This document shows positions 1-52,074 of a stretch of DNA of 52,074 bases, piece after piece. Location: assembly GCA_018064665.1 (NCBI GenBank), contig JAGHUV010000011.1, forward strand, positions 1 through 52,074, read 5' to 3'. The position numbers were made by a program, and so were the translations under genes. Each line of letters starts with the position of its first letter. The stretch's first letter is position 1. The notes under the pieces are model-generated. The model saw nothing but the letters and a program-made list of their open reading frames with translations, was not told the DNA's origin and ran no database searches. The DNA is from Candidatus Crickella caballi. Its GTDB lineage: Bacteria; Bacillota; Clostridia; Peptostreptococcales; Anaerovoracaceae.

Positions 1-60
1 AGCTTTCAGGCGTTACTTCGCACCGATTACAACATGATATTCGCATAAGAAAAGCCCTCC

Positions 61-129
61 TTCAGGCGATAGCCTGAAAAAGAGCTTTGTCTACGGTCTG
101 ACGGGAGGCATATTGCCTCCCGTTTTTTT
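61..129 (+). terminator. Terminator of a gene upstream of the window
   Basis: A hairpin with the arm ACGGGAGGC pairs across a short loop with GCCTCCCGT (101-123) and is followed at once by a run of seven T. A second small hairpin (TTCAGGC/GCCTGAA) lies just before it at 61-78. The T-run is only on the plus-strand side, so it should end a plus-strand transcript entering from the left rather than the lysR gene that ends at 164. Confidence 0.75.
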
Positions 130-163
130 ATGTAAATAATCCTATACTATGCTTAACACAGCT

Positions 164-1045
164 TTATTTGGGCGTGCTCAGCTCTGTTGCAAATTCCAGA
201 AAAGCCTTCTCGGCTTCGTTCAGACTCTCGTATCTGTAGGCAATTCCTCTGGTGTAGGTGATTGCCGGTTCTATATCCATTACAAGAAGAGAATCCGGAA
301 GCGGTTCCTTCAAGGCCTCTTCGTGAAGGATAGCTATATCCGAATCGGTATCTACTATTGTTCGTGCGGCGTTATAGCTGCTTCTTATATAGTCGTGCTT
401 GTCCGGCAGGACCTTGCGCAAAGTCTCCTCAGCGATCGAAAGAAAAACAGTGTTGATACTCGGCAGAATTACGGTTTCGTGCTGTAAGTCTGCAAGGTTA
501 ATGCAGCTTCCCTTTGCGAGAGTATGGTCTTTTCTGATTAGTGCTTGCATGCGACCTGTAGCAACGGGGATAAAGTTAAAATCGAAAGTCTGTGTCGGGG
601 TCAGCGCTGTGGCAAACATGTTGAACTGAGATTTTCCAAACAGCTCGGGACCCATTCCGCTTAAAGTTTCAGTAAGTGCAAACCTGTAGTTAGGATACTT
701 CCTTATGTAGCTGGTCATATACAGCTGATATTCATAGAGGTGGAAATCCTCGCCGACGCCAAAATGAACAAGGTGCTCCTTCTGGCTGAGATACGATTTG
801 CGCTTGGCCTCAGACTGCTCGTAGGTTTCGATTATTTTGCTTGCGAAAGGTAAATAAAGCCGTCCGAACTCCGTAAGCTCGATGGAACGAGCGCCTCTGA
901 TGAAGAGGTCTGCACCAAGCTCCTTCTCTAGAGCTTTGATGTGCTTGGACAGAACGGGCTGGGAGATATATAGCTTCTCTGCCGCTTCAACATAGCTTAA
1001 AGTTTCGGTCAGTACGATAAATTCTTTAAGGTGAGTTATTTCCAT
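164..1045 (-). CDS. LysR-family transcriptional regulator
   Basis: A 293-residue LysR-type regulator of normal family length. Residues 1-60 form the winged helix-turn-helix: MEITHLKEFI, then the recognition region LYISQPVLSKHIKALEKELG. The rest is the periplasmic-binding-protein-like effector domain. I chose the ATG at 1045 because it has AAGGGGG six bases upstream and gives the standard LysR N-terminus; an in-frame ATG at 1069 has no such site. It is divergent from the Fe-S/FAD oxidoreductase gene at 1233, the usual layout for a LysR protein controlling its neighbour. That control and the effector are inferred, and the effector cannot be read from sequence. Confidence 0.93.
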   Translation of the reverse strand: MEITHLKEFIVLTETLSYVEAAEKLYISQPVLSKHIKALEKELGADLFIRGARSIELTEFGRLYLPFASKIIETYEQSEAKRKSYLSQKEHLVHFGVGEDFHLYEYQLYMTSYIRKYPNYRFALTETLSGMGPELFGKSQFNMFATALTPTQTFDFNFIPVATGRMQALIRKDHTLAKGSCINLADLQHETVILPSINTVFLSIAEETLRKVLPDKHDYIRSSYNAARTIVDTDSDIAILHEEALKEPLPDSLLVMDIEPAITYTRGIAYRYESLNEAEKAFLEFATELSTPK

Positions 1046-1096
1046 ACATACCCCCTTGAGACCTGTCATATAGAGTTACAAAATTTTATCGGCAAA

Positions 1097-1127
1097 AGTA
1101 TAACATAAATTCGCCCATGTATTCCAA
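1097..1127 (-). promoter_or_regulatory. Promoter of the lysR gene
   Basis: On the minus strand, TTGGAA (1127-1122) is followed after 19 bases by TATACT (1102-1097). TATACT is preceded by TGT, giving an extended -10. It sits about 50 bases before the lysR start codon. Confidence 0.5.
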
Positions 1128-1156
1128 TTTGTAATTGAAGCGATGACTTATTCGAA

Positions 1157-1185
1157 TTGATACCTGATTCTGATAGGCGTTTAAT
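1157..1185 (+). promoter_or_regulatory. Promoter of the Fe-S/FAD oxidoreductase gene
   Basis: TTGATA (1157-1162) and TTTAAT (1180-1185) are separated by 17 bases, a good sigma-A spacing. The spacer contains an imperfect dyad (CCTGAT then ATAGG) that could be part of a LysR operator. The site lies 48 bases before the start codon at 1233 and divergent to lysR. Confidence 0.5.
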
Positions 1186-1232
1186 TAATGTGTAATATAT
1201 TTCGCAAATTAAGTAAGAAGGAGGAATATAGA

Positions 1233-3920
1233 ATGTTTAATAGAGAGCAAGAATTGCTTAAGCTGTGCCATAAAGTTGGCTGCGGCGAATTCAAGTTCAC
1301 ACCTGAATTCCCTGAATACAAGATGCTCGATGATCTTCTTACAGATGAAGAGATTCAGCTTCTTAATGCACTGCCGGTAATGAAGCCTGTTACTGCATCG
1401 GTTGCTGCAGCACTTTCGCACATGCCGCTTAAGAAGGTCAAGACAATGCTCAGATCTCTCGCAGACAGACTGGTAGTTCCTGATATCAATCTGCACGCTG
1501 CAGGAAGCATGTATCTGCTGTTCCCGTTTGCACCGGGATTCTTCGAGTTCCTGCTTACTGATGACGAGTACCTCGAGACTCATCCACAGGTAGCAGAGCA
1601 GTTCAGAGATCACTCAGATACACATGAGCAGTCAGCAGCAACAACACCTATGGGTGCCGGAGTTATGAGAGTGATCCCTGTTGAGAGCTCACTCCCGGCT
1701 AAGACCAAGAAGATCAGCCTTGAGAGAGTAAGCTATTATCTCGAGACTGCAATGGGTTACTACTGTGCGCTTCCATGTCAGTGCCGTCGTGTAAGAAGAC
1801 TCACAGGCGAAGGAACAGGAGACCTTGAGGACGGAATGTGCCTGTTCATCGGTCTTGCAGCAGAGCCTTTCATCAGACAGGGAAGAGGCAAGAGTCTTAC
1901 TAAGGAAGAAGCTTACGAACTCGTAAAGCACGCAGAGGACCTCGGATGCGTTCATCAGATCACAACACTGATGAATGGAGTATCCTTTGCTATCTGTAAC
2001 TGCAGACCTGAGAGCTGCCTTGCGCTCAACAACACTCAGTATTACAACACTCCTGAACTTTCAAAGAGCAACTACGTTGCTGAGGTCGAGGCCGACAAGT
2101 GCGTTGCCTGCGGACAGTGCGTTGAGGTTTGCGCTAACAATGCTGTTAAGCTCGGTCAGAAGATCTGCAGCAAGAAGCCGATCGAGTATCCTGTAGCAGA
2201 TTCCCCATCAGACCACGAGTGGGGTCCTGAAAGATACAATCCTGATTTCCGTAACAACAAGAAGCTTGTTTATGAGACAGGAACTTCACCTTGCAAGACC
2301 CAGTGTCCTGCACACATTGCTATTCAGGGATACATCAAGCTCGCTTCAATGGGCAAATACACCGAAGCTCTTGAGCTGATCAAGAAGGAAAACCCATTCC
2401 CTGCAGTATGCGGAAGAATCTGCCCACACACTTGCGAGAACGAGTGTACAAGAGGCAACATCGACGATCCTATCGCTATCGATGACATCAAGAAGTTCAT
2501 CGCAGACAGAGAGCTCGATGCCAACCAGAGATTCATTCCTAAGAAGATCAATGACTTTGGCAAGAAGATCGCAGTTATCGGATCCGGCCCTGCAGGACTT
2601 TCATGCGCTTACTTCCTCGCAGCAGACGGCTACAATGTAACTGTTTTCGAGAAGGAAATGAAACCGGGCGGAATGCTCACTAACGGAATTCCATCCTTCA
2701 GACTTGAGAAGGACGTTGTCGATGCAGAGATCGATGTACTGAGAGCAATGAACGTTAAGTTTAAGTGCGGCATCGAGGTCGGCAAAGACGTAACGATCCC
2801 GCAGCTCAGAGAAGAAGGCTTTGAGGCATTCTATCTTGGTATCGGACTCCAGGACGGCGGCAAGATGAACATTCCGGGAGACGATGCAGCAGGTGTTATG
2901 TCAGGTATCGACTTCATTAAGAAGGTCAACCGCGGTGAGGACGTGAAGCTTAGTGGCAAGGTCGTAGTTATCGGTGGCGGAAACATTGGCGCAGATATCG
3001 CAAGAACAGCTGTAAGATGCGGTGCTGAGAGCGTTGATCTGTACTGTCTCGAGTCCTATGATGAGATGCCAATGGGCGAAGAGGATCAGGAATACTGCAA
3101 GTTTGACGGCGTTAATATCCATGCAGGCTGGGGCCAGACAGAGATCAAGAAGGACAAAGCGGGCAAGTGCTCATCCATCTCATTCCGCAAGTGCCTGTCG
3201 GTTAAGAATGACGAAGGTCGCTTTGACCCTAAGTTCGACGACAAGACTGTTGAGACAGCAGAGTGCACTACAGTTCTTTACTGCATCGGACAGAAGCCGG
3301 CATGGGGAACTATCCTCGAGGGCGTTAATGTTGAACTTGATGCAAGAGGCCTCGTAGTAGCAGATCCTCTGACGTATCAGACAAGTGAGCCTGACATCTT
3401 CGCAGGTGGAGATATTTACACAGGACAGAAGTTCGCTATCGATGCGATCGCAGCAGGTAAGCAGGGTGCGATCTCGATCCACAGATCTGTATGGAAGGGA
3501 CACAGCCTGACTCTTGGAAGAATCAGAAACAACTACATTGCACTCGACAAGGACGGCCTTGATTATGATGAGATCAGGAAGAGCTATGACAACACTTCAC
3601 GTCAGAGGTCAGCAATAACTGAGGCTAAGCTCCATACAATGAGAGATGAGAGAACTACTTTCACAGAGGAGCAGCTGAAGAAGGAGACTGCAAGATGTCT
3701 CGGGTGCGGAGCTTCTGTCGTTGACCCTAACAAGTGTCTCGGATGCGGCGTCTGCACAACAAGATGTAAGTTCGATGCTATTCACCTCAAGAAGGCTTAC
3801 GATACACCTGTTATGATCCCTCTTGGAATCACAACTAATGTACGTGAGAAGGCTGTTGAGAAGTACAAGGAAGAGCGTCAGAAGAAGATCGCTGAGAGAA
3901 AGGCCAGAGAAGGCAAGTAA
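1233..3920 (+). CDS. Multi-domain Fe-S/FAD/NAD(P) oxidoreductase, GltD-like
   Basis: An 895-residue cytosolic electron-transfer flavoprotein. Domains in order: a winged-helix-like region (about 35-90); a Cys-rich segment with CALPCQCR and CNCRPESC (about 178-262); a [4Fe-4S] ferredoxin motif CVACGQCVEVC (about 290-300); the GltD-type Fe-S helical domain with CKTQC and CGRICPHTCENEC (about 354-405); an FAD site GSGPAG (about 450); an NAD(P) site GGGNIG (about 572); and a C-terminal ferredoxin motif CLGCGVCTTRC. The ATG at 1233 has AAGGAGG nine bases upstream; the ATG at 1188 has none. Many Clostridia use GltD-like proteins to move electrons between NAD(P)H and ferredoxin or an enzyme partner. 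Given the Fe-S reductase modules nearby it could be their electron donor; that is inference. It is much longer than GltD itself (about 470). Confidence 0.85.
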   Translation: MFNREQELLKLCHKVGCGEFKFTPEFPEYKMLDDLLTDEEIQLLNALPVMKPVTASVAAALSHMPLKKVKTMLRSLADRLVVPDINLHAAGSMYLLFPFAPGFFEFLLTDDEYLETHPQVAEQFRDHSDTHEQSAATTPMGAGVMRVIPVESSLPAKTKKISLERVSYYLETAMGYYCALPCQCRRVRRLTGEGTGDLEDGMCLFIGLAAEPFIRQGRGKSLTKEEAYELVKHAEDLGCVHQITTLMNGVSFAICNCRPESCLALNNTQYYNTPELSKSNYVAEVEADKCVACGQCVEVCANNAVKLGQKICSKKPIEYPVADSPSDHEWGPERYNPDFRNNKKLVYETGTSPCKTQCPAHIAIQGYIKLASMGKYTEALELIKKENPFPAVCGRICPHTCENECTRGNIDDPIAIDDIKKFIADRELDANQRFIPKKINDFGKKIAVIGSGPAGLSCAYFLAADGYNVTVFEKEMKPGGMLTNGIPSFRLEKDVVDAEIDVLRAMNVKFKCGIEVGKDVTIPQLREEGFEAFYLGIGLQDGGKMNIPGDDAAGVMSGIDFIKKVNRGEDVKLSGKVVVIGGGNIGADIARTAVRCGAESVDLYCLESYDEMPMGEEDQEYCKFDGVNIHAGWGQTEIKKDKAGKCSSISFRKCLSVKNDEGRFDPKFDDKTVETAECTTVLYCIGQKPAWGTILEGVNVELDARGLVVADPLTYQTSEPDIFAGGDIYTGQKFAIDAIAAGKQGAISIHRSVWKGHSLTLGRIRNNYIALDKDGLDYDEIRKSYDNTSRQRSAITEAKLHTMRDERTTFTEEQLKKETARCLGCGASVVDPNKCLGCGVCTTRCKFDAIHLKKAYDTPVMIPLGITTNVREKAVEKYKEERQKKIAERKAREGK

Positions 3921-3954
3921 TCACAGCTCATATTAAGCGAAAGGGGTAATGCGG

Positions 3955-4308
3955 ATGCATGAAGTGACATTGATCTACGGCATCGCAGATGTTGTTGAGA
4001 AAACTGAAAAAGAGAATGGCATAGACCACATCGATTCGGTTGTCGTTCAGATAGGCGAACTCTCGGGAGTAATAACCGAGTTTCTCGACAAGTATTACCC
4101 GATGTTTGCTGAAACAATACCTGCGCTGGCCGGTTCAAAGCTTATCATTGAGGATGTTCCTGCGATCGGCAGATGCAACGATTGCGGAACTGAATTCGAC
4201 ATAGTCGCTGAAGAGGGAGTCTGCCCGAACTGTGAAAGCCGGCGCAAAACAGTGCTCTCGGGAACAGATTTCTTTATCAAGGAAATTCGGGTCTTCGAGG
4301 AAGCCTGA
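3955..4308 (+). CDS. hypA: Hydrogenase/nickel maturation protein HypA
   Basis: A 117-residue HypA, the nickel metallochaperone that helps deliver nickel to [NiFe]-hydrogenase (and to urease in some species). The N-terminus MHE carries His2, the nickel ligand of the family. The zinc site is two CxxC pairs (C74/C77 and C90/C93). The start at 3955 restores the conserved MHE terminus and sits eight bases after AAGGGG; an ATG two codons earlier (3949) is only two bases from that site. It follows the Fe-S/FAD oxidoreductase by 34 bases on the same strand. No hydrogenase or hypB gene is in the window, so the nickel enzyme it serves must be encoded elsewhere. Confidence 0.9.
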   Translation: MHEVTLIYGIADVVEKTEKENGIDHIDSVVVQIGELSGVITEFLDKYYPMFAETIPALAGSKLIIEDVPAIGRCNDCGTEFDIVAEEGVCPNCESRRKTVLSGTDFFIKEIRVFEEA

Positions 4309-4316
4309 CAGATAAA

Positions 4317-4349
4317 AGAAGGACGGAAGCGCATGCTTCCGTCCTTCTT
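4317..4349. terminator. Bidirectional terminator between hypA and the dipeptidase gene
   Basis: A near-perfect hairpin (AGAAGGACGGAAGC pairing across GCAT with GCTTCCGTCCTTCT) lies between two convergent genes. The flank is TTTTATC on the minus strand and CTTGCTTAAAA on the plus strand, so it fits the minus strand somewhat better. Confidence 0.7.
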
Positions 4350-4384
4350 GCTTAAAATCTAAATTCGATGCAAATCGATGTTTT

Positions 4385-5362
4385 CTAGCCGACGGTATCC
4401 TTGAGTACTCTGTGGAAGTTTCCGAATGCGATCTTCTCCATCTCCTCTTCGCTCATGCCTCTCTTTTTGAATTCTGCGAAGAGTGCAGGGATCTCTGCGG
4501 AGGTAGCCATTCCGATGAGGATGTCATCGAGTCCGGAGTAAACGCTAGGGTCGTTAGGGTCACCCAGATAGCCGTTGAAGTCGAAGCCGCAACCAACGTG
4601 GTCGATTCCCATAACATCGATCATGTGCTCTGCGTGATCGGCAAGTCCCTGAACATTCTGCTTCTCAGGAACAGGATCAACGAACTGGCTGAAGGAGTTC
4701 AGTCCGACAACGCCGTTAACGTCTCTGATCGCACGGAGCTGCTCGTCGCTGAGGTTGCGAGGAACGTCGCAGAGAGCTTTGCAGTTGGAGTGTGAAGCAA
4801 CGAATGGCTTATCGGTCCGCTTTGCGATATCCCAGAAGCCCGCTTCGTTGAGGTGGGATGTGTCTACCAGCATTCCCTTCTCCTGCATTTTCTTCATAGC
4901 CTCCTTACCGAGGTCGGAGAGACCTTCTGTTGAGCCGCTTGCAGCACTGTGTCCGAAAGCGTTCTCTTCGTTCCATGTCAGCATTCCGTGTCTTGCACCG
5001 AAATCATAGTACTCATCTATGCGGGCAAGTGTTGGGTCCATTGATGCGTAAGCCATACCCTCGACACCGATCCATACATAGAAGACGCCGTCTTTCTTAG
5101 CCTGTTCCATCTCAGCGATGGACTTTACGATCCTGAAATCCTTGGCTTCGGCAATTTCTTCAGTGATGCACTTGAACTGTTCTGCAGTTCTCTTCTCATA
5201 ATCGAGATGCGGAGGATCGCACCAGATAACCAGCATAGAGCCTTCTACATTTCCTTCCTTGAGAGCCGGCCAATGATGATTGTGAAATACATCGGTTTCG
5301 CCCTTTAATCTTTTAATGGTGACGTCTGCCCAGATGTCACTGTGAGCGTCAAAATATTTCAT
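4385..5362 (-). CDS. Membrane-type dipeptidase, peptidase M19 family
   Basis: A 325-residue zinc dipeptidase related to renal dipeptidase. The metal-binding N-terminal motif is FDAHSD; the bridging-acid region is GVEGMAY, and VDTSHL and VASHSNC carry the later His ligands, with GCGFDFNG near the C-terminus. No signal peptide is present, so it is probably cytosolic and cleaves dipeptides or related amide compounds. I took the ATG at 5362, which has AAGGAGG nine bases upstream and places the HSD motif near residue 8 as in other members; longer in-frame starts only add unconserved sequence. It is a single gene on the minus strand among plus-strand nickel-related genes. Confidence 0.9.
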   Translation of the reverse strand: MKYFDAHSDIWADVTIKRLKGETDVFHNHHWPALKEGNVEGSMLVIWCDPPHLDYEKRTAEQFKCITEEIAEAKDFRIVKSIAEMEQAKKDGVFYVWIGVEGMAYASMDPTLARIDEYYDFGARHGMLTWNEENAFGHSAASGSTEGLSDLGKEAMKKMQEKGMLVDTSHLNEAGFWDIAKRTDKPFVASHSNCKALCDVPRNLSDEQLRAIRDVNGVVGLNSFSQFVDPVPEKQNVQGLADHAEHMIDVMGIDHVGCGFDFNGYLGDPNDPSVYSGLDDILIGMATSAEIPALFAEFKKRGMSEEEMEKIAFGNFHRVLKDTVG

Positions 5363-5514
5363 AGTTTGCCTCCTTATAGAGCATTTGTACTGACTAATTT
5401 TAACACATTTATGATAGAATAGCTGTGAAAAGCGATAAAAGAATCGAAGAAACGAATACACAAGCAATAAGCTTCGGGGCTGATAATGCACTTCGAAGGA
5501 AAGGGGACTCGAGA

Positions 5515-5703
5515 ATGTGTTTATCTAATGTATATAAGAATGACGCATCGGCGGATAATCTGTTATACAGAAACATTGCTGATGTTAGGATCGACGGAAC
5601 GAAAATAATACTTACAGACCTTATGGGTATAAGGAGTGAGATCGAAGGATCAATCGAGAAGGTTGACCTGATGGAAAACTATATTATTGTGAGGGATATA
5701 TGA
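5515..5703 (+). CDS. CooT-like small nickel-binding protein
   Basis: A 62-residue protein of the CooT family. It starts MCLSNVY, has Cys at position 2, then the pattern NIADVRIDGTKI, TDLMGI and IIVRDI at the C-terminus. CooT of Rhodospirillum rubrum is a homodimer that binds nickel through Cys2 and supports maturation of CO dehydrogenase. The start at 5515 follows AAGGGG by about eight bases; an upstream in-frame ATG (5425) would add 30 unconserved residues. Its stop overlaps the next start by four bases (ATGA), so it is translationally coupled to the ferredoxin-type aldo/keto reductase. No CODH gene is in the window. Confidence 0.8.
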   Translation: MCLSNVYKNDASADNLLYRNIADVRIDGTKIILTDLMGIRSEIEGSIEKVDLMENYIIVRDI

Positions 5704-6845
5704 TTTACAGGAAATTTAAAGACAAAGAGCTGTCTCTTCTCGGAATGGGATGTATGAGATTCCCTTGCGTAGACGGCAAAGATGGAGAGCCGGATCAGGA
5801 GAAGGTCAATGAAATGGTTGATTATGCTATGGCAAACGGCATCAACTATTACGATACTGCTTACGGATATCACGAGGGCAAGAGTCAGATCGTGATCGGA
5901 AACGCACTTAAGAAGTATCCGAGAGAAACGTTTTATCTTGCAAACAAGTTCCCGGGATATATGGCTGAGAGCTTTACGAAAATCGACGAGATATTCAATG
6001 AGCAGCTGGAAAAGTGTCAGGTGGATTACTTTGATTTCTACTTATTCCACAATGTATGTGAATCCAACATAGATGCATATCTGGACGACGAGACAGGGCT
6101 CTTCGACTATCTGATGCAGAAGAAGGCGGAGGGCAAGATCAGGCATCTTGGATTCTCGACTCACGGCAGTCTCGATACCATGATGAGATTCCTGCGTAAA
6201 TACGGCAAGGATATGGAGTTCTGCCAGATTCAGCTGAACTATGTGGATATGGAACTGCAGGAAGCGAGATACAAGCTCGAAGCGTTGACGGCGATGGGAA
6301 TGCCAATATGGGTCATGGAGGGTCTGCGCGGCGGAAAACTTGCCCAAAGCTGCCTTGGCGCAGAGAAGCTGCTCTCTGAAAAGAGGAAGAGCTTCACGCC
6401 TGCAAACTGGGCTTTCGCTTTCCTTGAGAGTCTTCCGGATATCGGAATGATACTCTCGGGAATGTCTTCGTTCGAGCAGCTCAAACAGAACATCGAATTC
6501 TTTGGCAGAGAGCAGCAGCTCTCTGAAGAGGAGATGGGCATCCTCCTTACAGCAGCACACCTTGATATTGAGGCCAACAAGGATACCGTGCACTGTACAG
6601 CCTGCAGATATTGCACAAGCAAATGCCCGCTTGGTCTGGATATTCCGTGGCTCCTGAAGCTGTTTAATGAGCATGTGTATACGGGAGATGGTTTTATTGC
6701 ACCTATGGCAATCGGGGCTGTCGAGGAAGACAAGAGGCCTGCTGCATGTCTTGGCTGCGGAGAATGTGCCAGGGTATGTCCTCAGAAAATCGATATACCG
6801 GGAACTATGAAGAAGTTCTCCGAGGTGATTGCGAAATCAGAATAA
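5700..6845 (+). CDS. Aldo/keto reductase with C-terminal [4Fe-4S] ferredoxin domain (copy 1)
   Basis: A 381-residue fusion of an aldo/keto reductase barrel (about 1-285) and a two-cluster ferredoxin tail. The barrel shows YYDTAYGYH (catalytic Asp/Tyr region), LANKF (Lys) and FHNV (His). The tail has C299xxC302xxC305xxxC309 and C350xxC353xxC356xxxC360, each followed by Pro. This architecture is common in anaerobes; substrates are mostly unknown, and the clusters suggest ferredoxin-linked rather than purely NADPH-linked reduction. It overlaps the CooT-like gene by four bases. A paralogue at 28779 has the same architecture and also follows a nickel/CO-related gene. Confidence 0.88.
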   Translation: MIYRKFKDKELSLLGMGCMRFPCVDGKDGEPDQEKVNEMVDYAMANGINYYDTAYGYHEGKSQIVIGNALKKYPRETFYLANKFPGYMAESFTKIDEIFNEQLEKCQVDYFDFYLFHNVCESNIDAYLDDETGLFDYLMQKKAEGKIRHLGFSTHGSLDTMMRFLRKYGKDMEFCQIQLNYVDMELQEARYKLEALTAMGMPIWVMEGLRGGKLAQSCLGAEKLLSEKRKSFTPANWAFAFLESLPDIGMILSGMSSFEQLKQNIEFFGREQQLSEEEMGILLTAAHLDIEANKDTVHCTACRYCTSKCPLGLDIPWLLKLFNEHVYTGDGFIAPMAIGAVEEDKRPAACLGCGECARVCPQKIDIPGTMKKFSEVIAKSE

Positions 6846-6865
6846 TAGTGCTGAAAGAATAAAAT

Positions 6866-6907
6866 AACGGGCGGTAGCGATGGAAACATCGTCAACGTCC
6901 GTTTTTT
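6866..6907 (+). terminator. Terminator after aldo/keto reductase copy 1
   Basis: An imperfect hairpin built from ACGGGCGG..GCGATG and CATCG..CGTCCGT, with a GAAA loop, is followed by TTTTTT at 6902-6907. It separates this gene from the convergent His-rich protein gene. Confidence 0.65.
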
Positions 6908-6960
6908 AATGAAAATCTATAAAACTCACTGTCGTCTGAGGACGGGGCGTCAGTTCCGAG

Positions 6961-7254
6961 TCACTCGTTTGACAGCAAAGCCAGTGCCTGCTCCATGAGA
7001 AGATTGCTCTCTTCCAGACGGTCAACAGCATCGTGAACAAGGTCTGCGATTTCGTCTTCAAAACAGTGTGCGAGCTCGTGCAATTCTTCGGCATGATGTC
7101 TGTTGTGCGACAGCATGTAGTTGAGCATTGCAAGGGCTTCCTCGGGCGACGAAGCCACCCCGTGTGAGTGTGTCGTTCCGTCTGCGTGTGTATGTGTATG
7201 AACAGTGCCGTCGGCATGTGCATGTGTGTGCTCATGAGCGTGATTATCTGCCAT
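6961..7254 (-). CDS. Small histidine-rich, probably metal-binding protein
   Basis: A 97-residue acidic protein. The first 31 residues hold ten His in an alternating pattern (HAHEHTHAHADG, then THTHADGTTHSHG). The remainder is helical and again His-rich around HNRHHAEELHELAH, with one Cys. Alternating His tracts of this kind bind Ni, Co or Zn in HypB, CooJ and similar proteins. The start at 7254 has CGGAGG nine bases upstream. It has no membrane segment or signal peptide. With HypA and a CooT-like protein close by, intracellular nickel storage or buffering is my best inference, but zinc or cobalt is equally possible from sequence. I do not recognise a named family. Confidence 0.75.
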   Translation of the reverse strand: MADNHAHEHTHAHADGTVHTHTHADGTTHSHGVASSPEEALAMLNYMLSHNRHHAEELHELAHCFEDEIADLVHDAVDRLEESNLLMEQALALLSNE

Positions 7255-7389
7255 AATATTCCTCCGATTTTCTGCCCTTGATGTAGTGTTTTGCGTGCGG
7301 CCCGCCACTACAAATTGAAGGCTCCTGAAATACGACCTGAAAGTGCCGGAAATGCAGTGCTATCAAGCCTTGTTTTGAAGTATAACGCG

Positions 7390-7419
7390 TTGACAATTTA
7401 ATGTCAATCGAGTTAAAAT
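7390..7419 (+). promoter_or_regulatory. Promoter with overlapping palindrome, dehydratase-like module A
   Basis: A consensus -35 TTGACA (7390-7395) is followed after 18 bases by TAAAAT (7414-7419). The -35 is the left half of an inverted repeat, TTGACA-N6-TGTCAA (7390-7407), positioned where a bound repressor would block RNA polymerase. The regulator is unknown. Confidence 0.6.
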
Positions 7420-7429
7420 ACAACCAATA

Positions 7430-7560
7430 ATGTATGGTGTGGGGTACTGACCTCTGACACGAGCTCAGCCTACAAAAAAGGCTATCTGCAGAGGGCTCGA
7501 GTTGAGAAAAAATCCCGACCGGAAACACATTTGAACGTTATAACTTATACCTAAGAGAGG
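7430..7560 (+). promoter_or_regulatory. Structured 5' leader of dehydratase-like module A
   Basis: The stretch between this promoter and the gene at 7573 is long (about 145 bases) and can fold. AGCCT/AGGCT forms an inner hairpin around an A-rich loop. CGAGCTC can pair with GAG(GG)CTCG around it, and CCTCTG with CAGAGG as an alternative partner. Competing stems suggest a regulatory leader, but I match no known riboswitch class and see no terminator hairpin. The rest of the 7255-7572 gap holds no gene I can support. Confidence 0.35.
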
Positions 7561-7572
7561 CAAGGTGAACAC

Positions 7573-8778
7573 ATGCGTGATTTAAAACATCTTATCTACT
7601 TTGAGGAGCTTCTGCAGGAGGCTAACAATGACCTCGTGCGCAAGGCAAAAGAAGACGGCAAGAAAGTCCTGGGATACACTTGCTATTTCATGCCTGAAGT
7701 ACTTCTCAACCTGCCGGGATGCATCTCAGTAAGACTGAGAGCGCCAAGGTGCACGTCTCCTGATATGGCTACTTACTACATGTCCGGAAGAACCTGCCAC
7801 TATGGCAGATCCCTCATGGAAAGAGCGCTCGAGGGCGGATACAATTTCCTCGATGCACAGCTCGCAACTGAGACATGCACAGTAACATGCAGATTCCAGG
7901 AGCACCTGGGATATAAGTCAGAGACATTTGACTCGACAATCATCCCTAACAACGATTTCAAAGTTGAATTTACAGACGTTCCGTTCAAGAAGACCGAGAA
8001 CAGCCTGGATCACTATGAGAAGGAACTGCAGGTCCACGTTCTTGACTTCCTTAAGAACGAGTACGGAATCGATACATCCGACAAGGCTCTTAAGCAGGCA
8101 ATCAAGGATTACAACGAGATCTGCGAGATCATTCAGGAAATCGGCGAATACAGAAAGCTCGACAACCCGACTATCACAGGTTACGAGTTCTCAGTAATCA
8201 CACTCGTTTCCATGGCATGCCCATGGTACCTGATCAAGGATAAGCTGAAAGAGACAGCTAAGGAACTCAAGACAAGAAAGCCTGACGACAAGCCAAACTG
8301 GAAGATCAAGGTTGAGCTTGCAGGCGGCGAGAATGACGATCCTGATTTCATCAAGCTTATCGAGAGCTGCGGAGCTCTGGTGGTTGCTGACAGACACTGC
8401 TACGGTGCGCTTGAAGCAAGAGTACCTATCGAAATCAAAGAAGGCGAGACTCCACTTGCTGCAATCACAAGACATTATCTCTACACAAGCCAGTGTGCTA
8501 GATACATGGAGCAGAAGGAGATGAGAAACAGAAAACAGGTCATCGCCGACTATGCGAAGGAATACAAGGCTGACGGAATCATCGTAATCTCCAACAAGTT
8601 CTGTGAATACTGGAGCTATGAGAGAATGATCGATACTATCGTAATCCCAAGAGACTATGGATATCCTGTATGCTCGATCGAGAAGGAGTACATCAACTCT
8701 GCGTCGGGCCAGCTGAGAACAAGATTCCAGGCTTTCGTTGAGAGCGTAGAACTCAAGAAGATTCAGGAGGGCAAGTAA
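7573..8778 (+). CDS. 2-hydroxyacyl-CoA dehydratase/benzoyl-CoA reductase family, smaller subunit (module A)
   Basis: A 401-residue protein of the HgdB/BcrC superfamily, whose members carry a Fe-S cluster held by three Cys and reduce or dehydrate substrates through radical chemistry. The family C-terminal signature is present (GQLRTRFQAFVE, then KKIQ). Cys shared with the module B paralogue at 13550 are those in GYTC (C37), TC(H/E)Y (C75), C102, DRHC, CARY and K(F/Y)C; the first three and the last are the likeliest cluster ligands. Length is close to HgdB (about 380). It is followed by its partner after one base. No CoA-transferase or 2-hydroxyacid dehydrogenase is nearby, so the substrate is unknown. 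Codons are strongly biased, suggesting high expression. Confidence 0.88.
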   Translation: MRDLKHLIYFEELLQEANNDLVRKAKEDGKKVLGYTCYFMPEVLLNLPGCISVRLRAPRCTSPDMATYYMSGRTCHYGRSLMERALEGGYNFLDAQLATETCTVTCRFQEHLGYKSETFDSTIIPNNDFKVEFTDVPFKKTENSLDHYEKELQVHVLDFLKNEYGIDTSDKALKQAIKDYNEICEIIQEIGEYRKLDNPTITGYEFSVITLVSMACPWYLIKDKLKETAKELKTRKPDDKPNWKIKVELAGGENDDPDFIKLIESCGALVVADRHCYGALEARVPIEIKEGETPLAAITRHYLYTSQCARYMEQKEMRNRKQVIADYAKEYKADGIIVISNKFCEYWSYERMIDTIVIPRDYGYPVCSIEKEYINSASGQLRTRFQAFVESVELKKIQEGK

Positions 8779-8779
8779 T

Positions 8780-10414
8780 ATGAAGAAACCGGATTTTGAA
8801 AAAATTAAAAATACCAACTTCAAGAAGCTTGCTCATGACTTCGTTTACGGCAAGCCACATGGAGAAAGAAGACTTGGAGAGCTGTACATTCCGGGAACAG
8901 GACTGTATAAGCATAGAGAGTGGAGAGGTATCAAGGATACCATGTACGCTTTCAATAACATTTGGCTGTACAACTATGGCATGCTCGTTAAGGACCTGGT
9001 AGTTCTGGGCGGAGGTCCTAAGGGACTCGTTCAGTTCCTCAAGGGAACAATGAGATACAGATGGATGGGTCAGACTTATCTGACAGTTATGCACTGGGTA
9101 GACCGTAACCTCGAAGGCATGAGAGGAGAGGCTCTGAGAGGTTCCGCATGGCACTTCAGAGGCATCATCAATGCCTGCCTGGTACAGATCACACAGATGT
9201 TCAACAGAGACATTAGTCTGGGCGGAGACCCTAAGCTCTGGGAGAAGACAATGGGTCACGATGAGACACTCTGGGGTGGAGTATTCTATCCGTTCAGAGA
9301 TCAGATGACAAACATTCCGCTGCAGATGATCCCTTACTTCGTAACATGTCACTGCAACAACCATACAGTATTGAACTACATAGATGCCGCACAGGCATTG
9401 GGACTTCCTGGAGACCCATGTCCAATGTGTCAGGCTGAGGCAGGAATTTTCCTGCAGGATGACGTTCCTGATTTCTTTAAGGCATTTGTTACAACTAATG
9501 AGGCATGTGACGGATCAGTTGCAACATCGGTCATTCAGGACTGGATGATCAACAAGCCACTTTTTGCAATGCCACAGCCAATGCAGTTTGATAACGAGGA
9601 GGTTCTCGAGAACTGCGCTAAGGAAATCGAAGGCGCTTGGAAGTTCACAGAAGAGAAGCTCGGAGTTAAGTTTAACTGGGATGAACTGGTTAAGAACCTT
9701 GAGAGCCAGAATGAACTCCAGAGGTTCGAGTGGGAGAAGTGGGACGTTGCAGCTAATACCAACAGCTATCCTATCAACGGCGTTGCACAGGCACTTTACA
9801 GAATTTTCCAGGGTCAGTACGGAGATCTGCCTATCTGGCACGAGGTCGATGCCAAGGTTAGAAAGATCATGGACAAGTGTGTAGAGGAAAAGATCAACAC
9901 ATTCCCAATGACAAGACACAGAGTTATCGCATGGTCATGTGCTCCTCTGTATTACTCAGCATGGTGCACATGGGCATACAACTGCTGGGGACTCAACACT
10001 ATTATCAACATGGACTCACTCATGTTCGACATGGAGATCAGAACAGATTCATATGAGAACTGCCTGATGGATATGGCAAGATACCATGAATGGGCACCAA
10101 TGAGAAGAATGGCAGTTGGCGGACTTCAGCACATCTTCGAACTTTGGGATAACATGGAGAAGTTCAACTGCGACATGGTTATGATGTATGACCAGCTGAA
10201 GTGCAAAGGAATGCAGGGTGTACACGGACTGTTCGAGGACGAGTTCCGTGCAAGAAACATCAATGCGATCTGGATGCCACACGCACTGCCTGATAAGAGA
10301 GACGTATCAAGAGCAGAGATCAGAGATATCGTTAACGATTACATGTTCACAGTAATGGGCGAGGAGCCACTCGATCCATCACTGCTCGAGTTTGACGATG
10401 CTAACAGCTGGTAG
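8780..10414 (+). CDS. 2-hydroxyacyl-CoA dehydratase-like large subunit (module A)
   Basis: A 544-residue partner subunit, clearly longer than typical HgdA/BcrB proteins (roughly 430-480). About 130 N-terminal residues (GKPHGERRLGELY, then TMRYRWM) precede the recognisable part. Cys shared with the 618-residue paralogue at 14743 lie in D(P/T)C, CDGS, WSC, NCWG and CK(G/N)M; both proteins end in a DPxL..FDD motif. Module A has extra Cys (TCHC, CPMC) not found in module B, so the metal site may differ. The ATG lies one base after the preceding stop, with CAGGAGG in the end of that gene. It probably forms a heterodimer with the 7573 product. Confidence 0.82.
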   Translation: MKKPDFEKIKNTNFKKLAHDFVYGKPHGERRLGELYIPGTGLYKHREWRGIKDTMYAFNNIWLYNYGMLVKDLVVLGGGPKGLVQFLKGTMRYRWMGQTYLTVMHWVDRNLEGMRGEALRGSAWHFRGIINACLVQITQMFNRDISLGGDPKLWEKTMGHDETLWGGVFYPFRDQMTNIPLQMIPYFVTCHCNNHTVLNYIDAAQALGLPGDPCPMCQAEAGIFLQDDVPDFFKAFVTTNEACDGSVATSVIQDWMINKPLFAMPQPMQFDNEEVLENCAKEIEGAWKFTEEKLGVKFNWDELVKNLESQNELQRFEWEKWDVAANTNSYPINGVAQALYRIFQGQYGDLPIWHEVDAKVRKIMDKCVEEKINTFPMTRHRVIAWSCAPLYYSAWCTWAYNCWGLNTIINMDSLMFDMEIRTDSYENCLMDMARYHEWAPMRRMAVGGLQHIFELWDNMEKFNCDMVMMYDQLKCKGMQGVHGLFEDEFRARNINAIWMPHALPDKRDVSRAEIRDIVNDYMFTVMGEEPLDPSLLEFDDANSW

Positions 10415-10428
10415 AAAGGAGGCCGATC

Positions 10429-10632
10429 ATGAAAGCATGCAAAATTCTTAAGAAGACAGTCGGCGCTCTTGCCGCTGTATACGCAGGTCTGTTCGCAGTA
10501 TATTACTTTGACCTTGACGGAAAGCTTCTGTACTACGTTGTTGAACCATTCATGATTAAGAGATTCGACAACATGAAGAGAAGAGATCCGCTGAGCGTAC
10601 CATACGATCAGATCGATAAAGAATATATGTAG
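10429..10632 (+). CDS. Small one-helix membrane protein of the dehydratase-like modules (module A)
   Basis: A 67-residue protein with a short basic N-terminus (MKACKILKK), one predicted membrane helix (about residues 10-28) and a charged C-terminal tail. The segment VYYFDLDGKLL at the helix exit closely matches VYFLNLDQKLL in the 59-residue protein encoded at the end of module B (17467). AAAGGAGG lies nine bases upstream, and the gene is 14 bases after the large subunit, so it is in the same operon. I do not recognise the family. A membrane anchor or assembly partner for the reductase is possible but unproven. Confidence 0.8.
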   Translation: MKACKILKKTVGALAAVYAGLFAVYYFDLDGKLLYYVVEPFMIKRFDNMKRRDPLSVPYDQIDKEYM

Positions 10633-10644
10633 TTTAGGTTAAAC

Positions 10645-10804
10645 GCTGCGGGAGTGCCGTCCCAAAGGGTACGGCTCCCGCCTCGTTCCGGCTTAACGCA
10701 GCGGTGCTAAGCTCGAACCTCGCCCTATACCGGAGCTTGCACCGGGCTCGTTTTCGCAAAGCACCGGCTACCGGAAAGACCCTTTAGGAGGGCACTCCCG
10801 CAGC
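10645..10804. repeat. Fold-back repeat element, copy 1
   Basis: A 160-base element with 26-base outer arms (10645-10670 and 10779-10804) that pair with two mismatches. A middle stem (TTCCGG/CCGGAA) surrounds a core containing AGCGGTGCTAAGCTC (10700-10714) and, further on, TCGCAAAGCACCG. The same core words occur at 22.9-23.2 kb with entirely different outer arms. It fills the gap between module A and htpG; there is no gene in it. It could end or stabilise the upstream mRNA, or be a mobile structured repeat. Confidence 0.8.
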
Positions 10805-10854
10805 ATAACAAACTACAAAATTCTTCAAAAACAGACAAAAGGAAGTTACCACTA

Positions 10855-12747
10855 ATGAAGAAAGAATTTAAGGCCGAATCCCAGCGTCTGCTGGATATGA
10901 TGATCAACTCGATCTATACGCACAGAGAGATCTTCCTCAGAGAGATTATCTCCAACGCGTCGGATGCCATCGACAAGATGTGCTATCTCGCCTTGACCGA
11001 CAAGAACGTCGGATTGAGCCGTAGCGATTTTGAGATCATCATCACTCTCGATAAAGAGAACAGGATACTGACTGTAAGCGACAATGGTATCGGCATGAAT
11101 CAGGAAGACCTCGAGACCAACCTCGGAACGATCGCTTTCTCGGGCAGCAAGAAGTTTGCTGAACAGATTGACGAGAACAAGGCTGAGGAGATCGATATCA
11201 TCGGACAGTTCGGAGTAGGCTTCTACTCGGCATTTATGGTTGCAGACAAGATTGAAGTTGTGACCAGAAAATACGGCGAAGACAAAGCGTACAGATGGAC
11301 TTCTGAGGGTACCGGCGGCTACAGCATTGAAGAGGCCGAGAGAGAGACGCAGGGAACTGACGTAATTATGCACATCAGACCTGACGGAGAAGAAGAGGAT
11401 CAGAAGGACGAGTTCAGCAAGTATCTCAGAGAATATCCGATTTACAGGCTGGTCAAGAAATACTCCGACTACATCCGCTTCCCGATCAAGATGCTGATGC
11501 CGCATCCTGTAGTCAAGGAAGGCTCCGATCCGGAGAATCCTGAATACGAAGAGGTTTTCGAATATGAAGTGTTCAATTCGATGATCCCGATCTGGCAGAG
11601 AAAGAAGGGAGACGTTACTGAAGAGGAGTACGCCGAGTTCTACAAAGAGCAGTTCGGCGATGACATGGAACCGCTTGAGGCGATGACTGTTTCGGTAGAG
11701 GGAATGGTAAGCTACAATGCACTCATGTACATTCCGCAGGCAATTCCTAACAAGTATTACTCCGATGATTTCCAGGGCGGACTTCAGCTGTACAGCTCGG
11801 GCGTACTCATCATGGAAAGCTGCAGAGACCTGCTTCCGGAGTATTTCAACTTTGTTCGCGGAGTTGTTGATTCACCGGACCTGTCGCTCAACATTTCCAG
11901 AGAGATGCTTCAGCATGACAGACAGCTCAAGCTGATAGCTTCCAACCTCGAGAAGAAGATAAGAGGCAAGCTTGAGGATATGCTCAAGAACGACAGAGAG
12001 AAGTACGAAACCTTCTACAAAGCGTTCGGCCGTCAGCTCAAAGTTTGCGCACTTGACGATTACGGCAAGTACAAGGATCAGCTTCAGGATCTGCTGATGT
12101 TCTACAGTTCGACAGAGAAGAAGCTTGTGACTCTGGCAGAGTATGTTGAGAGAATGCAGGATGACCAGAAGAATATCTACTATGCTTCCGGAGACAGCCT
12201 GGACGCTATCGACAAGATGCCACAGACAGAGATCCTCAAGGACAAAGGCATAGAGATTTTGTACTTTGTTGACAAGACTGACGAGTTTATCTCAGACACC
12301 TTCAGAAATTACAAGGAGAAACAGTTCTTGTCTGTTATAGACGGAGATCTGGATATCGGAGACAAGGAGAAGGAAGAGAAGGTTGCAGAGACATTTAAGG
12401 ACACCTTCGAATTTGTCAAAGAGACACTGGGTGACAAGGTTGATGTCGTAAAGCCATCGACCAAGCTCAAATCACATCCTGTATGTCTTTCGAGCGGAGA
12501 GGGAATCACCTTCGAGATGGAGAAATATTTCACCGCAGTAAGCCCTGAAATGAGAATGAAGGCAAAGAGAATTCTTGAGCTTAATGTTGATCACGAAGCA
12601 TTTCTCGCTCTCGAAAAAGCGAGAACAGAGGATGCTGACAGAGCTGCCAGGATGTGCGAGGTTCTCCTGAACCAGGCGCTTCTGATTGCAGGTCTGCCAA
12701 TAGAAGACCCATCGGGTTACACTGATACAATTTGCAGCTTATTTTAA
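10855..12747 (+). CDS. htpG: Molecular chaperone HtpG (Hsp90)
   Basis: A 630-residue bacterial Hsp90, normal length. The N-terminal GHKL ATPase domain shows REIISNASDAIDK (the family's ELISNASDA motif), the ATP-lid glycine motif DNGIGM, and GQFGVGFYSAFM. The middle domain includes NISREMLQ. It is a cytosolic dimeric chaperone that uses ATP to remodel client proteins. The start has AAAAGGAAG upstream. It sits between the two dehydratase-like modules and only nine bases before the CooC-like ATPase gene, so the two may be cotranscribed; a role in folding the complex Fe-S enzymes is possible but not shown. Confidence 0.96.
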   Translation: MKKEFKAESQRLLDMMINSIYTHREIFLREIISNASDAIDKMCYLALTDKNVGLSRSDFEIIITLDKENRILTVSDNGIGMNQEDLETNLGTIAFSGSKKFAEQIDENKAEEIDIIGQFGVGFYSAFMVADKIEVVTRKYGEDKAYRWTSEGTGGYSIEEAERETQGTDVIMHIRPDGEEEDQKDEFSKYLREYPIYRLVKKYSDYIRFPIKMLMPHPVVKEGSDPENPEYEEVFEYEVFNSMIPIWQRKKGDVTEEEYAEFYKEQFGDDMEPLEAMTVSVEGMVSYNALMYIPQAIPNKYYSDDFQGGLQLYSSGVLIMESCRDLLPEYFNFVRGVVDSPDLSLNISREMLQHDRQLKLIASNLEKKIRGKLEDMLKNDREKYETFYKAFGRQLKVCALDDYGKYKDQLQDLLMFYSSTEKKLVTLAEYVERMQDDQKNIYYASGDSLDAIDKMPQTEILKDKGIEILYFVDKTDEFISDTFRNYKEKQFLSVIDGDLDIGDKEKEEKVAETFKDTFEFVKETLGDKVDVVKPSTKLKSHPVCLSSGEGITFEMEKYFTAVSPEMRMKAKRILELNVDHEAFLALEKARTEDADRAARMCEVLLNQALLIAGLPIEDPSGYTDTICSLF

Positions 12748-12756
12748 GGTAAAGAT

Positions 12757-13515
12757 ATGGGAGATACTAAAATATTAACTGTCGCCGGAAAAGGCGGCGT
12801 CGGAAAAACATCAATATCCTCGGCTATGGTAAGGATTCTCGCAGAGACATACCCTGATGCAAGAATTCTTGCAATCGACGCAGACCCAGCAATCGGACTT
12901 ACCACAGCACTCGGTGTAGAGCCGACTGACACTTTGGACGGAATCCGCAAGAAAATCGTAAACAGCGTTGAAGAGGGCAGACCTAAGGAAGCCATCGAAA
13001 TGCTCAACGAAGCGAGATTCAGAATTTTCGATACTATGCTGGAGGAGGCAAAGTTCTCGTTCCTGGCAATCGGTCGTCCGGAGGCTGCCGGCTGCTACTG
13101 CAAGGTAAATGCATATCTCAAGGAGGTCATAAGCCTTCTTGCTGAGGATTTCGACTATGTTATCATTGATGGAGAGGCCGGCATCGAGCAGATCAACCGA
13201 CGCGTTATGGAGAAGGTCACTCACCTCTTCCTTATCACAGATCCAAGCCGCAAGGGCTGCAAGGTAGTAGATACCATCAAGGAGGTGGCTGACGAGCTCG
13301 TAATGTACGACAAGTGCGGAGTGATCGTCAACCGCGTCAAGGAGGAATCTATACCGTATGTTAAGGTTGAATCAGCAGAGATACTTGCATATATTCCTGA
13401 CGACAAGGCTCATGCTGACAACGATATAATGGGCGTAAGCGTATTCGATCTTCCGGAGGATTCACCGGTAATGGTCGGAACTCGCGAAGCTCTCACTAAA
13501 ATGCAACTAATATAG
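12757..13515 (+). CDS. CooC/MinD-type metal-insertion ATPase
   Basis: A 252-residue P-loop ATPase of the SIMIBI class. It has the deviant Walker A GKGGVGKT (residues 11-18), the switch region DADPAIGL, and GCYC with Cys113 and Cys115. That spacing matches the CxC motif by which CooC dimers bind nickel for CO dehydrogenase maturation. It lies nine bases after htpG and 34 bases before module B. No CODH is in the window. It could insert metal into, or help activate, the module B enzyme, or serve a nickel enzyme encoded elsewhere. The CooC-type assignment is firm; the client is not. Confidence 0.82.
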   Translation: MGDTKILTVAGKGGVGKTSISSAMVRILAETYPDARILAIDADPAIGLTTALGVEPTDTLDGIRKKIVNSVEEGRPKEAIEMLNEARFRIFDTMLEEAKFSFLAIGRPEAAGCYCKVNAYLKEVISLLAEDFDYVIIDGEAGIEQINRRVMEKVTHLFLITDPSRKGCKVVDTIKEVADELVMYDKCGVIVNRVKEESIPYVKVESAEILAYIPDDKAHADNDIMGVSVFDLPEDSPVMVGTREALTKMQLI

Positions 13516-13549
13516 ATAGGTATATATAGTTGGAAGGAGGTATTGTAAA

Positions 13550-14743
13550 TTGAAAGACTTGAAGCATTTGATCTACTTCGAGAGCCTCTTGGACAATCCT
13601 GACAACGAGCTGGTAGAACAGGCGAAGAAAGATGGCAAGCATATCATGGGTTATACTTGCTACCACATTCCTGAAGTTCTGCTGAACGTTGACAATTGTG
13701 TTTCAGTCAGACTGCGTGCACCAAGAACAGGTTCGATCGACATCGCAACTTATTACATGTCAAACTACACCTGTGAGTATGCTCGTGCTCTGGTTGAGAG
13801 AGGTATTGAGGGCGGATTCCAGTTCCTGGACGGTCTTGCAGGTGTTGATGCATGTTCCATGATGAACAGATTCTATGAGCACTTCGAAATCCTCAAGATG
13901 AATGATAAGGAGAAATTCTTCGTTACACACCTCGACGTTCCTTATAAGACAGAAGACTTCTCTTATAAGCACCTCGAGAAGCAGCTCCAGAAGAGATTAC
14001 TGGAAGAGATGAACAAGGCATACGGCGTTGACATTTCTGACAAGGCCATCCGTAAGGCTGTTGCAGAGCACAACGAACTTTGTGCAATTATGCAGGAAAT
14101 CAGCGAGATGCGTAAGGCTGATAACCCGGTTATCACAGGTTATGAGTTCCACGTAATGAACATCGTTTCCTATACTTGCCCTAAGTATCTGATACTGCCT
14201 CTGTTCAAGGAAACTCTGGCAGAGCTCAAGAAGAGAAAACCAGATCCAAAGCCTGCTTTCAGAGCAAGAGTTGGTATCGTAGGTTCTGAAATCGACGACC
14301 CTGAATTCACTAAGATGATCGAGGATGCAGGCGCAAGAGTAGTATTCGACAGACACTGCTTCGGATCAATTCCGGGAAGAGAGATTATCGAACTGAACGA
14401 CGAGGAAGACGCACTTCCACAGATCGTAAGACATTACATGGATACATCTGAGTGCGCTCGTTACATCGCAGACAACAAGGTTCAGCAGAGAAGAGACACT
14501 GCAGACAGACTCATGAAGGAGTTCAATGCAGACGGAATCATCTACGAACAGATGAAGTACTGCGACTTCTGGGGATTCGAGAGAGCTCTTGTCAGCCACA
14601 TCATGGCTGAGGAATACGGTTATCCGGTTCTTTCAATCGACAGATTATATAACGCAAAGGGCTCCGGACAGCTCAGAACAAGATTCCAGGCTTTCGTAGA
14701 ATCGCTTGAGATCAAGAAGATTCAGAAAGGAGGCAAGAAGTAA
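13550..14743 (+). CDS. 2-hydroxyacyl-CoA dehydratase/benzoyl-CoA reductase family, smaller subunit (module B)
   Basis: A 397-residue paralogue of the protein at 7573, alike over the whole length: both begin (M)xDLKHLIYFE, share GYTCY, VSVRLRAPR and ATYYMS, and end with GQLRTRFQAFVES..KKIQ. The cluster-ligand candidates C37, C75, C102 and the Cys in MKYCDFW are kept, whereas some Cys of module A (in APRC and TVTC) are replaced. The start is a TTG at 13550, nine bases after AAGGAGG; the module A paralogue aligns from the same residue. Its stop overlaps the large-subunit start by one base. Confidence 0.88.
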   Translation: MKDLKHLIYFESLLDNPDNELVEQAKKDGKHIMGYTCYHIPEVLLNVDNCVSVRLRAPRTGSIDIATYYMSNYTCEYARALVERGIEGGFQFLDGLAGVDACSMMNRFYEHFEILKMNDKEKFFVTHLDVPYKTEDFSYKHLEKQLQKRLLEEMNKAYGVDISDKAIRKAVAEHNELCAIMQEISEMRKADNPVITGYEFHVMNIVSYTCPKYLILPLFKETLAELKKRKPDPKPAFRARVGIVGSEIDDPEFTKMIEDAGARVVFDRHCFGSIPGREIIELNDEEDALPQIVRHYMDTSECARYIADNKVQQRRDTADRLMKEFNADGIIYEQMKYCDFWGFERALVSHIMAEEYGYPVLSIDRLYNAKGSGQLRTRFQAFVESLEIKKIQKGGKK

Positions 14744-16599
14744 TGGTTATCAGTACAGAATTACTCGGAATCAGAAACTCCATTGCCGAGAACATGGAGA
14801 ATAAGGCAAAAAAATCCGGAAAGGTTAAATATCCTAACCCGAAGTTCTTCAGAGCTAAGGACAATATGGATTGGAAAAAGCAGGGAGAGAACCTCTTAGA
14901 GGTTGGAAAGATCTGCGTTGATATTTTCAAAGAATCCGATCAGAAGGCTTTCTGGAAGAAGCAGCTTGACAGAACTATCGACGATCTTAAGAGAGTTAAG
15001 CTGGAAATTCAGCAGGGCATCGAAATGACACCGGAAGAGAGAAAAGACGTTTTCCTCAACGGTGAGAAGACTCTCGGTAAGCTGTATCGCAAGGGCGACA
15101 TGGCTACAGTAAGAAGAGAGTGGAAGGGCGCAGCTGACACTGCATACGACTTCTGGGAGTGGTGCAGAATGTGGGGAATGCTCATCGGAACATTCGGCAA
15201 GGACCTCGTTCCTGCTCTTAACACTACATTCCACTACAGATGGATGATTTCGTACATGTGCTGCGTAGGCTTCATGGACAAGAATACCTTCGGACAGAAG
15301 GGAACAGCACTGAAGATGTCACACCTTATGATTTACGACGTATTCCGCTATGTAGCAGAGAACCTCGTATTCCTTGCTAAGTGTGACGAGAAGAACGGTA
15401 ATTCCAAGGAGCTGAACAAGAAGGTCGTACTCTTCGACGAGATGACAATGGGACAGATCATGGCCGGATTCCCTGACCTGCTCGGTATCCCTTATCAGCT
15501 GATGCCTGTATTCCTGGTATCAGAAATCGACCAGCTCACATGCATCCCATATATCGATGCAGTCGAGAGCTTTGGACTTCCTGCTGATACTTGTCCTGTA
15601 CCATCATCAGAGTGCGGCGCACTGGTCATCGACGCTCTGCCACACATGGGCAGCTGCTTCATTTCCAGCTCAATGCCTTGCGATGGTTCTGTAATGGCAT
15701 CAGAGTATATGTCACGTAGATTCCCTAACCTGCCTGTATACCATCTGACATTCCCTGTTAGATATGAGTATGAGGAAACAACTGCTGATGCTGTTGAAGA
15801 TATCAAGGGCTGCATCAAGTTCGTTGAGGAAATCACAGGTGCAAAGTGGAATTGGGATGCATACTTCACTCAGATGAAGAGATTCAACGAAGAAACTACT
15901 TATGAACTGCAGAAGTGGGAAGTTAACAAGACTGATTATCCTCAGATTCTGGGACCTTGCTACGAGCTGTTCCGTAAGTGGAACTATGAGATGGACGGCG
16001 GAGCTGATCCAAGAGTTATTCCTACATTCAAGAAGACTACTGAACTTATGATGAAGGCTTATGAGCGTAGAGAAGAAGCTTGGAGAGGCAAGATGAAGTA
16101 CAGAGGAATCGTATGGTCTTGCCCTGCTCACTATTATGCAAACTTCAGTAACTGGCTTGCTAACTGCTGGGGCGTAGATATCCTGGTAGAGATGGAGTCA
16201 CTGAACTTCACCAAGATGCTCGAGACAGAGGACAAGGAAGAGGCTCTTATGGACCTCGCAAGACTCTACGAGCGTATGGTTATGAGAAGACACACTAACG
16301 GTGGATACCATAACGTAGTTAACGAGCTGTGGAAGCAGGTTGAAGACTGGAGAGCAGATATCATCATCATGTATCAGAACGTAGCTTGCAAGAACATGTC
16401 AACTCTGCAGGGTATCCTTGACGACCAGGCAAGAGAGAAGAATTACCACATGATCTGGATCGAGCACGATCTGATGGATCCAAGAACAGTATCCAGAAAG
16501 AATATGAGACAGAAAGTCAACGAGTACATGACTACAGTTATGAAGGCTACACCTGTTGACCCGACTCTCGTAGACTTTGATGACGAGATTTGTATGTAG
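14743..16599 (+). CDS. 2-hydroxyacyl-CoA dehydratase-like large subunit (module B)
   Basis: A 618-residue paralogue of the module A large subunit, with about 70 extra N-terminal residues. That makes it much longer than any dehydratase subunit I know (roughly 430-480). Shared landmarks are FHYRWM, LGIPYQLMP, CDGSV, WSCPAHYY, NCWG, NVACKNM and the end DPTLVDFDD. The N-terminal region is rich in Lys, Glu and aromatic residues and has no membrane helix or signal. It is translated from an ATG overlapping the previous stop (TAATG). With the 13550 product it probably forms the catalytic heterodimer that the adjacent ATPase activates. Confidence 0.82.
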   Translation: MVISTELLGIRNSIAENMENKAKKSGKVKYPNPKFFRAKDNMDWKKQGENLLEVGKICVDIFKESDQKAFWKKQLDRTIDDLKRVKLEIQQGIEMTPEERKDVFLNGEKTLGKLYRKGDMATVRREWKGAADTAYDFWEWCRMWGMLIGTFGKDLVPALNTTFHYRWMISYMCCVGFMDKNTFGQKGTALKMSHLMIYDVFRYVAENLVFLAKCDEKNGNSKELNKKVVLFDEMTMGQIMAGFPDLLGIPYQLMPVFLVSEIDQLTCIPYIDAVESFGLPADTCPVPSSECGALVIDALPHMGSCFISSSMPCDGSVMASEYMSRRFPNLPVYHLTFPVRYEYEETTADAVEDIKGCIKFVEEITGAKWNWDAYFTQMKRFNEETTYELQKWEVNKTDYPQILGPCYELFRKWNYEMDGGADPRVIPTFKKTTELMMKAYERREEAWRGKMKYRGIVWSCPAHYYANFSNWLANCWGVDILVEMESLNFTKMLETEDKEEALMDLARLYERMVMRRHTNGGYHNVVNELWKQVEDWRADIIIMYQNVACKNMSTLQGILDDQAREKNYHMIWIEHDLMDPRTVSRKNMRQKVNEYMTTVMKATPVDPTLVDFDDEICM

Positions 16600-16650
16600 T
16601 TATAACTGCCGAAAGGCTGAAGAATATTTATTAAAAAAGGAGATACAGTT

Positions 16651-17442
16651 ATGAAATATTATGGTGGCTGCGACGTAGGTTCAACTTACACTAAGGCAGT
16701 TATTCTGGACGAGAATGGCAAGATGGTAGCTGATACTACTATCAGAAGTAAGATCAATTCCGGCGAATCCGCAAAGATCGCTATGAAGGAAGTTCTGGAC
16801 AAGGTTGGCCTGAAGAGCTCCGAGGAACTGGAGTACCTCATCGGTACAGGTTACGGAAGAAACAAGGTTCCTTTCGCTGACGAAAACATTTCTGAGATTT
16901 CATGCCACGCTATGGGCGTACACGTTACTGACCCTGCAGTAAAGGCTATCATCGATATCGGCGGACAGGACGTTAAGGGAATCGCAGTTGATACAGACGG
17001 AACTGTAAAGAACTTTGCAATGAACGATAAGTGCGCAGCAGGAACAGGAAGATTCTACGAAGCTATGGCCAGATCTTTCGAGATGAGCCTCTCCGATTTT
17101 TCCAACCTGTCACTCACAGCTAAGAACGTAATTCCTATTACAGCTCAGTGCACAGTATTCGCTGAGTCCGAGGTTATCACTCTCGTTGGAGAGAACAAGC
17201 CTATGGACGAGATCGCTGCAGGAATTCAGATGGCAGTAGCTAAGAGATGTTTCGTAATGGCTAAGAAGGCCGGCGCAACTGACAGCATTACACTGACCGG
17301 TGGATGCGCTAAGAACGCAGGTCTGAAGCAGGCTATCGAGCACGTTCTGAAGCTCAAGGTTATCGACCTTAAGATCGACCCACAGCTGATGGGAGCACTC
17401 GGTGCAGCTGAGTTCGCACGCCAGAAGGGACAGGCTAAATAA
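16651..17442 (+). CDS. ATP-dependent activator of 2-hydroxyacyl-CoA dehydratase/benzoyl-CoA reductase (HgdC/BcrAD family)
   Basis: A 263-residue ASKHA-fold ATPase. It has the phosphate-binding motif CDVGSTYTK, IDIGGQDVK, and the two conserved Cys C128 (NDKCAAGTGRF) and C167 (ITAQC), at nearly the positions (127, 166) that bridge a [4Fe-4S] cluster across the HgdC homodimer. Such activators transfer one electron to the dehydratase or reductase while hydrolysing ATP. It has AAAAAAGGAG upstream and follows the module B large subunit by 51 bases. It is the only activator in the window, so it may also serve module A. An outside electron donor (ferredoxin, or the 1233 flavoprotein) is needed. Confidence 0.92.
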   Translation: MKYYGGCDVGSTYTKAVILDENGKMVADTTIRSKINSGESAKIAMKEVLDKVGLKSSEELEYLIGTGYGRNKVPFADENISEISCHAMGVHVTDPAVKAIIDIGGQDVKGIAVDTDGTVKNFAMNDKCAAGTGRFYEAMARSFEMSLSDFSNLSLTAKNVIPITAQCTVFAESEVITLVGENKPMDEIAAGIQMAVAKRCFVMAKKAGATDSITLTGGCAKNAGLKQAIEHVLKLKVIDLKIDPQLMGALGAAEFARQKGQAK

Positions 17443-17466
17443 AAAAGCTGAAAGGAGTAAGCTATT

Positions 17467-17646
17467 ATGAAGAAGAAAGGTTGCCCACTCTGCAAGGCTG
17501 CAAAGGCTGTTACGATCGGCGGAGCAGTAGCAGTAGGAACGCTTTTTACGGTTTACTTCCTCAATCTCGATCAGAAGCTCCTGAGCTGGGCTTATGTAGA
17601 GGTTAACGAGATTTTCAACCGTAAATCACAGGACATCAAGTTCTAA
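17467..17646 (+). CDS. Small one-helix membrane protein of the dehydratase-like modules (module B)
   Basis: A 59-residue protein with an N-terminal CPLC pair (C6, C9), one membrane helix (about residues 15-32) and a polar tail. VYFLNLDQKLL matches VYYFDLDGKLL of the 67-residue module A protein, and both tails continue with an aromatic/Val-Glu segment. AAAGGAG lies just upstream and the start is 24 bases after the activator stop, so it is the last gene of module B. No known family is recognised. Its repeated placement at the end of both modules argues for a linked function, perhaps anchoring or assembly. Confidence 0.8.
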   Translation: MKKKGCPLCKAAKAVTIGGAVAVGTLFTVYFLNLDQKLLSWAYVEVNEIFNRKSQDIKF

Positions 17647-17655
17647 ATTGTATAA

Positions 17656-17687
17656 GCGGAGCTGCGAAATGCAGCTCCGTTTTTTTA
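17656..17687 (+). terminator. Terminator of module B
   Basis: A strong hairpin (CGGAGCTGC, loop GAAAT, GCAGCTCCG) is followed by a run of T. It directly follows the small membrane protein gene. Confidence 0.85.
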
Positions 17688-17760
17688 TTGGCAAAACACA
17701 ATTTGCTTTGCGTTTTTTTATGTACTTTTAATACTTTTTGTGTAAATGAAGCTAGGGGTT

Positions 17761-17769
17761 TGATATAAT
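17761..17769 (+). promoter_or_regulatory. Promoter of the BMP-type transporter operon
   Basis: An extended -10 TGATATAAT lies about 60 bases before the bmpA start. A weak -35 (TTGTGT) lies 20 bases upstream of it, a long spacing. The leader has no purine-riboswitch features that I can see. Confidence 0.5.
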
Positions 17770-17830
17770 TAGTTCAGCTATAAAAGTTATCGCTTATGTA
17801 AAATTTCAATTGATATTTTGGAGGTTTACA

Positions 17831-18913
17831 ATGAACAAGAAGTTAATGGTATTGATGTTATCATTGGCTATGGTTTTCTGCTTTGCATTTACTGGTTGTG
17901 GCCAGAAAGACGCAGCAGAGGGTGATGGCACTTATGAAATCGCAATGGTAACAGACGTTGGACAGCTGATGGACGGATCCTTCAACCAGTACACTTTCGA
18001 AGGCGTTAAGCAGTACGCAGAAGAGAACGGCCTGACTTATCAGTATTATCAGCCAGCAAACGGTGCTGAGGCTACTGACGACGATAGAATCGATGCAATG
18101 AATGCAGCTATCGAAGGCGGAGCTAAGGTTATCGTTACTCCTGGATTCCTTCAGGAGACAGCTCTGAACGCAGTAGTTCCTGAAAATCCTGATGTACAGT
18201 TCGTATTCATCGATGGATGGGATATGGGATACGACAACCTGGTTGGCGTAAGCTATCAGGAAGAGCAGGCTGGATACCTGGCAGGATATGCAACAGTTAT
18301 GGAAGGCTTCACTAAGCTCGGATTCTCCGGCGGTGGCGGCGGCTCCAACCCTGCATGCTGCAGATACGGATATGGATTTGCACAGGGCGTAAATGATGCT
18401 GCTGGTGAAAAGGGAATTAAGGTAGACCTGAACTACTCATGGCTCCACGGCTCAACATTCACTGGAAATGACGACCTGAAGACAATGCTCTCAGGATGGT
18501 TCAATGATGGAATGGAAGCATGCTTCATGTGCGGTGGCACAATGTTTGACTCCGGTGTTGCTGCAGCTTCAGAAGCTAATGGCAAGATTATCGGTGTTGA
18601 CGTAGACCAGAGCACAGGCTATGAAGATATCGTAATCACTTCAGCTACAAAGGGACTTACTGCTTCTGTAAAGACAGCTCTGACTAAGTTCTATGCTGAC
18701 GGAACTTACGGTGGATCTCTCGTTCTTGGCGCTGCTGACGATGCAGTTGGAATCCCAACTGATACTTGGTCACTCCAGAACTGGACTGTTGATGATTACA
18801 ACGCTCTGTTTGAAGAGGTTAAGGCTGGAAAGGTTAAGATTGACAACGCTTCTGACGTTTCTGACCCAACAGGCAAGCTGGCTAACGTAAACGTTAACTT
18901 CATTGGCGAATAA
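17831..18913 (+). CDS. BMP-family substrate-binding lipoprotein (nucleoside ABC transporter)
   Basis: A 360-residue surface lipoprotein of the BMP/Med family. The N-terminal signal MNKKLMVLM.. ends in the lipobox FTGC, with lipidated Cys23. The mature protein has the family motif DGSFNQ and a typical length. BMP proteins paired with two permeases and a double ATPase import nucleosides in Firmicutes. The cdd-deoC-udp-deoB operon 2 kb downstream supports nucleosides as substrate here. I took the ATG at 17831, eight bases after GGAGG. A terminator-like hairpin follows, so this gene is probably expressed more than the rest of the operon. Confidence 0.9.
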   Translation: MNKKLMVLMLSLAMVFCFAFTGCGQKDAAEGDGTYEIAMVTDVGQLMDGSFNQYTFEGVKQYAEENGLTYQYYQPANGAEATDDDRIDAMNAAIEGGAKVIVTPGFLQETALNAVVPENPDVQFVFIDGWDMGYDNLVGVSYQEEQAGYLAGYATVMEGFTKLGFSGGGGGSNPACCRYGYGFAQGVNDAAGEKGIKVDLNYSWLHGSTFTGNDDLKTMLSGWFNDGMEACFMCGGTMFDSGVAAASEANGKIIGVDVDQSTGYEDIVITSATKGLTASVKTALTKFYADGTYGGSLVLGAADDAVGIPTDTWSLQNWTVDDYNALFEEVKAGKVKIDNASDVSDPTGKLANVNVNFIGE

Positions 18914-18923
18914 TAACTAAAAA

Positions 18924-18976
18924 AGGTTAAATGTATTAACCTGAGAAAGGGGGAAATGCAAATTTCCCCCTTTTTT
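18924..18976 (+). terminator. Intra-operon attenuator-type terminator
   Basis: After a small hairpin (GGTTAA/TTAACC, 18925-18941) comes a strong one, AAAGGGGGAAAT paired with the reverse strand AATTTCCCCCTTT, running into a T-run at 18971-18976. It lies between the binding-protein and ATPase genes and probably lets only part of the transcripts continue, giving an excess of binding protein. Confidence 0.75.
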
Positions 18977-18993
18977 CAAAAAAGGATAAGACT

Positions 18994-20529
18994 ATGGCAG
19001 AAGAATATGTAATTGAAATGAATCACATCCGGAAAGAATTCCCGGGTATTGTGGCAAATGACGATATCACGCTTCAGCTTAAGAAAGGCGAGATCCATGC
19101 TTTGCTGGGAGAGAACGGAGCCGGCAAGTCGACCCTTATGTCTGTACTTTTTGGTCTCTACCAGCCGGAAGACGGAGAAATCAAGAAGGACGGAAAGGTT
19201 GTTGAGATCAACGACCCTAACGACGCTACAGCATTGGGTATCGGAATGGTACACCAGCACTTTAAGCTGGTAGATGTATTTACGGTTCTCGATAATATTA
19301 TTCTCGGTGCAGAGACAACAGGTGCACTCGGATGGCTCAAGAAGAAAGAGTCCAGAGAGAAGGTTATCGAGCTTTCCAAGAAGTACGGTCTTAATGTAGA
19401 CGTTGATGCCAAGGTAGAGGACATCACCGTAGGAATGCAGCAGCGTGTAGAGATTCTTAAGATGCTCTACAGAGATAATGATATCCTGATTTTTGACGAG
19501 CCTACAGCGGTTCTTACACCTCAGGAAATCGACGAACTTATGGAAATTATGAGAGGGTTCGCCAAGGAAGGCAAATCCATCTTGTTCATATCACATAAAT
19601 TAAACGAGATTATGGCAGTATCCGACAGAGTAACCGTTCTGCGTAAAGGAAAATACATAGGCACGGTTAACACCAAGGATACCAACAAGCAGGAGCTTTC
19701 CAACATGATGGTAGGAAGACCTGTTCAGCTCGAAATAACTAAGGACGAAGCCAAGGTAAGCGACGTGGTTCTCGAGGTTAGAGACCTGTCGGTTCCTTCC
19801 AAAATTCACAAGGGTGACGCCGTAAAGAACGTAAGCTTTGACGTAAGAAAGGGTGAAATCGTCTGCATCGCAGGTATCGACGGAAACGGTCAGTCTGAGC
19901 TTATCTATGGAGTAACCGGAATCAGAAAACCAGATAACGGAACTGTAACAGTAAACGGAGAGGACATTACCAAGTCAACAGTAAGACATAAGATGGAGGT
20001 AATGAGCCATATTCCGGAGGACAGACACAAACACGGACTGGTACTTCCGTTTACTCTGGAACAGAACATGGTACTCCAGAGATACAGAGAGAAGGATTTC
20101 CAGAACCATGGCTTCATCAAATTTGATGCTGTAAGAGAATATGCAGACAAGCTGATCAAGGATTACGATGTTCGTTCCGGTCAGGGCGCAATCACAACAA
20201 GTGCGTCAATGTCCGGAGGAAATCAGCAGAAGGCAATTATTGCCCGTGAGCTTGACAGAGATAAGGATCTTATCGTTGCCGTACAGCCTACAAGAGGTCT
20301 GGACGTAGGAGCTATCGAGCACATTCACAGGCAGCTTATCAGCGAAAGAGACAAGGGCAAAGCAGTCCTTCTCGTATCGCTCGAACTCGAAGAGGTTATG
20401 GGTCTTTCCGACAGAATCCTTGTAATGTACGAGGGCGAAATCGTCGGAGAACTGTTCCCTAAGGAAACAAGCGCAGAAGAGCTGGGACTCTACATGTCCG
20501 GTGCGAAGCGTCAGGAAAGGAGGGCATAG
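18994..20529 (+). CDS. Nucleoside ABC transporter ATP-binding protein (double domain)
   Basis: A 511-residue protein with two fused ABC domains, as in RbsA-type and NupA-type transporters. Domain 1 has Walker A GENGAGKST (about 37-45), a degenerate signature VGMQQR and Walker B ILIFDEPT. Domain 2 has a degenerate Walker A (GIDGNGQSE), a good signature MSGGNQQK, and VAVQPTRGLD in place of a normal Walker B. One active and one degenerate site is usual in this family. It drives uptake through the two permeases downstream; the next start lies two bases after its stop. Confidence 0.93.
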   Translation: MAEEYVIEMNHIRKEFPGIVANDDITLQLKKGEIHALLGENGAGKSTLMSVLFGLYQPEDGEIKKDGKVVEINDPNDATALGIGMVHQHFKLVDVFTVLDNIILGAETTGALGWLKKKESREKVIELSKKYGLNVDVDAKVEDITVGMQQRVEILKMLYRDNDILIFDEPTAVLTPQEIDELMEIMRGFAKEGKSILFISHKLNEIMAVSDRVTVLRKGKYIGTVNTKDTNKQELSNMMVGRPVQLEITKDEAKVSDVVLEVRDLSVPSKIHKGDAVKNVSFDVRKGEIVCIAGIDGNGQSELIYGVTGIRKPDNGTVTVNGEDITKSTVRHKMEVMSHIPEDRHKHGLVLPFTLEQNMVLQRYREKDFQNHGFIKFDAVREYADKLIKDYDVRSGQGAITTSASMSGGNQQKAIIARELDRDKDLIVAVQPTRGLDVGAIEHIHRQLISERDKGKAVLLVSLELEEVMGLSDRILVMYEGEIVGELFPKETSAEELGLYMSGAKRQERRA

Positions 20530-20531
20530 CA

Positions 20532-21830
20532 ATGATGAAGAAAGATAAGAATGCTACCGCTCCTTGGGAAAAGACGAAGTGGTACAGGTCAGAGTCGGCA
20601 AAGTCGATCTTCTCAGCGCTGATTTCAATAGCAATCGGACTCTTTGTCGGAGCTGTTATAGTAATCGTTGTAGGTCTGATGAGCCCTACAATCAGCAGCA
20701 AGGATATGTGGGATGGCTTCAAGCTGGTACTCCTCGGAGTATTTTCAACAGGTAAGACAGGCGGCAATCTGACCTTCGGCTTCAACCCTGTTAATATCGG
20801 TAACATGCTTTTCAGAGCAACGCCGCTGATTATGACAGGTTTATCTGTAGCGGTTGCCTTTAAAACAGGCCTGTTCAACATCGGCGCGCCGGGGCAGTTC
20901 CTTATGGGAACAATGGGAACTCTGTCTGTAGGACTTTGGCTCGGATGGGCGGGAACACCTGCATGGCTGGCTTGGCTTGCAGCGTTCGTAGTAGGTGTTG
21001 TACTCGGAGCTCTCTGGGGATGCATTCCGGGTGCATTCAAGGCTTACCTGAACATCAACGAAGTAATCACCTGCATTATGACCAACTGGATTGCAGCGTC
21101 ACTTGTTACTTGGTGGTTCGATTCACATAACGAATTCAAGAACTCCTCAGAGGGCGGTAAGGTAGCTTACATTATCCCGCTCAAGAACGTAGGAGTTGTT
21201 ACACCAAAGCTGGGATTCGGTGCACTTTGTCCGGGTTCACAGGCTAACGGCGGGTTCTGGATTGCAGTAATTATCGCAATAGGAATGTGGGTAATAATGA
21301 GCAAGACAACCTTCGGTTACGAGCTCAAAGCGTGCGGAGCCAACAAAGCTGCAGCTAAGTACGCCGGCATCAACGGAAAGAGAAATCAGATTCTGTCGAT
21401 GGCTATCGCAGGAGCACTTGCAGCAGCAGGAGCAGCACTGTACTACCTTTCAGGAAATACAGAGTTCTACTGGTCAACATACATGAGCCTGCCTGCAGTA
21501 GGCTTTAACGGTATCCCGGTTGCACTTCTTGCATCCAACCATCCGATTGGAGTTATTTTCGCAGGAATCTTCATGTCAATGCTGAACATTGCCGGACTCC
21601 AGCTTAAGAACTTAACAATGTACAACGAGTACATTTCTGATGTAATCATCGCCGTTATCGTTTACCTTTCAGCATTCGCGTTATTCTTCAGACAGTTCCT
21701 CGGTAAAAGAGGAAAGAACGACAAAGAGATGAAGAATGCAAATGCAGAAGCGTTCGAAGAATATGTAACAGAGAAGAAAAACGAAGCAGGCGTTTCAGAG
21801 CAGAAAATTACGGAAGGAGGAAATGAGTAA
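20532..21830 (+). CDS. Nucleoside ABC transporter permease 1
   Basis: A 432-residue integral membrane protein of the branched-chain/ribose permease superfamily, with about 8-10 hydrophobic segments. It includes GLSVAVAFKTGLFNIGAPGQ, a typical signature of these permeases, and a basic/acidic cytoplasmic tail after residue 390. The start has AAGGAGG upstream; a second ATG follows at once. The last base of its stop is the first base of the next gene's ATG (TAATG). Confidence 0.92.
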   Translation: MMKKDKNATAPWEKTKWYRSESAKSIFSALISIAIGLFVGAVIVIVVGLMSPTISSKDMWDGFKLVLLGVFSTGKTGGNLTFGFNPVNIGNMLFRATPLIMTGLSVAVAFKTGLFNIGAPGQFLMGTMGTLSVGLWLGWAGTPAWLAWLAAFVVGVVLGALWGCIPGAFKAYLNINEVITCIMTNWIAASLVTWWFDSHNEFKNSSEGGKVAYIIPLKNVGVVTPKLGFGALCPGSQANGGFWIAVIIAIGMWVIMSKTTFGYELKACGANKAAAKYAGINGKRNQILSMAIAGALAAAGAALYYLSGNTEFYWSTYMSLPAVGFNGIPVALLASNHPIGVIFAGIFMSMLNIAGLQLKNLTMYNEYISDVIIAVIVYLSAFALFFRQFLGKRGKNDKEMKNANAEAFEEYVTEKKNEAGVSEQKITEGGNE

Positions 21831-22834
21831 TGGTATTTTTGATTCAACAGACAATGCAGTACGCAGTTCCTCTGATGATAGTTGCGCTCGCGGGTGTATG
21901 TGCTGAGCGTTCCGGTATCATCAACCTGGGTCTCGAAGGTATTATGATCTTCGGAGCCTTCATGGGCGTTATATTTGTAAGAGTTCTGCAGGGCGCAGGA
22001 TGGACGCAGGATCAGGGTCAGCTGATGGTTATGATAGCGCTGATCGGTGCCGGAATATGCGGAATGATATTCTCACTGCTGCTGGCATTTTCGGCTATTA
22101 ACCTCAAAGCAGACCAGACAATCGGCGGTACAGCACTGAACATGCTGGCACCTGCTATCGTACTGTTCTTCATCGTACTGATCGCACATCAGAACTCACT
22201 GAAGATCAACGGAGCAGCAGGAAGCTGGTTCATGCTTTCCTCCGAAGACTTTGGCGGCAAGGCAGGCGGATTCGATTCTGCAGTGCTGAACGTATTCCTT
22301 AACAATGTATATCTGACAACATACATCTGCGTGCTTGTATTCGTAATCGTATCGGTTTTCCTGTACAAGACCAAGACGGGTATGAGACTTCGTTCCTGCG
22401 GTGAGAACCCACAGGCAGCAGCTTCGCTTGGTATCAATGTATATAAGATGAGATATCTGGGTGTAATGCTTTCCGGTCTTCTCGCAGGTATGGGCGGATT
22501 CCAGTTCGCACTTACAATTCAGAACTGTACATCAAGCGGTCAGGTAGCCGGCTACGGTTTCTTAGCACTGGCAGTTATGATTTTCGGTAACTGGACTCCA
22601 CTCAACATCGCATTCTGCTCGATTCTCTTCGGTCTGTTCAAGTGCATCGCTGCAGTATATGCAACACTGGATATCAACGGAGATGGAGTATACTTCCTGA
22701 ACGATCTTGGAATCAGCCCTTATGCATACAGACTGATGCCATATGTGATCACACTCATCGTTCTGGCGTTTACTTCCAAGAACTCCAGAGTGCCTAAGGC
22801 GGAGGGTATTCCTTACGATAAGGGCCAGAGATAA
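21830..22834 (+). CDS. Nucleoside ABC transporter permease 2
   Basis: A 334-residue permease of the same superfamily, with CAERSGIINLGLEG near the N-terminus and GENPQAAASLGI in the cytoplasmic loop that contacts the ATPase. It is the last gene of the transporter operon, one-base overlap with permease 1, and is followed by a terminator. Confidence 0.92.
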   Translation: MVFLIQQTMQYAVPLMIVALAGVCAERSGIINLGLEGIMIFGAFMGVIFVRVLQGAGWTQDQGQLMVMIALIGAGICGMIFSLLLAFSAINLKADQTIGGTALNMLAPAIVLFFIVLIAHQNSLKINGAAGSWFMLSSEDFGGKAGGFDSAVLNVFLNNVYLTTYICVLVFVIVSVFLYKTKTGMRLRSCGENPQAAASLGINVYKMRYLGVMLSGLLAGMGGFQFALTIQNCTSSGQVAGYGFLALAVMIFGNWTPLNIAFCSILFGLFKCIAAVYATLDINGDGVYFLNDLGISPYAYRLMPYVITLIVLAFTSKNSRVPKAEGIPYDKGQR

Positions 22835-22855
22835 AAGCTATAAGATGTCAGGAAT

Positions 22856-22885
22856 GGCAGGGGGAAACCTCTGCCGTTCTTTTTT
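22856..22885 (+). terminator. Terminator of the BMP transporter operon
   Basis: GGCAG-GG pairs with CC-CTGCC around a GGAAA loop, and a T-run follows at 22880-22885, about 20 bases after the permease 2 stop. Confidence 0.75.
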
Positions 22886-22892
22886 ATGGTTA

Positions 22893-23020
22893 CAGCGGAG
22901 AGGGTGCTCTCCATGGCGCGCTCGCGCTGACAGTTGAGGCGTAGCGGTGCTAAGCTCTGACCGAGTCAATCGCAAAGCACCGACGCCTCAAAGTCACCAT
23001 GGAGAGCACCCTCTCCGCTG
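22893..23020. repeat. Fold-back repeat element, copy 2
   Basis: Perfect 24-base outer arms (22893-22916 and 22997-23020; left arm begins CAGCGGAGAGGG) enclose a middle stem TTGAGGCGT/ACGCCTCAA. Inside is the core AGCGGTGC..GCACCG, with a loop TAAGCTCTGACCGAGTCAATCGCAAA that can itself form TGAC/GTCA. The core words AGCGGTGCTAAGCTC and TCGCAAAGCACCG are shared with the element at 10645, but the outer arms are unrelated. With copy 3 it fills the gap 22886-23244; I see no gene there. Confidence 0.85.
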
Positions 23021-23070
23021 CAAAATACAAAACTCGGCAGAGCTCTCCTACAAGCTTGAGCGGACAGATA

Positions 23071-23181
23071 AGGCGTAGCGGTGCTAAGCTCTGACCGAGT
23101 CAATCGCAAAGCGCCGATGCCTCAATGTCACCATGGAGAGCACCCTCTCCGCTGCAAAATACAAAACTCGGCAGAGCTCTA
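23071..23181. repeat. Fold-back repeat element, partial copy 3 (tandem)
   Basis: The segment 22937-23047 is repeated at 23071-23181 with a 134-base period, including the trailing GCTGCAAAATACAAAACTCG. The left outer arm is missing here, replaced by unrelated sequence. Two differences from copy 2 (GCACCG to GCGCCG, ACGCC to ATGCC) turn Watson-Crick pairs into G-U pairs, so the inner stem is kept. Confidence 0.8.
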
Positions 23182-23244
23182 TGATATATCGGAGAGATTT
23201 GTGCTAAAATAAAAAGCAGTTATCAGTTGGAAGCGGAGAATACT

Positions 23245-24213
23245 ATGAAGGCAATATACTACAACGGATCATATCCTGAATACAGAGAAAACCATCCTGT
23301 GCCTGAGCGTAAGAGTGGGGAAAGTTTGCTGAAGGTAAGGCTGGCGGCTGTATGTACGACCGACAAGGAAGTTCTTAAAGGCTACAGACCGGACTTCAAC
23401 GGAGTAATGGGACACGAATTTACAGCCGTTGTCGTAGAAAGCGACAATTCTGAGCTGGTCGGTAAGCGAGTTGTGGGAGAGATCAATGAAGTATGCCACG
23501 AATGCCTGTATTGCCGTACGGGCAGAGAGCATCACTGCATCAATCGTAGGACGCCTGGTCTATCAAGAGACGGATGCTTTGCAGAGTATATGGTGCTAAG
23601 AGATGAGAATCTGCATGCTATTCCGGATGAGCTGCCAGACGAGATGGCAATATATACTGAGCCACTCGCAGCCGCCTATGAAATTGTGGAGCAGATAGAG
23701 TTCGAGACGGGGACTCCGGCATGCGTAATAGGAGACGGAAGACTGGCACTGTGTGTTGCACAGGTGCTACATCAGTATGGTGCTGAAGTAACCGTAATCG
23801 GAAAGCATCCGGAAAAGCTTCGTATTTTTGAATCCTTTGCAAAGACGGAGCAGCTGGACAGCACAACGATGAAGATCGAGGATCCTGCGGGAACGGGAGC
23901 AGAGATAGAGCCGTACGAGCTCGTGGTTGAAGCAACTGGAAGTGCGTCCGGACTTGAGCTTGCTTTGCAGCTGGTAAGAAGTATGGGCACGATAGTACTG
24001 AAGAGTACATATGCCGGAGGAGCTGACGTGAATCTGTCACTGATCCCTGTACGAGAGATCACAGTGATAGGTAGCCGGTGCGGTCCGTTCGATAAGGCGC
24101 TGGACGGACTTACAGGTGGAGCAATCAACCTGCCTGAGATCGATCTCTATGATCTGGCAGACTTTGAGAAGGCTTTTCAATCGAGAAAGTTCAAGAGTGG
24201 ATTCAGAATATAA
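23245..24213 (+). CDS. Zinc-type alcohol dehydrogenase-like (MDR) oxidoreductase
   Basis: A 322-residue medium-chain dehydrogenase/reductase. The GroES-like part has CTTDKEVLKGY and GHEFTAVV. The structural zinc site is CxxCxxCxxxxxxxC (CHECLYCRTGREHHC). A Rossmann domain follows. It oxidises or reduces an alcohol/aldehyde or sugar alcohol with NAD(P); the substrate cannot be read. I took the ATG at 23245 with GCGGAG just upstream; a TTG at 23227 would add six residues. The next gene follows after 20 bases. Confidence 0.88.
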   Translation: MKAIYYNGSYPEYRENHPVPERKSGESLLKVRLAAVCTTDKEVLKGYRPDFNGVMGHEFTAVVVESDNSELVGKRVVGEINEVCHECLYCRTGREHHCINRRTPGLSRDGCFAEYMVLRDENLHAIPDELPDEMAIYTEPLAAAYEIVEQIEFETGTPACVIGDGRLALCVAQVLHQYGAEVTVIGKHPEKLRIFESFAKTEQLDSTTMKIEDPAGTGAEIEPYELVVEATGSASGLELALQLVRSMGTIVLKSTYAGGADVNLSLIPVREITVIGSRCGPFDKALDGLTGGAINLPEIDLYDLADFEKAFQSRKFKSGFRI

Positions 24214-24233
24214 AACAAAAAAGGAGCGGAGCT

Positions 24234-24731
24234 ATGAGTAAAGTAAAGAATGAAGCAAAGATTAAAAACCCGCTGATTGTGGGGATAAGAGAACAGCTCG
24301 AGCACAGAGCATTATGGATGTATCTGCTGTGTGACGAGGCAGAGAAAAAGGGTATTAAGACAGAGGACTTTGCACCTGCAGCAATAAAAAGATGCGGGCT
24401 GTATCAGGGCGCTCTGCTTCGCGAGAAGGGTGGAAAGGGAAATTCACTCAAGGGCCTGAAGAAAGCACTCTTCGGCTTTTTCGCACAGAAGGTGTTTGAG
24501 ATGGATATTCTGCGTTGTGACGATGACCATCTGGATATTGATTTTCATTACTGTCCGCTTGTAAAGGCATGGCAGAAACAGGGCTTAAGTGATGAGAAGA
24601 TTGCCGAGCTGTGCGATCATGCAATGTGCGGAGATCGGGGCATCGGTGAATGCTTCGGCGTGGAGCTGGATCTTCCGGGAACAATTGCCGGAGGTGATGA
24701 CACCTGCCAGCTGAGATATGTAAGAAGATAA
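24234..24731 (+). CDS. L-2-amino-thiazoline-4-carboxylate hydrolase-like protein
   Basis: A 165-residue cytosolic protein matching the ATC hydrolase-like family as I recall it: FHYCPLVKAWQKQGLSDEKI, then LCDHAMCGDRGI and a C-terminal TIAGGDDTCQLRY. True ATC hydrolase of Pseudomonas opens the thiazoline ring on the way to L-cysteine, but most clostridial relatives are uncharacterised. The start follows AAAAAGGAG. It forms a two-gene unit with the zinc-type dehydrogenase. Confidence 0.72.
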   Translation: MSKVKNEAKIKNPLIVGIREQLEHRALWMYLLCDEAEKKGIKTEDFAPAAIKRCGLYQGALLREKGGKGNSLKGLKKALFGFFAQKVFEMDILRCDDDHLDIDFHYCPLVKAWQKQGLSDEKIAELCDHAMCGDRGIGECFGVELDLPGTIAGGDDTCQLRYVRR

Positions 24732-24744
24732 GATCGGACACAGA

Positions 24745-24774
24745 AAAAGCGCTCTCGGCCGTAAGAGCGCTTTT
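24745..24774. terminator. Bidirectional terminator between convergent genes
   Basis: AAAAGCGCTC pairs with GAGCGCTTTT across TCGGCCGTAA. The A-run and T-run make it work on both strands, for the ATC-hydrolase-like gene and for deoB. Confidence 0.85.
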
Positions 24775-24787
24775 ATTGTGCAATGAA

Positions 24788-25963
24788 TTACATAAAGCTT
24801 ACACCTTCGCACTTATATTCAATGCCAAGGTATTCGGCAATGGTTGCTGCTATGTCCGCAAAGGTTGAACGAGTGCCGATGTTGTGAGCAGTGCCGTCAC
24901 CTGCTTTGTATGCGAGACAAGGAACGAACTCACGAGTGTGGTCGGTTCCGGTAAAGCCCGGATCGCAGCCGTGGTCAGCTGTGATAATAAGAAGGTCTCC
25001 GTCGTTAGCTCCCGGCGATGATTCATCCTGCAGAAGCTGTAGAAACTCGCCAAGCTGCAGATCGAATTCATTAAGAGCTTCTGTATATGCGGCAACATCG
25101 CGGCGATGACCGTGTATCATATCGAAGTCAACGAGGTTAACAAAGCATAAGCCGCTCCAGTCATACCTTCTTGCAATGTCCATAGTCTTGAGCATATTGA
25201 TATGATTGCCTTCGTTAGGCGTGGTCTCTGTAAGGCCGCGACCTGCGAAAATATCATTGATTTTACCAACTCCGATAGTATCAAAGCCGGACGACTTCAA
25301 TGCATCCAGAACAGTTACTCCTGTTGGCTCGAGGCTGAAATCGTGGCGATTGTTGGTTCTTGTATAATTCGGATATTCACCGATGTAAGGTCTTGCGATG
25401 ATTCTTCCGCAGGCGTGCTTGCCTGTCATGATTCGACGTGCTTTGCGACAGATATCATAAAGCTCTTCGGGTGGGATCATTGCCTCATTAGCGGCAATTT
25501 GCATAACGCTGTCCGCGCTTGTATAGACGATGAGAGAGCCCGTGGCCTCTGCCTCCTGCCCATAATCCTTGATTACCTCAGTACCTGAATATGGCTTATT
25601 ACATAAAATTTTTCGTCCTGTAGCCTCCTCGAGTGCGGTAAGGATTTCATCAGGAAAACCGTCCGGATATGTAGGCAGTGGCGCCCCTGAAATAACACCG
25701 GCCATCTCCCAGTGGCCTACAGTTGTATCCTTGCCTGCAGACTTCTCTGCCATACGTCCGTAATATGCCTGTGCAGCAACAGGGGCATAGAAAGATGTGC
25801 CCTCAATATTATTGATGCCAAGGTTAATCATGTTAGGAGTGCTCAGATTACCGCTCTTAAAACAGCTGCCCCAGGTATCGCTTCCAATATCACCGAAGGC
25901 GGCAGCGTCCGGAGCGGCTCCTATGCCAACACTATCCAGAACTATAAGAAAAACTCTTTTCAT
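24788..25963 (-). CDS. deoB: Phosphopentomutase
   Basis: A 391-residue DeoB of normal length, an alkaline-phosphatase-superfamily enzyme that interconverts (deoxy)ribose 1-phosphate and 5-phosphate using two Mn ions. Seen motifs are VLDSVGIGAAPD at the N-terminus, DTTVGHWEMAG (region of the catalytic Thr), and ITADHGCDP with DHTREFVP near the end. It is the last gene of the cdd-deoC-udp-deoB operon and feeds DeoC. The start at 25963 is conserved, but no good ribosome binding site precedes it; the upstream 60 bases are AT-rich tandem repeats. Confidence 0.95.
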   Translation of the reverse strand: MKRVFLIVLDSVGIGAAPDAAAFGDIGSDTWGSCFKSGNLSTPNMINLGINNIEGTSFYAPVAAQAYYGRMAEKSAGKDTTVGHWEMAGVISGAPLPTYPDGFPDEILTALEEATGRKILCNKPYSGTEVIKDYGQEAEATGSLIVYTSADSVMQIAANEAMIPPEELYDICRKARRIMTGKHACGRIIARPYIGEYPNYTRTNNRHDFSLEPTGVTVLDALKSSGFDTIGVGKINDIFAGRGLTETTPNEGNHINMLKTMDIARRYDWSGLCFVNLVDFDMIHGHRRDVAAYTEALNEFDLQLGEFLQLLQDESSPGANDGDLLIITADHGCDPGFTGTDHTREFVPCLAYKAGDGTAHNIGTRSTFADIAATIAEYLGIEYKCEGVSFM

Positions 25964-26029
25964 ATTAATTCACTAAATTTAACTATCAACTCACTAAAAT
26001 CAACTATCAATTAACTAAATTAAACATCA
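25964..26029. repeat. AT-rich tandem repeat, about three 21-base units
   Basis: Three imperfect units of the form TTCACTAAATTTAACTATCAA, CTCACTAAAATCAACTATCAA and TTAACTAAATTAAACATCAA lie directly upstream of deoB, where its translation initiation region should be. On the minus strand they leave no Shine-Dalgarno sequence. Confidence 0.7.
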
Positions 26030-26060
26030 AACGAGCCTAACATCTTATGTTAAGCTCGTT
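26030..26060. terminator. Hairpin between udp and deoB
   Basis: AACGAGC..TAACAT pairs with ATGTTA..GCTCGTT across a three-base loop. On the plus strand it is followed by AGATTTTTATTT, on the minus strand only by TGATGTTTAA. For the minus-strand operon it may be a weak terminator or an RNA-processing/stability hairpin. Confidence 0.5.
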
Positions 26061-26066
26061 AGATTT

Positions 26067-26840
26067 TTATTTCTCAGCTTTAATTAATTCACGTAATGCT
26101 TCGATAGCAACCTCGATTGCCGATGTTGTATCGTGTACCTGCTCGTTAGGAAGTCCGGCGTTGGCACGTTCCTGATTTGCAACAGTAAGCAATACAGTAC
26201 CGGAACGAACCTGTCGATACTGTGCTACAGTGAACAGAGCTGCAGATTCCATTTCGGAGGCCATGCAGCCCATGCGAAGCCAGGCATCCCATTTGGAAAG
26301 AAGCTCATGGCTTACAGGATGTACTGCAGGCTGGTGCTGACCATAGAAAGAATCCTTGCATTGAACAACACCTACATGATATGTCTTACCAAGGGCTTTT
26401 GCAGCGTTTACAAGTGCGTTAGTTATTTCAAAGTTCGCAACTGCAGGATACTCGATAGGAGCATATTCCCTGGAGGTTCCTTCCATACGTACTGCGCCGC
26501 TGGCAATGACAACATCGCCGCCTAGAACGTTTATATCCATTCCGCCACAGGTTCCGACTCTGATAAATGTATCTGCTCCGATATTGGCAAGCTCCTCCAT
26601 AGCAATTGACGCGGAAGGACCGCCGATACCCGTGCTGACTACGCTTACAGGTACGCCTTCAAGCGTTCCTGTGTAAGTGACATATTCTCTGTTCTGACAT
26701 ACGAATTTCGCATCGTCGAAATATGCGGCGATTTTCTCACAGCGTCCCGGGTCTCCGGGAAGAATAACGTAGCGACCTACATCGCCCGGTTTAAGTCCGA
26801 TATGATATTGCGTTCCCGCACCTTCGGTATAATCTACCAT
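26067..26840 (-). CDS. udp: Uridine phosphorylase-like nucleoside phosphorylase
   Basis: A 257-residue NP-I family phosphorylase. It has [13 protein letters not shown] (phosphate-binding), [18 protein letters not shown] and the nucleoside-binding [10 protein letters not shown]. This family splits uridine (or a related nucleoside) with phosphate to a base and pentose 1-phosphate. The order and length fit Udp better than purine phosphorylase, but the exact base is uncertain. AGGAGG lies upstream of the ATG at 26840, and the start is one base from the deoC stop. Confidence 0.85.
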
Positions 26841-26841
26841 C

Positions 26842-27498
26842 TTATTCCTCCTGTATCTTTATCAGTTTGACCACTTTGCTTGTTCCGAGTCTCGAAGCTC
26901 CAAGCTCAACGAATCTGGCAGCGTCTTCCAGAGAAGAGATTCCACCGGCAGCCTTCATCTTGAGGTTTTTGCCGATGTGCTCAGCGAAGAGCTTGATATC
27001 CTCGAAGGTAGCACCTGCAGTACCGAAGCCGGTAGACGTCTTGATATAATCTGCGCCGGATGCGGTTACGATCTCACACATTTTAATCTTTTCTTCATCT
27101 GTGAGATAACAGGTCTCTATAATGACTTTAAGCAGCTTACCGTTGCAAGCGGCTTTGACAGCTTTAATTTCTTCAAGAAGCTCATCCCATTTACAGTCCT
27201 TGACCCAACCGAGATTTATAACCATATCGATCTCGTCTGCGCCATTGGCAACTGCATCTGACGTCTCTGCAACCTTGACGGCGGTTGTGCTGTAACCGTT
27301 AGGGAAACCGATGACTGTGCAGATTGCGAGCCTGCCGTCTACATACTCTGCGGCCTGTTTAACATATGATGGCGGAATGCAGCAGCTTGCTGTCTCGTAT
27401 TTCATGCCGTCATCCAGGAGAGTCTTGATCTGCTCCCAGCCTGCTGTCTGGCTGAGAAGTGTGTGATCGGCTCTTTTAAGTAGTTCTTTGTTGTCCAT
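26842..27498 (-). CDS. deoC: Deoxyribose-phosphate aldolase
   Basis: A 218-residue class I aldolase that splits deoxyribose 5-phosphate to glyceraldehyde 3-phosphate and acetaldehyde. The Schiff-base Lys is K153 in YIKTSTGF, with K124 in LLKVIIET and the phosphate-binding MKAAGGI near the end. I took the ATG at 27498, seven to eight bases after CGGAGG; the longer frame would read back into cdd. It is one base after the cdd stop. Confidence 0.95.
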
Positions 27499-27499
27499 G

Positions 27500-27922
27500 T
27501 TATTCCTCCGGATCCAGATTGTGAAATATAAGTGGAAGAACTTCATCCATTGAGAAGTCCTGATAATTATCCTCGTCAACTGCCAGTATTACCCGAAAGT
27601 CCTCATCGGCAAATTCAGCCATGACCTGTCTGCAGTTGCCGCAAGGCGGACATATAGCAGTCGGCTCTGAATTGCCTTCACCACCCACAACAGCGATGGC
27701 TTTGAATTCGGTGTGTCCCTCGGAAACGGCCTTAAACATTGCGGTTCTCTCTGCGCACATGGTTGAACCGAATGCTGCGTTTTCGATGTTGCAGCCCTGA
27801 TAAACCTCTCCGTCCGAGGTAAGCAGAGCGGCGCCTACCTTGAAGTGAGAATAAGGTGTATAGGCGCGATGTCTCGCATCAAGTGCGCGGTTAATTAAGT
27901 TACTGATGCTTTGTTTATCCAT
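27500..27922 (-). CDS. cdd: Cytidine deaminase
   Basis: A 140-residue tetrameric-type cytidine deaminase that converts (deoxy)cytidine to (deoxy)uridine. The zinc site is C56-A-E58 (MCAERT) and C94/C97 (PPCGNCRQ), with NIENAAFG before it. It is the first gene of the minus-strand nucleoside catabolism operon and is divergent from the gene at 28024. The ribosome binding site (GGGGT) is modest. Confidence 0.95.
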
Positions 27923-27989
27923 ACGATTTACCCCGAGTTAAACTGCGATAGCTTATCAATATTGTATCACATTTTCAGCGTGTTTCTGC

Positions 27990-27995
27990 TATAAT
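27990..27995 (+). promoter_or_regulatory. Promoter of the acetyl-CoA-synthase-like gene
   Basis: Extended -10 TGCTATAAT about 29 bases before the start codon at 28024. A clear -35 is not visible. Confidence 0.5.
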
Positions 27996-28023
27996 CAAAG
28001 CAAGAAAAACTAAGGGGGCAGAT

Positions 28024-28764
28024 ATGGAACTATATAATGAAATTATTGAAAAGCTTGACGGTCTGCTGGGCAAGAGCGAGCCTAAGAGATATGAATATAA
28101 TGAAAACAAATGCTGGGAGGATGTAGGCAGCCACCAGCTTATCATGACCAGGGAATCGGCCTTCGAGCTGGGCGGCGACAACAAGCCTGCTGTTAATTTC
28201 AGCTGCGTTTCATCGAGCGATTATGCAGATAAAGACGAGGTTCTGGTATACGGCAAGGACCTGCAGGAGCTTAATTCGAGCGCTTCTTTTGCAAGACTCG
28301 TAGTCCTCAAGGTTGCAGAGCTTAAGGGCGAGAACGACACTGATACAGAGCCTTTGTTCCGCGCGATTCAGGACATTGATTTTGTAAAGTATCACGTTTT
28401 CCCTAAGGGCTATATGGTCCGCACTTCCTCGGACAGCTTCCGCGAGCAGGTGCGCGTATCCAAGGACGCTGTCAAGAGCGGCATCTCCTTTGAGAAAATC
28501 GGCAACACATATATTCGTCAGTACAAGAAGAACCCTAACATTCTTGCTGTCAAAGTGATCTTCGTAACTGCAGAGGATGCCGACTACGACACAATGAGAG
28601 CGGATGCCAAGAAGACACAGGAGATAACCAAAGCTCTCTCCAAGATTCTTGAGGGAATGTCCACGGATTGTCACAGCTGCAGCCTGAAGCCTATCTGTGA
28701 TGAGGTAGAAGGAATGAAGGAGCTGCACTTCGGCAAAGAGAAGAAGGAATTCAATCAGAAGTAA
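28024..28764 (+). CDS. Putative stand-alone acetyl-CoA-synthase-like (CdhC/AcsB) domain protein
   Basis: A 246-residue soluble protein. The run AFELGGDNKPAVNF, then VLVYGKDL, then MVRTSSDSFREQVRVSKDA..ISFEKIGN resembles, from memory, the segment ELGG..IIGPDL..WMRISKDTAAK..FEPFG of the acetyl-CoA synthase beta subunit (CdhC/AcsB). The C-terminal A-cluster domain is absent. Instead it ends with a three-Cys motif CHSCSLKPICDEVEGMKELHF. I cannot confirm this without a search. If right, it is a fragment-like relative that cannot make acetyl-CoA alone but might bind CO, metal or an electron carrier. It precedes the second ferredoxin-type aldo/keto reductase by 14 bases. RBS: AAGGGGG. Confidence 0.5.
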   Translation: MELYNEIIEKLDGLLGKSEPKRYEYNENKCWEDVGSHQLIMTRESAFELGGDNKPAVNFSCVSSSDYADKDEVLVYGKDLQELNSSASFARLVVLKVAELKGENDTDTEPLFRAIQDIDFVKYHVFPKGYMVRTSSDSFREQVRVSKDAVKSGISFEKIGNTYIRQYKKNPNILAVKVIFVTAEDADYDTMRADAKKTQEITKALSKILEGMSTDCHSCSLKPICDEVEGMKELHFGKEKKEFNQK

Positions 28765-28778
28765 CAGAGGAGTACAGG

Positions 28779-29942
28779 ATGATATACAACGATTTCTGTG
28801 GTGAGAATATATCAAGACTGGGATTTGGTCTGATGAGACTTCCTCTTAAGGAAGACAAGAGCATCGATCAGGAACAGGTGCAGGCAATGGTGGATTATGC
28901 CATGGCAAACGGAGTCAATTACTTCGACACGGCATGGCCTTATCATGGCGGAAAGTCGGAGCTTTCGATTGGCGAAGCTCTGGCAAAATATCCAAGAGAA
29001 AGCTGGTTCCTGGCAAATAAATTCCCGGGACATCAGACCGCGCCGAGCTACGATCCTGCAGGTATCTTCGAGAAGCAGCTTGCGAAATGCAAAGTCGATT
29101 ACTTCGACTTCTATCTGCTTCACAACATCAACGAAGGCTGCTTTGACGTATATAAGGACGAACGTTGGGGCATCGTTGATTACTTTGTTGAACAGACCAG
29201 GCAGGGACGCATCAGGCACCTGGGCTTTTCGACTCATGCAAGAGCAGAGAATCTCGAGGAGATACTTGACTATCTTGGAGACAGCATAGAATTCTGCCAG
29301 ATCCAGATGAACTATCTTGACTGGACGCTCCAGGAGGCTAAGGAGAAATATGAGATGCTGACACAAAGGGGCATCCCAACCATCATAATGGAGTCGGTAA
29401 GAGGCGGCAAGCTGGCGGACCTCGGCGGGGAGAATAATGCCCGCCTGAAAGCCCTAAGGCCTGACGAGAGCATTACAAGCTGGGCGCTCAGATGGCTTCA
29501 GCAGTATGACAACTGCAAGGTGATACTGAGCGGAATGTCGAATCTTGAGCACATGAAGGACAACGTGGCAACCTTCAGTGGCGACAAAGCGCTGACCGCA
29601 GAGGAGAACGAGCTGCTGCTTTCAATAGCAGACGAGATGAAGGATTCGGTTCCTTGCACAGGCTGCAGATATTGCGTAGAGGGCTGTCCGATGGGACTGG
29701 ATATTCCTATGCTGATTAAGACATACAATGACGCCAAGGTACAGACAAGCTTTACAACGGCGATCCACATGGAGGCTTTGCCTGAAGACAAGCGTGCAAC
29801 GGCATGCATAGGCTGCGGAAGCTGCACTCAGATATGCCCGCAGAAGATAGACGTGCCTGACGTCATGAGTAAGCTCACCGATGTCATTGCTTCCGGACCA
29901 AGCTGGGCGGCAGTGTGTGAGGAAAGAGCTAAGCAACTGTAG
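28779..29942 (+). CDS. Aldo/keto reductase with C-terminal [4Fe-4S] ferredoxin domain (copy 2)
   Basis: A 387-residue paralogue of the 5700 gene with the same two-part layout. The barrel shows YFDTAWPYHGG (the catalytic Tyr position is Tyr/Trp-shifted relative to copy 1), LANKFPGH and LLHNI. The tail has CTGCRYCVEGCP and CIGCGSCTQICP. The substrate is unknown. It lies 14 bases after the acetyl-CoA-synthase-like gene, just as copy 1 is coupled to the CooT-like gene, and 11 bases before a small membrane protein gene. Confidence 0.87.
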   Translation: MIYNDFCGENISRLGFGLMRLPLKEDKSIDQEQVQAMVDYAMANGVNYFDTAWPYHGGKSELSIGEALAKYPRESWFLANKFPGHQTAPSYDPAGIFEKQLAKCKVDYFDFYLLHNINEGCFDVYKDERWGIVDYFVEQTRQGRIRHLGFSTHARAENLEEILDYLGDSIEFCQIQMNYLDWTLQEAKEKYEMLTQRGIPTIIMESVRGGKLADLGGENNARLKALRPDESITSWALRWLQQYDNCKVILSGMSNLEHMKDNVATFSGDKALTAEENELLLSIADEMKDSVPCTGCRYCVEGCPMGLDIPMLIKTYNDAKVQTSFTTAIHMEALPEDKRATACIGCGSCTQICPQKIDVPDVMSKLTDVIASGPSWAAVCEERAKQL

Positions 29943-29953
29943 CGGAGGTTTTT

Positions 29954-30211
29954 ATGCTGATATGTGCATTTATTGCATCATTGCTGATGGGAAACAAGAG
30001 CTGGCAGGAGATTGTCAGAGGAATAAAGGCAATCAAGTTTAAGCAGGTCGGCATGACAATAGTTAGAGGTGCAATCTGGGCTGCAATCATTCTGGTCGGA
30101 CTGTTTATAGTGTTCAGACTGTTAAAGGTTGCTTTCTGGGTAGTGGTACTCGGACTTGCAGTATCACTTGCAAGGACTCTGATCACAGAGCAGGTAATCA
30201 AGATAAAGTAG
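29954..30211 (+). CDS. Small membrane protein, unknown function
   Basis: An 85-residue hydrophobic protein. A short hydrophobic start (MLICAFIASLLMG) is followed by a basic amphipathic stretch and then about 37 hydrophobic residues (36-72) that could form one long or two short helices. The ATG has GCGGAGG six bases upstream and lies 11 bases after the aldo/keto reductase stop, so it is likely in that operon. No family is recognised. Confidence 0.65.
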   Translation: MLICAFIASLLMGNKSWQEIVRGIKAIKFKQVGMTIVRGAIWAAIILVGLFIVFRLLKVAFWVVVLGLAVSLARTLITEQVIKIK

Positions 30212-30279
30212 GTCTTGTGCGAGTGGATACAATATCTGCCGACCGGGGTCAAAACACTTGCAAAAATACAAGAAAACCC

Positions 30280-30308
30280 TTGCAATAAGCGGGTTATTGC
30301 GATATACT
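30280..30308 (+). promoter_or_regulatory. Promoter of rpmE
   Basis: TTGCAA (30280-30285), a 17-base spacer and TATACT (30303-30308). It gives a leader of about 95 bases before the rpmE start codon. Confidence 0.65.
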
Positions 30309-30311
30309 ATG

Positions 30312-30400
30312 CGAGCTGTCGCGAAAGACAGGGTGACCCCATGCGGGGCAGTCAAGTCCGGAACAAGGCAAATAAGATATATCTGAAGTTAAAGAAAGAG
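30312..30400 (+). promoter_or_regulatory. Possible L31 autoregulatory leader
   Basis: The rpmE leader can form CTGTC-GCGAAA-GACAG and then TGAC-CCC-ATGC-GGGG-CA-GTCA. Leaders that bind L31 are known in Firmicutes upstream of rpmE, so this structured region is a candidate; I cannot test it against the family model. Confidence 0.4.
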
Positions 30401-30409
30401 GTACCGAAC

Positions 30410-30607
30410 ATGAAGGAAGGAATCCATCCTGATTATAAGGAATGTAAAGTAACTTGCGCATGTGGTAACACGTTCACAACTCTCTCCAACAAGGACGAGA
30501 TGAGAGTAGACATCTGCTCTGAGTGCCACCCATTCTTCACTGGCCAGCAGAAGTTCTCTAACCGTGGCGGCCGTGTTGAGAAGTTCAAGAACAAGTACAA
30601 CCTTTAA
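30410..30607 (+). CDS. rpmE: 50S ribosomal protein L31 (zinc-binding type)
   Basis: A 65-residue L31 of the zinc-containing form, with C16/C18 (TCACGN) and C36/C39 (ICSECHPF) as ligands, normal length, ending NKYNL. The start at 30410 is preceded by AAAGAGGT. A long in-frame extension to 30215 is not part of the protein, since it would run through the promoter and leader. It is followed by a terminator and then prfA. Confidence 0.97.
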
Positions 30608-30620
30608 TAACAGGAAACAA

Positions 30621-30650
30621 AACCGAGGCTACGGCTTCGGTTTTTTATTT
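30621..30650 (+). terminator. rpmE terminator
   Basis: AACCGAGGC, a TAC loop and GGCTTCGGTT form a hairpin running into TTTTTATTTTT. Confidence 0.85.
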
Positions 30651-30689
30651 TTACACAAAAAGACTCAACAAATCAGTGTAGTTTTCTGC

Positions 30690-30695
30690 TATAAT
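30690..30695 (+). promoter_or_regulatory. Promoter of the prfA operon
   Basis: Extended -10 TGCTATAAT, about 60 bases before prfA and just after the rpmE terminator. The -35 is weak (TCAACA region). Confidence 0.5.
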
Positions 30696-30754
30696 AATTA
30701 GTTAGAAAAAAGACGATAAATTCATTGAAAAATGAACAAAAATAAGGAGTAATT

Positions 30755-31822
30755 ATGTTCGATAAACTTGATTTTATTCTTGAAAAATATCAGGAGCTGA
30801 GTGCGAAGGTCGCTGACCCTGCTGTTATTTCAGATCAGGCTAACTGGCAGAAATACATGAAGGAAATGGCAGAGCTTGAACCTATCGTTAAAGCTTATGA
30901 GAAATATAAGAAAATGAAGTCTGAGCTGGAAGACGCATGGGAAATCGTCAACATGGAAGATGATGAGGAGATGCGTGAAATGGCTAAGGAAGAGGCCAAA
31001 GGTCTCGAGGCAGGCATCGAGGAGATAGAACAGCAGATGAAGGTTCTGCTTCTGCCAAAGGACCCTAACGATGACAAGAATGTAATTCTTGAGGTAAGAG
31101 CCGGAACAGGCGGAGACGAGGCTGCACTCTTTGGAGGAGACCTCCTGAGAATGTACCTCAGATATGCTGAACGTAAGAGATGGAAGACCGAGATCATTGA
31201 TATTAACGACACAGGAATCGGTGGTGTCAAGGAAGCAACAGTAATGATCAAGGGTAAGGGCGCATATTCCAGAATGAAATGGGAAGGCGGCGTTCACAGA
31301 GTACAGCGTGTTCCTGAGACAGAGTCATCCGGACGTATTCATACAAGTGCTGCTACAATTGCGATCTATCCGGAGGTTGATGACGTAGAGGTCAGGATCG
31401 ACCCTAACGATATCAAGGTGGATGTATATAGAGCCAGCGGTAACGGCGGACAGTGTGTAAATACTACCGACTCAGCAGTAAGAATCACACACCTTCCTAC
31501 AGGCATGGTAGTAACCTGCCAGGATGAGAAGGACCAGATCATGAATAAAGAAAAGGCTATGAGAGTACTGAAGGCACGTCTTTATGACAAGATGATGCAG
31601 GAGCAGAGCGATGCGCTTTCAGCACAGATCAAGAGCCAGATCGGTTCGGGAGACCGTTCAGAGAAGATCAGAACCTACAATTTCCCGCAGAGCAGAGTTT
31701 CCGACCACCGTATCAATATGACTATTTACAAGCTCGACCAGTTCCTCGACGGAGATATCGATGAGATCATCGACGGACTTATCACCGCAGATCAGGCGGC
31801 TAAGATGAAGGACTTCGGTTAG
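30755..31822 (+). CDS. prfA: Peptide chain release factor 1
   Basis: A 355-residue class I release factor that recognises UAA/UAG and triggers peptide release. The catalytic GGQ is in [17 protein letters not shown], and [10 protein letters not shown] is the conserved domain 2 start. Its length is normal. AAGGAG precedes the ATG. Unlike many Firmicutes loci, the gene for its methyltransferase PrmC does not follow; sua5 comes next after 12 bases. Confidence 0.97.
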
Positions 31823-31834
31823 AGAGAACATCAG

Positions 31835-32863
31835 ATGCAGACGAGAAGATTAACTACAAGTGAAGCGGATATCCGATCTGCAGGCGAGCTGATCCGAAGC
31901 GGAAGGCTTGTAGCGTTTCCAACCGAGACTGTTTACGGACTGGGTGCGGATGCGACGAATGCGGAAGCTGTAAAGTCTATCTATGCGGCCAAAGGCAGAC
32001 CTTCCGACAATCCGATGATTGTTCACATTGCGGAAATAAGCGGCCTGTCCGAACTCGTCAAAGGCGGATATGAGGCTGTTCCCGAACTTGCGCTGGATGC
32101 GATGAAGGCGTTCTGGCCGGGACCACTGACGATCATACTGCCAAAGTCTGATGAAGTTCCTTCGGTAACAACGGGTGGCCTGAACACAGTGGCAATAAGA
32201 ATGCCGGAGAACGAAACGGCGAGAAGACTGATTGCTGCAGCGGGAACACCGATAGCGGCACCGAGTGCCAACCTGTCCGGCAAGCCGAGTCCAACCAGAG
32301 ACACAGATGTACTCGAGGATATGGATGGACGCATTGATGCTGTCATCATGGGAGAGGACTGCAATGTCGGAATAGAATCGACTGTAGTGGATATGACGGG
32401 AGAGGTTCCGACAATACTGAGACCCGGCTTCATAACAGCAGAGGCTCTGGGCGAGGCGCTGGGAACGGAAGTGATTTACGACGAATCCCTTTTCGACAAG
32501 CATGAGCTCGCTGAACCGAGTGAAGGCGTGAGCGAAGGCGACTTTCAGCCAAAGTCACCGGGAATGAAATACAAGCATTATTCACCGAATGCTTCGGTAA
32601 AGCTGATAGAGGGTGATAATAAGAAATTCGAAGCAGTAGCCTTGGAGCTTGCCAAGCAGGCTCTTCAGGAAGGCAGGAAGGCGGCGATCCTTAACTATGA
32701 AGAGGATGCAAGAGCTGCCGCACATAAGCTCTTTGCGGATATGAGAGAGCTTGACCGTCAGGGCTATGACCTGATACTGATTAGGGCAATAGACGAAGTC
32801 GGACTGGGTTTTTCTGTAATGAACAGAATGCTCAAGAGCGCCGGCTACGACGTTGTAGAATAG
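31835..32863 (+). CDS. L-threonylcarbamoyladenylate synthase (Sua5/YwlC)
   Basis: A 342-residue two-domain enzyme that makes threonylcarbamoyl-AMP for tRNA t6A37. The YrdC domain (about 1-200) has FPTETVYGLGADA, KGRPSDNPMIVHI and PSANLSGKPSPT. The C-terminal Sua5 domain follows the linker KSPGMKYKHYSP. Twelve bases separate it from prfA, and rpiB follows after nine bases, so they are one operon. Confidence 0.94.
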   Translation: MQTRRLTTSEADIRSAGELIRSGRLVAFPTETVYGLGADATNAEAVKSIYAAKGRPSDNPMIVHIAEISGLSELVKGGYEAVPELALDAMKAFWPGPLTIILPKSDEVPSVTTGGLNTVAIRMPENETARRLIAAAGTPIAAPSANLSGKPSPTRDTDVLEDMDGRIDAVIMGEDCNVGIESTVVDMTGEVPTILRPGFITAEALGEALGTEVIYDESLFDKHELAEPSEGVSEGDFQPKSPGMKYKHYSPNASVKLIEGDNKKFEAVALELAKQALQEGRKAAILNYEEDARAAAHKLFADMRELDRQGYDLILIRAIDEVGLGFSVMNRMLKSAGYDVVE

Positions 32864-32872
32864 GAGAGTAGT

Positions 32873-33310
32873 ATGAAAATTGTTATTGGCTGCGATCATG
32901 CGGCATACGAGCTTAAGGAGGAAGTTAAGCAGAAGCTGCTGAATGAGGGTCACGAGATTCTCGATGTAGGAACTGATTCAGCAGAGTCTGTGGATTATCC
33001 AATCTACGGACATGCAGTTGGCAGAGCTGTTGCCGATGGCGAAGCAGAGAGAGGTATCGCAATCTGCGGATCCGGCATTGGAATCAGTATTGCATGCAAC
33101 AAGGTGCCGGGCATCAGAGCTGCACTTTGCACAAGTGTAGAGATGGCCGAAATGTGCAGAAGACACAACAATGCCAATGTGATTTGCATGGGCGCAAGAA
33201 TGATCAGCAAGGAGCTGGCATTTGACATGATCGACACCTGGATGACCACAGAGTTCGAGGGTGGAAAGCATGAGCGCAGAATAAATATGTTAGATGATAT
33301 TACAATATAA
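32873..33310 (+). CDS. rpiB: Ribose 5-phosphate isomerase B (RpiB/LacAB family)
   Basis: A 145-residue isomerase of ribose and ribulose 5-phosphate. It has GCDHAAYELK at the N-terminus, the active-site loop CGSGIGISI and RRHNNANVICMGAR. The length matches RpiB. AGGAGAG precedes the start. Confidence 0.94.
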   Translation: MKIVIGCDHAAYELKEEVKQKLLNEGHEILDVGTDSAESVDYPIYGHAVGRAVADGEAERGIAICGSGIGISIACNKVPGIRAALCTSVEMAEMCRRHNNANVICMGARMISKELAFDMIDTWMTTEFEGGKHERRINMLDDITI

Positions 33311-33329
33311 AATTTAGGAGGAAATAATA

Positions 33330-33968
33330 ATGTCTAAAATGGGTAAGATTATGGTCTTTGATCATCCGCTGATTCAGCACAAGGTTGCAATGATGAGAGA
33401 CAAGAACACAACAAGCAAGGATTTCAGAGAGCTGGCTAAGGAAGTTGCTCTTCTGATGGCTTTCGAGGTAACAAGAAGCCTGCCGCTGCAGGAAGTAGAT
33501 ATCGAGACACCTATCTGCAAGACTAAGGTAAACATGCTGGGCGGTCTTGACCTCGCTATCGTTCCTATCCTGAGAGCAGGACTCGGATTTGTAGACGGAA
33601 TGCTCGAGCTTGTACCAAGTGCTAAGGTTGGACATATCGGAATGTACAGAGACCCTGAGACTCACGAGCCTGTAGAATACTACTGCAAGCTTCCTGAGGA
33701 TATCGACAAGAGAAGAATCATCGTTGTTGATCCTATGCTTGCAACAGGCGGAAGTGCTGTTGATGCAATCGACAATATCAAGAGCAAGGGCGGAAAAGAC
33801 ATCTGCTTCATGTGCCTCATCGCAGCACCTGAAGGAATCGCTAAGCTTTCCGCAGCACACCCGGATGTAGACATTTTCATCGCATCAAAGGACGAGAGAC
33901 TTAACGAGAACGCATACATCGTACCTGGACTGGGCGATGCAGGCGACCGTCTCTTCGGCACTAAATAA
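33330..33968 (+). CDS. upp: Uracil phosphoribosyltransferase
   Basis: A 212-residue Upp that salvages uracil with PRPP to UMP. The PRPP-binding loop is [12 protein letters not shown] and the uracil-binding C-terminus is [22 protein letters not shown] lies upstream. It links functionally to the cdd/udp genes that release uracil. Confidence 0.96.
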
Positions 33969-34001
33969 TTAGCGCACAAATTCAGATCAAGGAGAAGTAT
34001 T

Positions 34002-35333
34002 ATGTTTAAGAATCCAATTCCGGATAATATCAGTGAATACACAAATGTGTATGACGTACTGATGGAGCGTGGGCTCATCGAGCAGTGCACAGATGAGAAA
34101 GCAGTAAGAGAGCTGCTTAATAATGAGAAGATTAAATTCTATATCGGATTTGACCCTACAGCGGACTGTCTGCACGTAGGACATCTGATTCAGGTAATTA
34201 TTTTCCTCTACATGCTCAAATACGGTCATCATCCGGTTGCCCTGGTGGGCGGCGGTACCGGAATGGTAGGAGACCCTTCCGGCAGAAGCGACATGCGTCG
34301 TATGATGACAGTCGAGGAAATCGACCACAACTGCCAGCAGTTCCTTAACCTTTTCGACAGATTTATCCCAATCGACTATGAGTGGAAGCACACAATGGGA
34401 GAAGGCGTTACAGGTAAGGGCGGCTGCAACTATGAGCCTAAGGACGGCACAGTTGTAAGCATCAATAACGCACAGTGGCTGCGTCCGCTGAACTATGTTG
34501 AGTTCGTTCGTGAAGTCGGCAGCAAGTTCAACGTTAAAGAGATGCTTAGAGCAGAGTGCTTCAAGAAGAGAATGGAAGAGGGCGGACTGTCCTTCTTCGA
34601 GTTCAACTATATGCTCATGCAGGGCTATGACTTCTATGTAATGGCAAGAGACTTCGGACTGAAGATGCAGCTTGGCGGAAATGACCAGTGGTCAAACATC
34701 ATCGCAGGCGTAGACATGTCGCGTAAGCTTGCAGGTATCGAAGTATTCGGTATGACGACAGGCCTTCTGACTAAGTCCGACGGACAGAAGATGGGTAAGA
34801 CAGCAAGCGGAGCACTCTGGCTTGACGAGTCAAGAGTAAGCGTATTCGATTTCTTCCAGTACTGGAGAAACATCGACGATGCTGACGTTAACAAGTGCCT
34901 GAGAATGCTGACCTTCCTTCCTATGGATGAGGTAAACAGACTCTCTGCTCTTGAGGGTGCTGAGATCAACAAGGCTAAGGAAGTTGTTGCATTCGAGCTT
35001 ACTAAATTTGTTCATGGCGAAGAGAAGGCTCAGAAAGCACTCGAGGCAAGCCGTGCAGTATTCGCAGGCGGCGGAGTTTCTCAGGACATGCCGACAGTTA
35101 AGATGAACAAAGAGGACTTCGAAGGCGAAGGTTATGGTCTTGCTGCACTTATGAAGGAAGTAGGCCTCGAGCCATCAAGCTCAGAAGCTTACAGAACGAT
35201 CCAGGGCGGCGGTGCTCGTATCAACGGTGAGCAGATTACTGACAAGAAATATTCAGTAACTGTAGCTGATATCAAGGATGGATGCATCGTGCTCCAGAAG
35301 GGCAAGAAGAAATTCATGAAGATCGAGTTCTAA
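34002..35333 (+). CDS. tyrS: Tyrosyl-tRNA synthetase
   Basis: A 443-residue class I synthetase. It has the HIGH-type motif HVGHL, the KMSKS-type loop KMGKTASG and a C-terminal S4-like RNA-binding domain with INGEQI. It is slightly longer than the usual ~420. It is preceded by only 33 bases after upp, so there is no room for a T-box leader. Confidence 0.96.
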   Translation: MFKNPIPDNISEYTNVYDVLMERGLIEQCTDEKAVRELLNNEKIKFYIGFDPTADCLHVGHLIQVIIFLYMLKYGHHPVALVGGGTGMVGDPSGRSDMRRMMTVEEIDHNCQQFLNLFDRFIPIDYEWKHTMGEGVTGKGGCNYEPKDGTVVSINNAQWLRPLNYVEFVREVGSKFNVKEMLRAECFKKRMEEGGLSFFEFNYMLMQGYDFYVMARDFGLKMQLGGNDQWSNIIAGVDMSRKLAGIEVFGMTTGLLTKSDGQKMGKTASGALWLDESRVSVFDFFQYWRNIDDADVNKCLRMLTFLPMDEVNRLSALEGAEINKAKEVVAFELTKFVHGEEKAQKALEASRAVFAGGGVSQDMPTVKMNKEDFEGEGYGLAALMKEVGLEPSSSEAYRTIQGGGARINGEQITDKKYSVTVADIKDGCIVLQKGKKKFMKIEF

Positions 35334-35345
35334 GAATTGAAACAG

Positions 35346-35385
35346 ACAGGCTGGACGTTCATTAAGATCGCTCAGCCTGTTTTTG
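35346..35385 (+). terminator. tyrS terminator
   Basis: ACAGGCTG and CAGCCTGT pair across a 19-base loop and are followed by TTTTTG. Confidence 0.7.
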
Positions 35386-35428
35386 TTACCCGTTTGCAGA
35401 GAATGCAAATCAGAGAAAGGATACTGTT

Positions 35429-36442
35429 TTGAAGTATATTGAGCTTAAAATACACGTAAAAAAGGATGCGATGGATATCGTAACGGCCGCGCTTGAGCAG
35501 GCCGGATTTAACTCTCTTATGATAGACGATCCGGAGGATGTTCTGGATATTATGTCCAATCGCGAGAAATACAGATATGACTATATTGATGCGGAGCTTA
35601 CCGATGCCAAGAGTCTGCAGAGGGATCCGCTCATCACACTGTATTTCACCGATGATGAGGATGGCGCAGAAGAGCTTGCGCGTGCGGAATCCATAGTATC
35701 TGAATATGGCATCCACAAGCTCTTAAGCTACGAGACCAATATAAGTGATGATCAGGACTGGCTGTATAAGTGGCAGGAATATTTTAAGCCGACCAAGGTA
35801 AGCGAGAGAATTGTCGTGAAGCCGACCTGGGAGGACTATGAAACGAAGGATAACGAGCTGGTGATTGAGATCGATCCGGGAATGGCTTTTGGAACCGGAA
35901 CTCATGAGACCACTTCGATGTGCATAAAGGCTCTGGAACAGGTGCTTGGAGAAGCAGATGAGGAAGTAAAGCTCCGCATGACGGAAGGAAGCGGAGCAGA
36001 AGAGGAGCTCCGCACAATGGATGGAAGCGGAGCGAAGGTGCTCGACGTCGGCTGCGGCTCGGGCATACTGGCGATCGCCGCAGCCCTCCTCGGTGCCGAG
36101 GAGGCTCTTGGCATCGAGATAGATACCGATGCAGTCGAGATCGCCAAGAGCAACGTCGAGCTGAACGGACAATCGGAGAAGATCCGCGTTCAGTACGGCG
36201 ACCTTACCCAGGGCGTAGATTATAAGGCGGACATCGTGGTCGCCAACCTTATGGCGGATCTTGTCATTGCCCTGACGCCGGACGTTCCTTCGCACATGAA
36301 AGAAGGCGGCGTGTACATTTCGTCCGGCATCCTCGTAGAAAAGGAAGCAATTGTTTCAGCCGCAATTGAGCAGGCGGGCTTCACAATTGCACGAGTTCTG
36401 TATGACGGCGAGTGGTGTGCAATAATAGCTAAGCTATCCTAA
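35429..36442 (+). CDS. prmA: Ribosomal protein L11 methyltransferase
   Basis: A 337-residue SAM-dependent PrmA. It has DPGMAFGTGTHETT, the SAM motif I VLDVGCGSGILAI and the catalytic NLMADL. The start is a TTG at 35429 with AAAGGA upstream and gives the normal N-terminus. Unusual is a 12-residue tandem duplication just before motif I (EVKLRMTEGSGA then EEELRTMDGSGA), encoded by two 36-base units that start at about 35961 and 35997. The protein is about 20 residues longer than common PrmA. Confidence 0.92.
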   Translation: MKYIELKIHVKKDAMDIVTAALEQAGFNSLMIDDPEDVLDIMSNREKYRYDYIDAELTDAKSLQRDPLITLYFTDDEDGAEELARAESIVSEYGIHKLLSYETNISDDQDWLYKWQEYFKPTKVSERIVVKPTWEDYETKDNELVIEIDPGMAFGTGTHETTSMCIKALEQVLGEADEEVKLRMTEGSGAEEELRTMDGSGAKVLDVGCGSGILAIAAALLGAEEALGIEIDTDAVEIAKSNVELNGQSEKIRVQYGDLTQGVDYKADIVVANLMADLVIALTPDVPSHMKEGGVYISSGILVEKEAIVSAAIEQAGFTIARVLYDGEWCAIIAKLS

Positions 36443-36556
36443 GCGAAGACGGCTTAAGGCCGGAATCAAATCAGGAGAGAATACTGCGGTACTTTGCTTC
36501 TCAATTAAGGGTGATACAGATAAATAAAAATTATCGCAGAACACTGCAAAATACTA

Positions 36557-36562
36557 TATAAT
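36557..36562 (+). promoter_or_regulatory. Probable promoter of the C_GCAxxG_C_C gene
   Basis: TATAAT at 36557-36562, roughly 120 bases before the start codon. The leader is purine-rich with repeats of GGCAGGAAGC. Confidence 0.4.
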
Positions 36563-36679
36563 AAACAGGAAGCAAAAGGCAGGAAGCAGAAACCCATAAA
36601 GGCAGAACGCTGAAGGAAGAAGGCGGGAAGCGCGGAATAATATGCGCCGATTCAATCCCTGCCGAACAGGAGGAAATAA

Positions 36680-37144
36680 ATGGTAAAGAGCGTTAATCTC
36701 AAGCAGATGCTTGCTGATGCTACAGAGGATTTCACCACCGGTTACATGTGCTCCGAGACCGTGCTCGATGTTCTTAACAGGCATTATGAGCTGGGAATAG
36801 GAGAAGAGGCAATCGCTTTGTCGACGGGATTCCCTTACGGATTCGGAGACGGCGGTAACGTATGCGGTGCTGTTGCAGGAGCAACGATGGCCTTGGGCAA
36901 AGTGTTCGGAAGAACGGTCAAGGGCGATCCGGCTTATGCCAAATGCATTGCGGTTGTAAGGGAGCTGAACGACGATGTTGCAGCAGTATACAAGAGCAGC
37001 ATCTGCCCTGAACTGATACATGATTACGACTTCATGGATCCTGACAGAAAGCTTTTCTGCACAGGTATCGTGCATGAATGTATCAGATCGTTTGCTAAGA
37101 TTATGGAGCGCGAGTGCGGAGTGTCCGTAATTCGCGAAGCGTAA
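36680..37144 (+). CDS. C_GCAxxG_C_C family putative redox protein
   Basis: A 154-residue protein with the family's Cys pattern: C28 in YMCSETV, then NVCGAVAGATMALG, CIAVV, ICPE, LFCTGI and HECIRSF. The conserved Cys suggest a redox or Fe-S role; no member has a well established function that I know. AACAGGAGG precedes the start. It is followed by the DUF937-like gene after 48 bases. Confidence 0.75.
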   Translation: MVKSVNLKQMLADATEDFTTGYMCSETVLDVLNRHYELGIGEEAIALSTGFPYGFGDGGNVCGAVAGATMALGKVFGRTVKGDPAYAKCIAVVRELNDDVAAVYKSSICPELIHDYDFMDPDRKLFCTGIVHECIRSFAKIMERECGVSVIREA

Positions 37145-37192
37145 TATATTCTAGAAGGATGTGCGAATACCGCACGTAGGAAAGGGAGAAAC

Positions 37193-37690
37193 ATGGATAT
37201 TAAGGATTTAATTAATGCTGAAACACTGAAGACTATCAGCGAGGCAACAGGCGTTGATTCCAAGGACGTTGTTACTGTACTTGCAGATACACTTCCTTCA
37301 CTGATGAAGGGCGCAGGCGAGCAGAACAGCAATGTTGAGACAGCAGCATCTTTCATCGAGGCCCTGATGGAGCACGGCGACAAGGACTCCTCCAATATGT
37401 CCAGCTTCATCAAGAACATCGACGTAGATGATGGTGCTAAGATCGTAAAGCACTTGCTCGGAGCAAAGGAAACTGCTACAGCTGAGAAGGCTGCAAAGGC
37501 AACAGGTCTTGATAAGAAGAAGATTCTGAAGATTCTGGCTATCGCAGCTCCTATCATCATGAACCAGCTCGGCAAGGACGCTAAGAAGTCAAGCAAGAAG
37601 TCAAGCTCAGATATGGGTGATGTTGTAACATCAATCCTCAAGAATATCGACGGCGATGACGTTGCTAAGCTCATCAAGGTATTCATCTAA
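37193..37690 (+). CDS. DUF937-like protein
   Basis: A 165-residue, mainly helical, Lys- and Asp-rich protein without signal peptide. It has two related segments (SSFIKNIDVDDGAKIVKHLL and TSILKNIDGDDVAKLIKVFI), as in YidB/DUF937-type proteins with repeated helical units. Function is unknown. AAGGGAG precedes the start, and a strong terminator follows. Confidence 0.65.
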   Translation: MDIKDLINAETLKTISEATGVDSKDVVTVLADTLPSLMKGAGEQNSNVETAASFIEALMEHGDKDSSNMSSFIKNIDVDDGAKIVKHLLGAKETATAEKAAKATGLDKKKILKILAIAAPIIMNQLGKDAKKSSKKSSSDMGDVVTSILKNIDGDDVAKLIKVFI

Positions 37691-37705
37691 GAAGACAATA
37701 AGCGG

Positions 37706-37738
37706 TGGGACGGTCTTCGCGGACCGTCCCGTTTTTTT
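37706..37738 (+). terminator. Terminator after the DUF937-like gene
   Basis: GGGACGGTC and GACCGTCCC pair around a TTCGCG loop and run into GTTTTTTT. Confidence 0.9.
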
Positions 37739-37750
37739 CAGGAGAGAAGT

Positions 37751-38986
37751 ATGAACAATTTCTATTGGGAGTGTAAGACACAGGTCAACTTCGGAGAGGG
37801 CTGTGTTCGTGAGTTCCTTCCGTCGTACGTTGAGAAATTTGCTAAGGCAGGCAAGAACATTCTGATTGGATATGGCGGTGGCTCTATTAAGAAGAACGGC
37901 GCATACGATGATGTGATCGCAGCGCTGAAGTCACTCGGTTACAGACCTGCAGAGGCCGCTGACGAGGAGAAGCCGTGCGCGGATGACAAGCTCATCATTG
38001 AATTTTCCGGCATCATGTCCAATCCGACAGTTGCCAAAATGCTTGAAGGCGCTGAGCTTGCCCGCAAATGGGATGTAGGTCTTGTACTGGCGGTCGGCGG
38101 CGGCTCGACTATGGACTGCTGCGAGTCGATTGCGGTTCAGGCAAGCTACGACGGTGATGCCTGGCAGGATTTCTGGATGGATGGAAAGCCGATGCCACAT
38201 ACACCGCTTCCTTGCGGAGTTGTTGTTACCATGCCTGCAACAGGCAGCGAGGTCAACGGTTGCGCCGTGCTTACCAACGAAGAGACCAAGATAAAATGCG
38301 ACCGCTGGTATTCAGAGTTCACACCGCTGTTCGCGCTGATGGATCCTAAATATACTTTGACAATGCCGATCAGACAGCTCAAAGCGGGAACCTTCGACAT
38401 TCTCTCTCATATAATGGAGACATACTTCAGCTGGCCTATCGAGGGCAATCCTGCAGACGATATCTCGGAAGCTCTGATGAAGGGGCTTGTAAGAGATTTC
38501 CGCGCGGCAATGGCAGACCCGCAGAACTACGAAGCAAGAAGCAACATAATGTGGACGGGATCGCTTGCGGAGAACAACGTAATCAAGACCGGAAAGAGCA
38601 AAGACTTCCAGGCACACAATATAGAGCACCAGCTCTCTGCGTACACCAATTGCAATCATGGAGAGGGACTTGCGGTAATACATCCGGTATACTACAGACA
38701 TATATACAAAGACGGACTTGGTAAATTCATGAGCTTTGCCACAAATGTATGGGGCCTTAATCGAGATGATTTTGACTCGGACGAGCAGCTGGCTCTGGCC
38801 GGCGTAGAGGCTTTGGCGGACTTCATCAAAGAGGTCGGACTTCCTACAAGCCTCAGAGAGCTTGGCTTTGGGGAAGAAGAGAAAAAGCTGCTTCCGGAGA
38901 TAGCTAAGACCTGCTTTATTTCAGAGGGCGCATACAGGCAGATGACTGCAGAAGAAATTCTAGAAATATATGAGGAGTGTTGGTAA
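37751..38986 (+). CDS. Iron-dependent alcohol dehydrogenase (butanol dehydrogenase type)
   Basis: A 411-residue group III alcohol dehydrogenase. The NAD(P)-binding GGGSTMDCCE and metal-ligand segments FDILSHIMETY, AHNIEHQL and NHGEGLAV are clear. Family members use iron (or zinc) and reduce aldehydes such as butyraldehyde. CAGGAGAG precedes the start. The stop overlaps the next start by one base. Confidence 0.93.
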   Translation: MNNFYWECKTQVNFGEGCVREFLPSYVEKFAKAGKNILIGYGGGSIKKNGAYDDVIAALKSLGYRPAEAADEEKPCADDKLIIEFSGIMSNPTVAKMLEGAELARKWDVGLVLAVGGGSTMDCCESIAVQASYDGDAWQDFWMDGKPMPHTPLPCGVVVTMPATGSEVNGCAVLTNEETKIKCDRWYSEFTPLFALMDPKYTLTMPIRQLKAGTFDILSHIMETYFSWPIEGNPADDISEALMKGLVRDFRAAMADPQNYEARSNIMWTGSLAENNVIKTGKSKDFQAHNIEHQLSAYTNCNHGEGLAVIHPVYYRHIYKDGLGKFMSFATNVWGLNRDDFDSDEQLALAGVEALADFIKEVGLPTSLRELGFGEEEKKLLPEIAKTCFISEGAYRQMTAEEILEIYEECW

Positions 38987-39435
38987 TGGATCAGGACAGA
39001 ATTGATGCCCAGAACTGGGCGACAGAATGGGCGATACGCCAGAAGAATAAGAAAATAATATGCATAGTAATAGGTATACTGCTCGCAGCCTTCGTATATT
39101 TTGCAATCACTGCAGTTAAAATCTATTTCACAAGAACTATTTTCAGATCCGAGGCAGAAATGAAGGAAGCAATGCAGGGCAGCTTCAAATACGAAGATTA
39201 TCAGGAAATAGATATCGTAGGTGATAAGGTTTACTTCACATATTTCAATGTAAAAGACGAAGACTCCGGTGAGTATAACGAATACACGAAAAGCTATACC
39301 GATAATACCTATGACGATGTAGTTGTAAAATGGCATCCATATACAGGAACCATAGAATGCGACTGGCTTGGAGACTATACTGTAGACACCAAGGTCAATC
39401 TTACGAGAAACAGCACAACCTTTATAAGACAATAG
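38986..39435 (+). CDS. Single-pass membrane protein, unknown function
   Basis: A 149-residue protein with a short N-terminal tail, one membrane helix (about residues 24-46) and an outside domain rich in Tyr, Asp and Thr. I took the ATG at 38986, which overlaps the dehydrogenase stop (TAATG) and has GAGGAG upstream. No family is recognised. Coupling to the dehydrogenase suggests joint expression, not necessarily joint function. Confidence 0.7.
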   Translation: MDQDRIDAQNWATEWAIRQKNKKIICIVIGILLAAFVYFAITAVKIYFTRTIFRSEAEMKEAMQGSFKYEDYQEIDIVGDKVYFTYFNVKDEDSGEYNEYTKSYTDNTYDDVVVKWHPYTGTIECDWLGDYTVDTKVNLTRNSTTFIRQ

Positions 39436-39448
39436 CAAGTTGCGCTTC

Positions 39449-39734
39449 ATGCCCTCGCTTTTGGAACATAAAACCCTGAAACCCTTGAAAATAAAATGAA
39501 AAATTCCAATTGCATCTTAAATAAGAACGCTGAAGCTCGGTATAAATGAGCGACGGCTAAGCTAAATTGGAATTGAAATCGCGCAAATCCTTGATATTAC
39601 ATAAAATAATTCCAAAACAACATCTCGTCTTATGGCGATAAGTCGAAGCAAAGTGGCTTTGGCCGAATGCAATTGGAATTATTGCCTTAAAAAATCAAGG
39701 CTTCTAGCGATTCATGTTCCAAAAGTGAGGGCAT
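39449..39734. repeat. Large fold-back element with 21-base terminal arms
   Basis: The arms 39449-39469 (ATGCCCTCGCTTTTGGAACA..) and 39714-39734 pair with one mismatch in 21. A second, perfect 14-base inner pair, AATTCCAATTGCAT (39502-39515) and its complement (39667-39680), lies inside, and AAATTGGAATT recurs near 39564. It fills the gap between two convergent genes (39436-39768). It contains no ORF. It could be a small non-autonomous element or a structured transcript; no target-site duplication is obvious. Confidence 0.8.
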
Positions 39735-39768
39735 TGGCAAAATTGCAGCAATACGCTAAGGAAATCAA

Positions 39769-40809
39769 CTAGATATTCGCTGCAATGAGCTTTAGAAGCT
39801 CGCATGCATTTGCTGAGCAGTCTTCCGGCCTTTCGAGCTCGGCTATTGTAGCGGCATCATAGCGGCAACCCTTAAGAAGCTCCTCTATCTTGCCGAACAT
39901 CTCGGTGTCGAGAGCATCGGAATATATTCTGCAGTTCTCAATATATTCACCCTTCATTGCGAGCTGGATTTCAACCTCTCCCCACTCGAACTTGTGCTCA
40001 ATGCTCTTCTCGAAAGGAATTCTTGTTCCTAGACGCCATTCCTCTGAGGAATACTTCTCAATCAGGTCCTGTGGAGTTGCCGGAAGCTCGCATATCTCAG
40101 CCTCTGCTCCGTAGGTTCTCTCGGCAGCTCTTATCATTGCAGATTGCATTTCGTCGATGAGCTTTCTTCTCCTGGCAGGTGTCAGGATTTTGACGATAGG
40201 CTCACCGTCTTCTCCAAACTTACTTTCGTACCCCTTAACATATTCTCTTATATTTACAACTCTTGAACGAACAGACTGAACGCCCTTGGACTTTAACTTT
40301 GCATCGGAAACCTGCAGATATTTAGGAAGGTCCTCTCCGTTTACATCCAGCATAATTGTTCCGTGGTGATAATTGTAGCCTGCGGATGAAAAGTATGCAT
40401 GACCGGAGAACTTCCGGCCTTCGATAACAAGGTCGTTTCGACCTGTTTTGGCCGCCTTGATTCCCATGAGTCTGCATGCGAGAAGGATGACGTCCGTCTG
40501 CTTCTCTATATCATAGAGTCCATCACGTGCAATAAATGTGAAATTCAAATTGCCCAGATCATGGTAGACGGCACCGCCGCCCGACATTCTTCGAGCCAGA
40601 TAAATACCGTCAGCTTTGATTCCCTCGACGTTACATTCTCTCCAAGGGTTCTGATTCTTGCCTATGACAACGGTGTGAGCGTTCTGCCAGAGAAAGAGCG
40701 TTACTTCTCCTTTAGCGGCATTCATAGTCAGATACTCCTCTGTTGCAAGGTTTATATACGGATTGGTGTTATCGGTCCTGATGACCTTTAGTCTGATTGC
40801 ATCTTTCAT
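39769..40809 (-). CDS. lplA: Lipoate-protein ligase A
   Basis: A 346-residue ligase that activates free lipoate with ATP and attaches it to acceptor Lys residues, here most likely GcvH. Motifs are RRMSGGGAVYHD, KTGRNDL and KFSGHA with the catalytic K133, as in E. coli LplA. The C-terminal accessory domain is present, so it should do both steps. GGAGGT lies eight bases before the ATG. It is divergent from lpdA. Confidence 0.95.
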   Translation of the reverse strand: MKDAIRLKVIRTDNTNPYINLATEEYLTMNAAKGEVTLFLWQNAHTVVIGKNQNPWRECNVEGIKADGIYLARRMSGGGAVYHDLGNLNFTFIARDGLYDIEKQTDVILLACRLMGIKAAKTGRNDLVIEGRKFSGHAYFSSAGYNYHHGTIMLDVNGEDLPKYLQVSDAKLKSKGVQSVRSRVVNIREYVKGYESKFGEDGEPIVKILTPARRRKLIDEMQSAMIRAAERTYGAEAEICELPATPQDLIEKYSSEEWRLGTRIPFEKSIEHKFEWGEVEIQLAMKGEYIENCRIYSDALDTEMFGKIEELLKGCRYDAATIAELERPEDCSANACELLKLIAANI

Positions 40810-40915
40810 GTGCTTTACCTCCGCTTCCTGTCAGACTAATTATAAAATCTATGAACAGGCTTGTCTATCTATGTAGTCTGTATTCAATAAAAAAGTCAAA
40901 GTATGAGTAATGTGT

Positions 40916-40923
40916 GCTATTAT
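40916..40923 (+). promoter_or_regulatory. Promoter of lpdA
   Basis: Extended -10 TGCTATTAT about 48 bases before the lpdA start, in the divergent lplA-lpdA gap. The -35 is not clear. Confidence 0.4.
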
Positions 40924-40970
40924 TGAATCAGAAATAATACCACTTTGTTAAAAGTATGAGAGGTGTAATT

Positions 40971-42341
40971 ATGGCAGAATATCTGTACGATCTTGTTATT
41001 ATTGGCGCAGGTCCGGGTGGATATGAGGCGGCATTCTATGCGCAGGAGCTCGGCATGAAGGTTGCACTTGTTGAGCGCGATAAAGTAGGCGGAACATGTC
41101 TTAACAGAGGATGTATTCCAACCAAGGCGCTGATGCATTCATCGGATGTATATAGAGATGCGGCTAATGGTGCAGAAATCGGCGTAGAGGTTACGGGCCT
41201 TAAGGCTAATCGTGCGAGAATTGGCGAACGCAAAGATGAAGTTCTTGATCAGCTTAGAGACGGCATTATCGGACTTATCAATAAGAAGAAAATAGATTTA
41301 ATTACGGGCGAAGCCAAGATTGTTGCTGAGCATGAGCTCAGAGTAGGAACTCAGATCGTTACAGCAGACAGGATTATGCTGGCAACAGGTTCACATCCTT
41401 TCTTCCCACCTATTCCGGGTGCGGAGCTTGAGGGCGTAATCGACAGCACTGAGCTGATTGATATGGGCGGAGCTGAGATACCTGAATTCGTTATCATTGG
41501 CGGCGGAGTTATCGGTATCGAGTTCGCAACAATTTACGGCGACCTCGGAGATCACGTTACTGTAATCGAGGGAGCTGACAGACTGCTTCCTGTGCTCGAC
41601 AAGGAAATCGGCAGAAGCATCAAGATGACCCTCGAGAAGAAGGGAATAGAATGCCATGTCAAGGCCCCTGTTCAGAGAATAGAGAAGAACGGCGATAAGC
41701 TCGCCGTAATCTTCCTCGAGAAGGATAAAGAGGTGACTGTTGAAGCGGACAAGGTTCTGCTTTGCGTAGGCAGAAGACCTACAACAGACGGCCTCTTTGG
41801 CGATGAGTTCGCAGCTAAGTATGAGCTGCTTGATGCTAAAGGTTTCATCAAGGTTAATGAGCAGTATCAGACAGAATGCCCAAGTGTATATGCTATCGGA
41901 GACTGCATCGGCGGAATTCAGCTCGCACACGTATCTGCAGCTGAAGGTAGAAACTGCGTAGCGCTCATGACCGGCGGAAGAGCAACAATTCAGATGGGAA
42001 CAGTTCCAAGCTGCATCTACACAGATCCTGAAATCGCAGTTGTCGGAATGACAGCTGACGAGGCTAAGGAAGCAGGCATTGAAGTTATCGTTAAGAAGTA
42101 TCCTATGTCAGCAAACGGCAAGACTCTCATTGCAGGTCTTGACAGAGGCTTCGTAAAACTCGTTGCAAGAGCAGACGATCACCAGCTCATCGGAGCACAC
42201 CTGCTTTGCGGAAGAGCGTCCGACCTTATCGGTGAGCTTTCCGTAGCAATCGGTCGTGGAATGATGCTTGAAGAAGTTGCAAATATCATTCATCCGCATC
42301 CATCGTTTGCAGAGGCAATAATGGAGGCTGCAAGACTGTAG
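40971..42341 (+). CDS. lpdA: Dihydrolipoyl dehydrogenase
   Basis: A 456-residue FAD enzyme that reoxidises dihydrolipoyl-GcvH with NAD. It has the FAD site GAGPGGYEAA, the redox disulfide C43/C48 (GGTCLNRGC), the NAD motif GGGVIGIEFA and the C-terminal catalytic HPHPSFAE. There is no N-terminal lipoyl domain. I took the ATG at 40971 with GAGGTG upstream, because the ATG at 40956 has no ribosome binding site. Its neighbours (lplA and gcv genes) make it the L-protein of glycine cleavage. Confidence 0.95.
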   Translation: MAEYLYDLVIIGAGPGGYEAAFYAQELGMKVALVERDKVGGTCLNRGCIPTKALMHSSDVYRDAANGAEIGVEVTGLKANRARIGERKDEVLDQLRDGIIGLINKKKIDLITGEAKIVAEHELRVGTQIVTADRIMLATGSHPFFPPIPGAELEGVIDSTELIDMGGAEIPEFVIIGGGVIGIEFATIYGDLGDHVTVIEGADRLLPVLDKEIGRSIKMTLEKKGIECHVKAPVQRIEKNGDKLAVIFLEKDKEVTVEADKVLLCVGRRPTTDGLFGDEFAAKYELLDAKGFIKVNEQYQTECPSVYAIGDCIGGIQLAHVSAAEGRNCVALMTGGRATIQMGTVPSCIYTDPEIAVVGMTADEAKEAGIEVIVKKYPMSANGKTLIAGLDRGFVKLVARADDHQLIGAHLLCGRASDLIGELSVAIGRGMMLEEVANIIHPHPSFAEAIMEAARL

Positions 42342-42380
42342 CAGCAACATTGTAGCAGCAACACTATAGCAGCAACACTG
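42339..42380. repeat. Three 14-base tandem repeats at the lpdA stop
   Basis: TAGCAGCAACATTG, TAGCAGCAACACTA and TAGCAGCAACACTG follow each other. The first TAG is the lpdA stop codon; the later copies carry further TAG triplets, though not all in the same frame. Confidence 0.85.
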
Positions 42381-42450
42381 TTTTAAGTTTTGCCTTATGA
42401 CAACGAGATTTGTGCGAAGTTTGTATTAGTCTTGCTCGAGTTTGCAAAAT

Positions 42451-42709
42451 CAAAATCGCACCTGACACGAGCAAACGCCCAAAACAAGATGTGTGCGCAT
42501 GTAAGTTCTTGTGCTAAGGGTGAAATGTTGGACCGGTGAAGCTGTGTATTTAGCAATGAATACATACGCAAACCACCTAAAATGCCTATATGCGGGTGAT
42601 TTTTTCACTAAGAAGCGCCATCTCGGTTAACCGAGATGGCTTTGTTTTGCAAAAATTACATCCGTAACCACTGCAATTTACATGATTGCTCGTGTCAGGT
42701 GCGATTTTG
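42451..42709. repeat. MITE-like element with perfect 24-base terminal inverted repeats
   Basis: The end 42451-42474 (CAAAATCGCACCTGACACG..) is exactly complementary to 42686-42709. The 211-base interior has no ORF and contains a perfect 24-base palindrome with T-run, annotated separately. With the tandem repeats and the gcv terminator it explains the 42342-42911 gap, in which I see no gene. Confidence 0.85.
42617..42648 (+). terminator. Terminator hairpin inside the 42451-42709 element
   Basis: GCCATCTCGG, TTAA and CCGAGATGGC form a 10-base-pair hairpin followed by TTTGTTTT. It would end transcripts from lpdA. Confidence 0.8.
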
Positions 42710-42809
42710 TGAGTTATGAAATGATACTAACTTGAAATCTGAGCTGAAAAAGCAGGTCAAATAAATGGACAATTACCGGAACATACCCGGAAGTAATAAT
42801 ATCTGCACA

Positions 42810-42900
42810 TTAAAAGGGCACCTCGTAGAGTATACTGACCTCCCAATCGTTAGATTTGTTGGTCTAACGATTGGGGGTCAGCCCAGTAGAGATGCCCTTA
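42810..42900 (-). terminator. Long hairpin terminator of the gcv operon
   Basis: An inner stem, TGACC..CCCAATCGTTAGA with TCTAACGATTGGG..GGTCA (42836-42880), is enclosed by AAGGGCA/TGCCCTT (42814-42820, 42893-42899). On the minus strand it is followed by TTTTAA. It lies 12 bases after the gcvPB stop. Confidence 0.75.
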
Positions 42901-42911
42901 TCTTATGCCTG

Positions 42912-44333
42912 TTAGTCGAACTTGTACTTAAGTACCGGTTCTCTTGCTGCCTTAACTTCGTCCAGTCTCAGTACCGGAGTAGTCTGTGGGCAAGCCTGTA
43001 CAGCTTCAGGTTCCTTGCGGAGGAGATCGTAGATCTCCCTGAATGCAGTGATTGCCTCATCCATTGTTTCCTTAGTCTCAGTCTCAGTTGGCTCGATCAT
43101 CAGAGCTTCATGAACGATGAGCGGGAAGTACATTGTAGGTGGATGAATACCGTAATCAAGAAGTGCCTTGGCAACATCCAGTGCAGATACATGTGTATCC
43201 TTATATATATCCTGCAGACAAAGTACGAACTCGTGCATGCATGTTGTGTCGAATGCAACAGGATAGATATCCTTCAGCTTTTCCTGCATGTAGTTTGCGT
43301 TCAGTACAGCGTTGCTTGATGCTGCAGGGATTCCTTCTGCTCCCAGTGTAAGGATATAAGTGTAAGCCTTAACCATTACCAAGAAGTTTCCGTAGAAGCC
43401 TGTCATGTTACCGATGGACTTCTCTGCTCTTGTGTATTCCTTGCCGTCTTTGCAAGTCAGACCAGGAATGAACGGTTTGAGGAATTCCTTGCAACCGCAT
43501 GGACCACTGCCCGGACCGCCGCCACCGTGAGGTGTTGAGAACGTCTTGTGCAGGTTCATATGAATTACGTCAAATCCGATATCTGCAGGGCGAACGATTC
43601 CCATTACTGCGTTGAGGTTAGCTCCGTCATAGTAGCACAGACCGCCGGCCTCGTGTACGAGTCTTGTGATTTCCATGATGTTCTCATCGAAGAGACCTAC
43701 GGTGTTAGGGTTAGTCAGCATAAGACCTGCTGTGTGAGGTCCAAGCTTCTCCTTGAGGGATTCAAGGTCAACCATACCGTTCTCGTTGGACTTGATCTCG
43801 ATAGTCTTGAAGCCTGCCATTGTAGCTGATGCAGGGTTGGTACCGTGAGCTGAGTCAGGAACGATGATTTCGTTTCTCTCGAAGTCACCTCTGTCCTGAT
43901 GATAAGCCTTAATAAGAAGAAGTCCTGTAAATTCGCCGTGTGCACCCGCTGCAGGCTGGAATGTAACAGCATCCATACCTGTGATCTCGCAGAGAGCAGC
44001 CTCCAGACCGGAGATAAGCTCGTTAGCGCCCTTAACAGTATGTGCAGGCTGAAGAGGGTGCAGGTTAACAAATCCGGGGAGTGAAGCCATCTTCTCGTTG
44101 ATGCGAGGATTGTGCTTCATCGTGCAGGAGCCGAGCGGATAGAATCCGTCGTTTACTCCGTGAGCTCTCTTGGCAAGAGCTGTATAGTGTCTTCCCATCT
44201 CGTTCTCTGAAATTTCAGGGAGATGAGCTGTTGTCTTACGAAGCTCTACCTTAGGCAGTACCTCAGGTACATCGCAAGCAGGGAATATATCTTGTCCTCT
44301 GCCGGAAATGCTCTTTTCAAATATTAACTTCAT
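42912..44333 (-). CDS. gcvPB: Glycine dehydrogenase (decarboxylating) subunit 2
   Basis: A 473-residue PLP subunit of the P-protein, which decarboxylates glycine and passes the aminomethyl group to lipoyl-GcvH. The PLP Lys is K263 in NLHKTFSTPHGGGGPG; DSAHGTNPASA and YYDGANLNA are also conserved. Its length is normal for the two-subunit form. AAAGGAGG precedes the ATG, one base after the gcvPA stop. Confidence 0.97.
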   Translation of the reverse strand: MKLIFEKSISGRGQDIFPACDVPEVLPKVELRKTTAHLPEISENEMGRHYTALAKRAHGVNDGFYPLGSCTMKHNPRINEKMASLPGFVNLHPLQPAHTVKGANELISGLEAALCEITGMDAVTFQPAAGAHGEFTGLLLIKAYHQDRGDFERNEIIVPDSAHGTNPASATMAGFKTIEIKSNENGMVDLESLKEKLGPHTAGLMLTNPNTVGLFDENIMEITRLVHEAGGLCYYDGANLNAVMGIVRPADIGFDVIHMNLHKTFSTPHGGGGPGSGPCGCKEFLKPFIPGLTCKDGKEYTRAEKSIGNMTGFYGNFLVMVKAYTYILTLGAEGIPAASSNAVLNANYMQEKLKDIYPVAFDTTCMHEFVLCLQDIYKDTHVSALDVAKALLDYGIHPPTMYFPLIVHEALMIEPTETETKETMDEAITAFREIYDLLRKEPEAVQACPQTTPVLRLDEVKAAREPVLKYKFD

Positions 44334-44334
44334 A

Positions 44335-45651
44335 TTAGAACACCTCCTTTACTGTAGCGATTACTTCATCAATGTCTTCCCTGGTGTTAAGCTCGGTGCA
44401 GCACCAGAGGATGCATCCGCATTCAAGCTTAAGTCCGCCGAGAATGCCCTTCGCCTCGAGAGCTGCAAGCAGCTTGTCAGCATCGGCACACTTTGTTGCA
44501 AACTCATTGAAGAATTCGCCGTCGTGTGATCTTTCAAGACCTGCTTTGGCAAGTTCGTCTGCCATGTAGTGAGCCTTGGAGGAGCAAAGTGTAGCAACCT
44601 GCTTGAGTCCCTTAGGGCCGATAGTCGACATGTAGATGCCGGCCTTCAGTGCGCACAGAGCCTCGTTGGAGCAGATGTTGGAGCTTGCCTTCTCGCGACG
44701 AATGTGCTGTTCTCTTGCCTGCAGTGTAAGAACGAAGCCTCTGTCACCCTTGGAGTCAACTGTCTCACCGATCAGTCTTCCCGGGATCTGACGCATGAAC
44801 TTCTGGTTAGCTGCGAGGAATCCGAGGTAAGGTCCACCGAACTCAAGTCCGAGTCCGAGAGGCTGTCCTTCACCGATACATGCATCAGCACCGATTTCGC
44901 CCGGAGTCTTGAGCACGCCCATTGAAATTGGGTTAACGTACATAATGAACTTGGCGTCGTTGTCATGCGTAATTTTGCAAAGCTCATCAGCGTCCTCGAT
45001 GATGCCGTAGTAGTTAGGGTACTGCATCAGGAAGCAGGCCGATGCAGGGTCTTCTGCGAGCATTTTCTCGAGCTCAGCCTTGTCAGTCACGCCGTTCTTC
45101 TTAGGAACGATCTTAACCTCTGTGTTACGTCCGAACGAATATGTATTGATGACTGTTCTGATTCTTTCATCAACAGCCTCTGATACGTAAATTGTGCTGT
45201 GCTTTCTGTCCTTGAACATAGCGCATGCCTCAGCAGCTGCGGATGCTCCGTCGTACAGAGAAGCGTTAGCGATATCCATATCAGTCAGTTCTGCGATCAT
45301 TGTCTGATACTCAAAGATTGACTGAAGGATACCCTGGCTGATTTCAGCCTGGTAAGGCGTGTATGCCGTAAGGAACTCTTCCTTATTAGCGATTGCATCT
45401 ACTGCAGATGGTACGTAATGGTTGTAAGCTCCTGCTCCGCGGAAAATTGAGCGGAATACAGTGTTCTTTGCAGCCAGACCGGAAACGATGCGGTCAACTT
45501 CAATCTCTGACTTTCCCTCAGGAAGGTTGAGCTTACCCTTTACCTTGGCTTCTGCAGGGATATGCTTAAAGAGATCGTCAAAATCTTTATATCCGATCTC
45601 ATTGAGCATTTTGAGTTGTTCCTCTTTAGTATTAGGAATAAAAGTACCCAA
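44335..45651 (-). CDS. gcvPA: Glycine dehydrogenase (decarboxylating) subunit 1
   Basis: A 438-residue subunit that pairs with GcvPB. It begins GTFIPNTKEEQLKMLNEIG, the standard N-terminus of the family, and contains GAYNHYVPSAV and LDLEFGGPYLG-like regions (LGLEFGGPYLG). The start codon is TTG at 45651, seven bases after AAGGAGG; the next in-frame ATG (14 codons in) would remove conserved sequence. It is 72 bases downstream of gcvH. Confidence 0.95.
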   Translation of the reverse strand: MGTFIPNTKEEQLKMLNEIGYKDFDDLFKHIPAEAKVKGKLNLPEGKSEIEVDRIVSGLAAKNTVFRSIFRGAGAYNHYVPSAVDAIANKEEFLTAYTPYQAEISQGILQSIFEYQTMIAELTDMDIANASLYDGASAAAEACAMFKDRKHSTIYVSEAVDERIRTVINTYSFGRNTEVKIVPKKNGVTDKAELEKMLAEDPASACFLMQYPNYYGIIEDADELCKITHDNDAKFIMYVNPISMGVLKTPGEIGADACIGEGQPLGLGLEFGGPYLGFLAANQKFMRQIPGRLIGETVDSKGDRGFVLTLQAREQHIRREKASSNICSNEALCALKAGIYMSTIGPKGLKQVATLCSSKAHYMADELAKAGLERSHDGEFFNEFATKCADADKLLAALEAKGILGGLKLECGCILWCCTELNTREDIDEVIATVKEVF

Positions 45652-45682
45652 TTTGTCCCTCCTTCTTTATCTCATTTGCAAA

Positions 45683-45713
45683 GTGGGTCGCGAGAAAAGC
45701 TTCCCGGACCCAC
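45683..45713 (-). other. Hairpin between gcvH and gcvPA
   Basis: GTGGGTC and GACCCAC pair across a 17-base loop. There is no T-run, so this may be an RNA-processing or stability element that sets different GcvH and GcvP levels. Confidence 0.45.
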
Positions 45714-45723
45714 TGAATGTTAC

Positions 45724-46098
45724 TTATCTTGCTGCACAGTATGCATCGTATGCGTCAGCGTCCATCAGCTCTTCTGTGTCGCCAACTTCCTTAACCTTGA
45801 TGAACCAAGCTGCATAAGCATCTTCGTTGATCAGAGCGGCATCATCAAGAATATCCTCGTTGATCTCTTCTACGATACCCGAAACAGGGGAGATAACATC
45901 TGCAACAGCCTTTACAGACTCAACATCGCCAAAAGCTTCTCCGGCAACAACCTCATCACCAACCTCAGGGAGGTTAACGAATACGAGATCGCCCAGCTCA
46001 TGCTGTGCATAGTCGGAAATTCCTACTACAGCGATATCGCCTTCATATCCGAGCCATTCATCGTCTTTAGTGTACTTCAGTTCTTTAGGATCAAACAT
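45724..46098 (-). CDS. gcvH: Glycine cleavage system H protein
   Basis: A 124-residue lipoyl carrier protein. The lipoylation site is K63 in DVESVKAVADV, and it ends in an acidic tail. I took the ATG at 46098 with AAAGGAG upstream, giving the typical start FDPKELKYTKDDEW. It carries the aminomethyl group between the P, T and L proteins; LplA encoded nearby is its likely lipoyl donor. Confidence 0.96.
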   Translation of the reverse strand: MFDPKELKYTKDDEWLGYEGDIAVVGISDYAQHELGDLVFVNLPEVGDEVVAGEAFGDVESVKAVADVISPVSGIVEEINEDILDDAALINEDAYAAWFIKVKEVGDTEELMDADAYDAYCAAR

Positions 46099-46156
46099 CG
46101 TCTTATTCTCCTTTATTAATAATCTTGGGGTTATAAAAACTCTTTCGAGCAATTAA

Positions 46157-47245
46157 CTACTTCTCTCTCTTGTAGAACGGGAGCTTAACCATCTCGCACT
46201 CTACCATTCTGCCTCTTACGTCTACTTCGCAGCTTGAACCGATCTCTCTTGCGTCGCTGTCAACGATTGCCATTGCGTATGCCCCGTCAAGATAAGGAAG
46301 CTTGGTTCCGGAGGTAGTGTGTCCGATAATCTTGCCGTCCTTGTAAACGTCAAGGTGCTCTCTTACGATGCCGCGGCCCGTAACCTTGAGGCCGACCCTT
46401 CTCTGCTTGAGCGGAGTATCTGCTTCGAGAGCAGCCTTGCCGATGAAATCAGGCTTGTCCATCTTGATGGCAAATCCGAGGCCTGCGGTCTTTGGGCTGA
46501 TGTCCTCTTCGAGCTCATGACCGTAAAGAGGCATAGCAGCTTCCATTCTGAGAGTATCTCTTGCACCGAGTGCACAAGGGATAAGTCCGTCGTCCTTACC
46601 TGCTTCGATAAGGAGCTCCCACATATCTGCGGCTTTGTCAGCCGGCATATAAATTTCAAATCCATCTTCGCCTGTGTAGCCTGTACGTGAGATCATGCAA
46701 GGGATGCCTTTGATCTCGCCGTCGAACTTGCAGGTGTAGTATCCTCCCGGAATGTACTCTTCGTCGCAAACCTTCCTGAGAATTGTCTCAGCTGCAGGTC
46801 CCTGAAGAGCAACCTGTCCGTACTGCTCGCTTACGTTGGTAAGCTCAACACCGTCGATCTTGTGATCGCACATCCATGCAAAGTCCTTATCGGTGTTGGA
46901 AGCATTTACTACAACAAAGTAGTCATTAGGCGCCTTCATATATACGATGAGGTCGTCAACGGTGCCGCCGTTCTCATTGCACATTGGGGAATATCTTGCA
47001 TATCCGGGAGCAAGATCGGTGTAATTGTTGGTCAGAATCAGGTTAAGAAAATCTACTGCCTTCTCACCCTGAACGAGAATTTCTCCCATGTGGGAAACAT
47101 CGAAGATTCCGGCCTGCGTTCTAACAGCCATATGCTCCTTTACGATACCTGTTTCGTACTGTACAGGAAGCAGGAATCCGCCGAACTCGACGATTCTGCC
47201 ACCGTACTTGACATGGGTATCATAGAGCGGGGTTTTCTTGTCCAT
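46157..47245 (-). CDS. gcvT: Aminomethyltransferase (glycine cleavage T protein)
   Basis: A 362-residue THF-dependent enzyme that releases ammonia and makes 5,10-methylene-THF. It begins KKTPLYDTHVKYGGRIVEFGG and has VSHMGEI, SRTGYTGEDGFEIY and LGARDTLRMEA. The ATG at 47245 follows GGAGGTG; the longer frame has no ribosome binding site. It is the first gene of the gcv operon, followed by gcvH after 58 bases. Confidence 0.96.
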   Translation of the reverse strand: MDKKTPLYDTHVKYGGRIVEFGGFLLPVQYETGIVKEHMAVRTQAGIFDVSHMGEILVQGEKAVDFLNLILTNNYTDLAPGYARYSPMCNENGGTVDDLIVYMKAPNDYFVVVNASNTDKDFAWMCDHKIDGVELTNVSEQYGQVALQGPAAETILRKVCDEEYIPGGYYTCKFDGEIKGIPCMISRTGYTGEDGFEIYMPADKAADMWELLIEAGKDDGLIPCALGARDTLRMEAAMPLYGHELEEDISPKTAGLGFAIKMDKPDFIGKAALEADTPLKQRRVGLKVTGRGIVREHLDVYKDGKIIGHTTSGTKLPYLDGAYAMAIVDSDAREIGSSCEVDVRGRMVECEMVKLPFYKREK

Positions 47246-47325
47246 TGTTAAGCACCTCCGTAATATCAACGTGATTATTTTTTGTTTTCAGGTACAACAA
47301 AAAAGAAAATAATTTGGTATAAACA

Positions 47326-47354
47326 ATATTAACACCGCGCCCAAAACCCGTCAA
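47326..47354 (-). promoter_or_regulatory. Promoter of the gcv operon
   Basis: On the minus strand TTGACG (47354-47349) and TAATAT (47331-47326) are 17 bases apart. The leader is about 75 bases. It has no glycine-riboswitch sequence that I can find. Confidence 0.6.
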
Positions 47355-47414
47355 TAAATAGCATCTATTTAACAATATGCAAGCTTTGTTTTTATTTGTA
47401 AAAGGTGATATCTG

Positions 47415-47444
47415 TTGCATTTTCTTACTATTATATGTTAGAAT
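47415..47444 (+). promoter_or_regulatory. Promoter of tadA, close to the start codon
   Basis: TTGCAT (47415-47420), 18 bases, then an extended -10 TGTTAGAAT (47436-47444). Transcription would start near 47451, only a few bases before the tadA ATG. Confidence 0.5.
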
Positions 47445-47453
47445 ATTTCGGCT

Positions 47454-47909
47454 ATGGTTTATGACGAAATGTACATGCGAGAGGCGCTTTCCGAGGCAGC
47501 TTTGGCAGCGGCAGAGGATGAGGTGCCTGTTGGCGCAGTAATCGTTAAAAATGGTGAGATAATCGCAAGGGCACACAATCTTGTGGAGACCGACAATCGC
47601 TCGGATGCTCATGCCGAGATGCTTGCTTTGGCAGAAGCTGAGAAGCAGTGCGGCAAATGGCTGAACGGGGCGACATTGTATGTGACCTTGGAGCCATGCA
47701 GCATGTGTGCGGGAGCGATGGTACTGGCACGGATAGACAGGCTTGTTTACGGAGCATCGGACCCTAAGACGGGTGCGTGCGGTTCGACCATCAATGTACC
47801 GGGCAATGAGAGCCTTAATCATCGCATAGAAATGTGCGCGGGCATTCTTGAAGAGGAGTGCAGCGCAATTCTGAAGGATTTTTTTCGCAGAAAAAGAGGT
47901 CAGAAGTAA
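47454..47909 (+). CDS. tadA: tRNA-specific adenosine deaminase
   Basis: A 151-residue deaminase that makes inosine at the wobble position of tRNA-Arg(ACG). The zinc/catalytic residues are H53-A-E55 and C82/C85 in PCSMC. The start at 47454 gives a usual length, but there is no Shine-Dalgarno sequence, and a promoter -10 lies just nine bases upstream. ATG codons at 47469 and 47475 are alternatives and are also poorly supported. Confidence 0.93.
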   Translation: MVYDEMYMREALSEAALAAAEDEVPVGAVIVKNGEIIARAHNLVETDNRSDAHAEMLALAEAEKQCGKWLNGATLYVTLEPCSMCAGAMVLARIDRLVYGASDPKTGACGSTINVPGNESLNHRIEMCAGILEEECSAILKDFFRRKRGQK

Positions 47910-47948
47910 AGGACCCTGCGAATGATATAGATTATGGAGGAGACATTA

Positions 47949-48785
47949 ATGAAGAGAAGAACCCTGATCGCAGTATTTGCAGCAATTATGGTTATGGCAA
48001 GTACAGCAATGTGCTGGGCAGCAAGCGGACTTGAACTGGTTTCATCCTATCCTGAGGATGGACAGACCAACACATCCATGGAGAATGCAGGCGTTAAGCT
48101 GCAGTTCAACAATGCGGTAAATTCCGATGCAGCCAAGAAGGCAAACGCTAAGGCAATCAAGATTGTTGATCCTGACGGCAAGACTGTTCCTACACAGATT
48201 CTGTTCTCAGATGAGGAGAAGGGCCTCGTTCTCGCAGTTGTGGATGTCGATAACGGATATGTCGTACTGAATAACTCAGAGTACAAATGCATCATCGATG
48301 CTGACTTTGTTGACAATGACGGAAACACCCTCGGCGAGGAGACCGTTATTTCATTCAAGACTTACAACCAGAAGCTCAACAACATGGTTAACATGCTTAT
48401 GATGGTAGTAATGTTCGGAGGAATCTTCTTCTTCTCCATCAAACAGAAGGATAAGGAAAACGAGGAAGAAGAGGCTTCTGCAAAGCAGGCTGTTAATCCT
48501 TACAAGGAGGCAAGACGTACAGGAAAGTCAGTCGAGACTGTTAAGGCAGAGATCGCTAAGCAGGAAGAAAAGGAAGCAAAGAAGAGAGCTCGCAAGCACA
48601 AGGAGGAAAAGCAGGTTCTCGGATTTGACTACTGCGCAGATCTACTGAACAATGTATATCATGTTCATGCACCTGCTCCAATCAGTAAGGAAGACCGTTC
48701 AATCAGCGCACTGAAGAAGATGCGCAAGGCTGAGAAGGATGCAGCCAAGGCTAAAGATACCAAGAAGAAAGCAAAGAAGAAATAA
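47949..48785 (+). CDS. Membrane-anchored protein with Ig-like domain
   Basis: A 278-residue protein. It has a signal peptide (KRRTLIAVF.., cleavage near CWA-A at about 24), an extracellular Ig-like domain of the SbsA/Big type (about 28-138, beginning LVSSYPEDGQTNTSM), a membrane helix (about 145-164) and a cytoplasmic tail very rich in Lys, Glu and Ala. I took the ATG at 47949 with GGAGGAG upstream rather than 47934. The function is unknown; the tail may bind nucleic acid or a protein partner. Confidence 0.75.
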   Translation: MKRRTLIAVFAAIMVMASTAMCWAASGLELVSSYPEDGQTNTSMENAGVKLQFNNAVNSDAAKKANAKAIKIVDPDGKTVPTQILFSDEEKGLVLAVVDVDNGYVVLNNSEYKCIIDADFVDNDGNTLGEETVISFKTYNQKLNNMVNMLMMVVMFGGIFFFSIKQKDKENEEEEASAKQAVNPYKEARRTGKSVETVKAEIAKQEEKEAKKRARKHKEEKQVLGFDYCADLLNNVYHVHAPAPISKEDRSISALKKMRKAEKDAAKAKDTKKKAKKK

Positions 48786-48799
48786 GCTGAGAATCAAGA

Positions 48800-48827
48800 G
48801 GCGGGAAGGAATTCCCGCCCTTTTTTT
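48800..48827 (+). terminator. Terminator after the Ig-like protein gene
   Basis: GGCGGGAA and TTCCCGCC pair around GGAA and run into seven T. Confidence 0.9.
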
Positions 48828-48948
48828 ATACGAATAAAAATGGCATAATTATATCAGGACGGTGTAGCGATGATGAATTGATCCGGTCCGCCTATCAAAG
48901 CTAATAGGAACAATCAATACAAAACTTATAATAAAGGAAAGTAAAATT

Positions 48949-49884
48949 ATGGAACTTCGAGCATATGCCAAGATAAATCTCTCGCTTGACGTTATTGGGC
49001 GTCGAGATGACGGATACCACAACATATCGTCTTTAATGCAGGATGTTGGCTTATATGATGTAATAAAAATTGAAAAATGTTCGAAAAGTGGAACAAAATA
49101 CAAGGTAGCTCATTGCAGTATTTGCAACGCTGATGTATATTTATGTTCGAACGTTGATACAATACCGACGGACGACAGCAATCTTGCGGTAAAAGGGGCG
49201 AGGGCGTTGCTTGAAACTATGCTTGCGGACGGAAGACCGGAGGCTGAGGAACTGAGAGAGCTCTCGATTTATATTGACAAGAGATTGCCTGTTGCAGCGG
49301 GTATCGCAGGCGGAAGCGGTAACGGAGCAGTTACGATGCTCGGAATGAACGCTTTGGCGGGATATCCTTACTCGCTGAGAGAACTCATGACCATCGGTGC
49401 AAAGGTGGGCGCAGATGTTCCGTATTCGCTGATGATGAACGCGAAGAAGAACGAAGCTTTACTGGCTGATCTGCCGGGAATTGAAGAAGCCGGCGTTGCG
49501 GCAATGATCGAAGGCATTGGCGACATAGTAGAACCGGTGTCACCGATTCACAAATATGTGATTCTGGCCAATCCCGGGGTAAGCGTATCAACAAGGGAAG
49601 CCTATGAGGCTATAGATTCACTCAGAGATTATGCCGACGAGAGCGGACTGTTTACGAATCAGCTTGAGAAATATACTTTGGCAAACTGCGATAAGGCAGC
49701 TGAGCTGAAAGCATTCATGCAGAAGGAGCTGGATGCAGACATAGTGCTGATGAGCGGAAGCGGACCGACGATGGTTGCATACTATGAGGCCGAGGAAAGC
49801 GCAAAGAGAGACTATGAAAGAGTAAAAAGCAACCTGGGCGATGGCTGCATACGCATGTGGCTGACGGAGACAGGTATGCAATAG
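48949..49884 (+). CDS. ispE: 4-diphosphocytidyl-2-C-methyl-D-erythritol kinase
   Basis: A 311-residue GHMP kinase of the MEP isoprenoid pathway. It has AYAKINLSLDV, GRRDDGYHNI, the ATP-binding loop VAAGIAGGSGNGA and the C-terminal LMSGSGPTMVA. The segment with four Cys (CSICNADVYLC and before) is unusual; similar short Cys-containing loops occur in some clostridial IspE. AAAGGAAAG precedes the ATG. A promoter TATAAT lies close upstream. Confidence 0.94.
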   Translation: MELRAYAKINLSLDVIGRRDDGYHNISSLMQDVGLYDVIKIEKCSKSGTKYKVAHCSICNADVYLCSNVDTIPTDDSNLAVKGARALLETMLADGRPEAEELRELSIYIDKRLPVAAGIAGGSGNGAVTMLGMNALAGYPYSLRELMTIGAKVGADVPYSLMMNAKKNEALLADLPGIEEAGVAAMIEGIGDIVEPVSPIHKYVILANPGVSVSTREAYEAIDSLRDYADESGLFTNQLEKYTLANCDKAAELKAFMQKELDADIVLMSGSGPTMVAYYEAEESAKRDYERVKSNLGDGCIRMWLTETGMQ

Positions 49885-49901
49885 AGAGGAGAAAAGGGAC
49901 A

Positions 49902-50585
49902 ATGATGGATTTTCAACTTAAGGTTCAGAAGCCATTAAAGGAACTGGTTTATCTTGAACTTAAGCATAAAATTCTCACAGGCGAGATTTCTTCACAGACA
50001 AGACTCATGGAAATTGATCTGTCTGAAAAGATGAATGTCAGCAGAACGCCTATCAGAGAGGCAATTAAAAGATTGTCTGACGATGGTCTGGTCAAGGTTG
50101 AGCCAAGAAAAGGTGCCTACGTTGCTAACATTTCTATTAAGGACATGCTTGATGTATTCGAAGTAAGAGAAGACATGGAGGGCTTTGTTGCACAGCTGGC
50201 ATCCAAAAGAATTACCGAAGATCAGAAGAAGGAGCTCCGTGTAATAGCGCTTGAGTATGAAGAAGCTACCAAGAAACCTGACAAAGAGGCTATCATCGAA
50301 CTCGACGAGAAGTTCCATAACTACATTGTTTCCTGCTGTAATAACGAGACACTGACTGAGCTTATCAAATATGTTCAGGAATTATCTCTCAGATTCAGAT
50401 ATCTGTATTACGATGACCTTTCACTGTATGAGGCTGCGGCAGAGCAGCACAACAGGATCACTGATGCAATCAGCAGAGGTGATGCACAGGCTGCAAGATA
50501 TGAGGCAGATGCGCATGTAAAGGGCCTGAAGGAATTCGTCTACAGCCTTGGCAAGAAGATGGAGTCAATAGACGATACAGAATAA
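49902..50585 (+). CDS. GntR-family transcriptional regulator (FadR subfamily)
   Basis: A 227-residue regulator with an N-terminal winged helix (EKMNVSRTPIREAIKRL, then GLVKVEPRKGAYV) and a C-terminal all-helical FCD effector domain with a likely metal site (D..H..H). I took the ATG at 49902 (another ATG follows), with GAGGAG upstream. It follows ispE by 17 bases, an association common in Clostridia; the effector is unknown. Confidence 0.9.
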   Translation: MMDFQLKVQKPLKELVYLELKHKILTGEISSQTRLMEIDLSEKMNVSRTPIREAIKRLSDDGLVKVEPRKGAYVANISIKDMLDVFEVREDMEGFVAQLASKRITEDQKKELRVIALEYEEATKKPDKEAIIELDEKFHNYIVSCCNNETLTELIKYVQELSLRFRYLYYDDLSLYEAAAEQHNRITDAISRGDAQAARYEADAHVKGLKEFVYSLGKKMESIDDTE

Positions 50586-50603
50586 ATTAATAACAGATAA
50601 GCA

Positions 50604-50640
50604 AAACAGCGGCCGGATTATGTTCAGCCGCTGTTTTTAT
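50604..50640. terminator. Bidirectional terminator between the GntR gene and htrA
   Basis: AACAGCGGC and GCCGCTGTT pair across 13 bases. AAAA lies to the left and TTTT to the right, so it can serve both convergent genes. Confidence 0.85.
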
Positions 50641-50674
50641 ATAGGTGGTATATTTCTGAGTATTTCGTAACTTA

Positions 50675-52074
50675 TTATTGAGTGACCATTTCCTCAAGTA
50701 CAGTCTTGATTTCCATTTCCTGTCCGGTTCTGCTGATCGTTACAGTAATGGTATCACCAACCTTGTGACTGCGAACCTTCTTAATGAACTCGCTGCTGTT
50801 CTTGAAGTTTTCTCCGTCAATTTTGAGGAGCTTGTCTCCCTGCTGGAATCCGGCCTTCTTGGCGTTGTCGCCGGTTACCTCTGCAATGTATACGCCCTCA
50901 CCATCGAGGTTGTAATACTGTGCATTCTCTGCGGAAACTTCTGAGATGGAAATTCCGATTGAAGGCTTTCCGCTGATTTTTCCGTTCTCAATAAGATCAT
51001 TGATCTCGTCCTTAACTGTATTGATAGGAATCGCAAATCCGAGACCTTCAATTCCTGTTCCGGAGCTCTTGGACTCTACGATGCCGATAAGCTCACCCTT
51101 GCTGTTGAAGAGTCCGCCGCCGGAATTACCCGGGTTGATAGCAGAGTCTGTCTGGAGCAGATCGAGAGTTCTGTTATCTACAGTCAGTCTTCTGTTCAAA
51201 GCGCTGATAATTCCCTGCGTGCAGGTTCCGCCGAGCTGTCCGAGAGGGTTTCCGATCGCAACAGCCAGATCACCTACATCTACGGTGCTGCTGTCGCCGA
51301 TTACGGCTACCTTGAGGTCCTTTGCGTTGATCTTAAGGACTGCGATATCGTTCTCGTTATCTCCGCCTACGATGCTGGCACTGTAGGAGTCGCCATTGTG
51401 CAAAGTTACAGTTACCTTGTTAGCACCTTGGATAACGTGGTAGTTGGTAACGATGTAGCCGTTGGCATTAACGATAACGCCCGAGCCTGCACCTTCTACC
51501 ATCTCCATCTGGCCAAAGATACCCTGCGCAGTTCCTGAGGTAACTATCTCGACTACCGCATCCTCGTTCATATCGTTGATCTCAGCGATAGTAAGCTCGC
51601 TTCCTGTAGCTTTGCTCAAATCTGAATCCGAAAGATTCTTGTCGTGCTTGCCGATTGAAACAGCAGAGCCGGAGCCGAAAGCCAAAGCAATTCCTGCGCC
51701 AAGAGCACTACTGATAATAATTGCAATGGCCAGGCATGCAATCATAAACTTCCTGGTTACATATGAAGCTTCTTTGGCAGGAGCCTTTTTCTCATAGCTG
51801 TTGCGTGTAGTCTTGTTCTTTGCAGAGCCATCGAACTTCGGAGGAGTGCTGGCTTCTGCAGGAGTGTTGTTGGAAGCAACAGCCGTGTCTTCCGCAGCTT
51901 GCGGTTTAACTTCAGATACCGCATGCTCAGCTGTCCGGACAACTTCTGCAGGAATATCTGCATCGACTGTGAAGGCGTTTACAGCGGTCTGCTTAGGGGC
52001 CTGCTTAGGTTCAAGAGAGGCCTTCTTTTCCGGTTCGTAAGAATCGAAAGTAACAATGGTTCTGTCTTCTTTCA
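50675..52074 (-). CDS. HtrA/DegP-type membrane serine protease, start cut by window end
   Basis: A trypsin-like protease with one PDZ domain. The open frame runs to the window edge. The last codon reads xTG KEDRTIVTFDSY.., so the start is probably the codon at 52075-52073, giving 466 residues. With that numbering: a Pro/Ala/Lys-rich cytoplasmic region (1-108), a membrane helix (about 110-133), catalytic H213 (NYHV), D243 (ENDIAVL) and S318 (GNSGGG), and a C-terminal PDZ domain (about 370-460). It degrades or refolds damaged exported proteins at the outer face of the membrane. The ATG at 51745 would leave out the whole cytoplasmic part. Confidence 0.93.
   Translation of the reverse strand, partial: KEDRTIVTFDSYEPEKKASLEPKQAPKQTAVNAFTVDADIPAEVVRTAEHAVSEVKPQAAEDTAVASNNTPAEASTPPKFDGSAKNKTTRNSYEKKAPAKEASYVTRKFMIACLAIAIIISSALGAGIALAFGSGSAVSIGKHDKNLSDSDLSKATGSELTIAEINDMNEDAVVEIVTSGTAQGIFGQMEMVEGAGSGVIVNANGYIVTNYHVIQGANKVTVTLHNGDSYSASIVGGDNENDIAVLKINAKDLKVAVIGDSSTVDVGDLAVAIGNPLGQLGGTCTQGIISALNRRLTVDNRTLDLLQTDSAINPGNSGGGLFNSKGELIGIVESKSSGTGIEGLGFAIPINTVKDEINDLIENGKISGKPSIGISISEVSAENAQYYNLDGEGVYIAEVTGDNAKKAGFQQGDKLLKIDGENFKNSSEFIKKVRSHKVGDTITVTISRTGQEMEIKTVLEEMVTQ

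Follow-up and report, generated by a model that had tools for sequence, protein, structure and literature searches.

The region at positions 7,573 to 17,646 of the window (by which we mean the whole stretch of 52,074 nucleotides that was analysed) probably encodes, at a probability of roughly 0.6, two paralogous ATP-driven iron-sulfur reductases of the BzdNO-like kind, which would share one activator and be matured with nickel; nickel itself we infer from the helper proteins only. In the proposed mechanism, ferredoxin-level electrons would pass, with ATP spent, from the activator to the double cubane of the small subunit (S) and on to an open [4Fe-4S] site of the large subunit (Lg). The CooC-, CooT- and CooJ-like proteins would place nickel in a component of the complex, candidates being the ACS-domain protein (through its Cx2Cx5C motif) or Lg, while HtpG may assist folding and the small hydrophobic proteins may tether the complex to the membrane.

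Gene layout and subunits of the two modules

Module 1 consists of S1, Lg1 and tm1, and module 2 of S2, Lg2 and tm2, with a single activator gene (Table 1). A first-pass annotation had described two paralogous modules with one activator and over-long second subunits, and both points are borne out by the coordinates, the TIGR00241 match and the lengths of Lg1 and Lg2. As judged by alignment, the paralogy of both modules is far beyond chance: S1 and S2 are identical at 204 of 391 positions (score 1075, where 100 shuffles reached no more than 61), Lg1 and Lg2 at 175 of 503 (768; shuffles up to 60), and tm1 and tm2 at 21 of 46 (60; shuffles up to 40). Contig C3 of this genome carries a third paralogous pair. 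The tiny proteins of each module, previously called membrane proteins, do have one hydrophobic stretch each, and a membrane nature is plausible for them, although borderline for tm1 (19-residue Kyte-Doolittle maxima of 1.6 and 1.86). The genes for HtpG and the CooC-type ATPase also lie inside the region, where they had gone unnamed. Exact copies of the promoter palindrome were confined to loci of the own genome among 172 loci, and a nickel/cobalt riboswitch was not detected in the window or in L035, L052 and L071, a tRNA being the only Rfam match across these four.

Table 1. Features of the modules and their surroundings, in window positions.
Feature	Position	Strand	Remarks
CooT-like protein (62 aa)	5515..5703	+	Cys2 kept; PF10133 56.3 bits, cut-off 27; match 5515-5691; start set at ATG of MCLSNVY
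His-rich CooJ-like protein (97 aa, 16 His)	6961..7254	-	Divergent from module 1; longer ORF 6961-7308, shorter start read from the sequence with ribosome-binding site
Divergent promoter-like boxes and palindrome TTGACA-N6-TGTCAA	7379..7419		Gap between CooJ-like gene and module 1; consensus matches only
Small subunit S1 (401 aa), predicted double-cubane subunit	7573..8778	+	PF06050 E 4.9e-81; six Cys
Large subunit Lg1 (544 aa)	8780..10414	+	PF06050 E 7.7e-27 at 199-497; alignment A3
Small hydrophobic protein tm1 (67 aa)	10429..10632	+	
HtpG (Hsp90), 630 aa	10855..12747	+	NF003555 671 bits, cut-off 371
CooC-type ATPase (252 aa)	12757..13515	+	Invariant C113-x-C115
Small subunit S2 (397 aa, TTG start), predicted double-cubane subunit	13550..14743	+	
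Large subunit Lg2 (618 aa)	14743..16599	+	Helical extension 1-183, BzdO/HadB fold 184-606
Activator ATPase (263 aa)	16651..17442	+	TIGR00241 213 bits, cut-off 125.4
Small hydrophobic protein tm2 (59 aa)	17467..17646	+	
Terminator-like hairpin 3' of tm2	17654..17682	+	13 pairs, 7 G-C, T tail; consensus match only
ACS-middle-domain (CdhC-like) protein (246 aa)	28024..28764	+	C216-x2-C219-x5-C225

We found that S1, S2 and S3 (the latter from contig C3) have the full six-cysteine set of an [8Fe-9S] double-cubane cluster, as in BzdN and DCCP (Cys 37, 75, 102, 270, 302 and 338 in S2), compared with four of six in the own genome's HadC and in two others. The complete set marks S1 and S2 as reductase-type (BzdN/DCCP) and not dehydratase-type proteins. 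In the tree, the small subunits formed a clade of their own outside the characterised clades, and they reached no NCBIfam equivalog cut-off: they scored 72.1 and 79.6 bits for HadC (cut-off 700), 78 and 91.3 for bzdN (453.8), 48.6 and 52.4 for BcrC (421), and 127.5 and 146.5 for DCCP (350). It is very improbable that amino-acid fermentation is served here by ordinary 2-hydroxyacyl-CoA dehydratases whose neighbours are unrelated. The modules do share the Pfam family and the kind of activator with such enzymes, of which amino-acid fermenters can carry several paralogues, but the cysteine set contradicts this reading, and the separate clade, the syntenic CooC and ACS-domain genes, and the presence of another, Had-type cluster in the genome also argue against it. 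This cluster, on contig C27, contains an activator (the other one seen in the genome), HadBC, a CoA-transferase, a 2-hydroxyacid dehydrogenase, an acyl-CoA dehydrogenase and EtfBA, and reads as an ordinary 2-hydroxyacyl-CoA dehydratase pathway separate from the modules. Among the scanned neighbours of the modules themselves, CoA-transferase, hydroxyacid dehydrogenase and Etf genes were absent, as had been claimed.

The large subunits had been called abnormal, which holds for an N-terminal extension and not for the rest. At the sequence level, Lg1 and Lg2 matched HGD-D in the C-terminal part only, and their N-terminal parts had no Pfam match; the predicted model of Lg2, however, has the whole BzdO/HadB fold from residue 184, preceded by a helical extension. 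Lg2 gave no match at E ≤ 0.001 in a viral fold library. Its invariant cysteines are 284, 313, 549 and 475, and the first three occupy [4Fe-4S] ligand positions, as matched through HadB and MbdO, while Cys475 lies outside known cluster-ligand positions. The idea that Cys475 is left over from the distal cubane was rejected, as profile comparison placed it about nine residues too early. In the search for a counterpart of the acid-base pair Glu65/His131 of BzdO, a CDGS motif with an invariant Ser316 was noted around Cys313.

Nickel-type helper proteins and the ACS-domain protein

The most unusual feature of the window is the presence of nickel-maturation genes and a gene for an ACS-domain protein, all missed by the first-pass annotation. 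The CooC-type protein is a MinD-type ATPase whose best solved structure is CooC1 (3kje, E 1.3e-17), and its CxC metal-site motif is kept in 72 of 72 relatives. The CooT-like protein is recognized by PF10133 and by Cys2, which all 19 relatives of 55-80 aa retain, although these share ancestry; in 12 of the 53 genomes with the operon CooT had no match, and CooT/CooJ-like proteins were absent from 8 of 33 long loci. The 97-aa His-rich protein is CooJ-like by composition. According to one study, 85 of 111 CooT homologues came from proteomes with CODH (PMC6006190), so CooT without CODH was known before. A HypB gene near the third module was discarded as a part of the system, as it adjoins a 928-aa Fe-S/FAD oxidoreductase that it probably serves; the two resemble the IsrA operon of PMC10134865 by size, annotation and neighbours and not by direct sequence comparison.

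The 246-aa protein matched the ACS middle domain (CdhC/AcsB) and lacks the A-cluster domain. Its Cx2Cx5C motif is invariant and falls in a low-confidence part of the predicted model. Its gene is detached from the modules in the window and lies inside the operon in relatives; within the class, ACS-like proteins were found in exactly 5 of 245 genomes, which are those with a strong large-subunit match. On these comparisons, the ACS-middle-domain protein belongs to the reductase system.

The scan for large-subunit relatives returned at least 462 stretches, from which the 80 closest loci were kept (79 assemblies by contig name; not independent samples). In these loci, CooC lay directly 5' of the small subunit wherever this could be read (73 of 73), and in 46 of 47 the ACS-like protein followed. 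Bacteria of animal guts commonly have this arrangement. A corrinoid methyltransferase-like fusion occurred near the operon in four loci. We rejected a BaiCD/bilirubin-reductase-type flavoprotein as a core part and treated it as accessory, since it was found in 12 of 40 loci only (loci with >6 kb behind Lg2, counting matches anywhere in the locus and at 26-32% identity). Many of the 80 loci have record titles that name rumen, intestine or faeces. Among the open-licence papers listed, no title or abstract brings CooC, CooJ or nickel maturation together with proteins of the HGD-D or double-cubane kind, and searches for these subjects jointly matched no paper.

CooC may instead serve a nickel-free reductase, by assembling the [8Fe-9S] double cubane or priming the open [4Fe-4S] site, a reading that we regard as unlikely. 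According to PMC6006190, CooC is proposed to spend ATP on folding the active site, and the R. rubrum protein binds no nickel. Besides, the nearest sister pair (L121 in G184) has a CooC relative beside it and six cysteines in its S, and no CooT or ACS-domain match in its 20-kb stretch. However, six-cysteine proteins of the DCCP type manage without CooC: all 23 DCCP-type rows, at 22 of 26 other HGD-D loci, have the six cysteines, and CooC was near none of the 26. The invariance of CxC also speaks for nickel, and a nickel-free role leaves CooT and the His-rich protein unexplained.

The earlier proposal of a new ATP-driven low-potential reductase is partly supported, by the separate clade, the six cysteines and the separate Had cluster. 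That the modules are no acyl-CoA enzymes cannot be claimed, because the neighbours of L121 read as acyl-CoA genes. For the substrate, our leading guess is an acyl group bound to CoA, which is handled by the fold relatives, by the sister cluster and by ACS alike.

Relationship to CO dehydrogenase and the Wood-Ljungdahl pathway

The own genome (94% complete) shows no CODH, ACS A-cluster domain, CFeSP, FTHFS or [NiFe]-hydrogenase. Across the 53 operon-bearing genomes, CODH exceeded the cut-off in three, and the A-cluster domain (PF19436; absent from G000) and strong CFeSP matches were confined to the same three, while FTHFS exceeded the cut-off in 41. Absences are weaker evidence in 48 of the 53, because these come without a completeness value. 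The data argue against a canonical Wood-Ljungdahl role. In a study of enrichment cultures, a Lachnospiraceae bacterium without CODH/ACS genes incorporated 13C-bicarbonate into acetate, and CODH activity was present in extracts; its authors' candidate was a hydroxylamine-reductase (HCP) homologue, whose expression gave no consistent activity (PMC7000372).

This activity, the lack of CODH over cut-off in 50 genomes, the frequent FTHFS, the corrinoid methyltransferase-like fusion and the presence of CODH/ACS hallmarks (CooC, CooT, the CooJ-like protein and the ACS domain) would fit an alternative CODH/ACS, in which the modules reduce CO2 or handle CO together with the ACS domain in a Wood-Ljungdahl-like route. 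This possibility is kept as a low-probability rival and appears highly doubtful, given the restriction of CFeSP and the A-cluster domain to the CODH genomes, the lack of FTHFS in the own genome, the ACS-domain protein without its A-cluster domain, and the preference of the authors cited for HCP. Also quite unlikely, and bolder, is the idea of a new class of nickel enzyme: the ATP-energised double-cubane reductase would join the ACS-domain protein in a single complex with a new Ni-Fe-S site, whose CO2/CO-level or acyl-carbon chemistry would replace CODH/ACS and lie behind the activity of the CODH-less bacterium. The operon is a candidate to check against that activity.

On the preferred reading of nickel-matured reductases, this operon, conserved in some gut bacteria without classic CODH, would encode a nickel-linked enzyme not described so far. 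The number of known nickel enzymes is small, and we know of none that receives electrons from an activator of the HgdC type. Should the complex contain nickel, it would join these enzymes and offer a way to very low-potential chemistry in the gut. CooC and CooT alone should not be read as a sign of CODH.

Comparison with known systems

The window system has CooC, CooT, a His-rich CooJ-like protein and the ACS middle domain in common with CODH/ACS and its CooCTJ maturation, and differs in that CODH, the A-cluster domain and strong CFeSP occur in only 3 of 53 operon-bearing genomes. With 2-hydroxyisocaproyl-CoA dehydratase (HadBC) it shares the large-subunit fold and three cysteines, whereas HadC has four of the six small-subunit cysteines. 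The six cysteines and an activator ATPase are common to DCCP, which is a homodimer according to PMC11971306; the window modules have two unlike subunits. Class I benzoyl-CoA reductase likewise combines a six-cysteine double-cubane set in the small subunit with the BzdO/HadB fold and three [4Fe-4S] cysteines in the large one. However, this class uses two different activator subunits (BzdPQ, BcrAD) and the window operon has one activator gene, and to the plan of the BZD type (BzdNO with BzdPQ) the window system adds the N-terminal extension of Lg, the nickel-type helpers and the ACS-domain protein.

Layout of the two modules and their paralogues

Both modules proposed in the first-pass annotation were present as described, each with a small (S) and a large (Lg) subunit (see table), and alignment scores against 100 shuffles put their paralogy beyond doubt. 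Genes for HtpG and a 252-aa ATPase lie between them. Promoter-like boxes upstream of 7573 and the terminator-like hairpin would fit a single transcription unit, but the scans as a whole returned fewer sites than chance (promoters, 11 vs. a shuffle mean of 15.6; terminators, 8 vs. 9.4). The palindrome TTGACA-N6-TGTCAA had at least one match (≤1 mismatch) in 15 of 100 shuffles; its exact form was not found in compared loci outside the Crickella genome.

Features in the window and in compared loci (L numbers)
Feature	Location	Description
Module 1		S1 401 aa; Lg1 544 aa; 67-aa hydrophobic protein
Module 2		S2 397 aa; Lg2 618 aa; activator; 59-aa hydrophobic protein
Fe-S/FAD oxidoreductase	1188-3920	910 aa; 446/864 identical to 928-aa protein at third pair
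Aldo-keto reductase-ferredoxin protein	5700-6845	Immediately 3' of detached CooT
Its paralogue	28779-29942	Immediately 3' of detached ACS-domain protein; 180/369 identical
Palindrome	7390-7407	Perfect; overlies divergent promoter boxes
Terminator-like hairpin	17654-17682	Strong
Nucleoside uptake/salvage genes	17810-27579	Downstream; BMP lipoprotein, two permeases, phosphorylase, deoC
Amino-thiazoline carboxylate hydrolase family protein	24234-24731	Amid nucleoside genes
Third paralogous pair (contig C3)	L009:4939-11927	401 + about 520 aa
Additional S/Lg pair	L058:13876-16691 (minus)	398 + 540 aa; same locus as main operon
Corrinoid-domain protein	L064:4180-5895	571 aa
BaiCD/bilirubin-reductase-type Fe-S flavoprotein	L122:17110-19179, L035:13623-15683, L087:12332-14395	Under both cut-offs; lies close to operon in certain lineages

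The Crickella genome (1.449 Mb, 42 contigs, 94% complete) contained eight HGD-D matches. Four lie in the window, two form the third long/short pair on C3, and two make up a normal pair on contig C27. The C27 pair is adjoined by its own activator and by genes reading as CoA-transferase, 2-hydroxyacid dehydrogenase, acyl-CoA dehydrogenase and EtfBA. Ordinary 2-hydroxyacyl-CoA chemistry thus seems to have its genes outside the window. The C3 pair adjoins HypB (TIGR00073, 237 bits) and the 928-aa oxidoreductase, with no activator among listed ORFs of at least 150 aa. Because L058 carries another pair besides its main operon, the family may exceed three paralogues.

In the 41-row tree of small subunits, S1, S2 and the C3 copy fell within one 10-row clade (support 100/100, stem 1.6), which stood apart from HadC, BzdN and double-cubane cluster proteins, in keeping with the suggestion of a distinct type; some joins were long-branched and the program gave a warning for BzdN with HadC. 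Scores for the S profile across 245 genomes of the class were 651–715 bits for the clade, 236 for L121 and at most 108 for all other listed matches; G007, where the contig is cut, gave none. The sister (100/99) was the S-like protein of L121, a separate pair (440 + 382 aa) with a CooC relative in genome G184. From their sequences, other genes around this pair would encode a CoA-transferase, two activators, acyl-CoA ligase, thiolase and a FadB-like protein, and therefore the sister clade probably acts on a CoA thioester.

Conservation of the operon

Relatives of Lg were encoded in at least 462 stretches of the genome_contigs collection. Among the best 80, all close relatives, and counting loci with enough sequence, S was upstream of Lg2 in 76 of 77 and CooC immediately upstream of S in 73/73 (gap mostly ≤100 bases); the activator (62/62) and small hydrophobic protein (47/47) were also constant. 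The acetyl-CoA synthase (ACS)-domain protein was found in 46 of 47; it was missing only from L011, a locus with an Lg2 99% identical to that of the window, and in the window, too, this gene is detached. Loci above 17 kb contained CooT or the CooJ-like protein (25/33), Lg1 (26/33) and HtpG (21/33). In the more distant G184 and G202 a single-module core remains (CooC-S-Lg-activator-ACS domain), of which G007 has a fragment. Exactly five of the 245 sampled class genomes had the ACS-domain protein (≥267 bits), namely G000 (Crickella), G007, G184, G202 and G223, and these were the ones with strong Lg; in two others, long ORFs gave 32 and 35 bits, and G096 had a weak Lg match (41 bits, a 425-aa frame reading as DCCP-like). 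No CooC was found within about 1.5 kb of the 26 other HGD-D loci. The 571-aa protein lies close to the operon in L064, L038, L041 and L066; its MtgC-like domain was scanned in the L064 copy, which also reads as part UroD-type methyltransferase.

Nickel clients and a possible mechanism

We surveyed 53 genomes with the operon, of which 5 came from the class sample (completeness is given for these alone) and 48 from the 80 loci. CODH was above cut-off in only three (G184, G282 and G292; four more weak matches) and thus, by sequence, does not account for the nickel kit in 50 of 53. The ACS A-cluster domain occurred in the same three. [NiFe]-hydrogenase was matched in 17/53, each best match covering only model positions 1-69 or 1-70 of 508, and was not matched in the Crickella genome, where none of the nickel enzymes covered (CODH, ACS by its A-cluster domain, and [NiFe]-hydrogenase) was found. 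CooT was present in 41/53, vs. 28/245 in the class sample.

FTHFS was also above cut-off in 41/53; its absence from the Crickella genome and the missing CFeSP (strong in the three CODH genomes, two more barely above cut-off in ORFs >800 aa, nine below) make a plain Wood-Ljungdahl role unlikely. Chemistry on CO or CO2 might still take place outside that pathway. PMC7000372 describes a Lachnospiraceae bacterium that lacks CODH but whose enrichment cultures show CODH activity; this is unexplained, and the authors suggest an HCP homologue as its source.

Sequence and models show the order of the genes, the ligands of the clusters, the folds and the nickel-site residues of the helpers; the proposed mechanism itself follows known relatives. 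As in BzdNO and HAD biochemistry, the activator would feed in electrons with ATP, the double cubane would store them and the open [4Fe-4S] cluster of Lg would contact substrate. As in CODH biology, CooC, CooT and the His-rich protein would load nickel, with the ACS-domain protein (Cx2Cx5C, His235) as first candidate acceptor and Lg as second. Besides, the 910-aa oxidoreductase resembles the putative isoprene reductase IsrA in size, annotation and HypB neighbor only.
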